Shown: in pieces, positions 1-47,776 of the stretch | How the letters are laid out: every line of letters begins with the position of its first letter | Position numbering within the stretch: the stretch's first letter is position 1 | Source: an uncultured Bacteroidales bacterium | Lineage (GTDB): Bacteria > Bacteroidota > Bacteroidia > Bacteroidales > Muribaculaceae | Reading direction: 5' to 3' | Assembly (NCBI GenBank): GCA_902792435.1 | Contig: CADAZN010000019.1 | Location: 1 to 47,776, forward strand | Length of the DNA: 47,776 nt | Notes under the pieces: generated by a model | Databases searched by the model: none | What the model saw: only the letters and a program-made list of their open reading frames with translations | Told to the model about the DNA's origin: nothing | Position numbers and translations under genes: made by a program

Positions 1-96
<96 letters not shown>

Positions 97-101
97 TAAT
101 G

Positions 102-137
102 GAGAGCTCGAGGAGAAATCCCCGGGCTCTCTTTTTT
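102..137 (+). terminator. Rho-independent terminator of the rRNA operon
   Basis: A 12-bp imperfect stem (GAGAGCTCGAGG against CCCCGGGCTCTC, with one G-U pair and one mismatch) is followed at once by six T residues. It lies a few bases after the 5S rRNA. Confidence 0.85.
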
Positions 138-171
138 GTATATAATAGTTAAAAAGGACTATGGAAAATAT

Positions 172-203
172 AAAACCACCCAAGGCACGCCTCGGGTGAT
201 TTT
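172..203. terminator. Imperfect hairpin between 5S rRNA and kbl
   Basis: An inverted repeat with AAAA/TTTT ends and ACCC/GGGT arms around an AAGG/CCT centre forms a 12-13 bp stem with two mismatches. T runs flank it on both strands, so it could act as a second or bidirectional terminator. The rest of the stretch from 204 to 370 is AT-rich and I see no gene in it. Confidence 0.45.
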
Positions 204-372
204 ACGTTTTGATTTGGTATAATTTATATATTTCTATATAAATCAAGTTAATTGCGATAAGGCAATATTTTTTACAAAAATAATGCTTTTTTGATTATAG
301 AAAAGTTTTTTGTCAAAAAAGTTATTAACAATCCAATTCTGTCTAGTCGTTCAGTGATTTAACTAAAGAAAG

Positions 373-408
373 AAACCTCTCAAGCCGAAAATACTGCTTG
401 AGAGGTTT
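373..408 (-). terminator. Rho-independent terminator of kbl
   Basis: A perfect 13-bp inverted repeat (AAACCTCTCAAGC / GCTTGAGAGGTTT) with a 10-nt loop lies just downstream of the kbl stop codon. On the minus strand it is followed by the T-rich sequence TTTCTTTCTTT. Confidence 0.85.
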
Positions 409-435
409 TACGCCTAGAAAAATGGCGATGCCTTG

Positions 436-1626
436 TTATTTAATTACGCCAAGTTTCTTGCCCACCTTGATGAAGGCGTCGATGGCCTTGTCGAGATGCT
501 CGCGCTCGTGACCAGCTGAGAGCTGTACGCGGATGCGTGCTTCGCCCTTGGGAACTACTGGATAGTAGAAGCCAGTAACGTAAATGCCCTCTTCCTGCAT
601 TGCTGCAGCGAAATCTTGTGACAGTTTAGCGTCATAAAGCATTACGGCGCAAATGGCACTCTGTGTTGGCTTGATATCGAAACCTGCAGCCATCATCTTG
701 TCGCGGAAGTAATTGACATTGTCGATGAGTTTGTCGTGAATCTCATTGCTCTCCTTGAGCATCTTGAACATCTCAAGGCTGGCGCCCACGATAACGGGAG
801 CAACTGAGTTAGAGAACAGATAGGGGCGAGAACGCTGACGAAGCATAGCGATAATCTCCTTGCGACCTGTTGTGAAGCCACCCATAGCACCGCCAAAGGC
901 TTTGCCAAGTGTGCCAGTAAACACGTCAATCTTGCCATAGAGGTTAAACTGCTCGGCTACACCGTGACCGGTAGGACCAACTACACCTGCTGAGTGAGAC
1001 TCGTCAACCATTACCATTGCGTCATATTTCTCGGCGAGCTCAACAATCTTGTCAACTGGAGCTACATTGCCGTCCATCGAGAACACACCATCGGTGGCGA
1101 TGATGCGGAAGCGTTGCTCCTGAGCCTGCTTGAGGCACTCCTCAAGCTCTTCCATGTTGGCATTGGCATAGCGATAGCGTTTAGCCTTGCACAGACGCAC
1201 GCCGTCGATAATTGAGGCGTGGTTCAAGGCGTCGCTGATGATTGCATCTTCTGGGCCAAGAAGGGCCTCAAAGAGACCGCCATTGGCGTCGAAGCATGAT
1301 CCGTAAAGGATTGTGTCCTCGGTGTGGAAATAGTCGCTGATAGCTGCCTCAAGCTCTTTGTGAATGTCCTGAGTGCCGCATATGAAACGTACGCTCGACA
1401 TTCCGAATCCGCGTTTTGCCATCATCTCTTGAGCTGCATTAATCAAGCGGCTGTTGTCGCTAAGTCCAAGGTAATTGTTAGCGCAGAAGTTGAGAACATC
1501 GGTCTCAGGTTTCACTTTGATAGCTGCTTTCTGAGCAGTGGTGATTAGTCTTTCTTCTTTGTACAAGCCAGCCTCTCTGATAGCTGCCAGCTCATTGCTA
1601 AGGTGTTCTTGAAATTTGCCGTACAT
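436..1626 (-). CDS. kbl: Glycine C-acetyltransferase (2-amino-3-ketobutyrate CoA ligase)
   Basis: 396 residues, the usual Kbl length. The enzyme is a cytosolic PLP-dependent member of the alpha-oxoamine synthase family that cleaves 2-amino-3-ketobutyrate with CoA to glycine and acetyl-CoA. Visible family signatures are FCANNYLGL near residue 47, the VDESHSAG motif that contacts PLP, and TGTLGKAFGG, whose Lys242 is the expected Schiff-base lysine. It is divergent from tdh, which makes its substrate, so the two form a threonine degradation module. It has its own terminator. A BioF-type relative is less likely because of the partner gene and the close match to Kbl. Confidence 0.95.
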   Translation of the reverse strand: MYGKFQEHLSNELAAIREAGLYKEERLITTAQKAAIKVKPETDVLNFCANNYLGLSDNSRLINAAQEMMAKRGFGMSSVRFICGTQDIHKELEAAISDYFHTEDTILYGSCFDANGGLFEALLGPEDAIISDALNHASIIDGVRLCKAKRYRYANANMEELEECLKQAQEQRFRIIATDGVFSMDGNVAPVDKIVELAEKYDAMVMVDESHSAGVVGPTGHGVAEQFNLYGKIDVFTGTLGKAFGGAMGGFTTGRKEIIAMLRQRSRPYLFSNSVAPVIVGASLEMFKMLKESNEIHDKLIDNVNYFRDKMMAAGFDIKPTQSAICAVMLYDAKLSQDFAAAMQEEGIYVTGFYYPVVPKGEARIRVQLSAGHEREHLDKAIDAFIKVGKKLGVIK

Positions 1627-1768
1627 AGTTAGTGTTTTGTAAGATTAAATAGTTGTTTTTGTTATGTTATTTTGGTCTTTAGCTCTTCGATACCCACAAA
1701 GTTCTAAAAAAAATGCGACATAGAACAATTTTTTTGCCGAAATTTTATTATTTTTGATTGTTAGTGAT

Positions 1769-1776
1769 TAATTTTG
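1769..1776 (+). promoter_or_regulatory. Putative tdh promoter, -7 box only
   Basis: TAATTTTG fits the Bacteroidetes -7 consensus TAnnTTTG and lies 38 bases before the tdh ATG. No TTTG is found 19-21 bases upstream (the nearest, at 1753, is only 12 bases away), so the -33 element is weak or absent. Confidence 0.4.
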
Positions 1777-1813
1777 CACTGCTAAACTTTAAAACAACTA
1801 TTTTTATTGCAAT

Positions 1814-2770
1814 ATGAAGAACGTTTTAGTAATTGGGTCAACAGGGCAGATTGGCTCTGAACTCACCATGAAGCTAAGAAGCATTTATGGCAACGATGCT
1901 GTAGTAGCCGGATATATTCCAGGCGCAGAACCTAAAGGCGAGCTTGCTGAGTCGGGACCTAAAGAGGTTGTCGACATTACCAATGCACAGCAGATTGCCG
2001 ATGCTGTGAAGAAATATAACATCGACACAATCTACAATCTTGCAGCGTTGCTCTCGGCTGTCGCCGAAAGCAAGCCATTGCTGGCATGGAAGATTGGTAT
2101 TGGTGGCCTTATGAATACCCTCGAAGTTGCTCGTGAGTGCAAGTGCGCAGTGTTCACTCCAAGCTCTATTGGCTCCTTTGGTCCCAACGCTCCCAAGGAC
2201 GGTACTCCTCAAGACACCATCCAGCAGCCACGCACAATGTATGGCGTCACCAAGGTTAGTGGCGAGTTGCTTAGCAACTACTATTTCACCCGCTTTGGCG
2301 TTGACACCCGTTCGGTACGTTTCCCTGGCCTGATCTCTTATGTTACACCTCCGGGTGGCGGTACCACCGACTATGCAGTCGACATTTACTACAGCGCTGT
2401 AAAAGGCGAGAAGTTCAAATGCCCCATCAAGGCTGGAACATTCATGGACATGATGTATATGCCCGACGCATTGCGTGCAGCTATTGAAATCATGGAAGCC
2501 GATCCTGAGCGATTGGTTCATCGCAACTCATTCAACATTGCATCCATGAGCTTTGATCCTGAAATCATCTACAACTGCATCAAGAAGTATATTCCTAGCT
2601 TTGAGATGGAATATGAGAATGACCCATTGCGCCAAGGCATTGCCGACTCTTGGCCCAACAGACTTGATGACACTTGTGCTCGCGTAGAGTGGGATTGGGA
2701 ACCAGAGTATGACCTCGACACCATGACCCAGGATATGATTGAGAAGCTGAAAGTGAAATTCGGTAAATAG
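1814..2770 (+). CDS. tdh: L-threonine 3-dehydrogenase, SDR (epimerase-like) type
   Basis: 318 residues. It belongs to the extended short-chain dehydrogenase family (UDP-glucose 4-epimerase-like), not the zinc-dependent Tdh of E. coli. The N-terminal GSTGQIG is the NAD-binding glycine motif, and the catalytic pair is Tyr143 and Lys147 in MYGVTK. PGLISY and the TTDYAVDIYY segment are typical of the SDR threonine dehydrogenases. It oxidises L-threonine to 2-amino-3-ketobutyrate with NAD+, and the divergent kbl gene uses the product. A strong terminator follows the stop codon. Another sugar epimerase is possible on fold alone, but the kbl pairing argues against it. Confidence 0.93.
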   Translation: MKNVLVIGSTGQIGSELTMKLRSIYGNDAVVAGYIPGAEPKGELAESGPKEVVDITNAQQIADAVKKYNIDTIYNLAALLSAVAESKPLLAWKIGIGGLMNTLEVARECKCAVFTPSSIGSFGPNAPKDGTPQDTIQQPRTMYGVTKVSGELLSNYYFTRFGVDTRSVRFPGLISYVTPPGGGTTDYAVDIYYSAVKGEKFKCPIKAGTFMDMMYMPDALRAAIEIMEADPERLVHRNSFNIASMSFDPEIIYNCIKKYIPSFEMEYENDPLRQGIADSWPNRLDDTCARVEWDWEPEYDLDTMTQDMIEKLKVKFGK

Positions 2771-2788
2771 AAACAATCCATATAAAAG

Positions 2789-2827
2789 TTATCAAGGCGG
2801 GGACATCATCGTCTCCGCCTTGATAAT
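2789..2827 (+). terminator. Rho-independent terminator of tdh
   Basis: A near-perfect stem of about 15 bp (TTATCAAGGCGG..GAC paired with GTC..CCGCCTTGATAA) around a short ATCATC loop starts 18 bases after the tdh stop. It is followed by TTTC and a later T run. Confidence 0.8.
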
Positions 2828-2890
2828 TTCAAGTTTTTCTTGAAGCCTAAAATTTACTAAACCCAAAAAAAGTGTTTTTCATGGACAAAC

Positions 2891-2926
2891 AACAAATGTA
2901 TAAAAATACAACAAATGTATAAAAAT
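2891..2926. repeat. 17-bp direct repeat, two copies, period 19
   Basis: AACAAATGTATAAAAAT occurs at 2891-2907 and again at 2910-2926. Each copy holds CAAATGTA, which on the minus strand is a TACATTTG -7-like box. The flanking stretch 2828-3086 is AT-rich and has no other recognisable gene. Confidence 0.75.
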
Positions 2927-3086
2927 AAACAAGCCTAAAACAATTTTACCTTTATGCCTATGAATTATGTTGCAAAAATATATTATAATTATAGTTATTG
3001 CAAGAGAATATATACAAACAGGCAAATTTTATAGATAAAACGGCTTGTCAAAAGATTTTTTAACGTTTGTGAGAGATTATTTAACC

Positions 3087-4040
3087 TTAAACCCTATTAT
3101 TATTAATAATCTTTATTAAAAAGTCAACTCCAAAATAAGACAGGAGACAGGCTATTTTATTTTTTAGGCGCACCTTGGAGTCTTTTATGCATAAAAAACG
3201 CATATTTTTTATATAGTCCCAACAACGTTCTTTAGTTGCTTGCCACTTGGGATCGTCAACTGGCATAAGCCGTAGCATATTGAAACATGCGCTTAGGTGT
3301 CTGCTTCGCACTGCCGGCAGATATTGTGGGGCTTCATCGGTCACTTGTTCTTCGATTCGTTCAATGTGGTCTAACACATGAGTACGCCTGAGCGACATAG
3401 TAGTTATAATACTTCCTTGTCGATGCATGTAGTAATACATGGGAGTGTTGATTAATGCCACCTTTTCAACCTTGCAAAGAAGAGGGTAGATGATGGCAAG
3501 GTCCTCATATAGCATCCCTTCGGGAAATCTAAGGTTGTTAAAAAGTTGTGTTTCAAAAATGCGACTACATGCCGAGTGGTTGAGCTTTTTCTGGTAAAAG
3601 ATGCTGCTAATTGCTTCTTCCTGTGTGAGGATGGTGCAACGAGGCCGCTTAGTTTTCACTTTACGAGGCTTGTCTCCATCTTTGAGTTCTTGCCACGTCG
3701 AAACTGCAATTTGTGCACCTGTTTCATTAATGGTCTTTAAAAGCAGCTCCACAAAACTTGGATGCACATAATCGTCGGCATCGATAAAGGCGACATAGTT
3801 GCCTCGTGCCACATCTAGGCCTGCGTTGCGTGCATCGCTCAGTCCTCCATTTTCCTTGTGTATCACCCTTACTCTTGCATCATGTAGGGCATATTCGTCG
3901 CAAATGTCTCCACTGATGTCAATGCTACCGTCATCAACAAGAATTATTTCAAGGTCGGTATATGTTTGAGTTAAGACCGAGCCAACACAACGTGCAAGGT
4001 AATCTTGCACGTTGTAGACTGGTATGATGATACTCACCAT
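3087..4040 (-). CDS. Family 2 glycosyltransferase
   Basis: 317 residues with an N-terminal GT-A fold domain. SIIIPVYN at the start, VDDGS at residues 35-39 and the metal/nucleotide-sugar DAD motif at 87-89 are the GT2 hallmarks; KENGGLSDARN matches the usual acceptor-side segment. It would transfer a sugar from a nucleotide sugar to a surface glycan, lipid or exopolysaccharide at the inner face of the membrane, but donor and acceptor cannot be inferred. No membrane segment is evident. It lies downstream of cysS in the same direction with a 101-bp gap holding a heptamer repeat. No other glycan genes are adjacent, so it is an orphan transferase. Confidence 0.85.
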   Translation of the reverse strand: MVSIIIPVYNVQDYLARCVGSVLTQTYTDLEIILVDDGSIDISGDICDEYALHDARVRVIHKENGGLSDARNAGLDVARGNYVAFIDADDYVHPSFVELLLKTINETGAQIAVSTWQELKDGDKPRKVKTKRPRCTILTQEEAISSIFYQKKLNHSACSRIFETQLFNNLRFPEGMLYEDLAIIYPLLCKVEKVALINTPMYYYMHRQGSIITTMSLRRTHVLDHIERIEEQVTDEAPQYLPAVRSRHLSACFNMLRLMPVDDPKWQATKERCWDYIKNMRFLCIKDSKVRLKNKIACLLSYFGVDFLIKIINNNRV

Positions 4041-4045
4041 TAGCT

Positions 4046-4081
4046 CATAGTTTATAGTTCACAGTTAAGAGTATAGAGTTC
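4046..4081. repeat. Degenerate heptamer array (AACTnTn family)
   Basis: Read on the minus strand the units are AACTCTA, TACTCTT, AACTGTG, AACTATA and AACTATG. The array ends immediately before the start codon of the glycosyltransferase gene and fills part of the cysS/glycosyltransferase gap. Similar arrays occur at 7920 and 18452. Confidence 0.65.
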
Positions 4082-4141
4082 TTTGATTTCCGGTGGAAGC
4101 CGGTAATCTCTCTCCTCTTTTCTCTTTGCTCTCTACTGAAT

Positions 4142-5617
4142 TTATCGCACTTTCCACTCGAAGCCATCTTTGGTGTCTTTAACGTCAAAGCCAGCTTCGT
4201 TAAGGCGGTCGCGAATAAGGTCGCTTGTCGCCCAATCCTTATTAGCTTTAGCAGCCTTGCGCATCTCGAGTAGCAAATCAACGGCCTTGCGGTAAGGCTC
4301 CAAATTAACGCTGTCGCCACCAGATGCGTCGTCTCTTACGCCCAGCACGTCAAATAGATAGGTTTGGAACGTTGCTTTGAGCGCGTCGATATCGTCTTGC
4401 GAGAGCGTTGCGTTGCCGTCGTTCACTTGATTTATCACCTTGCATGCATCGAAGAGAGTGGCAATAACTTGTGCGGTGTTGAGGTCGTCGTTCATTGCCT
4501 CGGCACAGCGTGTTGCATAGTCGTCGATAGTGATGCTCGAGGCGTTGGCGGCCTTGAGTTCGTTCAGGCGATGCCATCCGTCCATTATTCGCTCATAGGC
4601 TTTCTCGGCGGCTTTCAGGGCGTCGTTTGAGAAGTCGACTGTGCCGCGGTAGTGCGCCTGAAGAATAAAGAAGCGAATTGTCATGGGAGTGTAGGCCTGT
4701 TCAAGCATCTTGTGGTTTCCGGTGAAGAACTCTTCCAGTGTGATGAAGTTGCCTAGTGATTTTCCCATCTTCTGACCGTTGATGGTAATCATGTTGTTGT
4801 GCATCCAGTAGTGCACCATATCATCACCTTGGCTTGCTACAGCTTGAGCAATCTCACACTCATGGTGTGGGAACACGAGGTCCATTCCACCACCATGGAT
4901 GTCGAAGTGTGAGCCCAGATATTTGCGACCCATGGCGGTGCACTCGCAGTGCCAGCCAGGAAAACCATCGCTCCATGGTGATGGCCATCGCATGATGTGC
5001 TCGGGCTGAGCTTTCTTCCATAGTGCGAAGTCGGCCTGGTTGCGTTTCTCGCCCACGCCGTCTAGTTCGCGGCTGTTGTTGATCACATCTTCAAGGTTGC
5101 GGCCACTGAGCACACCGTAATGGTGGTCTTTGTTATATTTCTCTACGTCGAAATATACACTGCCGTTGCTCTCGTAGGCGTAGCCGTTGGCGAGGATTTC
5201 TTTCACTAGTTCCTCTTGCTCAATAATGTGGCCAGTGGCGTGTGGCTCGATGCTGGGTGGCAATACGTTAAGCGCTTGCATGGCTGCATGGTAGCGGTTG
5301 GTGTAGTACTGAGCTACCTCCATGGGTTCGAGCTGCTCAAGACGTGCCTTCTTTGCAATCTTGTCTTCGCCAGCGTCGGCGTCATGTTCAAGATGCCCCA
5401 CATCGGTGATGTTGCGCACATAGCGCACCTTGTAACCAAGATGCTTCAGGTAACGGAACAGCACGTCGAAGGTAATTGATGGGCGTGCATGTCCTAAATG
5501 TGGATCACCATAGACTGTGGGACCGCACACATACATGCCCACATTGGGCTCTTGTAAAGGTTTGAAAAGTTCTTTGCGCCTTGTTAATGTGTTGTATATA
5601 AAAAGTTGATGTTTCAT
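4142..5617 (-). CDS. cysS: Cysteinyl-tRNA synthetase
   Basis: 491 residues, normal for class I CysRS. It charges tRNA-Cys in the cytosol. The HIGH-like motif appears as HLGHARP near residue 40, and the KMSKS motif as KMGKS at 283-287. CGPTVYG near residue 31 and the WHCECTAMG and [14 protein letters not shown] segments carry the zinc-binding Cys/His residues that select cysteine. The C-terminal part is the helical DALR-type anticodon-binding region. It is the first gene of a leftward pair with the glycosyltransferase. No clear promoter is visible in the 82-bp gap to DUF3467. Confidence 0.97.
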
Positions 5618-5699
5618 TAAAGAATCGTTTAATTGCTTTGTGTTTCTGAAATCTCCAGATTGACCAGATATTCTAGAATGAGTGCATTTATGCTAAAAA

Positions 5700-6023
5700 T
5701 TAGGCCTGTCCCTTAGGCAGTGGGAAGTCCATAATGCCATTGTTTTGATTATTGACCTGGCGTGGCTTTATCTCACCAAAGTGCGCCTCATACTTGTCAA
5801 CGTTCTCCTTCAGTGCGTAGAGCAGCTGTTTAGCGTTCTCAGGGGTCATGATCACACGTGCCTGAACGCGAGCCTTGGGAGTGTTGGGGGCTACAAATAT
5901 CATATCCAAGACAAAGTCGTTGGGTGAGTGAGAGATAACGGCAAGGTTAGCATAACGTCCTTGCATTTCGTCGTTAGGAACTTCAATTTGAATTTGATTC
6001 TGTTTCTTGTTTTCGTTAGCCAT
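5700..6023 (-). CDS. DUF3467 family protein
   Basis: 107 residues, no signal peptide and no membrane segment. The sequence GRYANLAVISHSPNDFVLDM, followed by PKARVQARVIMTPENAKQL, is the characteristic DUF3467 core, a small domain of unknown function common in Bacteroidota. The tail is Asn/Gln-rich and ends FPLPKG. The gene is single, with a possible TATCTTTG -7 box at 6065-6072. No function is assigned. Confidence 0.88.
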   Translation of the reverse strand: MANENKKQNQIQIEVPNDEMQGRYANLAVISHSPNDFVLDMIFVAPNTPKARVQARVIMTPENAKQLLYALKENVDKYEAHFGEIKPRQVNNQNNGIMDFPLPKGQA

Positions 6024-6064
6024 TTTTACTGTATATTTAAGTTGTTAATAATCATTTGAGAGTA

Positions 6065-6072
6065 CAAAGATA
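6065..6072 (-). promoter_or_regulatory. Putative -7 box for the DUF3467 gene
   Basis: The minus strand reads TATCTTTG, which fits TAnnTTTG, about 42 bases before the start codon. No TTTG is found at the expected -33 position. Confidence 0.3.
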
Positions 6073-6225
6073 GTGAATAGTTTCCACTTTCTTGTTATCA
6101 TAAGATAGTTTTTTCTTACTCGAAGCGAAAAGAGGATTGATAATCAGAACAAGAATTTTGTGTCCTTATTCTTATCATGCACTGCTTGTAGGCAAGTGTC
6201 AAAATTGGATTTAAGCCAAGCTCAA

Positions 6226-7455
6226 TTATTTAAACGTGAGGATAGAGCAGCGATCAATTGTGATTTGCTGTGCGGCTTGTTGTAGTTGAGAAGGTGTTAC
6301 GCTAAGAATACAATCAATATTTTCTTGCAGAGTGCTAACAGAGTTGTAGTAGAGAAGACCTCTTCCAGCCGCCATGGCTGCCACTTCGGCACTATCACTG
6401 GCAATAAGCATTTGACCGCAGTATTGACGCTTGTAGCTATCAAGACGTCGCTCGCTCATGGGTGTTTGAGCTAATGAATCAATAGTATTCTCGATAAGCT
6501 TTAGAGCCTTCTTGAGCTTCTCATGGTCGCATCCAAGATAGATTTGTATCATTCCACAGTCGGTGAATGATACCATTGATGATTCCACAGTGTAGACTAG
6601 CCCGCGTTTCTCACGCAGGCTCACGTTGAGCAGTGAATTCATGCCTGGTCCTCCCAGGATGTTGTTGAGCAGAGACATGGCAAATCGGTCATTGTCATAC
6701 ATTCCCGGCACTCTTGCTCCCACAATGGTGTGAGACTGGTGTAGCCCAAGTTCCATAATCTTGCGCTGTGGAGTGACAAGGCTTGGGGCTTTTCGTTTGC
6801 CACCTTTCTTGTGGTGAGACAGAATCCCAAAATATTTTTCGGCAAGTTTGAAAACCTTGTCAGGAGATGTGTTTCCAAGTGAAAAGAACACCATGTTGCT
6901 TGGTACGTAGAGCCTTTTGAGCCAGTCGAGACAATGACCTGCAGTTAAAAGTCTCAATTGTCTTTCCTCACCCAAAATATTGTGCCCTAATTGACTGCCT
7001 GCTAGTAGCATGTCCTCAAAGTCATCGTATACTGCCTCGCTTGGTGTGTCGCGGTAGCTGGCCACCTCCTCGAGCACCACTTCAAGCTCGGTGGCAAGTT
7101 CATGCTCAGGAAAGATAGAGTTTTCCACTAAGTCGGCAATGAGTTCGATAGCTCTCTCAATATGCTCTCCTGGGAAGATGCAATAGAGCATAGTGCTCTC
7201 CTTGGTGGTATAGGCATTGAGTTCACCTCCCACCTGTTCCATGCGGTTGTTAATGCGTGTTGAAGAGCGCCGCTTAGTTCCTTTAAAGATAGTGTGTTCC
7301 ACAAAGTGGGCTAAACCGTAGTGTCCATCAATCTCGTCACGGCTGCCGGCATTTACCGCCAGCCCGCACCATGCCACAGGTGAGTTGCGCATGACATGTA
7401 CCATGCGCAACCCATTGTCAAGAGTGTGTAGTGTGATATTCTCTTTATTTAGCAT
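6226..7455 (-). CDS. M16 family zinc metallopeptidase (insulinase/processing-peptidase type)
   Basis: 409 residues, one M16 catalytic half plus the inactive half usual for bacterial single-unit members. The inverted zinc motif HxxEH is at 50-54 (HFVEH), and the downstream Glu-rich helix ELEVVLEEVASYRD gives the third zinc ligand. GGELNAYTTKEST and the R/Y-containing LREKRGLVYTV segment near residue 285 are conserved M16 features. No signal peptide is seen, so it is probably cytosolic, and the substrate is unknown. It is read leftward just after yqeY (31-bp gap), probably in one transcript. Confidence 0.9.
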   Translation of the reverse strand: MLNKENITLHTLDNGLRMVHVMRNSPVAWCGLAVNAGSRDEIDGHYGLAHFVEHTIFKGTKRRSSTRINNRMEQVGGELNAYTTKESTMLYCIFPGEHIERAIELIADLVENSIFPEHELATELEVVLEEVASYRDTPSEAVYDDFEDMLLAGSQLGHNILGEERQLRLLTAGHCLDWLKRLYVPSNMVFFSLGNTSPDKVFKLAEKYFGILSHHKKGGKRKAPSLVTPQRKIMELGLHQSHTIVGARVPGMYDNDRFAMSLLNNILGGPGMNSLLNVSLREKRGLVYTVESSMVSFTDCGMIQIYLGCDHEKLKKALKLIENTIDSLAQTPMSERRLDSYKRQYCGQMLIASDSAEVAAMAAGRGLLYYNSVSTLQENIDCILSVTPSQLQQAAQQITIDRCSILTFK

Positions 7456-7486
7456 TTAGAATACTATATTTCACACCATGAGGTTA

Positions 7487-7915
7487 TCATTGCAGTTGTT
7501 TTAGTGCTTCGCTCACGAGTTTGCCGTTGGCAGCGGGGCATTGTGCCTGGACGTGTGTGAGGATAGCTCGCATATTTTTCATCTGTGGCTCAATTCCCGA
7601 ATCTTTAATCATTGCAACAATGTCGCCGAGTTCGGGCTCCTTAGGCAAGAATTCCTGGAGAATGGCAAGGCGGTTCTTGAGCTCGCTAGTGTCGCGTCCG
7701 GCCTGATTAAAGAGCTCGGCCTCTTCTTTCCACGATTTCTCCATCTTTTGAATGATGGAGATTTCTTTGGCATCGTTGAAATCGGCCTCGTTGTAGCCTT
7801 TGCTAGTTTGGAACTCAAGAAACTTTGCTTTTATCATCTTGAGCACATAGAGGCGGTCGGCGTCACGGTTCTTCATCGCAGCAGCGATGTGTTTGTTGAT
7901 TTCGTTGTGTAACAT
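7487..7915 (-). CDS. yqeY: GatB/YqeY domain protein
   Basis: 142 residues, the usual length for free-standing YqeY proteins. The domain is related to the tRNA-binding tail of the GatB subunit of Asp/Glu-tRNA amidotransferase; the exact role of the stand-alone protein is not established. Seen here are the N-terminal helical region with DRLYVLKMIKAKFLE, the lysine-rich middle and the C-terminal helices ending GKLVSEALKQLQ. The start lies directly behind a heptamer array (7920-7956). It is probably cotranscribed with the M16 peptidase. Confidence 0.9.
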   Translation of the reverse strand: MLHNEINKHIAAAMKNRDADRLYVLKMIKAKFLEFQTSKGYNEADFNDAKEISIIQKMEKSWKEEAELFNQAGRDTSELKNRLAILQEFLPKEPELGDIVAMIKDSGIEPQMKNMRAILTHVQAQCPAANGKLVSEALKQLQ

Positions 7916-7919
7916 TTTA

Positions 7920-7956
7920 TTAGTTTATAGTTTACAGTTTATAGTTCATAGTTGAG
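7920..7956. repeat. Degenerate heptamer array (AACTnTn family)
   Basis: Read on the minus strand the array is AACTATG, AACTATA, AACTGTA, AACTATA, AACTAAT, ending five bases before the yqeY ATG. It is the same family as the arrays at 4046-4081 and 18452-18479. Confidence 0.7.
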
Positions 7957-7998
7957 AAGCCCGTTAATGATTTCCAATCCTGCACTCCGCACGAAATG

Positions 7999-9111
7999 TT
8001 AATAGGCTTGCAAGTATTGGTAGTCGTCTTGGATTTGAATCCATTGTGAGTCTATCTCTCTCCAAATGGAGTAGTGCATTCCCTCAAGTGAGTTCCAACG
8101 AACATAGAGTTCCAAGCCTTCGGGCGTAGCCACCATTGCCATAATCTGTGGGGCGTGAAAGAATAGCTCCTTGCTGTATTCCTCGCCAACATCAGTGATT
8201 GTATTGTCATTAGAGAGCTTATACCATTCATTGTGAGTCGAAACCACTGCTCCCTCAGCCATGCAGACCATTGACATTAGACCAATATTGTCTTTAGGTT
8301 CAAAGAGAACCATATAGAATTCCCGCTCGTTGGTGGGGCAGCTGGCGATCCATTTAGTGGCTTTGACCTTGCGGCCTTCAAAGAAGTGGTTAATGATGTC
8401 CAGCTCATCGCGTGAGGCTGACTTTTCTTTCTCGCCATTCAGCCAACGGGTGTAGTTGAGCACATCGTGGTCTTTTAGCCACGCCTGTGGCACGATAAAC
8501 GGTGTGGCCTGATAGTCGCTGTAGCCACGGAACATCTTTTTAGTCATAGCAGCGTCGGTCAGAGCAAAAGTGAAAAGTCCGTTTTTGCCAGTGGCTTTCT
8601 CGCTCACGAATTTGGCATTGCCAATGTGAGGCTTGAAGATGATGCGGTTGTAAGTGCGTTTCATCTTGCCCACGTCCACGCCCTCAGTGAGCCAAGTAGC
8701 GTTGTCGGTAGTGAAACGGTTTTTGGCGATTTGAATCTTATTGAGGAACAATGGGCGATGCTTGAGGGTGACATCAAGGTTGGCGTTGCGACCCTCGGTG
8801 CTGTAGATGTAGAACAAGGGTTGCCAGTTGACGTTGCCGCTGGGGATGGTTCTGATGCGCTCAAGTTTCTCACCGTTTATCTTGAAGGTGCTTGTAAACT
8901 GCTTCTCAAAGTCGGCAATGGCAAACTCGTTGAATCCATCGCTGTCGACATCGGTGAGAACATACCAGTAGGCGTGATTGAGAAATGGTTTCTCGTGGTT
9001 AAACTGCTCAATCACGGTGGGCAACTGACGCTGCACGGTGGCAGGCATCTGAGCCTGAGCTATGACCGCGAGGGCCATAGCCATGATAATAATTAATGAT
9101 AATCGTTTCAT
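7999..9111 (-). CDS. Secreted protein of unknown function
   Basis: 370 residues. A signal peptide is clear: MKRL, then a hydrophobic stretch ending AVIAQAQ near residue 20. I do not recognise the family. The segment TDVDSDGFNEFAIADFEK near residue 52 resembles the D-x-D-x-D-G calcium loops of VCBS/FG-GAP proteins, but there is no clear repeat. The rest is rich in aromatic residues and predicted beta structure, with a WIASCPTNEREFYMVLF segment near residue 255. It lies 48 bp downstream of the SGNH hydrolase gene, so the two are probably one operon encoding periplasmic or surface proteins. Confidence 0.7.
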   Translation of the reverse strand: MKRLSLIIIMAMALAVIAQAQMPATVQRQLPTVIEQFNHEKPFLNHAYWYVLTDVDSDGFNEFAIADFEKQFTSTFKINGEKLERIRTIPSGNVNWQPLFYIYSTEGRNANLDVTLKHRPLFLNKIQIAKNRFTTDNATWLTEGVDVGKMKRTYNRIIFKPHIGNAKFVSEKATGKNGLFTFALTDAAMTKKMFRGYSDYQATPFIVPQAWLKDHDVLNYTRWLNGEKEKSASRDELDIINHFFEGRKVKATKWIASCPTNEREFYMVLFEPKDNIGLMSMVCMAEGAVVSTHNEWYKLSNDNTITDVGEEYSKELFFHAPQIMAMVATPEGLELYVRWNSLEGMHYSIWREIDSQWIQIQDDYQYLQAY

Positions 9112-9159
9112 AACAGTTAGGGTGTTGTTTATAAATGTCGCAAGCGTCTTGCTTATTAC

Positions 9160-10332
9160 TTACTTATTCACTTTGTCTTGGAAGGGAACTGGGGTACCAT
9201 TGAGGATTGCCTCAAGATAGGGTTTGAGCTTTTGAGCATAGTAGTAGAAGCCTAGGTCGGTGAGGTGGATGCCGTCGACCGAGCCTTCGCAGTCGGGACC
9301 ATAGAGGTTCTCGCGGTCAATGTAGTAGAGATTGCGAGGATTCTCGGCCTTGAGTTTCAGGTAGTTCTTGTGGAACTCATAGTTCTTCTCGGGAAGATAT
9401 TTGCTGTAGAAGCCACTGAAACGCTCGTAGCTGTACTCTTGCCCTTCGACCATGAAGATAGGCACTTCGGGGCGCAAATCGCGCAGAATCTTCACGAAGC
9501 CATAGGTTACTGTGTCGCACATTAGTTTGGTGCAGTTGGGGATGGGGTCAAGGATGTAGGCATCGACGTGCGGAATCGCCGCCATGGCGCGCGCCATGCA
9601 GCTGTCCATCTTTCCTTCGCCGCTCACGCCAATGTTGACACACTCCACGTCAAGGTCGCGCTGCAAGATGCTCGTTGCCACCATTCCAGTGCGTGAGGCG
9701 CATCCACCATGCAAGATGCTGGTGCCGTAAAAAACAAACTTCTTTTCCTTGCGTGGACTATTAACCTTGGGTTGTGTGATTTCGGCACTTGGCTCCACGC
9801 CAATCTCCAACCAGTTGATGCCGTCGTAAAGTGGCAGATAAATCATATATTCATGCCACTGTCCGTCGAGCTTATCGATGTATACCTTGCTTTGGATAGA
9901 ATCTTTGCGAGGTCCTTCACCTTTGTAATTGTAGTCGCGGTAAGGACGATTACAGTTCACGAAACGCCACACCCCTTTTTCGTCAAGGATATAAAGGTCG
10001 GTGCCCTTGATGCCAGTGTCGGCCATGTGAGCCATGTGGAAATTGCTCATGAGGTTGTATCGCACTGCCACGCAGTGGCTGTTAGTGGCGAAGCGGATGC
10101 CTATTCCCGCTGAATTCTTGGCGCGGTCCCACAACGTCTCGCGCACGCTGTCTTTGAGTGTCGCTGGAATGCGAGTATAGGGGGTGAACGTGTTGTCCCA
10201 TCCCTTGTTAATCATGCGGAAGCGCAGTGCGTCATAGAACTTAAGCGTGTCGAGGCTCGTGAAATCTTGGGCGCATGCAGTTGCTGCCGCCAGGGTGAGT
10301 AGTAGTGCTAGAAGAGCTTGTTTTATTCTCAT
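9160..10332 (-). CDS. Secreted SGNH/GDSL-family hydrolase
   Basis: 390 residues with a signal peptide (MRIKQALLALLLTLAAATACAQ). The SGNH blocks are visible: block I FYGTSILHGG with Ser205 as the likely nucleophile, block II Gly in GVSGEGKMD, block III Asn in DPIPNC, and block V DGIHLTDLG supplying the catalytic Asp and His near residues 358-361. Upstream of the hydrolase domain is a beta-rich N-terminal part (residues ~25-190) typical of Bacteroidetes carbohydrate-esterase-like SGNH proteins. It likely removes acyl groups from glycans or lipids in the periplasm; the substrate is unknown. It is followed in the same direction by the unknown secreted protein. Confidence 0.85.
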   Translation of the reverse strand: MRIKQALLALLLTLAAATACAQDFTSLDTLKFYDALRFRMINKGWDNTFTPYTRIPATLKDSVRETLWDRAKNSAGIGIRFATNSHCVAVRYNLMSNFHMAHMADTGIKGTDLYILDEKGVWRFVNCNRPYRDYNYKGEGPRKDSIQSKVYIDKLDGQWHEYMIYLPLYDGINWLEIGVEPSAEITQPKVNSPRKEKKFVFYGTSILHGGCASRTGMVATSILQRDLDVECVNIGVSGEGKMDSCMARAMAAIPHVDAYILDPIPNCTKLMCDTVTYGFVKILRDLRPEVPIFMVEGQEYSYERFSGFYSKYLPEKNYEFHKNYLKLKAENPRNLYYIDRENLYGPDCEGSVDGIHLTDLGFYYYAQKLKPYLEAILNGTPVPFQDKVNK

Positions 10333-10352
10333 GGCTATAATTTTAAAAAACC

Positions 10353-10384
10353 ACGGTCGGCCGCCTTATTAGGTTGCCGACCGT
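10353..10384 (-). terminator. Rho-independent terminator of the OmpA-like gene
   Basis: A perfect 9-bp stem (ACGGTCGGC / GCCGACCGT) lies 35 bases downstream of the lipoprotein stop codon and is followed on the minus strand by GG and a run of six T residues. It separates this gene from the SGNH hydrolase gene. Confidence 0.8.
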
Positions 10385-10418
10385 ATTTTAAGCGAATCTA
10401 AATGTTGTTACTCGTCAA

Positions 10419-11108
10419 TTATTTGAGAGTACCAGCTTCAGCTTGCTGAATCATAGTTTCGTCGGCGGTGATATAAACCTCTACGCGACGGTTCTGAGCG
10501 CGACCTTCGGGAGTGTCGTTGCTAGCAACTGGATAGTCGTAAGCAAGACCTTGGGTCTCCATGCGGTTGCCCGAAACACCACTGTTCATGAGATAGTTCT
10601 TTACTGCATTTGCGCGGTTGAGCGAGAGTTTCTCGTTAGTAGCACGCGAGCCAGTGTTGTCGGTGTGACCAAAGATTTGAACGTTGGTGTTAGGATCGTT
10701 GATGAGCGAAGTAGCGAAACGACTCAAAGCGTTCTTAGCTGGGGTCTTGAGAGCATACTTGCCAGTGTCGAAGAGGATACCCTCGTCAAATGTAACCTGG
10801 ATACCAGTGTAGCCATTGTTGTCGGTAACAGTAGAAACCGAAGCACCCTGGATAGCAGCGAGCTCGTCGGCTTTCTTCTGCATGTGCTTGCCAATGAGAG
10901 TACCAGCAACACCACCAGCAACAGCGCCAATAGCGCCACCAATAGCAGCACCCTTGCCCTTGCCAATCAATGCGCCAATACCAGCACCAACAGCTGCACC
11001 GCCGCCGCCACCGATAAGACCGCCTTGCAAAGTCTTGCTCAATGAATTACAACCACTGAAAGAAATGAGCAGAACTGCGCTCATGAAAAGACTCATAAAT
11101 TTCTTCAT
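10419..11108 (-). CDS. OmpA-family lipoprotein with glycine zipper (YiaD-like)
   Basis: 229 residues. The signal peptide ends in a lipobox with Cys20 (FSGC), so the protein should be lipid-anchored. Residues ~30-72 are a glycine zipper (GLIGGGGGAAVGAGIGALIGKG..) that can insert into or pack along a membrane. The C-terminal half is an OmpA peptidoglycan-binding domain with FGHTDNTGS, LSLNRANAVKNYL and GRAQNRRVEVYI. It anchors the outer membrane to peptidoglycan. It is monocistronic, with its own promoter (11175-11206) and terminator. Confidence 0.93.
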   Translation of the reverse strand: MKKFMSLFMSAVLLISFSGCNSLSKTLQGGLIGGGGGAAVGAGIGALIGKGKGAAIGGAIGAVAGGVAGTLIGKHMQKKADELAAIQGASVSTVTDNNGYTGIQVTFDEGILFDTGKYALKTPAKNALSRFATSLINDPNTNVQIFGHTDNTGSRATNEKLSLNRANAVKNYLMNSGVSGNRMETQGLAYDYPVASNDTPEGRAQNRRVEVYITADETMIQQAEAGTLK

Positions 11109-11174
11109 AATAGTACTATTTTAATGAATTAATAATAAAATGTATGTTTCTTTCTCATTCTTTTATTTCCGTTA

Positions 11175-11206
11175 CAAAAGTAAGCAGATTTATTGTAAAT
11201 CACAAA
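11175..11206 (-). promoter_or_regulatory. Bacteroidetes-type promoter of the OmpA-like gene
   Basis: On the minus strand TTTG (11206-11203), a 20-bp spacer and TACTTTTG (11182-11175) fit TTTG-N19/20-TAnnTTTG. The implied leader is about 60 nt. The remainder of the gap, 11207-11436, is AT-rich and shows only a weak GCATTT/AAATGC hairpin near 11340. Confidence 0.7.
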
Positions 11207-11436
11207 TAAAGTGAAAAAAAACACAACATTTGTGCGCCAAATTACATCAACCTTTACCAAAACACAACCATTTCGGGTAAATGGAAGACTGAATAACTTG
11301 CCTCACATCATAATAAACGCACTTTAAGCTAATATACTGCATTTAAAAAATGCTAAAAAGCGAGTCAATTTGGGTCGTTTTATTAAAATGCATAATAATT
11401 AAATTGAAGTAACGGCCTAATTATGAGTAATTAGAA

Positions 11437-12324
11437 TTAAAGTTGATTGGTTAGGGTTTTTAGGCATTCGTCGGGAGTGCACCACGAGATGGCGGTGTCG
11501 CGTTGTAGCCAACGCAGTTGTTTCTTGGCATAGACTCGGGTGTTTTTCTTGATGCGCTCGATGGCGGTGGTTCGGTCCATAGTACCGTCGAAGTAGGCAA
11601 ACATCTCCTTGTAACCCACTGTGTTGAGAGAGTTTAGGTGTCGCAGGTGATAAACGCTGCGTGCTTCTTGCTCCAGGCCTTGCTCAATCATGGCGTCGAC
11701 TCGGCGGTTGATGCGGTCGAAGAGGGCAGGGCGGTCGATGATGAGACCCACCTTGATGATGTTGAATGGGCGTTGCTTGGCCTTGCCAGTGCGTAACGAG
11801 GAGTAGGGAACGCCTGCCTGGCGGCATATCTCGACAGCATGGATTACGCGCACGGGATTGAGCTTGTCGACTTGGGCATAATAAATGGGGTCAAGGCGCT
11901 TAAGTTCGGCTAGTAGTGGCTCCAACCCATTCTCCTGCCATTGTTTCTTGACAGCAGCACGCACTTCGTTACTGATGTCGGGGATGTAATCGATGCCCTT
12001 GCACACAGCGTCGACATACATCATTGAGCCACCGCTCATGACCGCATAGTCGCCTTGTTGCCACAGTGATGGCAATAGTGCCATGACATCGGTCTCAAAT
12101 TGGGCTACGCTATAATATTCATCAAGTTCCTTGAATTGGACAAAATGGTGTGGAACAAGTGCTTGTTCTTGTGGAGTGGGAGCTGCTGTGCCTATTGGGA
12201 TGCCTCGGAAAACTTGTCGCGAGTCGGCATTGATGATGTGGCAACCCAAGTGCTGAGCAACCGCGATGGCCGCCGCTGTTTTTCCCACCCCTGTTGGACC
12301 GACTATTACGATAAGGTTCTTCAT
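11437..12324 (-). CDS. miaA: tRNA dimethylallyltransferase
   Basis: 295 residues. MiaA transfers a dimethylallyl group to N6 of A37 in tRNAs reading UNN codons. The P-loop GPTGVGKT is at residues 8-15, followed by the INADSRQVFRG segment that contacts DMAPP and A37, VMSGGSMMYVDAV (the GGTGLY equivalent) and the C-terminal TRVYAKKQLRWLQRD motif. It is slightly short for the family but has all core blocks. It is the last gene of the amidase - hydrolase - miaA run, with only three bases to the hydrolase stop codon. Confidence 0.95.
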   Translation of the reverse strand: MKNLIVIVGPTGVGKTAAAIAVAQHLGCHIINADSRQVFRGIPIGTAAPTPQEQALVPHHFVQFKELDEYYSVAQFETDVMALLPSLWQQGDYAVMSGGSMMYVDAVCKGIDYIPDISNEVRAAVKKQWQENGLEPLLAELKRLDPIYYAQVDKLNPVRVIHAVEICRQAGVPYSSLRTGKAKQRPFNIIKVGLIIDRPALFDRINRRVDAMIEQGLEQEARSVYHLRHLNSLNTVGYKEMFAYFDGTMDRTTAIERIKKNTRVYAKKQLRWLQRDTAISWCTPDECLKTLTNQL

Positions 12325-12327
12325 GGT

Positions 12328-13296
12328 TTATTTTATGAAACGGCTAACGAATGATACTACACGTTGGGTATATTCCTCGGGGTGGTCGGTGTAGGAGCGG
12401 GCATGCTCGGTACCGTGAGCAATGTACTTCTCCTTGTAGCCTTTGGTCTTGGCATTAAAAAGGCGGTCGAGCATAGCATAGGGGACAAAGGTGTCGGCAT
12501 CGCCGTGGATGAAAAGCATGGGCAGGGTCGATTTTTTGAGTTGGTCGATAGCCGATGCTTCGCCAAATGTCCATCCGTAGCGTATCTTGCACAGAAGGCT
12601 GGTGGTGTGCATTAAAGGGAATGCTGGAAGATTGAACTCGTTTCGCATCTCGCCGGCAAACTCATCCCACACACTTGTGTAACCACAATCTTCGACGAAG
12701 CACTTGACGCATGGAGGGCACTTCTCGCCGCTGATGCACATGGTGGTAAAGCCTCCCATCGAGATGCCGTGCACCACCACTTGCGTTGAGGTGGAGTCGC
12801 CATGGAACATGTTATTGGCAACTTCAATCCAACGAATCATGTCAAAACGGTCGAGCCATCCCATGTCGATGTGATCCCCCTCACTCTCACCATGAGCGTA
12901 GAAATAGGGTAGCAGCACGTTGAAACCCATGTCGTGGTTGTAGATGTGAGCTATGTGCAGCATCGACTCGGCGCGGTCGTTGTAGCCATGAAGCAGTAGC
13001 GCCACGCGATTGGTGGGCCGAGAGGCCTGCAAGTATATTGCTGCCATTTTGCCCCTACCGTCGATGGTTATTGCTGTGTCGAGCAAGGCGTGGCATCGTT
13101 CAAGCGAGTCGACCCATGCTTTGAGGGTTGCCGGTTCACGCTTGTAGAATCGCTCCATTGCCTCGTTGTGCGAACGCTTGTAAGGGCCTAATGCATAGTT
13201 TATAAAGTAGAATGATGCAGCAATCAAGGCTATCACCACAGCTAGGATGATAGCGATGATAGAGCGCAGCAATATTTTCTTTTTGTGTGATTTCAT
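12328..13296 (-). CDS. Membrane-anchored alpha/beta hydrolase (S33-like)
   Basis: 322 residues. An N-terminal hydrophobic segment (residues ~9-32) preceded by KKK would anchor it in the inner membrane facing the periplasm. The nucleophile elbow is GISMGG with Ser179, the acid is probably in HGDADTFVPY, and the histidine in HGTEHARSY. LLLHGYNDRAESM supplies the oxyanion-hole HG. This fits the serine aminopeptidase S33/BEM46-like branch, but the substrate cannot be told. Its start overlaps the amidase stop by four bases (ATGA), implying translational coupling. Confidence 0.85.
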   Translation of the reverse strand: MKSHKKKILLRSIIAIILAVVIALIAASFYFINYALGPYKRSHNEAMERFYKREPATLKAWVDSLERCHALLDTAITIDGRGKMAAIYLQASRPTNRVALLLHGYNDRAESMLHIAHIYNHDMGFNVLLPYFYAHGESEGDHIDMGWLDRFDMIRWIEVANNMFHGDSTSTQVVVHGISMGGFTTMCISGEKCPPCVKCFVEDCGYTSVWDEFAGEMRNEFNLPAFPLMHTTSLLCKIRYGWTFGEASAIDQLKKSTLPMLFIHGDADTFVPYAMLDRLFNAKTKGYKEKYIAHGTEHARSYTDHPEEYTQRVVSFVSRFIK

Positions 13297-14444
13297 CTAA
13301 CGTTATAATTGTAGCGGTGCAGACGGGGCTTGCAGTAGGTGGTGTGGTCGCGTTTCACCTCAACCTGCTCGGTGCGTGTCTCGTAGCCAGGAGCATCATA
13401 GATAAGCGTGTACTTGCCTGGCTTTAGGTAGAAGAAACCAAAGAAACCATTGTACTCGTTGTCGACACGATAGTGGCGGATGCGCACATTGTGATTGTCG
13501 AGAAGATAGACGATAGCGCCGTTGATGGGTAGCCATTGGTCGTCGGTTCCCTCCTTGTAGTTGTAGAGTGGGTTGTTGATAGTTTCGTCGGCACTCTTGA
13601 TGGTGCCAGCGATATAACCGCACTTCTCGGGTTTGCCACCAAACCAAGCATTGATGCCACGGAAGTGGCGAATTCCCTCCATGCGGCAGTAGTCGCGGTT
13701 CATGAGTCGCTGGCGCTCGGGCTGATAGCTATGGAACGATCCCTCAACAAGGAAGCTGGGCACTTTGTGCTTGAGAACTGCTAGCCACCCTGTGTAGCCT
13801 AGTGCGTTGGGGGTGCCCGGTGGGGTGCCGCCCATCCAGGTGAGGTCGCCGGCGATATATCGGCTTGTGTCGGGCGAGGTCCACACTGTGAGAGGGTTGT
13901 CGTAGGCATAGGGGAATGCCACCCTTGCACGGTCGATGCTGCCCTTGGCATAATCGTTTCCTGTCTCCCCGCGATACATATAGAGCAAATAGTTGACCTT
14001 CTTGCCATCGCCACCGCCTGTTGCATTGCTGTGTAGAGCGATGAAATAATCAGGATTTAGTGAGTCAACTTGGCTGGCAATTTTGAAAAGGGTGATTAGC
14101 TGTTGCTGTCCAGTGCCATCATCATAGGTCTCATAGCGGTCGTTGTTAGTGATGTTCTTGTCGCCTTCCGACACCCATCCGTTAGTGGTTCTTGACATGA
14201 TAACCTTAGCTCCGGCATTCTTGAGTCGGTCGCGCAGCTCTAAAGCTTTCCATAGGCATGTTTTTGACTCAAAAAAGCTCATTGTGTCCATCTCCTCATA
14301 GTTGATGGTGGCGTGTGGACGGTCGTTGACAGTCCAGCCTCCATGACCAGGATTCACATAAATGACCTTGCCCTTGAGTCCTTTGGCGATTGCCGTGGTG
14401 GCAGTTAATGTCAATATTATGACAAGTAATAGTGATTTTTTCAT
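13293..14444 (-). CDS. N-acetylmuramoyl-L-alanine amidase (Amidase_3) with C-terminal beta domain
   Basis: 383 residues with a signal peptide (MKKSLLLVIILTLTATTAIA). The Amidase_3 domain has zinc ligand His34 in NPGHGG, a second His in the IALHSNA motif near residue 135, and the catalytic Glu in FLVEGSFHSY. It would cleave the amide bond between MurNAc and the stem peptide in the periplasm. Residues ~285-375 form a carboxypeptidase-regulatory-like beta domain (GAIVYLLDNHN, FYLKPGKYTLIYDAPGYET), probably for binding. It is the first gene of the operon with the alpha/beta hydrolase and miaA. Confidence 0.9.
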   Translation of the reverse strand: MKKSLLLVIILTLTATTAIAKGLKGKVIYVNPGHGGWTVNDRPHATINYEEMDTMSFFESKTCLWKALELRDRLKNAGAKVIMSRTTNGWVSEGDKNITNNDRYETYDDGTGQQQLITLFKIASQVDSLNPDYFIALHSNATGGGDGKKVNYLLYMYRGETGNDYAKGSIDRARVAFPYAYDNPLTVWTSPDTSRYIAGDLTWMGGTPPGTPNALGYTGWLAVLKHKVPSFLVEGSFHSYQPERQRLMNRDYCRMEGIRHFRGINAWFGGKPEKCGYIAGTIKSADETINNPLYNYKEGTDDQWLPINGAIVYLLDNHNVRIRHYRVDNEYNGFFGFFYLKPGKYTLIYDAPGYETRTEQVEVKRDHTTYCKPRLHRYNYNVR

Positions 14445-14472
14445 GATGATGGCGTAGGGATGTTATTGATTA

Positions 14473-14514
14473 GCAAACAAGTGTGCTCAAGGTGTTGCTT
14501 GGGCACACTTGTTG
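14473..14514 (-). terminator. Hairpin terminator after the M48 lipoprotein gene
   Basis: A perfect 11-bp stem (AACAAGTGTGC / GCACACTTGTT), extended by a TCAA/TTGG pairing, lies 21 bases past the stop codon. On the minus strand it is followed by TTTGCT, a short T run. Confidence 0.6.
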
Positions 14515-14533
14515 ATGTTGAGACCACAATAGG

Positions 14534-15418
14534 TTATTTCTTCTTGCTTGACTTCTTAGACGTAGACTTCTTGGTGGTTGTGGTCTTTGTAGTACTTGTA
14601 GTGGTTGTTGTAGCTGGTTTTATGTAAGCACCATACTGTTGCTTTACCATAGGAATCTGCTTTTGCAGGTTGGCGATGCGAGTGGCATCACTTGGGTGGG
14701 TGCTTAAGAATTCTAGCTTATTGTTGCCACTGTTGGAACTCATTTTCTGCCAGAATGTCATTGCACAGTCGGGATTGTATCCAGCCATAGTCATGAGTAC
14801 AAGACCGATGTTGTCGGCTTCGGTCTCGTGCTTGCGTGAGAAAGGAAGCATGACGCCATAGTTGGCACCAAGACCAAACACTTGAGCTGCTAGGTTTTGA
14901 GTTTGCTGGCTTTGTCCTTGAATAACGGCACCCAAAATTGCACCTCCATATTCCAAAGCCTTCTGCTGGCTTAGGCGCTCGTTACTGTGCTTGGCTACTG
15001 CGTGAGCCACTTCATGTCCCATTACCACAGCTAGCTCGTCGTCACTAGCAATAATGTTCATAATGCCCTCGTAAACTACGATTTTTCCGCCAGGCATACA
15101 GAAAGCGTTGAGCTGAGAGTCTTTCACCAAGTTGAACTCCCAAGCGAAGTTCTTGACTTGGTCACTCATTCCGTTAGCGTTGAGATAAGCCTCGGTGGCG
15201 GCAGCGATTTTCTGTCCTACGCGAGTAACTTGAGCGCTCTTCACAGTTTCGGTCGACTTGGTTGCTTTGCCCATATATTCCTTGTAGGAAGCGAGACTGG
15301 CTTGCAGCACTTCGCTGTCGGAAACGAGGTTCAACTGGTTACGTCCCGAGATGGGCACCTTGTTGCAGGCGGTAAGGAGCACTGCAACCATTGCTGAAAA
15401 TAAAAAGATCTTTTTCAT
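14534..15418 (-). CDS. M48 family metallopeptidase lipoprotein (LoiP/BepA-like)
   Basis: 294 residues. The lipobox is LLTAC with Cys18, so this is a periplasm-facing lipoprotein. The M48 zinc motif HEVAH is at 135-139, and the third ligand Glu lies in HETEADNIG. CNKVPISGRNQL at the mature N terminus is typical of this family, which degrades or matures outer-membrane proteins. The C-terminal ~35 residues are an almost pure Thr/Ser/Lys tail, a low-complexity addition. It is downstream of mrp with a 24-bp gap and is the last gene of the trmB-mrp-M48 run. Confidence 0.93.
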   Translation of the reverse strand: MKKIFLFSAMVAVLLTACNKVPISGRNQLNLVSDSEVLQASLASYKEYMGKATKSTETVKSAQVTRVGQKIAAATEAYLNANGMSDQVKNFAWEFNLVKDSQLNAFCMPGGKIVVYEGIMNIIASDDELAVVMGHEVAHAVAKHSNERLSQQKALEYGGAILGAVIQGQSQQTQNLAAQVFGLGANYGVMLPFSRKHETEADNIGLVLMTMAGYNPDCAMTFWQKMSSNSGNNKLEFLSTHPSDATRIANLQKQIPMVKQQYGAYIKPATTTTTSTTKTTTTKKSTSKKSSKKK

Positions 15419-15442
15419 AAATGTGTTGTTTTTTTATGGTTG

Positions 15443-16549
15443 TTAATGAGTTATTACACGCTTGGTGGGAGGTAGTGTTGCATTTCGCTGGTCGATAGCT
15501 TCGGCCACAGCGGTGGCGAGCTTGAGGAACGCTACTCCCGAAACTGAATTCTCGAGGATTACTGGCACTCCATCGTCGCCACCCTTGCATATGGTAGCCA
15601 CAAGTGGAATTTGACCAAGTAGTTTTACATTGAGAGCCTCGGCTAGGTTCTTGCCTCCGTCACGCCCAAAGATGTAGTATTTCTCATCGGGGTGGGCGGC
15701 AGGAGTGAACCACGACATGTTCTCGACAATGCCTAGCACAGGAACGTTGACGTGCTCGCCCATGAACATCGACACGCCCTTGCGTGCGTCGGCGAGAGCC
15801 ACTTCCTGAGGAGTGGTTACCACAACAGCACCTGTGATGGCGAGAGTCTGCACCAGAGTGAGATGAATGTCGCTAGTGCCTGGAGGCATGTCGATGATGA
15901 AGTAGTCGAGCTCGCCCCAGTTGGCCTCGGTGATGAGTTGCTTGAGGGCGTTGCTTGCCATAGCGCCTCGCCACAGCACTGCTTGGTCCTTGCTCACCAC
16001 GAAACCTATTGAAAGGACTTTAACTCCATATTTCTCGGCTGGGACAATAAATTTTTGTCCATCAATTTCTTCCATATATAGTTGCTCGTCCTCAATGCCC
16101 AGCATCTTGGGGATAGAGGGACCGAAGATATCGGCATCGAGCAGTCCCACGCGATAGCCTTGCTGAGCGAGAGCCACAGCGAGGTTGCAGGCCACGGTCG
16201 ACTTGCCCACGCCTCCCTTGCCGCTCGACACGCCAATGATGTTTTTCACGCCAGGCAATGGCTCGCTAGCCTTTGGCTTTGCTTCGGGTTCAGGAGTCTT
16301 GACGGCTATGTTGCCTTGTATTTCTACTTCGGGGCCAATATATGTGTTGATAGCCACTTCGCTAGCTTTCACTATCGACTTGATGAAGGGGTCGGTCTTC
16401 TTTGGGAAGATGAGCGAGAACGACACTTTGTTGCCGTTGATGCGAATGTCGTCCTCAACCATTCCCATGGTAACGATGTCCTTGCCGGTGCCAGGATAAC
16501 GCACTGTGCGCAGGGCATCAAGTATCAGTGATGGATAAAGTTCTGTCAT
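15443..16549 (-). CDS. mrp: Mrp/ApbC/Nbp35-type P-loop ATPase
   Basis: 368 residues. The N-terminal ~90 residues are a MIP18 (DUF59) domain. The ATPase domain starts with the deviant Walker [14 protein letters not shown] near residues 102-114, followed by [15 protein letters not shown] and [13 protein letters not shown]. Family members carry Fe-S clusters to apoproteins in the cytosol. The C-terminal CxxC that normally holds the bridging cluster is absent: [20 protein letters not shown] has no cysteine, and only two isolated cysteines exist in the protein. The start codon overlaps the trmB stop (ATGA), so translation of the two genes is coupled. Confidence 0.92.
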
Positions 16550-17475
16550 AATGTTGTTTTAGGTTTATTATTTTTGTTCTCTTGTTCTCTTGTCTTCTCG
16601 TTCTCTTGTCTTCTCGTCTTCTTGTCCTCTTGTCCTCTTGTCCTCTTGTCCTCTTGTTCTCTTGTCCTCTCGTTTTCTTGTTCTCTTGTCTTCTCGTCCT
16701 CTCGTTCTCTTGTCTTCTCGTCAAATATTTGTGGCATCTGGATCTCACCGCGCCCGTAGCTGCGGTAGGTGTCACGCTCGATGTCGATATCGGGTTCTTG
16801 TAGCTCTCCTTCTTGTGGCAGATGGAAGCTAATGTACTTGATAGTGAGTCCACGTTGCAGCCATTGCATCTCATAGTGTGTCTTGATCTCGAGGATGTCG
16901 TCGGCAAGACCACTGCTGTAGAGGTCGCTGGTGTCGACCTCGGTGTCGAGGTTGTTGAGCCTGGTGAGCTCGTGAGTGTAGGCATATAGGAACGGGCTGT
17001 CGGTCTTGAGGTGAATGAGCCCATTGGGAACCAGAATCTTGCGGTAGTTGTTGAGGAAGCGTGTGCCGGTGAGGCGCTTGTTGGCGTTCTTCATCTGTGG
17101 ATCGGGGAATGTGATCCATATCTCGGCAACTTCGCCAGGCTCGAAAAAGTGGTAGATTAGCTCGATGCTGGTGCGCAAGAATGCCACATTCTTGAGGCCT
17201 TCTTGCTCCACACGTTTGGCTCCAGTCCACATGCGGGCTCCCTTGATATCGACCCCGATGTAGTTTTTGCCAGGAAACTTTTTGCCAAGACCAACGGCAT
17301 ACTCTCCCTTGCCGCATCCCAGTTCCAGCACTATGGGGTTGGAGTTGTGGAAATATTGCTCATTCCACTTTCCTTTCAAAGGGAAAGAAGCCTCCTGTAG
17401 CTTGGCAAAAGGATACTGGAAGACGCAAGAGAACGTCTCCATATCGGCAAACTTCTTTAGTTTATTCTTACCCAT
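16546..17475 (-). CDS. trmB: tRNA (guanine-N7-)-methyltransferase with an octamer-encoded tail
   Basis: 309 residues, about 55-60 longer than a normal TrmB. It methylates G46 of tRNA using SAM. The SAM-binding [20 protein letters not shown] lies near residue 50, and [16 protein letters not shown] and the [10 protein letters not shown] block are TrmB signatures. From about residue 252 the protein turns into eight-residue repeats such as REQENERT and RGQEDKKT. These are encoded by 18 octanucleotide units; three units give eight codons. The tail is highly charged and probably disordered. The stop overlaps the mrp start. The core call is firm, while the tail length may vary between strains. Confidence 0.93.
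16574..16722 (-). repeat. Octanucleotide tandem array in the 3' end of trmB
   Basis: Eighteen degenerate 8-bp units run from 16574 to 16717, plus a five-base partial unit. On the minus strand they are GAGAACAA, GAAGACAA, GAGGACAA, GAGAACGA and similar. There is no T on that strand within the units, so no frame can contain a stop codon inside the array. The four central units (16622-16653) are identical. Because 8 is not a multiple of 3, gain or loss of a unit shifts the frame. Confidence 0.9.
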
Positions 17476-17569
17476 TGTTTTTTAATAAACGTGAGGATGA
17501 ATAAAAAACGAATAGTGTGAATTGTTCACAATATCTTTGTGTTGAGACTTTTCATTTTGTTTCAACTTG

Positions 17570-17600
17570 CAAATGTAATAATAAAACTTTAGATATTAAA
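17570..17600 (-). promoter_or_regulatory. Putative promoter of the trmB-mrp-M48 operon
   Basis: On the minus strand TTTA (17600-17597), a 19-bp spacer and TACATTTG (17577-17570) match the Bacteroidetes consensus with one -33 mismatch. The leader would be about 90 nt. Confidence 0.5.
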
Positions 17601-17703
17601 ATTAATTTTCATTACTATACTAAGGCCTCGGTTTAGTGAAGTTGTTGAAATAACATTAGAACAACTTATAATAAATGATAAAAATAACTTTTTTGGCATT
17701 TTT

Positions 17704-17733
17704 CTTGCAGTGGTGACAAAAAATGTATATTTT
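17704..17733 (+). promoter_or_regulatory. Weak promoter-like sequence before frr
   Basis: CTTG, an 18-bp spacer and TATATTTT approximate the Bacteroidetes promoter with one mismatch in each box, about 50 bases before the frr start. The rest of the 310-bp gap between trmB and frr is AT-rich and shows no gene. Confidence 0.3.
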
Positions 17734-17785
17734 CGTGACGTTTTTTCAAAACTATAGAACCTATTAACTTAAAAATACACACATT

Positions 17786-18346
17786 ATGGAAGAAGTAAAA
17801 ACTTATCTTGATGCAGCCGAGAAGAAGATGAACGAGGCTGTAGCCTATCTCGACGAGACATTGTCGCGCGTGCGTGCCGGCAAGGCCAACCCCAAAATCC
17901 TTGACCCCGTTAAGGTGGAATACTATGGATCGATGATGCCCATTGCCAACGTGGCCAACGTGGCTGTGCCCGATGCTCGTAGCATCACCATCACTCCATG
18001 GGAGAAACCCATGATCAAGGTTATTGAGAAAGCCATCCTTGACTCAAACATTGGCATCACGCCTGAGAATAACGGTGAGATTATTCGCCTCAACTTCCCT
18101 CCATTGACCGAGGACCGTCGCAAGCAGCTGGTGAAGGACGCCAAGGCCGAGACCGAGAAGGCCAAAGTGAGCGTTCGCAACGCTCGTCGCGAGATGATTG
18201 AGGGCTTGAAGAAAGCTGTGAAGAATGGCATGCCCGAGGATTCTCAGAAAGACGGTGAGGAGAAAGTTCAGAAACTCCATGACAAGTACCTTAAGAAAAT
18301 CGACGAGGTGTTTGCCGCCAAGGAGAAAGAGATTCTCACAGTATAA
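17786..18346 (+). CDS. frr: Ribosome recycling factor
   Basis: 186 residues, standard RRF length. With EF-G it splits post-termination ribosomes in the cytosol. [20 protein letters not shown] and the [20 protein letters not shown] block are signature segments of the long three-helix domain, and the [12 protein letters not shown] part lies in the beta domain. The gene is monocistronic, bounded by trmB on the opposite strand and by a strong terminator. Confidence 0.97.
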
Positions 18347-18397
18347 AATTGGAGATATTGAGAGCAATATCGCAATTTAAATCTAAGTCACTATCAC

Positions 18398-18444
18398 AAG
18401 AATGCTCACAAACGCCGCGCGCGTGTGAGCATTCTTATTTTTTT
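18398..18444 (+). terminator. Rho-independent terminator of frr
   Basis: A perfect 13-bp stem (AAGAATGCTCACA / TGTGAGCATTCTT) with a GC-rich loop is followed by a T-rich run (ATTTTTTT). It lies about 50 bases after the frr stop. Confidence 0.88.
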
Positions 18445-18451
18445 AAATTGA

Positions 18452-18479
18452 GCTTAACTCAAAACTCTTAACTCTTAAC
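18452..18479. repeat. Degenerate heptamer array (AACTCTT family)
   Basis: Four 7-bp units read GCTTAAC, TCAAAAC, TCTTAAC, TCTTAAC on the plus strand, directly touching the stop codon of the LRR gene at 18480. They belong to the same AACTnTn family as the arrays at 4046 and 7920. Confidence 0.65.
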
Positions 18480-20492
18480 TTACCTGACAATCACCTTCTT
18501 GTTGCCCACGATGTAAATTCCAGCGGGCAGACCTTGTGTGGCCTCACTTGCGGGTATGTTCTGCCTTAGCAGTTGGCCTTGAGTGTTGTAGACGTTAACT
18601 GGGAGGTCGCTGTCGTCGTTGGTTATGTTTTCGATAGCGGTGTTTCCTATCAGGTTGATAGATTTCTCATGACGTCGGTAAACTTTTTCGTCTTGGTCGA
18701 CGAAGTTTATTTCTTTGAGGCTGATAATGTCGTCATCGCTCACCTTCTTGGTGCTCGAGATGTCGAGAGTGAGCAGAATGCCACTGTAGCCTTCGATGTC
18801 GTCGCCAACTGGCGAGAAGCAATAGATAGAGTAGTTGTTGGGTTCTTTCTCTATGAAATAAAGGTCATGACCAATGCATCGGCCTGATAGCTTGGCACTG
18901 TTAACTGACAGGTGACTAGGAGTGACGATGTCAAGCTGGAAAGCGGTGTAGTTGATAGTGTTTTCGAGCAAAATGTCGAGAGTGACCGATGTGTTGCTCT
19001 TTGCCACGCCATTGCCATCAATAAGGTCTTGGAAGTAGGTGCGATAGGGCTTGTAGAAAGGCTCAGTGCCATTGATGATGTTGTAGATGGAAACAATGTC
19101 GGCAACGTTTACTTCGCCATCACCGCTGACGTCGGTAAGATCGATGTTTATCCCTTGTGTATAGTTCTCGATTATGTAGCGTCTCTCGGCCTGAGCATCT
19201 TTGGCATTGACAAAACCGTCGCTGTTGACATCGCCTCGCAGCTGTGCGTTGCTTATGAGGAAGTTCATCCATTGATTGGCTGCAAGGTAGTCGTTGTAGC
19301 TAGCTTTGCTCACATAAAGATTGACTTCGCTCTGCTTTATTCCTGCCCAAACGTCATCGCCCAGCTCGGGAACCTCGATGGGCTTGCTGGTGATTTCGGT
19401 GAGTCCAATCATTCCTGCCATTGCCTTAGTGCCAATGTAGTAAACGTTGTTGGGCACAGTTATTGAGGAGTGCTGAGCTTGATTATAGAGAGCATAGTCA
19501 CCAATGTTTCCCAAATTCCTAGTCATGAACTGAGTGCCGCGCAGGTTGCTACATCCAGCAAGCATGTAGTCGGGCAAGTAGGTCAACGTTCTAGGCAACT
19601 CTAATTTATATAGGTAATTGTTGTAGAAGAATGTTCCCTCGTCGAGTTGCTTGACGTGAGCTGGCAGTTCCACTTCCATGAGGTGAGTTTTAGCCAGAGC
19701 CCATGCCCCTAGATGCTTGAGATGTGGCAACTTGTTGAAGTTGATTTCCTTTATCCTTGACTCATAGAAAGCTTTATCGCCTATGCTCTCGATTTGTGAG
19801 CCGTCCATGAAATTAATAGAACGCAGCATTTTGCAGTAGCTGAAAGCTCCGTCGCCAATTGCGTTGACTTTTGGCCCAATAGTCACCGACGAGAGATTGA
19901 CGCAGTCGGCAAACGCCTCATTGCCAATGCTGATGGGCACTGAAGTGTTGATAGTGATAGATGCTAGATAGGTGCAATGTGCAAAAGCTTTTGCACCCAA
20001 GTAGGAGATGTTTCCAGTGATTGAAACACTTTTGAGTTCACTGCAGCTATTAAAAGCGTCGTCGCCAATGCGTTGCAATGTTGATGGGAATGAAATGGCT
20101 TGGAGCCTTTTACAACCAGCCAGGGCAGCATAGTCGATAGCGACAATGTTGCTAGGCAGCACCACGTGCTTAAGCTTTATCATGCCCATCAGGGCCGCAT
20201 AGGGTAGAGTGTTGGCGGCATAATGGTAGCTGCCTGTTATAAGGCCATCTTCGACAGTGCTTTTGTATTCGGCAATGGTGGCGTTGGACAAGTCCAGGTT
20301 TTTGAGGAGCAAGAGTTCATCGTTGATGAACTTGAAGTCTCGTGCATCTATTGAACCAGTAATCGTTAAATCGGTGATGTAGTTATTATAGATGCGCGTG
20401 CTGAGCTTTCCAGCCGTGCTTTTAACAGTCACAGCGTGAATGTTAAATGCGGCTAAAAGTAGCAGGCCCAAAAGATATATCCTCTTGCCCAT
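18480..20492 (-). CDS. Secreted BspA-like LRR protein with dockerin-like domain and T9SS sorting domain
   Basis: 670 residues with a signal peptide (MGKRIYLLGLLLLAAFNIHA). Residues ~60-400 are BspA-type (LRR_5) repeats, e.g. AFNSCSELKSVSI, AFAHCTYLASITI and AFADCVNLSSVTI. An LRR cap (VPELGDDVWAGIKQ..LYVSKASYNDY) follows. Residues ~415-475 are a dockerin-like pair of calcium loops (GDVNSDGFVNAKD and DVSGDGEVNVADIVSIYNII). The C terminus (VYNTQGQLLRQN..GLPAGIYIVGNKKVIVR) is a type A T9SS sorting domain. It should be displayed on or released from the surface, perhaps for adhesion; the ligand is unknown. It is second in an operon with its paralogue, after a 15-bp gap. Confidence 0.88.
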   Translation of the reverse strand: MGKRIYLLGLLLLAAFNIHAVTVKSTAGKLSTRIYNNYITDLTITGSIDARDFKFINDELLLLKNLDLSNATIAEYKSTVEDGLITGSYHYAANTLPYAALMGMIKLKHVVLPSNIVAIDYAALAGCKRLQAISFPSTLQRIGDDAFNSCSELKSVSITGNISYLGAKAFAHCTYLASITINTSVPISIGNEAFADCVNLSSVTIGPKVNAIGDGAFSYCKMLRSINFMDGSQIESIGDKAFYESRIKEINFNKLPHLKHLGAWALAKTHLMEVELPAHVKQLDEGTFFYNNYLYKLELPRTLTYLPDYMLAGCSNLRGTQFMTRNLGNIGDYALYNQAQHSSITVPNNVYYIGTKAMAGMIGLTEITSKPIEVPELGDDVWAGIKQSEVNLYVSKASYNDYLAANQWMNFLISNAQLRGDVNSDGFVNAKDAQAERRYIIENYTQGINIDLTDVSGDGEVNVADIVSIYNIINGTEPFYKPYRTYFQDLIDGNGVAKSNTSVTLDILLENTINYTAFQLDIVTPSHLSVNSAKLSGRCIGHDLYFIEKEPNNYSIYCFSPVGDDIEGYSGILLTLDISSTKKVSDDDIISLKEINFVDQDEKVYRRHEKSINLIGNTAIENITNDDSDLPVNVYNTQGQLLRQNIPASEATQGLPAGIYIVGNKKVIVR

Positions 20493-20507
20493 GTGGAGGG
20501 AACGTGT

Positions 20508-22505
20508 TTATTTTACAATAACCTTCTTGCCGCCCACGATGTAGATTCCAGCGGGCAATCCTTGTGTGGCCTCGTTGCGCTCAACTTGCTTGCGCAGCAA
20601 CTGACCGTTCAAGTTATAAACATCGACTGGCCCGTCATTGATGCTGGCGTTGATGTCGCTCACACCAGTTGTAGTTCCCACAGCCACCGAGATTTCGTTG
20701 ATGAGGTGTGTTCTCTCGCTAGGCTCAACGGCGATGATGTTGTTGATTGTGATAAACTCATTGCCACCGAAGTCGTCGCCAGCTTTCACAATGATGTTGA
20801 GAATGTCACCTTCGTTGTCCTTCATTGCATTGCCGCTATGGATGAGAACTCTCCACTTGCCAGGCTCTATCTCGTTGAATCCCATTACCATGCCACTGGT
20901 GCGGCTAGTGGTAGTGACATTGTCAATCGAGAGACCTTGTGGCATTAACAAGTCGAGCTGCATTGCCGAGATCTCGGCAGAACTGTTGAGCTGCAGTTCC
21001 ATGTTGTGAGTCTCGCCAGTTTCAATGATGAAGTCTTGAGCATTCACCTTGTCGTTGCTGTCGTTGACCACTTGATTGCGGCCAGGAGCATTTCTGTTGC
21101 CAAGTAAGACGTTGTAGACTGCGGTGATGTCGGATGCAGTAATTTCACCGTCACCAGTCACGTCAGCAGTTTCCATATAGTCGGTTGACATGCCCAAGAG
21201 TATGTTATAGATAGCAGTAATGTCGGCTGCAGTAACAAATCCATCCTGGTTCACGTCGCCAAAGACGGGTTCTGGTCCATCCTCCCACTGAATGAGGAAG
21301 CGTGTCCACTGCAGAGCATTCATATAGGCTTCATGACTCTCTCTGGGAACGGTGAGAGGAATCGCGGGCTGCTTCACGCCAATCCACACCTCGTCGCCAA
21401 GCTCGGGCACCTCGGTTGCATCGCAAGAGAGCTCAAGAAGATTTATCATACCTGCCATTGCTCTATCGCCAATGAAGGTGAGAGTAGCTGGCAGTGATAA
21501 TTTGGATGGCAGAGAGTTGTAGAATGCATATCGTCCTATGTAGCTCACTTGAGTGTTGCTTGTCACATCATTGCCAACAGCAGTGCCAGCGAGCAACAGG
21601 TCGGCGATTGAGTCGGTTGCCTGGTTAGCAACAAAAGAAGTGAGGTCGGTAGCATAGTAGAATGCGCCTTTCTTCACTTGTGGGGTTGCCGCTAAGTTGG
21701 CGCTAACCTGCTTGGACTGTGCAAAAGCCCACTCGTCAACTTTTTGTAGACCAGATGCTTGCTCAAAATTGAAATCAGCCAACGCCGATCCCACAAAAGC
21801 TTCCTTTCCAATGTAAGTCAAGTTGTTGTTGCCGCTTGTGAAGTTGAGGCTGTTCAGTTGTGTTGTGCCTTTGAATGCTCTTTCACCAATTGAATTTACG
21901 TTGCCAAGGTTGACTGTGTTAAGATTGGAGCAATATTCAAAGGCGCTCTCAGGAATGTCAATGTTGTTAGTGGTAACGATAGTGGCACTTGTGAGGCTGG
22001 GAATATTGTAAAAGACTCCTTTTCCCAGATGCTTCAAGCCCTCGGGCAGCACAACTGTGCTCAGTTGCGTGTCGGAGAATGCATAGGCAGCAATAGAGTC
22101 GAGAGTCTCGGGGAAATTGAATTCAGCCAACGACTCACATCCAGCAAATGCAGCCATGCCTATCGACTTGAGGTTGGATGGAAGTGTCACTTGTGTTATT
22201 TTCTTGCCAAAGAAAGCCATGGCTGGTATAGAGTTCTCGGGGAACCTTACCTCATTGTTTAGCAAAGGCTTGTTGTTGCTGTAGACCACAATCTCCACAC
22301 CGCTCAGGTTGATGCTTGTGAGTAGCTCGAGCTTATCGGCGATAAACTTGAAATCTCGTGCATCCATTTGACCGGTGATAGTTAATGCTTCCACACGAGG
22401 GTTGTCAACGAGATTGCTGAGGTTGCCAGGTGTGCATTCCACAACATCTGCCCAACTTATTAATGCGCTAGCCATTAGGGCTATAGAGAGCAAGAATTTC
22501 TTCAT
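20508..22505 (-). CDS. Secreted BspA-like LRR protein with dockerin-like domain and T9SS sorting domain (paralogue)
   Basis: 665 residues with a signal peptide (MKKFLLSIALMASALISWA). Same domain order as its downstream neighbour: LRR_5 repeats (AFAGCESLAEFNF, AFEYCSNLNTVNL, AFKGTTQLNSLNF), a VPELGDEVWIGVKQ cap, a two-loop dockerin-like domain (GDVNQDGFVTAADITAIYNILLG, DVTGDGEITASDITAVYNVLLG), a cohesin-like beta region (MQLDLLMPQGLSI), and a T9SS sorting domain ending GLPAGIYIVGGKKVIVK. The two proteins arose by tandem duplication, with the ends closest at DNA level. No convincing promoter was found in the 199-bp gap shared with the rightward small gene. Confidence 0.88.
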   Translation of the reverse strand: MKKFLLSIALMASALISWADVVECTPGNLSNLVDNPRVEALTITGQMDARDFKFIADKLELLTSINLSGVEIVVYSNNKPLLNNEVRFPENSIPAMAFFGKKITQVTLPSNLKSIGMAAFAGCESLAEFNFPETLDSIAAYAFSDTQLSTVVLPEGLKHLGKGVFYNIPSLTSATIVTTNNIDIPESAFEYCSNLNTVNLGNVNSIGERAFKGTTQLNSLNFTSGNNNLTYIGKEAFVGSALADFNFEQASGLQKVDEWAFAQSKQVSANLAATPQVKKGAFYYATDLTSFVANQATDSIADLLLAGTAVGNDVTSNTQVSYIGRYAFYNSLPSKLSLPATLTFIGDRAMAGMINLLELSCDATEVPELGDEVWIGVKQPAIPLTVPRESHEAYMNALQWTRFLIQWEDGPEPVFGDVNQDGFVTAADITAIYNILLGMSTDYMETADVTGDGEITASDITAVYNVLLGNRNAPGRNQVVNDSNDKVNAQDFIIETGETHNMELQLNSSAEISAMQLDLLMPQGLSIDNVTTTSRTSGMVMGFNEIEPGKWRVLIHSGNAMKDNEGDILNIIVKAGDDFGGNEFITINNIIAVEPSERTHLINEISVAVGTTTGVSDINASINDGPVDVYNLNGQLLRKQVERNEATQGLPAGIYIVGGKKVIVK

Positions 22506-22654
22506 GACTTTATATTTTCAGTTCTTTTATTTTTCGTGGTTAATATAAGGGCATAATTTGCCTTATAGAATTAAACGTATGGCATAGTTATTTTATTATA
22601 TATAATATAAAAATAATTACACGTGATTAGTAAAAACAAATATTTTAAAGTGGT

Positions 22655-22670
22655 TGGCACGGTTTTTGCT
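22655..22670 (+). promoter_or_regulatory. Sigma-54 (RpoN) type promoter
   Basis: TTGGCACGGTTTTTGCT (22654-22670) matches YTGGCACG-N4-TTGCW exactly, with the invariant GG and GC ten bases apart. The start point would be near 22681, about 24 bases before the small gene's ATG. It is the only full match I noticed in the window. Confidence 0.65.
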
Positions 22671-22704
22671 GGCTTTCTTGTGATGTTAATTAAATTCAAG
22701 TGCT

Positions 22705-22887
22705 ATGAAAAAATCAAAGACAACCAAGAGCAACGCGATGGACAAGATTATCAAGATGATATCGCGCGATGAGCAGATGGAGCGCAATGGAGGCGGCCAG
22801 TGGGTGGCCACGCACCGCGTCCACAAGTCAAAGAAGCAATACTCCCGCAAGCGCTTCAAGCAAGAAACCAAGCGAGAGATTGATTAA
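22705..22887 (+). CDS. Small basic protein of unknown function
   Basis: 60 residues, strongly basic (many Lys/Arg), no signal peptide or membrane segment. I do not recognise the family. The conserved-looking core is ISRDEQMERNGGGQWV followed by THRVHKSKKQYSRKRFK. The same core recurs at 28108-28242 with one substitution over 34 residues, which supports it being a real coding sequence. The charge suggests nucleic-acid or ribosome association, but that is only inference. The start is fixed by the ATG placed 24 bases after the predicted sigma-54 start point. An AATGCNT heptamer array follows the stop. Confidence 0.65.
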   Translation: MKKSKTTKSNAMDKIIKMISRDEQMERNGGGQWVATHRVHKSKKQYSRKRFKQETKREID

Positions 22888-22889
22888 TG

Positions 22890-22917
22890 AATGCATAATG
22901 CTTAATGCATAATTAGT
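22890..22917. repeat. Heptamer array AATGCAT/AATGCTT after the small basic gene
   Basis: AATGCAT, AATGCTT, AATGCAT, AATTAGT follow one another three bases after the stop codon. The rest of the stretch up to 23077 holds a short TCTGCTT/AAGCAGA hairpin (about 22949-22967) and no gene I can support. Confidence 0.55.
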
Positions 22918-23077
22918 TTGCGTCAGCTTGGTATTGTCCCTCGCAGGTTTTCTGCTTCGTAAGCAGACACACCCTCATAAGTTTTTATTGGTGTCAATTT
23001 TCAGCAGAAAGCCAAAAGACTATGAATTCTTATTTAAAAGATGCCAGAGGCAATGCAGTTTGCCTAGCCCATGCAAA

Positions 23078-23115
23078 CATCAAGCACCGTGATGAGTTAA
23101 TCACGGTGCTTGATG
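23078..23115. terminator. 15-bp perfect hairpin, probable bidirectional terminator
   Basis: CATCAAGCACCGTGA pairs perfectly with TCACGGTGCTTGATG around an 8-nt loop. It lies 32 bases past the stop of the leftward Sel1 gene and downstream of the rightward small gene. Neither side has a long T run, so termination strength is uncertain. Confidence 0.6.
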
Positions 23116-23146
23116 TAATTATTCCATAAAGTAATCATAAAATTAC

Positions 23147-24124
23147 TTACTGCCTATAATAGACATAAGTGTCGTCTTGAGTGAATGAATTACCAGTGAA
23201 TACTAAGATGTGAATAGCATGAGCATCATAAACTTTTATCTTGTTTTTGCCCAAATAATACACACCTAAGCTTTCCCATGCCATGCCAGAGCCGTTTCTG
23301 AACCAGCCGTTGCCATTGCTATCAAACTTGAATTGAGTGTAGGAGTTACGACAAGTCCATACACCGGCAAAGTTGCGCATTGTCTCATTATAAACTTGTC
23401 GATTTTGTTCCCTCTCTTTTTGATGATATTCCTCCCAATATTTTGCATCTTCTATTGCTTCAGCAACCTCTTTATTTTTATACTTAGCCTCAACATCTCC
23501 TGTGTTGGCTGCTTTTTTGTACCAAATTTGCGCCTCATTGAGATCTCCTTTTGATTCATAATATTTGGCTAATAAGAACATTGATTTCATGTTTCCTTTA
23601 TTAGCGTCTTTTTCAACAAGGGATAAAGCGAATTCTCCATTTAAGTCCATACACTTAAATGCCTTATTAGGATCAATATTTATGGCTTTTTGATACCAAT
23701 TAGCTGCTTCTTCCAAATCTTTCCTAACAGTATAACCACGTTCATACATGCGCCCCAAACCAACCATTGCATGAACGTTATTGCTATCAATATATTTAAG
23801 ATAGGTGTTTAACGACCCCATGCCATCTTTATAATCAGCATTTTCATCGGCTTCGTTTAGCTCTTTTTCTATAGCAATAGCATTTTGGGCTTCTTTGGTG
23901 CAACCAGGACTGGTTTCCTCAGCTTTCTTTAGCCAAGAATCAGCAAGAGATTGATTGTCTTTGGATCTATAATATTGGGCGAGTTCAATCATTGCCTGTG
24001 GATCGCCATTATATGCCCGTTGCCTTATAGACTGTAAATTTTCGGTTTGAGAAAACAGGTTAAAACTTGTCATCAAAAGCATTAAGCAAGTGATAATGGC
24101 AGTAATATTTTTATTCAAAATCAT
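23147..24124 (-). CDS. Secreted Sel1/TPR-repeat protein with C-terminal beta domain
   Basis: 325 residues. The signal peptide ends around FNLFSQ (residue ~26). Residues ~30-215 are Sel1-like repeats: NGDPQAMIELAQYYRS, NNVHAMVGLGRMYERGYTVRKDLEEAANWYQKA and KGNMKSMFLLAKYYESKGDLNEAQIWYKKA. Such solenoids bind proteins. The last ~75 residues (FAGVWTCRNSYTQFKFD to FTQDDTYVYYRQ) look like a small beta-sheet domain of lipocalin-like appearance; I cannot name it. It follows the TonB-C/Sel1 gene by 20 bp, so the two are one operon. Confidence 0.8.
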   Translation of the reverse strand: MILNKNITAIITCLMLLMTSFNLFSQTENLQSIRQRAYNGDPQAMIELAQYYRSKDNQSLADSWLKKAEETSPGCTKEAQNAIAIEKELNEADENADYKDGMGSLNTYLKYIDSNNVHAMVGLGRMYERGYTVRKDLEEAANWYQKAINIDPNKAFKCMDLNGEFALSLVEKDANKGNMKSMFLLAKYYESKGDLNEAQIWYKKAANTGDVEAKYKNKEVAEAIEDAKYWEEYHQKEREQNRQVYNETMRNFAGVWTCRNSYTQFKFDSNGNGWFRNGSGMAWESLGVYYLGKNKIKVYDAHAIHILVFTGNSFTQDDTYVYYRQ

Positions 24125-24144
24125 ATTATTTGAGTTTTTCAGGA

Positions 24145-25845
24145 TTAATGAAGCATCCTATGTTCATATATCTCTATCGCTTCTTCTATGCCTGCTTCAG
24201 TTTGAGCCTTTAATAAAGAAGAGTCAACGTCAGTACCTAAGTGACCTCCAATACAGTAACGTGAATCTTGTATTGCGACATCTTTATAGTGCTGAAACTC
24301 TAAAAGAATAGTGGATTCTACTAGATTAGCATAAAAAGGATGATCTCTAAAAGTACAATTTAATTCGAGCCCGTTTTGCCCAATAGGGAGCCAATTTAAT
24401 AGTTCATTTAATTTTATTTCTCTTTCGCTTAGCAAGTAAATTGTCTCATCTTTATCGGTAAATTCATACCTGATAATTTTATTTATATCGTACCAAATGG
24501 TTCTCTTATAATCTTCATCGACTGGCACATCAACCCATTTGCCTTTTGAATACCGTAACGCATAATGTTCATCGTCAAAGCAGATTTCTTCATATCTCAT
24601 ATTATCATCTTCACCAGGTCCATATTTATAATTATAAATACTAGTGCAATAAAGTGGATTTCCAGCCAAATCGGTTATTATTTGCGAACCCATATCTAAT
24701 TGATTAACTTTATTTATTTCCTTTTGATATTTCTTTTTTAATATCTTATGTTGTTCTGCATATTTATATTCGGGATGTTCAGTAATAATTTTCATAACGC
24801 TTGATGTGCTGTTTCTGCCAGCAAATCTTAATTCCATTGCCTTTTGGCCTGCTTCTTCATACCCCATTACCCATGCCAAGCAATAATATTGAAAAGCTCT
24901 TGTAAGATGCAAATCTTTCAGAAAGGTTTCGGCAGCCTTATAATATATGTAGCCATCGTAACTCCAAATTGCGTGATAACCTATCCAGCCATTGCCATTC
25001 AAAAATTCAAAATAAGCTTTTGCATAAGGATTGTTCTTGACTTGAGTTAAAAGTTGCATTGCTTTTATTTTGTTTTTTTCAACACCAATTCCTTCGGCAT
25101 AACAGCGACCCAAAAGAGCTATGCCGTCCTCATTACCAATTTCGGCGAGCTTTTCTGCCAACTGGAAAGCCATATCTGGGTCCTTTTGAACGCCGCCAAT
25201 GCCATCGGCTGCAAAACGAGCTATATGAAACATCGCTTCAGGATCGTCATTTTTCAACTCTGCAAGATAATAATCAATACCCTTAGAAAGTGAGCCGCCC
25301 TTGAGAGGATTGTATTCATCTCTTAAATAGCTTGAATAAGAAGGTTTTTTATGTGATGTGCTCTCAGCCACTAAATCGTCAGAATCATTGGAGATGTTCT
25401 CGTTTTCGGTAAGTGTAAATGTAAATGGCAGAGTGTACCATACTCGCACTGGATCACCATTTTCATTACGACCAGGAGAGAATTTAGGCAGAGACTTGCA
25501 GACGCGCATTGCCTCATTGTCAAGATTCTTGTCTGCACCACGTACAATCTGAATCTCACCAATTCTACCATCTTTCTCAATAACGAATTTAACGACAACC
25601 TGACCCTGGATATTGTTGTCGGCTGCACGTTGGGGATATCTCATATTTCGTCCACAATATTCATATAGCGCCTTTTCACCACCTGGAAACGATGGCATTT
25701 GAGCCGCAGTAGTAAACACCTCATCACCTCTTGGGATAGATTCAGCTATATTAGATTCATAATTCTCATGCGCTATTGTTTTTATTGATGTTATTTGTAA
25801 CATCACGACAAATAGTAGCAATAATTGTTTGATTTTCATTTTCAT
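24145..25845 (-). CDS. TonB C-terminal-domain / Sel1-repeat fusion protein
   Basis: 566 residues. A signal peptide (MKMKIKQLLLLFVVMLQITSIKTIA) is followed at residues ~50-145 by a TonB C-terminal domain: FPGGEKALYEYCGRNMRYP, then QGQVVVKFVIEKDGRIGEIQ and NEAMRVCKSLPKFSPG. Sel1 repeats follow (PEAMFHIARFAADGIGGVQKDP, GIALLGRCYAEGIGVEKNKIKAMQLL), then ~200 residues I do not recognise. There is no long periplasm-spanning linker before the TonB domain and it is near the mature N terminus, so it is not a normal energy transducer. It probably serves as a periplasmic binding module. It leads the operon with the next Sel1 protein. Confidence 0.8.
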   Translation of the reverse strand: MKMKIKQLLLLFVVMLQITSIKTIAHENYESNIAESIPRGDEVFTTAAQMPSFPGGEKALYEYCGRNMRYPQRAADNNIQGQVVVKFVIEKDGRIGEIQIVRGADKNLDNEAMRVCKSLPKFSPGRNENGDPVRVWYTLPFTFTLTENENISNDSDDLVAESTSHKKPSYSSYLRDEYNPLKGGSLSKGIDYYLAELKNDDPEAMFHIARFAADGIGGVQKDPDMAFQLAEKLAEIGNEDGIALLGRCYAEGIGVEKNKIKAMQLLTQVKNNPYAKAYFEFLNGNGWIGYHAIWSYDGYIYYKAAETFLKDLHLTRAFQYYCLAWVMGYEEAGQKAMELRFAGRNSTSSVMKIITEHPEYKYAEQHKILKKKYQKEINKVNQLDMGSQIITDLAGNPLYCTSIYNYKYGPGEDDNMRYEEICFDDEHYALRYSKGKWVDVPVDEDYKRTIWYDINKIIRYEFTDKDETIYLLSEREIKLNELLNWLPIGQNGLELNCTFRDHPFYANLVESTILLEFQHYKDVAIQDSRYCIGGHLGTDVDSSLLKAQTEAGIEEAIEIYEHRMLH

Positions 25846-25903
25846 TTTGTTTATGTTTTAGATTAATATTATGATTTTTGCTATGTTGTTTATGCTAATT
25901 ATG

Positions 25904-25911
25904 CAAATATA
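25904..25911 (-). promoter_or_regulatory. Putative -7 box for the TonB-C/Sel1 operon
   Basis: TATATTTG on the minus strand fits TAnnTTTG about 60 bases before the start codon. A -33 TTTG at the proper distance is missing. Confidence 0.35.
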
Positions 25912-26061
25912 TAATAAGGCGTTAAAAAGGTTGGATTTCATCTTATTTCTTGTTTTTGATAGAACATTTCATAATATTTCATTTAATGTATATTAAGAAA
26001 ATTCATTATGAATTTTAGGTATGTTAACAGTTTGCCATGGAAAAGGATGGAGTGTTTTAGT

Positions 26062-26069
26062 TACATTTG
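26062..26069 (+). promoter_or_regulatory. Putative -7 box for the HTH-like gene
   Basis: TACATTTG fits TAnnTTTG and lies 19 bases before the ATG, so the transcript would have a very short leader. The nearest upstream TTTG (26031) is 27 bases away, too far for a standard -33 box. Confidence 0.4.
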
Positions 26070-26088
26070 CAATAAAAATCAAGAATAA

Positions 26089-26685
26089 ATGGCAGGCAAC
26101 GGAAAAGATGTAATAGTGACGCTGCGTCGGGCTGTTGAGCATCGCCTAGGACATGGCGTGAGCAGTCCCAACCAATTCAAGGAATTGGGCACGGAGATAG
26201 AGCGTTGCACGGGTCGCTCAGTGAGCGTGAGCACGCTGATGCGCCTGTGGGGTTACGTGAACAGTGATGTAAATCCCAACGTGACAACCCTCGACACGCT
26301 GGCAGCTTATGCTGGCTTTCGCGACTATGCGTCAATTACGACCGGTTTTGATGATGAGAATGGAAGCGACGATGTGATGACGGGTCACATTAACGTTGAC
26401 GAGGAACTGAAAGCGCGCGACCATGTGATGTTGCGGTGGCAGCCAGGCAGGGAGTGCCTGGTGCGCTACATGGGTGGCGGCCAGTGGGTGGTAGAGCGCA
26501 GTGAGCGCACAAAGCTTGTCGTGGGCGACACGTTCACGTGCCACCTGATGGTTCAGGGGCATCCGCTCTACCTCGACAATCTGGTGCACTGCTCGCAGGA
26601 CCCTCGCTGCTATGTGTGCGGCACGAACCATGGTGTGCACTATGAGGTCATCAAAGCCGACGAGGTTTGCGATACTCAAGATTAA
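26089..26685 (+). CDS. Putative HTH-like DNA-binding protein
   Basis: 198 residues, no signal peptide. The N-terminal ~85 residues, with FKELGTEIERCTGRSVSVS, TLMRLWGYVN and TLDTLAAYAGFRDYASI, resemble a helix-turn-helix-like domain found in many Bacteroidota proteins, in which a resistant-to-annotation 'LxxxI...TLxRxWG...TLDxLAxYxGF' pattern recurs. Residues ~105-190 are a separate beta-rich domain with LRWQPGRECLVRYMGGGQWVVERSE and CYVCGTNHGVHYEV; it has four cysteines, two of them in a CYVC pair. I cannot name a DNA target. It lies upstream of a receptor-like kinase and is a candidate partner or substrate of it. Confidence 0.65.
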   Translation: MAGNGKDVIVTLRRAVEHRLGHGVSSPNQFKELGTEIERCTGRSVSVSTLMRLWGYVNSDVNPNVTTLDTLAAYAGFRDYASITTGFDDENGSDDVMTGHINVDEELKARDHVMLRWQPGRECLVRYMGGGQWVVERSERTKLVVGDTFTCHLMVQGHPLYLDNLVHCSQDPRCYVCGTNHGVHYEVIKADEVCDTQD

Positions 26686-26697
26686 TCACTACCTTTG
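26666..26697 (+). promoter_or_regulatory. Bacteroidetes-type promoter of the kinase gene
   Basis: TTTG (26666-26669), a 20-bp spacer and TACCTTTG (26690-26697) match the consensus exactly. The -33 box and most of the spacer lie inside the end of the HTH-like ORF, so the kinase can be transcribed independently. The leader would be about 88 nt. Confidence 0.65.
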
Positions 26698-26791
26698 CCA
26701 ATTCAACGCACAATTCATTATAGACATAATGCACAATTGGGTTGCGCATCCCTAAATTTCTAGGGAATATAACAAGAATCACTGATAGATT

Positions 26792-28087
26792 ATGGACAAT
26801 GCAAGCTCATCGGGCTTTGTGGTTGATTCGTTTGAGGGCGTTAACGACCACTTCACCTCGCTTAAGATACTAGAGAGTCACGGTCACAACGTGCTGGCTC
26901 GTGCCAAGCGTTTTGGACGGTGGTATCTGCTCAAAGGACTTGCTCCCAAGGAGTCGCAACAGGCGTCATATCACGAGATGCTGGTTAAGGAATTTGACAT
27001 TATGATGCGATTGCAACACCTTGGTATTGTGCAGACTGTGGGTTTAGAAGACGTAGATGGAATGGGCAAGTGCATAGTGATGGAATGGGTCGAAGGCATA
27101 ACACTTGCCGAGTGGCTCAAAGGTCAGCACACGCGAGAAGAGCGTCAACAGGTGGCAAGTCAGCTGATGGATGCTCTGGCTCACATCCATCAGCATGGTG
27201 TGGTGCACCGTGATATCAAACCTAGCAATATCATGATTACCACCAACGGACAGCAAGTGAAGATTATTGACTTTGGGCTCGCCGACACCGATGTGCATGC
27301 CACACTCAAGCAACCCGCAGGCACCCATAGCTACATGGCACCCGAGCAGGCACAGGCAGATGCGCCCGATGTGCGCAACGATATTTACAGCTTGGGACTG
27401 GTGCTAGAACAATTGCAACTCGGCCAACTCTACAAGAACCCTATAGCTCGTTGCCTTATGCCCATCGATAAGCGATATCAGAGTATTGCTCAACTCAAGG
27501 AAGATATTGAGCGCAGCAAGCATCGCCGACGAATGATGAAGCTGGTTGGTTTTGCCATTGGAGTCTCGCTAGTGATTGCTGGCATCATGTTAGGATTGGG
27601 ATATGCTGGGCGTAAGAAACTTGAAGAACCCTCTGGGAGATTTGAGTTTAAGGATGCTTTAGGATTTGTCTATACTAATTGGGATAATGGCTACACACTC
27701 AATGTGTCAGTACAATATACTGGTCGTGGTATTAAGAATGTTACATTGCAGCAAGAGCAGCGATTCGTTAATCGCAGTTGGAACGTTAGTGAGCTGGGCT
27801 TCGGCTGTTTCCGAAATCATTCTGAAATACAGAATATCACAATTTATAGTACAAGTTTTGGCATTCAAAAAAACTCTTTTAAAGGCTGCACAAATTTGAG
27901 GAGCATAACGATGCCAAATCTTATGGCTGTACCCGATATGGGCAGTGGCGGCTGGCAAACGGTTATTGACTCCATCTTTGAACCAGAACATTTTGAGAAT
28001 GTGACGCTCTATGTCCCCATTGTGGAGGAGATGAAGCGCGACTCATCGTGGTGTAAGTTCAAGCACATTGAGCCTTTATCAAAATAA
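26792..28087 (+). CDS. Transmembrane Ser/Thr protein kinase with BspA-like ectodomain
   Basis: 431 residues. An N-terminal Hanks-type kinase domain (residues ~20-245) has Lys48 (YLLKG), the probable alpha-C Glu67, HRDIKPSN with Asp141 and Asn146, DFG at 160-162 and APE at 183-185, so it should be active. The glycine-rich loop is atypical (no GxGxxG) and the C-lobe is short. One membrane segment (about 250-272) follows KHRRRMMK. The outer part (273-431) has LRR_5-like pieces (CFRNHSEIQNITIYS, SFKGCTNLRSITMPN) and a cap, so the kinase domain is cytoplasmic and the sensor periplasmic. The ligand is unknown. It follows the HTH-like gene by 106 bp with its own promoter. Confidence 0.88.
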   Translation: MDNASSSGFVVDSFEGVNDHFTSLKILESHGHNVLARAKRFGRWYLLKGLAPKESQQASYHEMLVKEFDIMMRLQHLGIVQTVGLEDVDGMGKCIVMEWVEGITLAEWLKGQHTREERQQVASQLMDALAHIHQHGVVHRDIKPSNIMITTNGQQVKIIDFGLADTDVHATLKQPAGTHSYMAPEQAQADAPDVRNDIYSLGLVLEQLQLGQLYKNPIARCLMPIDKRYQSIAQLKEDIERSKHRRRMMKLVGFAIGVSLVIAGIMLGLGYAGRKKLEEPSGRFEFKDALGFVYTNWDNGYTLNVSVQYTGRGIKNVTLQQEQRFVNRSWNVSELGFGCFRNHSEIQNITIYSTSFGIQKNSFKGCTNLRSITMPNLMAVPDMGSGGWQTVIDSIFEPEHFENVTLYVPIVEEMKRDSSWCKFKHIEPLSK

Positions 28088-28107
28088 CGTTATTTAGGAA
28101 GAAATTA

Positions 28108-28242
28108 ATATCTCGCGATGAGCAGATGGAGCGCAATGGTGGCGGCCAGTGGGTATCGACTCACCGCGTCCACAAGTCTAAGAAGCAATACTCCCGCAAG
28201 CGCTTCAAGAGTGACACAAAACGAGCCATCAATGATGAATGA
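28108..28242 (+). pseudogene. 5'-truncated second copy of the small basic protein gene
   Basis: This stretch encodes ISRDEQMERNGGGQWV, then STHRVHKSKKQYSRKRFK and a divergent tail ending INDE, matching residues 19-52 of the protein at 22705 with one change. The first 18 residues and the sigma-54 promoter are missing. The only in-frame ATG is at 28126, giving 38 residues. The frame is open from 28072 and overlaps the end of the kinase gene in the -1 frame. It may be a remnant, a short gene translated from the kinase mRNA, or a frameshift extension. The near-perfect preservation argues against an old relic. Confidence 0.6.
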
Positions 28243-28259
28243 TGGCTCGCTTTGTTTTT
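28221..28259 (+). terminator. Terminator after the kinase / truncated small gene
   Basis: A perfect 9-bp stem (CGAGCCATC / GATGGCTCG) around a 10-nt loop is followed by CTTTGTTTTT. The stem overlaps the last codons and stop of the truncated small gene. Confidence 0.75.
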
Positions 28260-28296
28260 GTGAAAGGAATGTAGTTATTGGAGTTGTTGATTTTCG

Positions 28297-29475
28297 TTAG
28301 TTGCTGCTTGTCTTGGTGTTCTTGCGTCGTGAACACTGCCAGTTAGAAGGATTGCTGTAGCCAATGCGGAAAGGCAGTGGTTTTACTTTGTCGGCATTCT
28401 CGATGTAGGCTCTGTCAAGCTCGGGCTGCTTCTCCATGTGGAAAATGTTTTGAGGACGGACATAGGTGCCATAAAGCGTCACGTCAAAGTTTTCGGTAAG
28501 ATATTTGTAGGGTACTCCCGAATCGTCGCCCACAATATATTGAGAGTTGTTTAAAACAATGTCGAGCATTTCGGAGAAACCTTTCCAGTGCAACAGGTAG
28601 GAGGCGGCTTTGAAATAGCTTGCCACAGTGTGGCCTGACAGCGCCTTGTTGAAATACTTCTTCACATTCTCTTCAAATTTTTTGTTTACCACGTTAGCCG
28701 AGATGTAGTATAGCGTCTGCTCGTGGTTTGACCCTTGCTTGAAGAACTTATACATCATGACATTGCCATTTCCTCCTCCGTCGATGAGCTCACCTTCGTC
28801 GTTGATGGCCTTGTTCTCAATAGAGATTATGTCATAACCAGCTGTTGCCATGAGCATTGAGAGAACGGGGCAGGTGCCGTCGAGCTCGTTGTTGTCAAGG
28901 TCTTTGGCCATGTCTTTAGTGATAAAGTAGCTGATTTGCAAGAATGTTGATAGAGCCTTGCGGTAGGACTGATAGTGTGCATAGTTGGTCTTGATGTCGG
29001 TGCTGATGGGTGAGCCTGGATTCTCGAGTCCGCACAGGATGTAGGTGTCGGCATCGGGGAAGATAGTGGTGGGGAAGAGGAAATCGGCTCCGCTGAAGGG
29101 GTAGAACACAAGATCCACTTTATCTCTGAAGTCCTTGAAGTCATTTCTTACAAGCGAGTCGAGCATGGAGCGAGACTTGCTGCCAAGGTTAAGGAGTCGG
29201 TTGATTTCCTTGCTATATTTTTGCCAGCTTTGTGCGTCTTCTTCGCTCATGGTGATGCCATCTTTAGAGATGCCTGCATAGAAGCGGGTAGCGCGATTGA
29301 TGTTGTCATCACCCTTGAGTTTAGGTAAACTGTCGTTTTGAGTAATTGCTGTAGAATCGTTTCCTGTAGAGTCTTTTCCTGCAGTGTTTTTCTCTCCTTG
29401 TTGAGAGCATGATGATAGAAACGCTACTGTGGTTAGTAATGCGATTAGTGCTTTAGTGAGTTGTTTTGTTCTCAT
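28297..29475 (-). CDS. Lipoprotein of unknown function
   Basis: 392 residues. The signal peptide ends in a lipobox with Cys23 (FLSSC), followed by a Ser/Thr/Asp-rich linker (residues ~26-55). I do not recognise the family. The body contains KVDLVFYPFSGADFLFPTTIF near residue 120 and a conserved-looking GLENPGSP, followed by mostly helical sequence. The C terminus is basic (CSRRKNTKTSSN). The gene is alone between a rightward terminator on one side and the rpmA terminator on the other. It is probably anchored in the outer or inner membrane; no function can be assigned. Confidence 0.7.
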   Translation of the reverse strand: MRTKQLTKALIALLTTVAFLSSCSQQGEKNTAGKDSTGNDSTAITQNDSLPKLKGDDNINRATRFYAGISKDGITMSEEDAQSWQKYSKEINRLLNLGSKSRSMLDSLVRNDFKDFRDKVDLVFYPFSGADFLFPTTIFPDADTYILCGLENPGSPISTDIKTNYAHYQSYRKALSTFLQISYFITKDMAKDLDNNELDGTCPVLSMLMATAGYDIISIENKAINDEGELIDGGGNGNVMMYKFFKQGSNHEQTLYYISANVVNKKFEENVKKYFNKALSGHTVASYFKAASYLLHWKGFSEMLDIVLNNSQYIVGDDSGVPYKYLTENFDVTLYGTYVRPQNIFHMEKQPELDRAYIENADKVKPLPFRIGYSNPSNWQCSRRKNTKTSSN

Positions 29476-29664
29476 GAAGTTTTAATTATTTTGTTGTTAA
29501 ATTTTCTCTTGCTTGTGATTGCTTTTTTCATTGAACCAATACTAGTTTTGTTTGGCGATAAATCGTGTAATTAATAGCATCATTTTCGTTACAACATATA
29601 AGTCGTGAAATAATACACCTTAAGCGTGAGGGTGCCAAATTTTAGAGATTTGTCAACTAGTCTA

Positions 29665-29672
29665 CAAAAGTA
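29665..29672 (-). promoter_or_regulatory. Putative -7 box for the lipoprotein gene
   Basis: TACTTTTG on the minus strand fits TAnnTTTG about 190 bases before the start codon; no -33 box is found. The 377-bp gap 29476-29852 otherwise holds AT-rich sequence and the rpmA terminator. Confidence 0.3.
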
Positions 29673-29764
29673 CACATTTTTTTAACATGTAATGATGTCT
29701 TATGGATGTTTTTTACATAATAATAGTGTTTTATAATTGCTGTTGAATGTGTGTGAAATGGCAA

Positions 29765-29805
29765 AAAAATAAATCATCGACCACCTGTGATGGTGACCGA
29801 TGATT
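29765..29805 (-). terminator. Rho-independent terminator of rplU-rpmA
   Basis: AATCATCGACCACC pairs with TGGTGACCGATGATT in a 13-14 bp stem with two mismatches. On the minus strand it is followed by a run of seven T residues, about 50 bases past the rpmA stop. Confidence 0.8.
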
Positions 29806-29852
29806 AAGTGATAGTGTCTCGGTAGGGGTTTGTGGCCCCATGAGATGATGTC

Positions 29853-30125
29853 TTAGTTTTCTTCGCTTTGTTGGGGAGCAGCCACTACGTTAATGTAGGT
29901 GTGGCCAGCTCTGTGCTGGAACTCTACTGTTCCGTCAACGAGAGCATAGAGAGTGTGATCTTTACCCATGCCAACGTTTTCACCTGGACGGTGAACAGTA
30001 CCGCGCTGACGGCGGATGATGTTACCGGCCTTTGCGAATTGCCCTCCAAAAAGTTTCACTCCGAGTCGCTTGCTGTGCGACTCACGTCCGTTCTTCGAAC
30101 TACCTACACCTTTTTTATGTGCCAT
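29853..30125 (-). CDS. rpmA: 50S ribosomal protein L27
   Basis: 90 residues. It is a large-subunit protein near the peptidyl-transferase centre. [16 protein letters not shown] starts without the cleavable N-terminal extension known in Firmicutes, and [22 protein letters not shown] is the family signature. It lies 22 bp downstream of rplU in the usual rplU-rpmA order and shares its promoter and terminator. Confidence 0.98.
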
Positions 30126-30147
30126 AATGAAGTCGTTTTTTTAGGGG

Positions 30148-30468
30148 TTAAGCAATTACATCTTTAATCACGAGTTCGGTGAAGTACTGACGATGACCGT
30201 TCAAACGGCGATAGCCTTTGCGGCGTTTCTTCTTGAAGACGATCACGTGCTCTCCCTTAACGAGAGGCTGCTTAACTTCACACACTACTTTTGCACCCTC
30301 AACGGTGGGCGCGCCAACTGTAATGGCACCGTCGGCATCCACGAGGAGGACCTTGCTGAATTCTACTGCATCGCCCTCGTTCTTCTCGTCGCCGAGATAG
30401 TGAACAAACAATTTCTTGCCAGCCTCGGCTTTGAACTGTTGTCCCTGAATTTCTACAATTGCGTACAT
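30148..30468 (-). CDS. rplU: 50S ribosomal protein L21
   Basis: 106 residues, normal length. It binds 23S rRNA in the large subunit. [25 protein letters not shown] at the start and the [20 protein letters not shown] signature near the end are typical. It is the first gene of the rplU-rpmA operon, with a clear promoter and a leader of about 90 nt that may fold into an attenuator. Confidence 0.98.
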
Positions 30469-30509
30469 TTAAATAATTGTATTGTAAGGGTTTCCCCTTA
30501 GTTAACCCG

Positions 30510-30558
30510 TTCGGCGGCCCCAAAAAAAAGAGGCACTTAGTCGAGCCTATCGGAAAAT
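30510..30558 (-). promoter_or_regulatory. rplU leader with a possible attenuator hairpin
   Basis: In the transcript orientation AGGC, an 8-10 nt loop and GCCT are followed by eight T residues, then a GGGGCCGCC segment, all within the leader before rplU. The stem is short, so premature termination or protein feedback is only a possibility. Confidence 0.3.
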
Positions 30559-30563
30559 CGGTG

Positions 30564-30594
30564 CAAAGGTACTACAAAGTTTTGTAACTACCAA
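30564..30594 (-). promoter_or_regulatory. Promoter of rplU-rpmA
   Basis: On the minus strand TTGG (30594-30591), a 19-bp spacer and TACCTTTG (30571-30564) match the Bacteroidetes consensus with one -33 mismatch. Confidence 0.6.
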
Positions 30595-30647
30595 GAGAGT
30601 CAAACAAAAAACTTTATTTTTTTATATTTTAACTGATGATTTCAAAG

Positions 30648-30701
30648 AATCGTAGGAATCGCTAGAATCGCTGGAATCAGTGGAATCACTGGAATCATTA
30701 A
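30648..30701. repeat. Nonamer tandem array (GAATCnnnn)
   Basis: Six 9-bp units follow each other: GAATCGTAG, GAATCGCTA, GAATCGCTG, GAATCAGTG, GAATCACTG, GAATCATTA. The array sits upstream of the rplU promoter in a 401-bp gap (30469-30869). The rest of that gap has a perfect 11-bp hairpin at 30787-30813 and no gene I can support. Confidence 0.75.
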
Positions 30702-30786
30702 AAAGTGTTAAAGGGAGGCAGCTAGGAGTGAGTGGGAATGGGTGGGGAAAGCCAGGGATTACTTGGTGGTGGCATTATGTCAAAGA

Positions 30787-30813
30787 GCTCTTGCAGAGGT
30801 GTTCTGCAAGAGC
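30787..30813. terminator. 11-bp perfect hairpin downstream of the third PorU-like gene
   Basis: GCTCTTGCAGA pairs perfectly with TCTGCAAGAGC around a 5-nt loop, 57 bases past the stop codon at 30870. The minus strand continues with TCTTTGACA, only a short T run, so it is a moderate terminator candidate. Confidence 0.5.
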
Positions 30814-30869
30814 AAAGGTATGTGATTCGAGTGACTCGGAGCAACGTTAAATCCAAAAGGATTGTCATG

Positions 30870-33800
30870 TTATTGGTATTGTGGGTCGTCGGCGATGACA
30901 AGAGTTCTGATTGGCGTGCTGCCATAGTTCTGCCCGTCGTTGTACTTACCGTAGAACTTGTATACACCTGGTGGCAATTTTTTGTTCCCAACCTTGAGGT
31001 TCCAGTCAAAGGGGAAAGATTGTTGTGTTTTGTGCCACCTCATAACGCCGTTATAATCAAATAGTTTGATTTCAACTTCGGGTGTGGATTCTAGAATTGA
31101 AGAGAAATTGAAAGTTGCAACTCTAGTTGCTGGTTCTTGTTCTACTGTGAGTGCTGCGTGTTGTACTGATCCCACTAAGAAAAAGATGTTTTTAGTAGTT
31201 TTGTTACCTGCGACATCATAGAGTGTGCATTGCAGAGAATGCTCACCTGGAGTTAGGTCCATGGGCAGGTGTAAAAACAGGTCCTTGCCATTATTGCTAA
31301 CTGAAGTGTAAGACTGCACGTTAGGAATACTCATCTTGCCATTGTCGATTGTGATCTCCATTCCGTTTCCTATGGCTGAAGTCTGACTGTTGATGGCAAT
31401 ATCGTCGGTTGCTTTGATAAACAGCGTGGATGAAGGTGATGCCTGACTGTACATGTCAAATAATTCCTCGTCGTCAAAATAGATGGCGTCGATAGATGGG
31501 GGAGTGTTGTCTCTCACTGTGTTAGAGCTGTTCTCATTATAGGAATTAATAATGAGATTGTCGTAACTGCCGTTAACCATTTCATCGCTATTGTCGCGGT
31601 GTGCATAAACAGTTACCAGACCTTTGGCTCCTGGGCTAAGAATGAATCGTGGAATTATTGCTTTAGCAACGAACTTGCCATTGACAACCCTGCCATTGAT
31701 TTGCGTGAGAATTTGTCTCGGGAAGAAGATGTCTCGGTTATTTTCGGTCACTTCTTTCTTTTGATAGTCGTAGATGGTGAGGGTGGCATCGCCATTGAAT
31801 GTTTTGTCAATTTCAGTTGAATTTGGGAGAAGAACGTTGGCCTCGACTGTTGTTTCCTGCATTGCTGTGGCAACTATATAGTCGGGATTTGGCGTTTGGT
31901 TGTTGATTTTAGTGATAGAGAAGAGTGGTTTAGGATAATTAACCTTTATGGCTGGGTCTCCCAAGAGTGAGAACATCATCTTGTTGTAGTTGGATGTGGT
32001 CCCAAATGATTGTTTAGCAAGCTTGTAGGCTTCGCCAATAGTTGGCAGGTATCCTTTTGTGTCATAGCAGAACATTGCTCTCACGAAGGCCTTGTTAAGT
32101 GCGTCGTTACCGTTGGCATAGGCTGCACGAGTCGAAGCCATCATGGCAATAGCTCCTCCGTTTGGATTATGGAACAAAACTTCCATCAAGCCACGTTGGT
32201 TGCCATCATATCGAGCTACATCGCAGCAAGCTGTTGTGACGATGGGCAGATGCTGATTGTTAGCATTTTTAGAGTCGATGGTGGTCCAGAGGTTAGCGGT
32301 TTTAGTGAGAGTTGTTCCGTTGGCATGTCCTACGTAGGTCATAAAGTATTGTCCAGCCTGAAGTTCTAAATTAAGGCTTCTTCGTCCTTCAACACAATGG
32401 TTGGAAATTGGGTCTCTAGGAAATTGTGAAATGAAAACTTTGTTTCTTGCAAACTTAGCATTTAGCTCGTCGTAGATGACATTTCCTACGCCTTCGGCTT
32501 GATAGGCGTGCATGTTTGAGTCACTAGCGAGATAGTCGGCTATTAAAAGGATGTTATTTCTCCATGGTCCATAGTCGGGATTGTTGACATAGTTGATGAT
32601 TTTGTCAACATCGCTCTCGGCTTCGGTGAGCGTTGTACAAGGGATGCGTCCAATCTCCAGCCTTAGCATGTCGGATGCTGGACTTTTTCCAGAGTTGTCA
32701 TCTAGTAGCCCGAAAAAGTCGTCGCATACATAGCTGCTGTTTTCATCGTTACTAGCGGTAGACTCATAGGTTAGGATAGCGTAGTCGTTCTTGGCAAGTA
32801 TTTGCCTGTTGTCATAACTGCCGGCACCAAACATGATAAGGTACTTAAACTTGGAATTGTTGTCTCGGTCATAGAACATCTTGTTCATGAGCCTTATGGC
32901 CATAGCGTCGGGGGTTCCGCTAGAGAATTCGTTGAAGATTTTCTGTTGGTCGAGAACGTGTACCGTCATTTTCTCTTTGTCTCGATGCAATTGCGCTAAT
33001 CTCTGTGCCTGAGCCATGAGTTTGTCGCAAGTGACAATCACCATGTCAGGAATAGGTAATGCATGAATGTTCTGGTTTGCGACAGGCTCAAATCCATCGA
33101 TAGATTTCAGCTCCTTAGCAGGGTCAAATGCTATGAACTGAGTCCAACTGGCAAGGTAGAGAGGGGTGAATGCACCATAGTTTTCCCTATAGTTTAACGT
33201 GTAGTTCTTTGGCGTTTGTGGGTTGTCGATATTCCACAACTCAGTGGTCGTAGTAGGGCTATTTATGGCAATGATGTCGGTCGATGAGACATTGTCAAAT
33301 CCCATCCTCATTTGGTTGAAAGGAATATCCTTGATATTGTTGTAGTGGTGGTAGGTGAGCATAATATAGTCAAGCTTTGCCCACTTGACAGGCTCATTGG
33401 GAGTGTCGAGCCCGATAGTAAGGGTGCCATTTTCGGGGAAAGCCGAATTGTTCTCAGGGTCCACCTTGATGCTGGGTGAAGTTGAGTTGTAGAACACATA
33501 TTCCGAAGTAGCTTTTTCTATATAATGAAGAACGCCGCTCAGGTCGATAGTGTTATTGTTTAATTTTAAAGATACATAAGAATTGCTTTTACCCTTAGCC
33601 GCCACACAAGGGTTGATAATCATTGCGGAGTCGACACAAGGTTTCACGAGTGAGTAGTTGATGTCGAGGGTGTTGTTTATCAAATCCTCACCCAGCATGT
33701 CTTTACCCGATTGTGATTTGGAAGTCAAATCTTGCTCGTGATGGAAGTAGTCGATGCTTGAATCTCTCAATTTTGTACCGGTGATTCCATAGGTGATGTT

Positions 33801-34259
33801 GCTTGGCTCTACTTTAGGCGTGCCGTCGTCGCTAGTTATGAAATAATAGGCCGTTGATGAGTAGCTATTGATTATTCTAGAAAATCGTGGTGATGACTGT
33901 GCTCCTGCTGCGTTGTAGTAGTGGATAGGTCCACATCCATAGAAATAAATTTTGTTTCCATAGTGCTTGCAGGGAACAGGCACGAGGTCATCGTGAGCAC
34001 TCCCGTCAAGGGTCTCGCTAATGGGGTGTCCTCCTGAGCCATACAGTCGCACACTGCGTGGATTGTTAAACCCCATTTGTGCCAGTTCTTCGTAAGTGAT
34101 TTGATACATTCCATCTTCATGAATGGCTATTTTCACCCAATTGCCTGTGGCTAGCCTGGATGTGGTGGCAAACGTGTTTGCCGGTAGTGCACGAGCAGTC
34201 ACTGGCGTAATAACCATTAATAAAAGGTTGATAGCAAAAAATAGCGTTTTTTTATACAT
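30870..34259 (-). CDS. PorU-like C25 cysteine peptidase (third paralogue)
   Basis: 1129 residues with a signal peptide (MYKKTLFFAINLLLMVITPVTARA). The N-terminal region (RLATGNWVKIAIHEDGMYQITYEELAQMG) is the PorU N-domain. The C25 catalytic dyad is kept: His645 in TYVGHANG and Cys679 in TTACCDVARYD. C-terminal beta domains end in a FlgD-like segment (FPFDWNLKVGNKKLPPGVYKFYGKY). PorU is the T9SS sortase that removes cargo sorting domains at the outer membrane. This gene is closest to the second paralogue at 34483 and less like the canonical copy at 39315, so its job may differ. It is monocistronic, bounded by hairpins. Confidence 0.82.
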   Translation of the reverse strand: MYKKTLFFAINLLLMVITPVTARALPANTFATTSRLATGNWVKIAIHEDGMYQITYEELAQMGFNNPRSVRLYGSGGHPISETLDGSAHDDLVPVPCKHYGNKIYFYGCGPIHYYNAAGAQSSPRFSRIINSYSSTAYYFITSDDGTPKVEPSNITYGITGTKLRDSSIDYFHHEQDLTSKSQSGKDMLGEDLINNTLDINYSLVKPCVDSAMIINPCVAAKGKSNSYVSLKLNNNTIDLSGVLHYIEKATSEYVFYNSTSPSIKVDPENNSAFPENGTLTIGLDTPNEPVKWAKLDYIMLTYHHYNNIKDIPFNQMRMGFDNVSSTDIIAINSPTTTTELWNIDNPQTPKNYTLNYRENYGAFTPLYLASWTQFIAFDPAKELKSIDGFEPVANQNIHALPIPDMVIVTCDKLMAQAQRLAQLHRDKEKMTVHVLDQQKIFNEFSSGTPDAMAIRLMNKMFYDRDNNSKFKYLIMFGAGSYDNRQILAKNDYAILTYESTASNDENSSYVCDDFFGLLDDNSGKSPASDMLRLEIGRIPCTTLTEAESDVDKIINYVNNPDYGPWRNNILLIADYLASDSNMHAYQAEGVGNVIYDELNAKFARNKVFISQFPRDPISNHCVEGRRSLNLELQAGQYFMTYVGHANGTTLTKTANLWTTIDSKNANNQHLPIVTTACCDVARYDGNQRGLMEVLFHNPNGGAIAMMASTRAAYANGNDALNKAFVRAMFCYDTKGYLPTIGEAYKLAKQSFGTTSNYNKMMFSLLGDPAIKVNYPKPLFSITKINNQTPNPDYIVATAMQETTVEANVLLPNSTEIDKTFNGDATLTIYDYQKKEVTENNRDIFFPRQILTQINGRVVNGKFVAKAIIPRFILSPGAKGLVTVYAHRDNSDEMVNGSYDNLIINSYNENSSNTVRDNTPPSIDAIYFDDEELFDMYSQASPSSTLFIKATDDIAINSQTSAIGNGMEITIDNGKMSIPNVQSYTSVSNNGKDLFLHLPMDLTPGEHSLQCTLYDVAGNKTTKNIFFLVGSVQHAALTVEQEPATRVATFNFSSILESTPEVEIKLFDYNGVMRWHKTQQSFPFDWNLKVGNKKLPPGVYKFYGKYNDGQNYGSTPIRTLVIADDPQYQ

Positions 34260-34382
34260 GATGAAAATAGATATTGTAAGAAGTGTGTTTTTAATATTTA
34301 TAGTATGTCTAATATATAATAACGTGAAAAGAATAGTTTTTATTGTTTAGGTAATTTGTTTAATGCTCCTGTTGGTAAGACG

Positions 34383-34426
34383 AAAAACACCGCACATGAG
34401 TCTTGGTTTTCACGTGCGGTGTTTTA
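34383..34426 (-). terminator. Rho-independent terminator of the second PorU-like gene
   Basis: A perfect 12-bp stem (AAAACACCGCAC / GTGCGGTGTTTT) with an 18-nt loop that may add pairs is followed on the minus strand by a T run (TTTTTCG). It lies about 60 bases past the stop codon. Confidence 0.8.
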
Positions 34427-34482
34427 GTGTGTGTCAGCTTTTATAAAACTACTGGTTTACAAGGTGTAAATCAACGAGTTGA

Positions 34483-37400
34483 TTATTCGTCATTGTTATT
34501 ATAAGGATCGATGACGATTAGCTGGCCAATAGGTGTACCTCCATAGGTTGTAGCGCTCCTATAGGTTCCATAGAACTTGTAGACTCCCGCTGGCACTCTG
34601 TTGCCACTGTTGTCCTTGAGGTCCCAAGAGAATGGGAAGCTGTCGGTAGTAGTGTTCCAGATGAGCTCGCCCACATTGTTGAGCACCTTGATAGTTACCT
34701 GAGGTGTGCTGGAAGTAGTCGAGCTAACATTGAAAGTTGCCTCGTTAACAGCAGGTTCTTCTTCAACCAAGAGCTCGAGTTTTGAGTCATTGCCTACAAG
34801 GAAAGAAATTGTCTCGGTCGTTTTGTTTCCAGCTGCATCATACACGGTGTATTGTAGCGTGTGCTTTCCTTCTTGAAGCTGCATTGGGAACTCAATGCTG
34901 AGGTCCTTGCCATCATTAGTTATAGCCGTGTGGTTCTGGATAAAGGGGTAAGAAGTCTTACCTCCATCAAGAAGCAGGCTCATGGTGTTGCCCAGCGACA
35001 CCGACTGGTTGTTGAAAGAATGGTCGTCGGTAGCACGGATGTGAAGAGTGCTTTCGGCAGGGATTAGTGCACCATTGGTGAACGACTGCTCATCGTTGAA
35101 ATAGATGGCGTCAATCACAGGAGGCATGTTGTCGTGCACAGTGTGTGGATTGTTCTCGTTGTAGTAATCAAGCCTTAATAAGTCGAACGACCCATTAACC
35201 ATGTTCTCGCTGTCGTCTTGGTGAGCATAAACCTTGACCATGCCGTAGTTTCCTGTTGAGAGGATGTAGCGTGGAATGACTGCCGTGGCATTGAAGACGC
35301 CGTTGACAACTCTTCCGCTAACCTTGGTCAGCAGGTTTTGAGGGAAGAAGATGTCGCGGGTGACGTCAACTCGGTTAACACGCACGGTGAGAGTTGTCTC
35401 CTTGAGCTTGTAGTCATAGATTGAAAGAGTTGCATCGCCGTTGAAGCTGGTGTTGACTGTTGTGCCATCGGGGTTGTAGACCTTGGCCTCGACCGCTACC
35501 TCCTGCATAGCACCTGAAACAATGGGTGACGATGGGTTCACGTCGGTGCCATTGATTTTGGTGATTTTGAAGAATGGTTTTGGATAATTAACCCGCATGG
35601 CTGGATCACCAAGCAACAAAAATGACATCTTGTTATAGTTAACCTTAGTTGAACCAAACGACTGCTTGCAAAGCATATAGGCTTCGCCAATAGTAGGCAT
35701 GTAACCCTTGGTGTTGTAGCAGAACATCGCTCTTACAAACGCTTGGTTTAGCGCGTCGTTATCGGTGGCATATACTGAGCGTGCCGAGGTGACAATAGCG
35801 ATGGCACCACCACCAGGCTTGTGGAACATAATTTCAACCAATCCTCGCTGGTTGCAGTCGTAGCGAGCCACGTCACAGCAGGCAGTGGTGAGAATTGGGA
35901 GGTGTGGATACTCAACGTTGTTAGATTGGCTGGTGGTCCATAGTTTTACCTGCTTGGTGAGATAGTTCTGGTTGCCGTGTCCCACATAGGTCATGAAATA
36001 TTGTCCATCGGTGAGCTTGGCAGTAAGCTCCTTGCGTGCATCAAAGGCGAAACCCGAAACGGGGTCATTGGGGTACTGGCTGATGTACACCTTGTTGTTC
36101 ATTAGTCCAGTAGCAAGTTCGTCAACGATGATGTTGTTGATGCCTTCGGTTTGGAACGCGTGCAATCCATTATCATAGTCATCGGCGGTGAGAATCACAT
36201 CGTTGCGCCAAGAACCATAGTCGGGGTTATTGACATAATCGAGAAGCTTGTCGACATCGCTCTCGGCTTCTTGGAGAGTAGCACAAGGTATGCGTCCCAC
36301 TCCGAGCCTGAGGAGGTCCTTGGCAAGCTCAATTCCTGAGTTGTCGTCGAGGATGCCGAAGAAGTCGTCGCACACATAGCTGTACTCCTCATCATTGCTG
36401 ACGGTGGCCTCGTAGGTGAGGATTGTGCAATTGCGCTTGGCGTGCAGCTGACGGTTGTCGTAGTTGCCAGCTCCAAACATGAGCAGGTTTTTGTATTTGT
36501 TCCTGTTTCGGTCAAAGAACATCTTGCTCATAAGGCGGATTCCCATGGCGTCGGGGGTGCCACTAGAGAACTCGTTAAAGATTTTCTGTTGGTCGAGAAC
36601 GTGCACAACCATGTTGTCGTTGTCGCGGTGCATCTGTGCCACGCGCTCGGCTTGTGGCAAGAGCTCCTCGCAAGTGACAATAACCATGTCGGGGTCGGGG
36701 AGTCCGTGGATGTTCTGATTCTCGATTTCGGTGTATCCAGAAATTGATTTGAGCTCGTTGGCAGGGTTGAAAGCTATGTATTGGCCCGAGTTTGCTGCCA
36801 CATTAGGAGCATAACCCATCACTCCATTGTTAGAGCTAAGCACGCAATTGGTTGGGGAGTGGGGGTTGTCGATGTTCCAGAGCTGATAGTCGTCGCCCTC
36901 ATCGGCAAATGTGATGATGTCATTTTTTGTAAGCTTCTGGAAACCCATGCGTAGCTGGTTGTCGGTAGAGCCCGCAAGGGTGTTGTTGTGATAGAACGTG
37001 ATTGTCACATAGTCGAGCCAAGCGCTTGTTACATCGCCTGTCTCGCTGCCAATTCTCACGTTGATAATTCCATCGGTGTACATTGGGGTATTCTCAGTAG
37101 GCGAGAATGCCACGTAAGGTGAGGCATAATTGTAGTAAACGAAGGTGTTGGCTGGGGCATAAATCTTGGCAGCGATGTTCTGGAAGTTCAGGCTATTGCC
37201 GTTGAGCTTGCCGTAGATGTAGGATGCTGCGGTGACTTTAGCACCTGCGTTGATATTCACCACTACCGAAGTGTCGGTGCACAAGGTGGGGATAGAGTAG
37301 GGGATATCGATAACACCGCCTGTCATAGCTTCACCAAGCATTTCTTTACCCGACTCTCCTGGCGAGATAAGCTCTTGCTCATGATGCCAGTAGTCGAGAC

Positions 37401-37905
37401 TTTGTGCCCTTGTAACAGGAGAGCTAGGATTAGCACTATAGCTATCGGCAACTATCGCTGGGTCGGAGCCATCGTCCTGAGTTACAAAATAGTATCCCTT
37501 TGTTGAATAGCTATTGAATTCTCTTGTGTAGTGTGGCGTGCCAGTGGGAGTAGAGAGACTGAATTTGGTCGTTCCACATCCATAAAAGCAGATTTTATTG
37601 TCATAGATTTTGACAGGAATCTGCTGCAGGTCATCGATTTGTGACCCATCAAGCACTTCGCTTATGGGATAACCGCCCAAGCCATAAATTCTCACTCCCT
37701 CTGGATTGGTGAAGCCCATCTGCGCTAATTCTTCGAAAGTGAGCTGATAAATGCCGCTCTCGGGAATCTCTATTTTGACCCACTTGCCACTAGCCAGCTT
37801 GGAAGTGCGAGTGTAGTTGGCCGAAGAGTATGCCTGTGCGCCAAACGTTGTGGCAGCAACGATAGCCAGTAGGCTCAAAATGTTGAATAAAAACTTCTTA
37901 TGCAT
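34483..37905 (-). CDS. PorU-like C25 cysteine peptidase (second paralogue)
   Basis: 1140 residues with a signal peptide (MHKKFLFNILSLLAIVAATTFGAQA). Domain order is the same as in the neighbour at 30870: N-domain (KLASGKWVKIEIPESGIYQLTFEELAQMG), C25 peptidase with His643 in TYVGHGNQ and Cys677 in TTACCDVARYD, then beta domains and a FlgD-like end (FPFSWDLKDNSGNRVPAGVYKFY). The stretch VLDQQKIFNEFSSGTPDA is shared with the third paralogue, which points to a tandem duplication. It starts 34 bp after the FAH-like gene and ends in a strong terminator, so it is the last gene of a rex - FAH-like - PorU-like operon. Confidence 0.82.
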   Translation of the reverse strand: MHKKFLFNILSLLAIVAATTFGAQAYSSANYTRTSKLASGKWVKIEIPESGIYQLTFEELAQMGFTNPEGVRIYGLGGYPISEVLDGSQIDDLQQIPVKIYDNKICFYGCGTTKFSLSTPTGTPHYTREFNSYSTKGYYFVTQDDGSDPAIVADSYSANPSSPVTRAQSLDYWHHEQELISPGESGKEMLGEAMTGGVIDIPYSIPTLCTDTSVVVNINAGAKVTAASYIYGKLNGNSLNFQNIAAKIYAPANTFVYYNYASPYVAFSPTENTPMYTDGIINVRIGSETGDVTSAWLDYVTITFYHNNTLAGSTDNQLRMGFQKLTKNDIITFADEGDDYQLWNIDNPHSPTNCVLSSNNGVMGYAPNVAANSGQYIAFNPANELKSISGYTEIENQNIHGLPDPDMVIVTCEELLPQAERVAQMHRDNDNMVVHVLDQQKIFNEFSSGTPDAMGIRLMSKMFFDRNRNKYKNLLMFGAGNYDNRQLHAKRNCTILTYEATVSNDEEYSYVCDDFFGILDDNSGIELAKDLLRLGVGRIPCATLQEAESDVDKLLDYVNNPDYGSWRNDVILTADDYDNGLHAFQTEGINNIIVDELATGLMNNKVYISQYPNDPVSGFAFDARKELTAKLTDGQYFMTYVGHGNQNYLTKQVKLWTTSQSNNVEYPHLPILTTACCDVARYDCNQRGLVEIMFHKPGGGAIAIVTSARSVYATDNDALNQAFVRAMFCYNTKGYMPTIGEAYMLCKQSFGSTKVNYNKMSFLLLGDPAMRVNYPKPFFKITKINGTDVNPSSPIVSGAMQEVAVEAKVYNPDGTTVNTSFNGDATLSIYDYKLKETTLTVRVNRVDVTRDIFFPQNLLTKVSGRVVNGVFNATAVIPRYILSTGNYGMVKVYAHQDDSENMVNGSFDLLRLDYYNENNPHTVHDNMPPVIDAIYFNDEQSFTNGALIPAESTLHIRATDDHSFNNQSVSLGNTMSLLLDGGKTSYPFIQNHTAITNDGKDLSIEFPMQLQEGKHTLQYTVYDAAGNKTTETISFLVGNDSKLELLVEEEPAVNEATFNVSSTTSSTPQVTIKVLNNVGELIWNTTTDSFPFSWDLKDNSGNRVPAGVYKFYGTYRSATTYGGTPIGQLIVIDPYNNNDE

Positions 37906-37939
37906 ATCGATTGAAATTATTGTTTTTCTTTTTAAAAAG

Positions 37940-38521
37940 TCATTTCACTCTAATAGTAAGCAGTTGCGATTGGTTGCAAAGGGCGTTTATTACATCTCCA
38001 ATCTTGATATTGAATTCATCACTGTTGAGTTCCACCAGAATCACGTCGCCCATTTTGAGCGTGAAGTACTTGCTGATGTGCTCTATCAGTTGCTTGAAAT
38101 CAACTCCTGTAGAAGTCAACGAAGCGCCTGCTTTAACTTCACCATTATATTTGACACTTATGGTCGAGTCGTTGATGGTGTTGTTGCTGTCGACGGGGAT
38201 GAAATCTCCCAAGAGCAGTGCTCCGTCGAAGCTGTTGGCTAAAGCCGAAAGCTGTTCATTCTCCTGCTTATAATCTATTTCTTGTGCCGTGACTTTAATT
38301 GCTGGTGCTATGGCCATGCAGTAACGGTGTGCAAAGCGTTGAGCAATGTGCTTTCCAAGTCGGTCGATGTGAAGAGCAATCGACGCCTTGGCCTTAAAGC
38401 CCTGAGCAAAATGTGGTAAGAAGAACGGCTTGTTGGTCTTTATCACCGCCGAGTCGGCGATGAGATAGACTTGCTGAGGCAGCTCTCTGCCGTTACCGTT
38501 TCTAATACCTATTATTTTCAC
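37940..38521 (-). CDS. Degenerate fumarylacetoacetate-hydrolase-fold protein
   Basis: 193 residues, about the size of small FAH-family proteins. The FAH pattern is recognisable: an N-terminal KPFFLPHFAQ, IDRLGKHIAQRFAHRY, then FDGALLLGDFIPVD, YFTLKMGDVILVE and a final IGDVINAL. The metal and substrate residues are changed. The usual acidic ExE on the first strand is replaced by KAKASIALHI, the Asp of TARD is in TAQEID, and the GTP-G loop is absent (VELNSDEFNI). It is therefore probably not an active FAH hydrolase. It overlaps rex by four bases and precedes the PorU-like gene. Confidence 0.7.
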   Translation of the reverse strand: MKIIGIRNGNGRELPQQVYLIADSAVIKTNKPFFLPHFAQGFKAKASIALHIDRLGKHIAQRFAHRYCMAIAPAIKVTAQEIDYKQENEQLSALANSFDGALLLGDFIPVDSNNTINDSTISVKYNGEVKAGASLTSTGVDFKQLIEHISKYFTLKMGDVILVELNSDEFNIKIGDVINALCNQSQLLTIRVK

Positions 38522-39201
38522 TTGTTTAGAGTGTTATTGTTGTTATTAGCGTTAGCTTCCATGCGGTTGTACATGATAGCTAAGTCAGAGTAAATTGAAG
38601 TGTTCTGCAGCACGATGTTGCGTGGCACCTTGATGCGGTAAGGGGTGAAGTTCCAAATTGCCTTTATGTTGCTCTCCACTAGCTTGTTGGCAACATCTTG
38701 AGCGTTCTCAAATGGAACGGCGATAATGGCAATTGACACCCCAGTACTACGTTGCTTGGCAGGAAGCTCATCGAGGTTGTAGATGTTGATGTCGCCCATC
38801 TTCTTGCCCACGATATCGGGGTTTATGTCAAAACCTGCAACGATGTTGAGACCAAATTGCATAAGTCCCAAGTCACGAATTAGCGCGCTTCCTAGTGATC
38901 CTGCACCTATCAAGAAAGCGTTGTGGCGATGCTTGAAACCGAGGAACTCATTAAGAGCCTTGGTGAGCGGATGCACCTCATATCCAATGCGTGTTTTACC
39001 CTTGATGTTGAGGAACGAGAGGTCTTTGGCAATTTGTGAAGCATCAACGTTAAGGCGCTTGGCAATTTGGGTTGACGAGACATACTCTTCGTGCCTGCTG
39101 TCGAGCATTTTGACATAGGCAAGATACCAGGGCAACCTTCTTAGGGTTGGTTCTGGTAGCATATTGTTAGATATATGTCGCGAGTTTTCGCTTGTTGCCA
39201 T
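38518..39201 (-). CDS. rex: Redox-sensing transcriptional repressor Rex
   Basis: 227 residues. Rex represses respiratory and fermentation genes when NADH/NAD+ is low. An N-terminal winged helix (residues ~15-85, PEPTLRRLPWYLAYVKML and YVSSTQIAKRLNVDASQIAKDLS) is followed by a Rossmann domain with GAGSLGSAL and FDINPDIVGKK. The C-terminal domain-swapped helix region IYSDLAIMYNRME ends in an Asn-rich tail (NANNNNN). Its stop overlaps the FAH-like start (ATGA). Transcription may start in the 113-bp gap to the first PorU gene. Confidence 0.95.
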   Translation of the reverse strand: MATSENSRHISNNMLPEPTLRRLPWYLAYVKMLDSRHEEYVSSTQIAKRLNVDASQIAKDLSFLNIKGKTRIGYEVHPLTKALNEFLGFKHRHNAFLIGAGSLGSALIRDLGLMQFGLNIVAGFDINPDIVGKKMGDINIYNLDELPAKQRSTGVSIAIIAVPFENAQDVANKLVESNIKAIWNFTPYRIKVPRNIVLQNTSIYSDLAIMYNRMEANANNNNNTLNK

Positions 39202-39238
39202 AAAAATGAAAACCTTTTAATAGATGCAATCCAAACTG

Positions 39239-39273
39239 CAAATGTAGTAAAAAATATTATTTCGGTTCACAAA
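39239..39273 (-). promoter_or_regulatory. Putative promoter of the rex operon
   Basis: On the minus strand TTTG (39273-39270), a 23-bp spacer and TACATTTG (39246-39239). The -7 box is exact, but the spacer is longer than the usual 19-20. An autoregulatory Rex site was not identified. Confidence 0.4.
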
Positions 39274-39314
39274 TGTGAGGGTAAAACTTATTAAATCATA
39301 TCTTTATCAACCTG

Positions 39315-42300
39315 TTAAAGTGATGTGATAGCAATCTTCTTTGTTTTCGTACTCTCTTGGTGCCCATCGGTTGATATGGTTGCTCGGTAGAGGTAAATGC
39401 CTCGTGGCAGCCTGCGTCCGCCATAGTCGCACAGGTCCCAAGTAATGGGGAAAGAAGAGAACATTGTGCTTCGTCCACTCTGCGTTGTGCTCCACATGCG
39501 CTGTCCCATGAGATTGAACACCTCGATGGTGATGCTGATAGTAGCTTCGGGTCGGTTGTGTGTTACGATGAAGCTAGTGGTTGTTGCCGCAGGGTTGGGG
39601 AAGGCTTTTATTTCGTCAATCTCGGGCTTGAGTCCACTCACCACGTTGAAATTGATGGTCTTCTCGCTGGAGTTGTTGAACACGTCCCACACTTTGAGTT
39701 TGAGGGTGTGGTGCCCGTTGCTTAGGTTAGATAACCCATAGTTGATGTTGCCAGCAGACCCTTTTTCGGTCTCGATGGCAGTGTAATAGGAGCTGACGTC
39801 GCTGAAGGTGATGTTGCCGTCGAGAGTTAGTGTCATGTTGTGCCCGATACCGGCATTGGAGAAGTTAATACCATTCTCATCACTCACTGTGGCAAGCAGC
39901 AGCGGCGACTCGTTGACGTTGTCTCCATCCTTGAAGCTGGAGCTATTAAGTCCCATGTAAATGATTTCAGGGCCGATGGTGTCGGCAACCACTGTCTCAT
40001 CATATCCGTAGATGTAGAAGTCGTCGCAAGAACCAGTGGCCTCGACCTTGTTGTCGGGGTCGTAGGCATAAAGGCTCACCAGCGAAGGACGATAGTTGTC
40101 GTAGCTTACAGTAACCTCGCTGGGAATGGTTATGTTGATGTCAAACTCGCCGTTGGTAACTCGGTTGACGTTTAGAGCTAATTTATTTTGTCTCTCTTCG
40201 TAGGTGAGAGTGGAGTCTCTCTGTTCGAACTGATCGGTTTGAGGATTATAATAGTTGTAGCTGTAGGTAAACGAAACAGATTTCTCGCAGTCGAAAAGCG
40301 AACTCTCAATCAATCCGTTGAATGCCGAGGCTTTGGTGCCATTCATATCCTCGATGTGACCTTTGATCGACATGGTTTGTCGAGCTTCGAAGACTGGCAT
40401 GTCGTCCTGGTCGATGCCTTTGCCGTTGATTTGGTCGATAACAGCGTTGTATTGTGGCATAGCGGGTCGCATAGCAGGGTCGCCATAGAGGTGGTACCTG
40501 AGCGAATTGTCGCGACTTGTGGTGGTAGTGTTTTTGGCATAGAGCAAAATGTCTCCAATGCGCATCACTTGTCCCTTGTTGTCGCGTTCATACATTTTCT
40601 TGGCCGCTGTTACGTTGAGATATTTGTTGCTTCCCATGTAAACGAGTCGTGGTGGACAAATCATTGCGACACATCCACCGTTAGGATTCAAAAGCACGTT
40701 CTCACCACCCGAGGGGTTGATTCCGTCGTGTCTTGAGAACTCGCATGTAGCAGCAAACAGAATTGGCTGGTGGCTATAGAAGAGGTTGTTCTCAATATCG
40801 CTTGTTACCAAGAGTCCATCGCCAGTCCATCCCGAGGGTCCACCGTGTCCCGAGTAGTTCCACCATAGCGCTCCCTCGGTTAATGTTTTATACATTTTCT
40901 TGCGAGCATCGGGGAATTTAGAACCAGAGCCATCACTTTTTTCCTCAAAGTTGTCGAGGAACACTCGGTTGAAGTTGGTATTCTCGCCGCCGTGTGCTGC
41001 AACAGTTTGTATAACTTCCTCACCATGTCTCCAGTGTGCCGCTCCGTCTTCGTTGTCGGCCACGTTGAGCATAGTGTTTTTCCAGTTTCCATAGTCGGCT
41101 TGAGTAATATATTTTGTTATTTTGCTCACAGCGATGCTGGCGCTGGTTGCGCTTCTTGCGGGAATTCGGCCGATGGCGATTTGCATCATCTTATTGTCGC
41201 CTAGGTAGGAATCGTCTTTCAAATAGCCGAAGAAGTCGTCGGAGGTGTAAGACTTCATTTCATCTTCGCTGGCAGTGCTCTCCCACACAAGTAGAGTAGG
41301 ATAGTTTATTGCTCGGCCAGTAGTTGTAATGAGCCTGTTGTCGCAATATCCGGTGCCAAAGAGCAGCAGATAGCCAAGATGGTGTCCCTGGCTGTCGGTT
41401 CCTCGCTCGTAGAAATACTTGCAGAGGAGTCGGTAGGCCGATGCGTCGGGAGTACCACTAGAGAACTCGTTGAACACCTTGTTGTGGTCGAGAACCATCA
41501 CCCTCATGCTGTCGACCGACTCATGAAGGCTGGCTAGCTGGTTAGCCTGAGGAAGAAACTCGCTTGGGGCGAGGATAATCATGTCGGGGATGTCGCTTCC
41601 GTGAATGCTCTGGTTGTCGATAGAAGACACGTATGATGGTGTTGGGAAACTGGAGTTGTCGTTGAAAGCTATTAAATCGCGTTGATTCTTGTCAGGGAAG
41701 CTGAATCTCACCTTGTTGCCCTCGGCACTCAGGTTTATTTCGATGGGTGTGGTCTTGCTGGTTACATCCCACACATGTGTGTTGTCGTTAGCACCGCTGA
41801 GCTCATACTGGATTCCCTGGTTTTCTCGAAGCGAGAAAGCAAGGCTGCTCTTTCCTGACATGTCGAGATAGCGCTGATAGTTGACAGTGATATAGTCGAG
41901 GCGTGCCATGATGAGGTTGCTGCCCGGAGTGAAAGCTACCGTGTAGGTTAGGTCTTTGGTTCCATTAAGAGCGAAAGTTTTGCGCACACTAGCAATGTTG
42001 TAGTGATAGTGGGCAGGGTCGCTTTCGCTCACCTTGTCAATACTTTGTGTTCCGGCAATGTTGGTGCCGTTGTATTTAAATGATAATGAGCTTGCCGATT
42101 TGAGAGTTTTTGCTGCAAATCGAGTGTAGACATCAACCTCCGACTCATTGACCAGACCGTCGAGAGTGAACTTGAAGTTCTGAGAGTTGCTGGTGGAGAA
42201 ATCCTCACCGAGAATCACCCTTCCCGTCTCGCCGGGGTTGATGATTTCCTCCTCATGATAAAGATGCTCGGTGAAAGTGTTTACTACAGTGCCGCTGGGC

Positions 42301-42782
42301 TCGGTGAAAGAATTGCTGAGTGTCAGTTCGTTATAACGAGAGTCGTCGGTGATGAAATAGTAGCCTTGTGTTGCGTAGGGGTGCTGGCTCTGAACATACA
42401 TGCGCTGAAAAATATTCCAGTTCCAAGATAATGGTCCTCGCGCATAGAAAAGAATGCGGTCGCCTGTGCGCAGCACGGGAACTTGTGGCAGGTCATCGAC
42501 ATAATAATTGGTTCGCAGCGTGTCGTTGATTTGTGTGCCTCCATATCCAAACACTCTCACTCGGCTGAGGTCGTTGAAACCCCATTTGCTAGCATCGCTT
42601 GAGGTGATTTGATAGATGCCACTCTCGCTCACTGCTACTTTCACCCACTTGCCAGTGGCAAGTTTAGAAGTATCGGCATATTGCGACAGGTCAAGAGCCG
42701 AAGCTGCTAGCGCGGCGCATGACATGACCGCTAGAATAATTAATCTTGAAAAAACTGATATGTTGTTGTCGTTATGAATCAT
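39315..42782 (-). CDS. porU: Type IX secretion system sortase PorU (canonical copy)
   Basis: 1155 residues with a signal peptide (hydrophobic stretch ending SCAALAASA). Domain order: N-domain with KLATGKWVKVAVSESGIYQI, an unstructured-linker/beta region, C25 peptidase with His646 in YSGHGGPSGWTGDG and Cys680 in AATCEFSRHDG, further beta domains, and a FlgD-like end (FPITWDLCDYGGRRLPRGIYLYRATI). The GHGGPSGW and ATCEFSRHD forms are those I associate with PorU. It cleaves the sorting domain from T9SS cargo and transfers the cargo to lipopolysaccharide anchors at the outer face of the outer membrane. Lipid-anchoring PorV was not seen nearby. It is divergent from gldE. Confidence 0.85.
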   Translation of the reverse strand: MIHNDNNISVFSRLIILAVMSCAALAASALDLSQYADTSKLATGKWVKVAVSESGIYQITSSDASKWGFNDLSRVRVFGYGGTQINDTLRTNYYVDDLPQVPVLRTGDRILFYARGPLSWNWNIFQRMYVQSQHPYATQGYYFITDDSRYNELTLSNSFTEPSGTVVNTFTEHLYHEEEIINPGETGRVILGEDFSTSNSQNFKFTLDGLVNESEVDVYTRFAAKTLKSASSLSFKYNGTNIAGTQSIDKVSESDPAHYHYNIASVRKTFALNGTKDLTYTVAFTPGSNLIMARLDYITVNYQRYLDMSGKSSLAFSLRENQGIQYELSGANDNTHVWDVTSKTTPIEINLSAEGNKVRFSFPDKNQRDLIAFNDNSSFPTPSYVSSIDNQSIHGSDIPDMIILAPSEFLPQANQLASLHESVDSMRVMVLDHNKVFNEFSSGTPDASAYRLLCKYFYERGTDSQGHHLGYLLLFGTGYCDNRLITTTGRAINYPTLLVWESTASEDEMKSYTSDDFFGYLKDDSYLGDNKMMQIAIGRIPARSATSASIAVSKITKYITQADYGNWKNTMLNVADNEDGAAHWRHGEEVIQTVAAHGGENTNFNRVFLDNFEEKSDGSGSKFPDARKKMYKTLTEGALWWNYSGHGGPSGWTGDGLLVTSDIENNLFYSHQPILFAATCEFSRHDGINPSGGENVLLNPNGGCVAMICPPRLVYMGSNKYLNVTAAKKMYERDNKGQVMRIGDILLYAKNTTTTSRDNSLRYHLYGDPAMRPAMPQYNAVIDQINGKGIDQDDMPVFEARQTMSIKGHIEDMNGTKASAFNGLIESSLFDCEKSVSFTYSYNYYNPQTDQFEQRDSTLTYEERQNKLALNVNRVTNGEFDINITIPSEVTVSYDNYRPSLVSLYAYDPDNKVEATGSCDDFYIYGYDETVVADTIGPEIIYMGLNSSSFKDGDNVNESPLLLATVSDENGINFSNAGIGHNMTLTLDGNITFSDVSSYYTAIETEKGSAGNINYGLSNLSNGHHTLKLKVWDVFNNSSEKTINFNVVSGLKPEIDEIKAFPNPAATTTSFIVTHNRPEATISITIEVFNLMGQRMWSTTQSGRSTMFSSFPITWDLCDYGGRRLPRGIYLYRATISTDGHQESTKTKKIAITSL

Positions 42783-42959
42783 TGCAGTAGAAATCTTCTA
42801 ATTATGTTCACAATGGGGCATAGTTCTCCCCTATATAGAAAATAACGTATAGCACATCTATTTATTGTATACGAGTTTTTTGAGCCTTGTTGTGTAGCGT
42901 GTTTCTTGCGCTGTTAGAGCAAAAATAATAGACCTATATCAGTAATTTTGTTTAGATAT

Positions 42960-42990
42960 TTTGCATAACAAAAAAATATCATTACCTTTG
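42960..42990 (+). promoter_or_regulatory. Bacteroidetes-type promoter of gldE
   Basis: TTTG (42960-42963), a 19-bp spacer and TACCTTTG (42983-42990) fit TTTG-N19-TAnnTTTG exactly. The leader would be about 97 nt and contains a small GCCAC/GTGGC hairpin near 43001. The rest of 42783-43093 shows no gene. Confidence 0.75.
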
Positions 42991-43093
42991 CAATAGAAAA
43001 GCCACTATTGTGGCATTACTTGTTTGTGGCACAGTTTTAGTTTGTTGAATGTCAAGATGTTGTGTCGCAAATGAGATTGTTTAACTAAAACTT

Positions 43094-44470
43094 TTGATTT
43101 TGGATCCTGACCCTTTATCTTGTATTTTAATTTATGCGGCAAACTTGCTGCAGTCACAAACCTCACTATCGGCTATTAGCTTCACTGCGCCCGATTTGGG
43201 CTGCTGGATAGCCATTGCAATCGCACTTATTGGACTTTTGTTCTCGGCGTTCAACTCGGGCTCCGAGATAGCCTATTTTTCATTGTCGAATAAGGATATT
43301 GAAAGCATCGAAGAAGACTACAAGCGCGAGCGAGTGGAACACTTGCTTGCAAAGCCTGAGCGATTGCTCGCCACCATCTTGATAGGCAATAACTTGGTTA
43401 ATATCATGATAGTGATATTGCTCAACTATGCCATGAATGGGATGTTGGGTGATGATTTCAAGGCTGATCATCCTATTGCCAACTTCTTGATTCAGACCGT
43501 AATCCTTACCTTCTTAATCTTGCTCTTTGGCGAGGTGATACCCAAGCTTTATGCTACAAATAACAACGTGCGTTTCGCGACATTTGCAGCTTCTCCCATG
43601 CAGGTGCTATCGACCATATTCAGCCCCATTTCAAGGCTGATGATTAAGAGTATGGGATTTGTGAAAAAGGCCGTGGGGACCCATGCCGACGAGATTTCTA
43701 CCGAGGACCTAACTAACGCCCTGCAGATGAGCGATGTAAAGAGCGCCGACGAGAAAGACTGGCTTGAGGGTATCTTGACTTTTGGCGACAAGACAGTGAG
43801 CGAGATTATGACCCCTCGCATCGACATTGTCGACATAGATATAGAGGAAAGCTTCGAGGATGTGATAAAGATAATCGTTGATAACGGTTATTCACGAATG
43901 CCCGTCTATGAGGATAATCCCGATAATATAAAAGGCGTGCTTTATGCCAAGGATATATTGCCCTATTTGAATCAGCCGAGCGATGATTTCAAGTGGCAGA
44001 AGCTTTTGCGTCCTGTGTATTTTGTGCCTGAGTCACGCATGATTGACGACCTTCTCGAGGATTTCCGCAAGAAGAAGATACATCTGGCCGTTGTGGTCGA
44101 TGAGTTTGGCTGCACACAAGGCCTTGCCACAATGGAAGATGTGCTTGAGGAGATTGTAGGCGACATCGACGATGAGTATGATACCGAGGAGAAGTTCTAC
44201 ACAAAGGAGAATGATGACACCTTTATCTTCGACGCCAAGACATCGATTGCCGACTTCCTTGACGTGACCGATGTTGATGAACGTCACTTCTCGAAATATA
44301 CCGACGAGGCCGAAAGTATTGCTGGCCTGCTGCTTAATATCAAGGGCGATTTCCTCAACGAGAAGGAGCAACTGTCGTGTGGCCCTTGCGACTTCACAGT
44401 GTTGAAAGTGAAGAAGTACCGCATCGCCAAGGTGAAAGTTCACATCAATAGAGGTGAGAAAGAAGAGTGA
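43094..44470 (+). CDS. gldE: GldE-like CBS-domain membrane protein (CorC/CNNM type)
   Basis: 458 residues. The N-terminal ~200 residues form a DUF21/CNNM membrane domain (hydrophobic stretches near 36-55, 100-120 and 130-150, with SGSEIAYFSLS and FGEVIPKLYA). Two CBS domains follow (IMTPRIDIVDIDI, VDNGYSRMPVYEDNPDNIKGVLYAKDILP, IHLAVVVDEFGCTQGLATMEDVLEEIVGD), then a CorC_HlyC domain. The family is linked to divalent-ion transport, and GldE to gliding/T9SS function. The start is TTG: a stop codon lies four codons upstream and the first in-frame ATG is past 100 residues, within the membrane domain. Confidence 0.88.
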   Translation: MILDPDPLSCILIYAANLLQSQTSLSAISFTAPDLGCWIAIAIALIGLLFSAFNSGSEIAYFSLSNKDIESIEEDYKRERVEHLLAKPERLLATILIGNNLVNIMIVILLNYAMNGMLGDDFKADHPIANFLIQTVILTFLILLFGEVIPKLYATNNNVRFATFAASPMQVLSTIFSPISRLMIKSMGFVKKAVGTHADEISTEDLTNALQMSDVKSADEKDWLEGILTFGDKTVSEIMTPRIDIVDIDIEESFEDVIKIIVDNGYSRMPVYEDNPDNIKGVLYAKDILPYLNQPSDDFKWQKLLRPVYFVPESRMIDDLLEDFRKKKIHLAVVVDEFGCTQGLATMEDVLEEIVGDIDDEYDTEEKFYTKENDDTFIFDAKTSIADFLDVTDVDERHFSKYTDEAESIAGLLLNIKGDFLNEKEQLSCGPCDFTVLKVKKYRIAKVKVHINRGEKEE

Positions 44471-44540
44471 GAGCTCTGCGCCATCTCTATCTTTTAGACC
44501 CTTGAGTAAAGAATATTATTTATAAAAAACATAATTAATC

Positions 44541-46217
44541 ATGAAACTACAATTTTCTAAAATGCGTGCTGTGGGGCTGATGGCCGCTGCGGCACTAGTG
44601 ATTGGGTGGGGCGCTCAGTCTCATGCCTGCACTAACCTGATTGCCGGAAAGAAGGCAACCATTGACGGCTCAACAATGATTACCTATGCCGCCGACTCAC
44701 ACACCCTCTTTGGTTTTCTCGATTTTTATCCTGCTGCCGACCACAAGCCTGGTGACGTGCGCAAGATAATAGATTGGGATACTGGTAAATATCTTGGCGA
44801 TATTCCTGAGGTGGCACACACCTACAAAGTGGTTGGAAACATTAACGAACATCAAGTAACGGTTGCTGAGTCGACCTGGGGCGGCCGCCATGAGTGTGAA
44901 GACACTACAGGAAGAATTGACTATGGCAGCTTGATTTATATAGCACTGCAGCGCTCAAAGACCGCTCGCGAGGCGTTGAAGGTGATGACCGACCTTGTGG
45001 CTCAGTATGGTTACTGCAGCGAGGGCGAGTCGTTCTCAGTAGGCGATCCCAATGAGGTTTGGGTGCTCGAGATGATTGGCAAGGGCGGTAAGGAGAAAGG
45101 CGCTGTGTGGGTAGCTATCCGCATTCCCGACGACTGCATTTCAGGTCACGCTAACCAAGCTCGCATCCACAAGATTCCGTTCAAGGATAAGGAAAACTGC
45201 ATGTATAGCAAGGACGTGGTGTCGTTTGCACGCAAGATGGGTTGGTTCAACGGCAAGGACGAGGACTTCGACTTCTCTAACACCTATTGCCCCGCCGACT
45301 ATGGTACCCTGCGTGGCTGTGACGCTCGCGCATGGTCATTCTTCAATCGCTACAAAGCTGGTATGGACCGCTATCTTCCTTACCTTGAGGGCAAGAAGGG
45401 TGCCGAGATTATGCCACTGTATGTGAAACCCGACAAGCTTGTGAGCGTTCGCGACATGCAGAACATGATGCGCGACCACTTCGAGGGAACACCTTATGAC
45501 ATGACTCAGGATCCTGGTGCGAAGAACTACTTCAATGTACCTTACCGTTATCGTCCAATGGAATTTAAGGTCGACAGTGTTACCTACAGCCACGAGCGTG
45601 CTATTGCAACCCAGCAGACTGGTTTCGTGTTCTGCACTCAAATGCGTTCATGGCTTCCCGACGCCATTGGTGGCATTATTTGGTTCGGCGTTGACGATGC
45701 CAACACTGCAGTGTTTGTGCCCATGTATTGCTGCATCAATGAGGTTCCCGATAGTTACCGTGAGGGCAAGGGCGACCTCTACACCTTCGACTTTGACGCT
45801 GCATTCTGGGTTAACAACCTGATTGCCAACCAGTGCTATCACCGTTATTCTCAAATGATTCCCGACGTGCGCCGTGTGCAACAGGGCATTGAGGATGCAT
45901 TCCAGGCTCAACAGCCACAGGTTGAGGCTAAAGCAGCCGCCATCTACAAGAACAACCCTGCCGATGCTATAGAGTTCTTGACTAACTATAGTGTTAACAG
46001 CGCTCAAGATGCAACTCACAAATATCAAGATCTGGCCAAATATCTCTTTGTTAAGTTCCTCGATGGAAATATCAAGAAAGAGAAAGACGGCAAGTTTGAG
46101 CGTAACCCTTACGGCAATCCTGTTCAGCCCAAGTTTGGTGGCTACACTCAAGACTACTTCGAGACCATCGTGAAGGGTAGTGGTGACTATCTGCGCGTGA
46201 AGGAAGTAGAGAAGTAA
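44541..46217 (+). CDS. C69 family dipeptidase
   Basis: 558 residues, normal for peptidase family C69 (PepD-like Ntn hydrolases). The signal peptide ends in SHA, and the next residue, Cys30 (ACTNLI), is the expected N-terminal nucleophile after processing. GKKATIDGSTMITYAADSH and AESTWGGRHECED are family blocks, as are VGDPNEVWVLEMIG and ARIHKIPF. It should cleave dipeptides with broad specificity in the periplasm. It lies 70 bp after gldE in the same direction without a recognisable promoter of its own, and a cotranscript is possible. Confidence 0.92.
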   Translation: MKLQFSKMRAVGLMAAAALVIGWGAQSHACTNLIAGKKATIDGSTMITYAADSHTLFGFLDFYPAADHKPGDVRKIIDWDTGKYLGDIPEVAHTYKVVGNINEHQVTVAESTWGGRHECEDTTGRIDYGSLIYIALQRSKTAREALKVMTDLVAQYGYCSEGESFSVGDPNEVWVLEMIGKGGKEKGAVWVAIRIPDDCISGHANQARIHKIPFKDKENCMYSKDVVSFARKMGWFNGKDEDFDFSNTYCPADYGTLRGCDARAWSFFNRYKAGMDRYLPYLEGKKGAEIMPLYVKPDKLVSVRDMQNMMRDHFEGTPYDMTQDPGAKNYFNVPYRYRPMEFKVDSVTYSHERAIATQQTGFVFCTQMRSWLPDAIGGIIWFGVDDANTAVFVPMYCCINEVPDSYREGKGDLYTFDFDAAFWVNNLIANQCYHRYSQMIPDVRRVQQGIEDAFQAQQPQVEAKAAAIYKNNPADAIEFLTNYSVNSAQDATHKYQDLAKYLFVKFLDGNIKKEKDGKFERNPYGNPVQPKFGGYTQDYFETIVKGSGDYLRVKEVEK

Positions 46218-46293
46218 TTTATTTATCTATTACAATATTACAATGGGTGGCAATGCATGCAAGGCTCGCACTGTCACCCATCTTTGAATCTTT

Positions 46294-47331
46294 ATGTCAA
46301 GCCGATTAAAAGACTATCGTAACAGTTACCGTGAGTGGAGGCAACATCCAGTGGAATATAAGTACCCTGGAGAGAAGCATCGCTGCGACTGTTGTGGCGA
46401 GGAACATGAGGGAAACTACTGCCCATTGTGCGGCCAGAAGGCGTCTCAAGGCCCCGTCACATGGAAGAGCGTGTGGGCGGGAGTTATGGAGCTGTGGGGG
46501 CTGCACTCGCGCTCATTGCCCTACACCGCTTGGCAGCTGCTGTTTCGTCCAGGCCACTTGATGCGCGACTATGTGACAGGCAAGCGTCAAGTGAGTTTTC
46601 CGCCAGTCAAGATGCTTGTGCTGCTTGGAGTTATCGTCTACTTGCTAGGTCACTGGTTGTCACCTAAAGAATACAGCCATGAGATTGGCAAGATAACAGC
46701 TACAGGTTCTTTATATTATATTAGCTATGCCTGGAAGTGGCTACTGGCACACGAGGAGTGGGGCACTCTGTTTCTCTTCTCGGCTTTGATTTTGCCCACA
46801 TGGATTGTGTTTCGTCATGCGCCGCTATTAAAGCGCCACACATTGCCTCAGGGCTTTTTTGTTCAGGTGTTTGTAGCCAACCAGTCAATGGTTCTTGAAC
46901 TGATAGTGATGTTGCTGGCGCTAATGTTTTTTGTGCCCTATTCCAACCTTAAATTTTTGCTAGGAGTATTTTTGTTTATTTATCTCTTCGTCGATTATAA
47001 GCAACTCTTTGGCTACAACTGGTGGGGGACAATATGGCGAATGTTGATGATGCTGGTCATTATTGGGCTGATTTTTGCCGAAGTTGGAGCTGTAATAGGT
47101 TCTATCAATAATGAATACAATTCCTCAACAATGAATATAATGATGGGTTTAATAGCATCGACATTTGCTATAGGCTGGATTACTTATCTTGTGATTTACT
47201 TCATTGACGTGATAAACCGCAAGGCATGGCGTGAGCGAGGCAAGTGGGCAGTGATGAAGTGGCAAGTACTCATCACAGCATTCATGGTGTTGTGCCTTGT
47301 GGTGGTTTTAGTTATTGGCTTATTGGGATAA
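46294..47331 (+). CDS. DUF3667 family membrane protein
   Basis: 345 residues. A zinc-ribbon-like segment (CDCCGEEHEGNYCPLCGQKA, residues ~29-48) is followed by TWKSVWAGVMELWGLHSRSL and LFRPGHLMRDYVTGKRQVSFPPVKMLVL, the DUF3667 signature. Five or so membrane segments follow (near 108-125, 160-175, 195-230, 245-275 and 285-345). The function is unknown. The N-terminal ribbon lies on the cytoplasmic side by inference. It ends at a strong terminator. Confidence 0.85.
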   Translation: MSSRLKDYRNSYREWRQHPVEYKYPGEKHRCDCCGEEHEGNYCPLCGQKASQGPVTWKSVWAGVMELWGLHSRSLPYTAWQLLFRPGHLMRDYVTGKRQVSFPPVKMLVLLGVIVYLLGHWLSPKEYSHEIGKITATGSLYYISYAWKWLLAHEEWGTLFLFSALILPTWIVFRHAPLLKRHTLPQGFFVQVFVANQSMVLELIVMLLALMFFVPYSNLKFLLGVFLFIYLFVDYKQLFGYNWWGTIWRMLMMLVIIGLIFAEVGAVIGSINNEYNSSTMNIMMGLIASTFAIGWITYLVIYFIDVINRKAWRERGKWAVMKWQVLITAFMVLCLVVVLVIGLLG

Positions 47332-47362
47332 TAAACAAAATCAGGATAAATATAAATGATTT

Positions 47363-47402
47363 AAAAAGGACCGTCCCCTTGTGCGAGGAACGGCCCTTTT
47401 TT
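47363..47402 (+). terminator. Rho-independent terminator after the DUF3667 gene
   Basis: AAAAAGGACCGTCCC pairs with GGAACGGCCCTTTTTT in a stem of about 13 bp with two mismatches, ending in a six-T run. The A-rich left arm means it may also work for the leftward gene at 47440. Confidence 0.8.
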
Positions 47403-47439
47403 ATTGAAGCTCTAGAAAGACTAGATAATCTAGATTTAA

Positions 47440-47776
47440 TTACTTAACCACAACTTTCTTGTTGCCCACGATGTAGATGCCGCGTGGCAGGTTGAAAGTT
47501 GCCTCGCCAGCCTTGACATTCTCACGGATGAGCTGTCCCTGAACGTTGTAGACGTTCACGATGGTGTTGTAGGCATCCATGTCGATAGTTCCAATGGCTG
47601 TTGGAGCATCGGGCAAGCGCAGAGCGTAGCCAATGTAGTTCTGGAAGTCGTAGACATAATCCTTAGGCATGATGCCAGCTGGAGTGTGCCAAGCCTCCTT
47701 GATGTTCATGGCGCAGCGAATCTCATATTTCTTGCCATTCTGCAAGGTGTTGCTAGCAGCGCCCCAAGAGGTGTCG
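47440..47776 (-). CDS. C-terminal end of a T9SS-secreted protein (5' part outside the window)
   Basis: The frame stays open to the window edge (reading DTSWGAASNTLQNGKK at the right end), so the visible 111 residues are only the C terminus. The end, VYNVQGQLIRENVKAGEATFNLPRGIYIVGNKKVVVK, is a type A T9SS sorting domain like those at 18480 and 20508. The preceding ~55 residues (RCAMNIKEAWHTPAGIMPKDYVYDFQNYIGYALRLPD) do not show a family I recognise. The protein should be exported by T9SS and processed by PorU. Confidence 0.8.
   Translation of the reverse strand, partial: DTSWGAASNTLQNGKKYEIRCAMNIKEAWHTPAGIMPKDYVYDFQNYIGYALRLPDAPTAIGTIDMDAYNTIVNVYNVQGQLIRENVKAGEATFNLPRGIYIVGNKKVVVK

What the first reader, a model, noticed from the sequence alone, without database searches (positions are those of the whole stretch)
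30870..42782. Three PorU-like sortases in one locus
Three genes of 1129, 1140 and 1155 codons share the PorU N-domain, a C25 domain with His/Cys at 645/679, 643/677 and 646/680 (always 34 apart), and a FlgD-like end. The copy at 39315 has the GHGGPSGW/ATCEFSRHD form; the other two share TTACCDVARYD and VLDQQKIFNEFSSGTPDA and look like a later tandem duplication. One PorU per genome is the usual picture in T9SS bacteria, so two extra active-site-intact versions could be sortases with different cargo or peptidases of another role.
Basis: partly seen in the sequence, partly recalled or inferred. Interest (0 to 1): 0.72.

Follow-up and report, generated by a model that had tools for sequence, protein, structure and literature searches.

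The report
PorU sortase array in rumen Bacteroidales
A gut bacterium carries three intact relatives of PorU, the enzyme that cuts and attaches secreted proteins at the cell surface: one ordinary copy, one old divergent copy that holds the original place of the gene, and a younger duplicate of the latter; the arrangement is common in its relatives and its purpose is not known.

Summary
The three genes are real and lie as described. All exceed NCBI's cut-off for T9SS sortase PorU and keep the His/Cys pair; models of c1 and c2 match crystal PorU along their length. They are the only C25 genes found in this genome, which has one SprA and one clear PorV. Trees show two PorU clades in the family: PorU-A (c3; conserved, the kind found in 7 of 7 single-copy genomes examined) and PorU-B (c2, c1; faster evolving, dispensable). 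c1 is a tandem duplicate of c2 within the window's sublineage; other sublineages built their own arrays, up to four PorU-B. Gene order adds a twist: in other Bacteroidales families PorU sits before porV, often after rex-faa, and PorU-B, not PorU-A, holds that place. PorU-B keeps its catalytic half as conserved as PorU-A, but its C-terminal half drifted and most genus copies lost the last-strand lysine of the T9SS signal. Best reading: sub-functionalised second sortases; substrates untested. Three or more C25 genes occur in 47 of 61 genomes of the genus, so the trio is no oddity of this genome; my paper searches found no description of it.

The parts
39315..42782 (-). c3, PorU-A: conserved T9SS sortase PorU (His646 codon 40845-40847, Cys680 codon 40743-40745)
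   Evidence: NF033707 941 bits against cut-off 420; 571 bits to crystal PorU 6za2; PorU-A clade
34483..37905 (-). c2, PorU-B1: divergent PorU in the place after rex-faa (His643 codon 35977-35979, Cys677 codon 35875-35877)
   Evidence: NF033707 715 bits; model pLDDT 90.6, Foldseek to 6za2_B E 9.8e-72; PorU-B clade
30870..34259 (-). c1, PorU-B2: tandem duplicate of c2, fastest changing of the three (His645 codon 32325-32327, Cys679 codon 32223-32225)
   Evidence: NF033707 687 bits; model pLDDT 89.0, Foldseek to 6za2_B E 4.7e-68; identity to orthologues lower than for c2 and c3 in 91 of 91 pairs
37940..38521 (-). fumarylacetoacetate-hydrolase-family gene (faa), 34 bp before c2
   Evidence: PF01557 66.5 bits; gaps
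38518..39201 (-). rex, redox-sensing repressor; overlaps faa by 4 bp, starts 113 bp after c3
   Evidence: NF003994 287 bits against cut-off 130; gaps
43094..44470 (+). gldE, divergent neighbour 311 bp from c3
   Evidence: TIGR03520 480 bits against cut-off 376

Best explanation
This is a PorU array. An ancestral porU in the order rex-faa-porU-porV was duplicated. PorU-A (c3), now upstream of rex, stayed the housekeeping T9SS signal peptidase and sortase. PorU-B (c2), in the old place, stayed catalytic but diverged, mostly in its C-terminal half, and in this genus was copied in tandem (c1). Proposed working (inferred): all three pass the inner membrane by Sec and the outer membrane by the T9SS; PorU-A cleaves most cargo C-terminal domains and joins cargo to a surface glycan; PorU-B proteins do the same chemistry on a subset of cargo or with another acceptor, sharing the single PorV with altered docking. 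Shown here: family, fold, intact dyad, two clades, tandem origin, gene order, constraint. Inferred: surface location, sortase chemistry, substrate division.
For: All three over the NCBIfam PorU cut-off, 687/715/941 bits against 420. c2 and c1 models match PorU 6za2 first by far, RgpB next at E about 1e-17. His/Cys kept in 100 of 100 rows of a broad set, including 35 of 35 PorU-B, and 63 of 63 PorU-B of the genus. Catalytic half equally conserved (columns at 90% or more: 121 of 385 in PorU-A, 120 of 385 in PorU-B), C-terminal part half as conserved (98 against 49 of 237). Purifying selection: dN/dS 0.05-0.14 for all three genes in the 6 pairs where it could be computed for all. One SprA and one clear PorV serve all copies. 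PorU-A is the copy in 7 of 7 examined single-C25 genomes.
Against: No activity, location or substrate is tested. No cargo class follows PorU-B: sorting-domain counts correlate weakly with C25 number (Spearman 0.28 over 118 genomes, not corrected for kinship), and in genus g20 genomes with one copy have 30-40 and with two 34-40. In 42 of 63 PorU-B of the genus the last-strand lysine column is neither K nor R, so normal export is not assured. A single duplication shared by three families is favoured but not proved: the careful tree gives 96/98 and 94/96, the rival family-own duplication is not rejected (p 0.167), and the larger quick tree put the f18/f99 rex-faa copies with the outgroup.
Confidence: 0.5

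Rival explanations
1. PorU-B proteins are secreted cysteine peptidases with another job (processing of other surface proteins, or food-protein breakdown), not parts of the attachment complex.
For: PorU-B is dispensable in the family, evolves faster (mean path 1.52 against 0.89 in the 44-row tree), has a changed T9SS tail and multiplies in tandem in several sublineages, as nutritional peptidases may.
Against: Whole-length PorU fold and PorU family score, and porV next to PorU-B in 13 of 20 PorU-B loci outside the genus and 4 of 4 in f18/f99.
Confidence: 0.2
2. PorU-B is a partner or regulator of PorU-A, for instance in mixed dimers. A review passage says that P. gingivalis PorU is inhibited on dimerisation, a hairpin of one monomer blocking the other (PMC10202324, passages seen).
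For: Conserved linkage of A and B around rex-faa; a second PorU-A copy with both active-site residues replaced is kept in two species, so a non-catalytic role exists nearby.
Against: A pure regulator needs no dyad, yet 63 of 63 genus PorU-B keep it. The hairpin was not located in these proteins.
Confidence: 0.15
3. Gene dosage or redundancy: extra copies only raise sortase capacity.
For: All copies intact and co-oriented; tandem arrays vary in number between close species.
Against: c1 and c2 are only 53% identical, the split is old, and c1 changes faster than c2 and c3 in 91 of 91 pairs.
Confidence: 0.1

Closest known systems
T9SS sortase PorU (NCBIfam NF033707; P. gingivalis PG0026, PDB 6za2)
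   Same: C25 domain with His/Cys dyad, whole-length fold, family score over cut-off, porU-porV order kept by PorU-B in relatives
   Different: three copies instead of one; c1/c2 lack the K of the last strand of the sorting domain, have acidic tails, and 30-53% identity to c3 and each other; porV is elsewhere in the window's genome
Putative PorU2 (NCBIfam NF052324)
   Same: also a second PorU-like family
   Different: c1 107 and c2 98 bits against a cut-off of 450, c3 no hit: not members
Gingipains (C25 peptidases RgpB, Kgp)
   Same: catalytic fold
   Different: Foldseek match much weaker (E 1e-13 to 1e-18) and only over the C25 and Ig part

Membership tests
T9SS sortase PorU | NCBIfam NF033707 score over the curated cut-off of 420 | tested here: met
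   687, 715, 941 bits
T9SS sortase PorU | catalytic His/Cys dyad | tested here: met
   present in c1, c2, c3 and in 100 of 100 rows
T9SS sortase PorU | PorU fold over the whole length | tested here: met
   c2 and c1 models align with 6za2 over 1181-1187 columns, E 9.8e-72 and 4.7e-68; global TM only about 0.5 and rmsd 15-18, so domain packing differs or is uncertain. c3 by sequence only
T9SS sortase PorU | own C-terminal sorting domain with the conserved last-strand lysine (PMC11285876, sections 6 and 7) | tested here: inconclusive
   c3 has it (PorU-A 33 of 33); c1 has T and c2 Q there by eye; PorU-B of the genus K in 15 and R in 6 of 63
T9SS sortase PorU | a T9SS in the same genome | tested here: met
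   SprA 2718 bits; PorV-family proteins 430 and 193 bits, cut-off 90
T9SS sortase PorU | cleaves sorting domains and transfers cargo to a surface glycan | not testable with these tools
   needs purified protein or mutants
Putative PorU2 (NF052324) | score over the curated cut-off of 450 | tested here: not met
   107, 98, no hit

The most novel reading that the evidence does not exclude
The array is a sortase repertoire: one general PorU plus expandable, sequence-diverse PorU-B enzymes that compete for one PorV and each anchor their own cargo set or use their own glycan acceptor, so that a T9SS gains specificity by multiplying its sortase, not its shuttle; the retained copies without a dyad in two species would be regulatory subunits of it.
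Probability: 0.2. Interest if true: 0.75.

Novelty: new variant of a known kind. Interest (0 to 1): 0.45.

Why it matters
The papers whose passages I saw treat PorU as one enzyme per T9SS. Here two ancient PorU clades coexist through a gut family, and one multiplies in tandem in a rumen genus. If PorU-B has its own substrates, how T9SS cargo is chosen for release or attachment becomes testable by comparing natural paralogues. It also warns that automatic names give all of these the same label.

Tried and rejected
Rejected: gingipain-type peptidases (Foldseek); NCBI PorU2; chance or assembly duplication (copies 53% and 31% identical; same order in 13 of 13 loci L033-L045 from other records, though these loci were fetched with c1/c2 patterns and so lean that way). 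dN/dS: dS near or above 1, so rough; window pairs could not be computed for c1 and c3. Promoter and terminator scans found no more than shuffles gave within error (25 against 19.7, sd 4.5; 14 against 13.3, sd 3.5). Rfam: only a 5S rRNA at the window's end. Plasmid search: one relative.

Full report
Observation. Between c2 and c3 lie faa and rex; gaps are c3-rex 113 bp, rex-faa overlap 4 bp, faa-c2 34 bp, c2-c1 223 bp, and gldE diverges 311 bp from c3. No other C25 gene was found in the genome. The genome has SprA (2718 bits), a PorV-family protein at 430 bits and one at 193 bits, which by recall would be PorQ, plus a 25-bit match below the cut-off. Sorting-domain searches gave 13 and 16 places, 19 together, c3 and weak ones included; five of the 16 match by construction.

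What the proteins are. All three pass NCBI's PorU model (687, 715, 941 bits, cut-off 420) and fail its PorU2 model. By sequence c2 and c3 find only PorU 6za2 in the PDB (362 and 571 bits). AlphaFold models of c2 (pLDDT 90.6) and c1 (89.0) match 6za2 first (E 9.8e-72 and 4.7e-68), RgpB next (E about 1e-17), though global TM is about 0.5. The dyad is kept in 100 of 100 rows of the broad set and in 94 of 96 rows of the genus set; the two exceptions are second PorU-A copies.

How common. In the genus 61 of 61 genomes have C25 matches: two in 14, three in 22, four in 11, five in 11, six in 2, seven in 1 (counted; fragments could be counted twice). In the family 118 of 118: one in 27, two in 61, three or more in 30. 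In the order 268 of 295, where other C25 peptidases are included. Named relatives (L033-L045) are mostly rumen MAGs titled Muribaculaceae, others Prevotellaceae, Porphyromonadaceae or Bacteroidales; I take the family to be Muribaculaceae by inference.

Tree. Quick trees of 124 and 100 rows part the family's proteins into PorU-A (c3) and PorU-B (c2, c1). c1 and c2 split inside the window's sublineage: 14 c1-like and 14 c2-like rows in two clades (99 and 97). Other sublineages show their own tandem copies, up to four PorU-B in L211 and L213. A careful tree of 44 chosen rows (LG+G4, no mixture) joins PorU-A with the before-rex copies of two other families, f18 and f99 (96/98), and PorU-B with their after-faa copies (94/96). 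Against this: the 100-row tree put those after-faa copies with the outgroup, and a family-own duplication is not rejected (p 0.167; the f18/f99-own one p 0.0385). PorU-B paths are longer: mean 1.52 against 0.89.

Gene order. Among the genes looked for, porV follows the C25 gene in 17 of 20 outgroup loci (5 of the 20 also with rex-faa before it), in 4 of 4 after-faa and 0 of 4 other copies of f18/f99, and in 13 of 20 PorU-B loci outside the window's genus; two of the seven misses (L108, L109) end just after the gene. In Parabacteroides distasonis the annotated order is rex, FAA hydrolase, porU, porV, ispF. So PorU-B holds the place of porU. In the window's genus porV has left: it follows in none of the 34 genus loci read (window, L033-L045, L211-L230; several of the last are two pieces of one cluster), and lies on contig C21 in the window's genome. 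Of 27 single-copy family genomes I looked at 7; all 7 carry PorU-A.

Constraint. Columns conserved in at least 90% of genus rows: residues 401-800, PorU-A 121 and PorU-B 120 of 385; residues 901-1155, 98 and 49 of 237. The lysine of the last strand, which a study of P. gingivalis sorting domains points to (PMC11285876; passages and sections 6-7 read), is K in 33 of 33 PorU-A and K in 15, R in 6 of 63 PorU-B of the genus; some PorU-B outside the genus, and the four after-faa copies of f18/f99, keep it. That study reports that replacing PorU's last six residues traps it in the periplasm while extension is tolerated. c1 is less conserved than c2 and c3 in 91 of 91 locus pairs (means 61, 72, 75%; one c1, L036, is cut at its end), and dN/dS is 0.05-0.14, highest for c1 in the 6 pairs computable.

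Literature. Searches turned up no paper in their listings on several PorU in one genome; I saw listings, plus passages of PMC11969387, PMC10202324, PMC7323717, PMC9477747, PMC11285876 and PMC5562754. The last reports a 1:1 PorU-PorV subcomplex with PorV perhaps in excess. Most subscription papers are not in the library, so absence in print is not shown.

Verdict.

Noticed in passing
L214:1844-5428 (-) and L216:3785-7228 (+): A second PorU-A copy in two genus members has both active-site residues replaced (Arg and Ala in place of His and Cys), yet is full length: a retained pseudo-sortase.
   Followed up: partly
window 18483-20492 and 20511-22505 (-): Two tandem BspA-type LRR proteins with dockerin domain and a short T9SS tail: likely cargo.
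   Followed up: partly
window 26792-28087 (+): Protein-kinase domain joined to an LRR_5 stretch.
   Followed up: no
window 47440-47745 (-): Short sorting-domain piece at the contig end; a similar 111-aa frame lies at the start of contig C53 of the same genome.
   Followed up: no
window 1-97 (+): 5S rRNA cut by the contig end.
   Followed up: no
L231: P. distasonis rex-faa-porU-porV lies on a 388 kb record labelled plasmid; the label looks doubtful to me.
   Followed up: no
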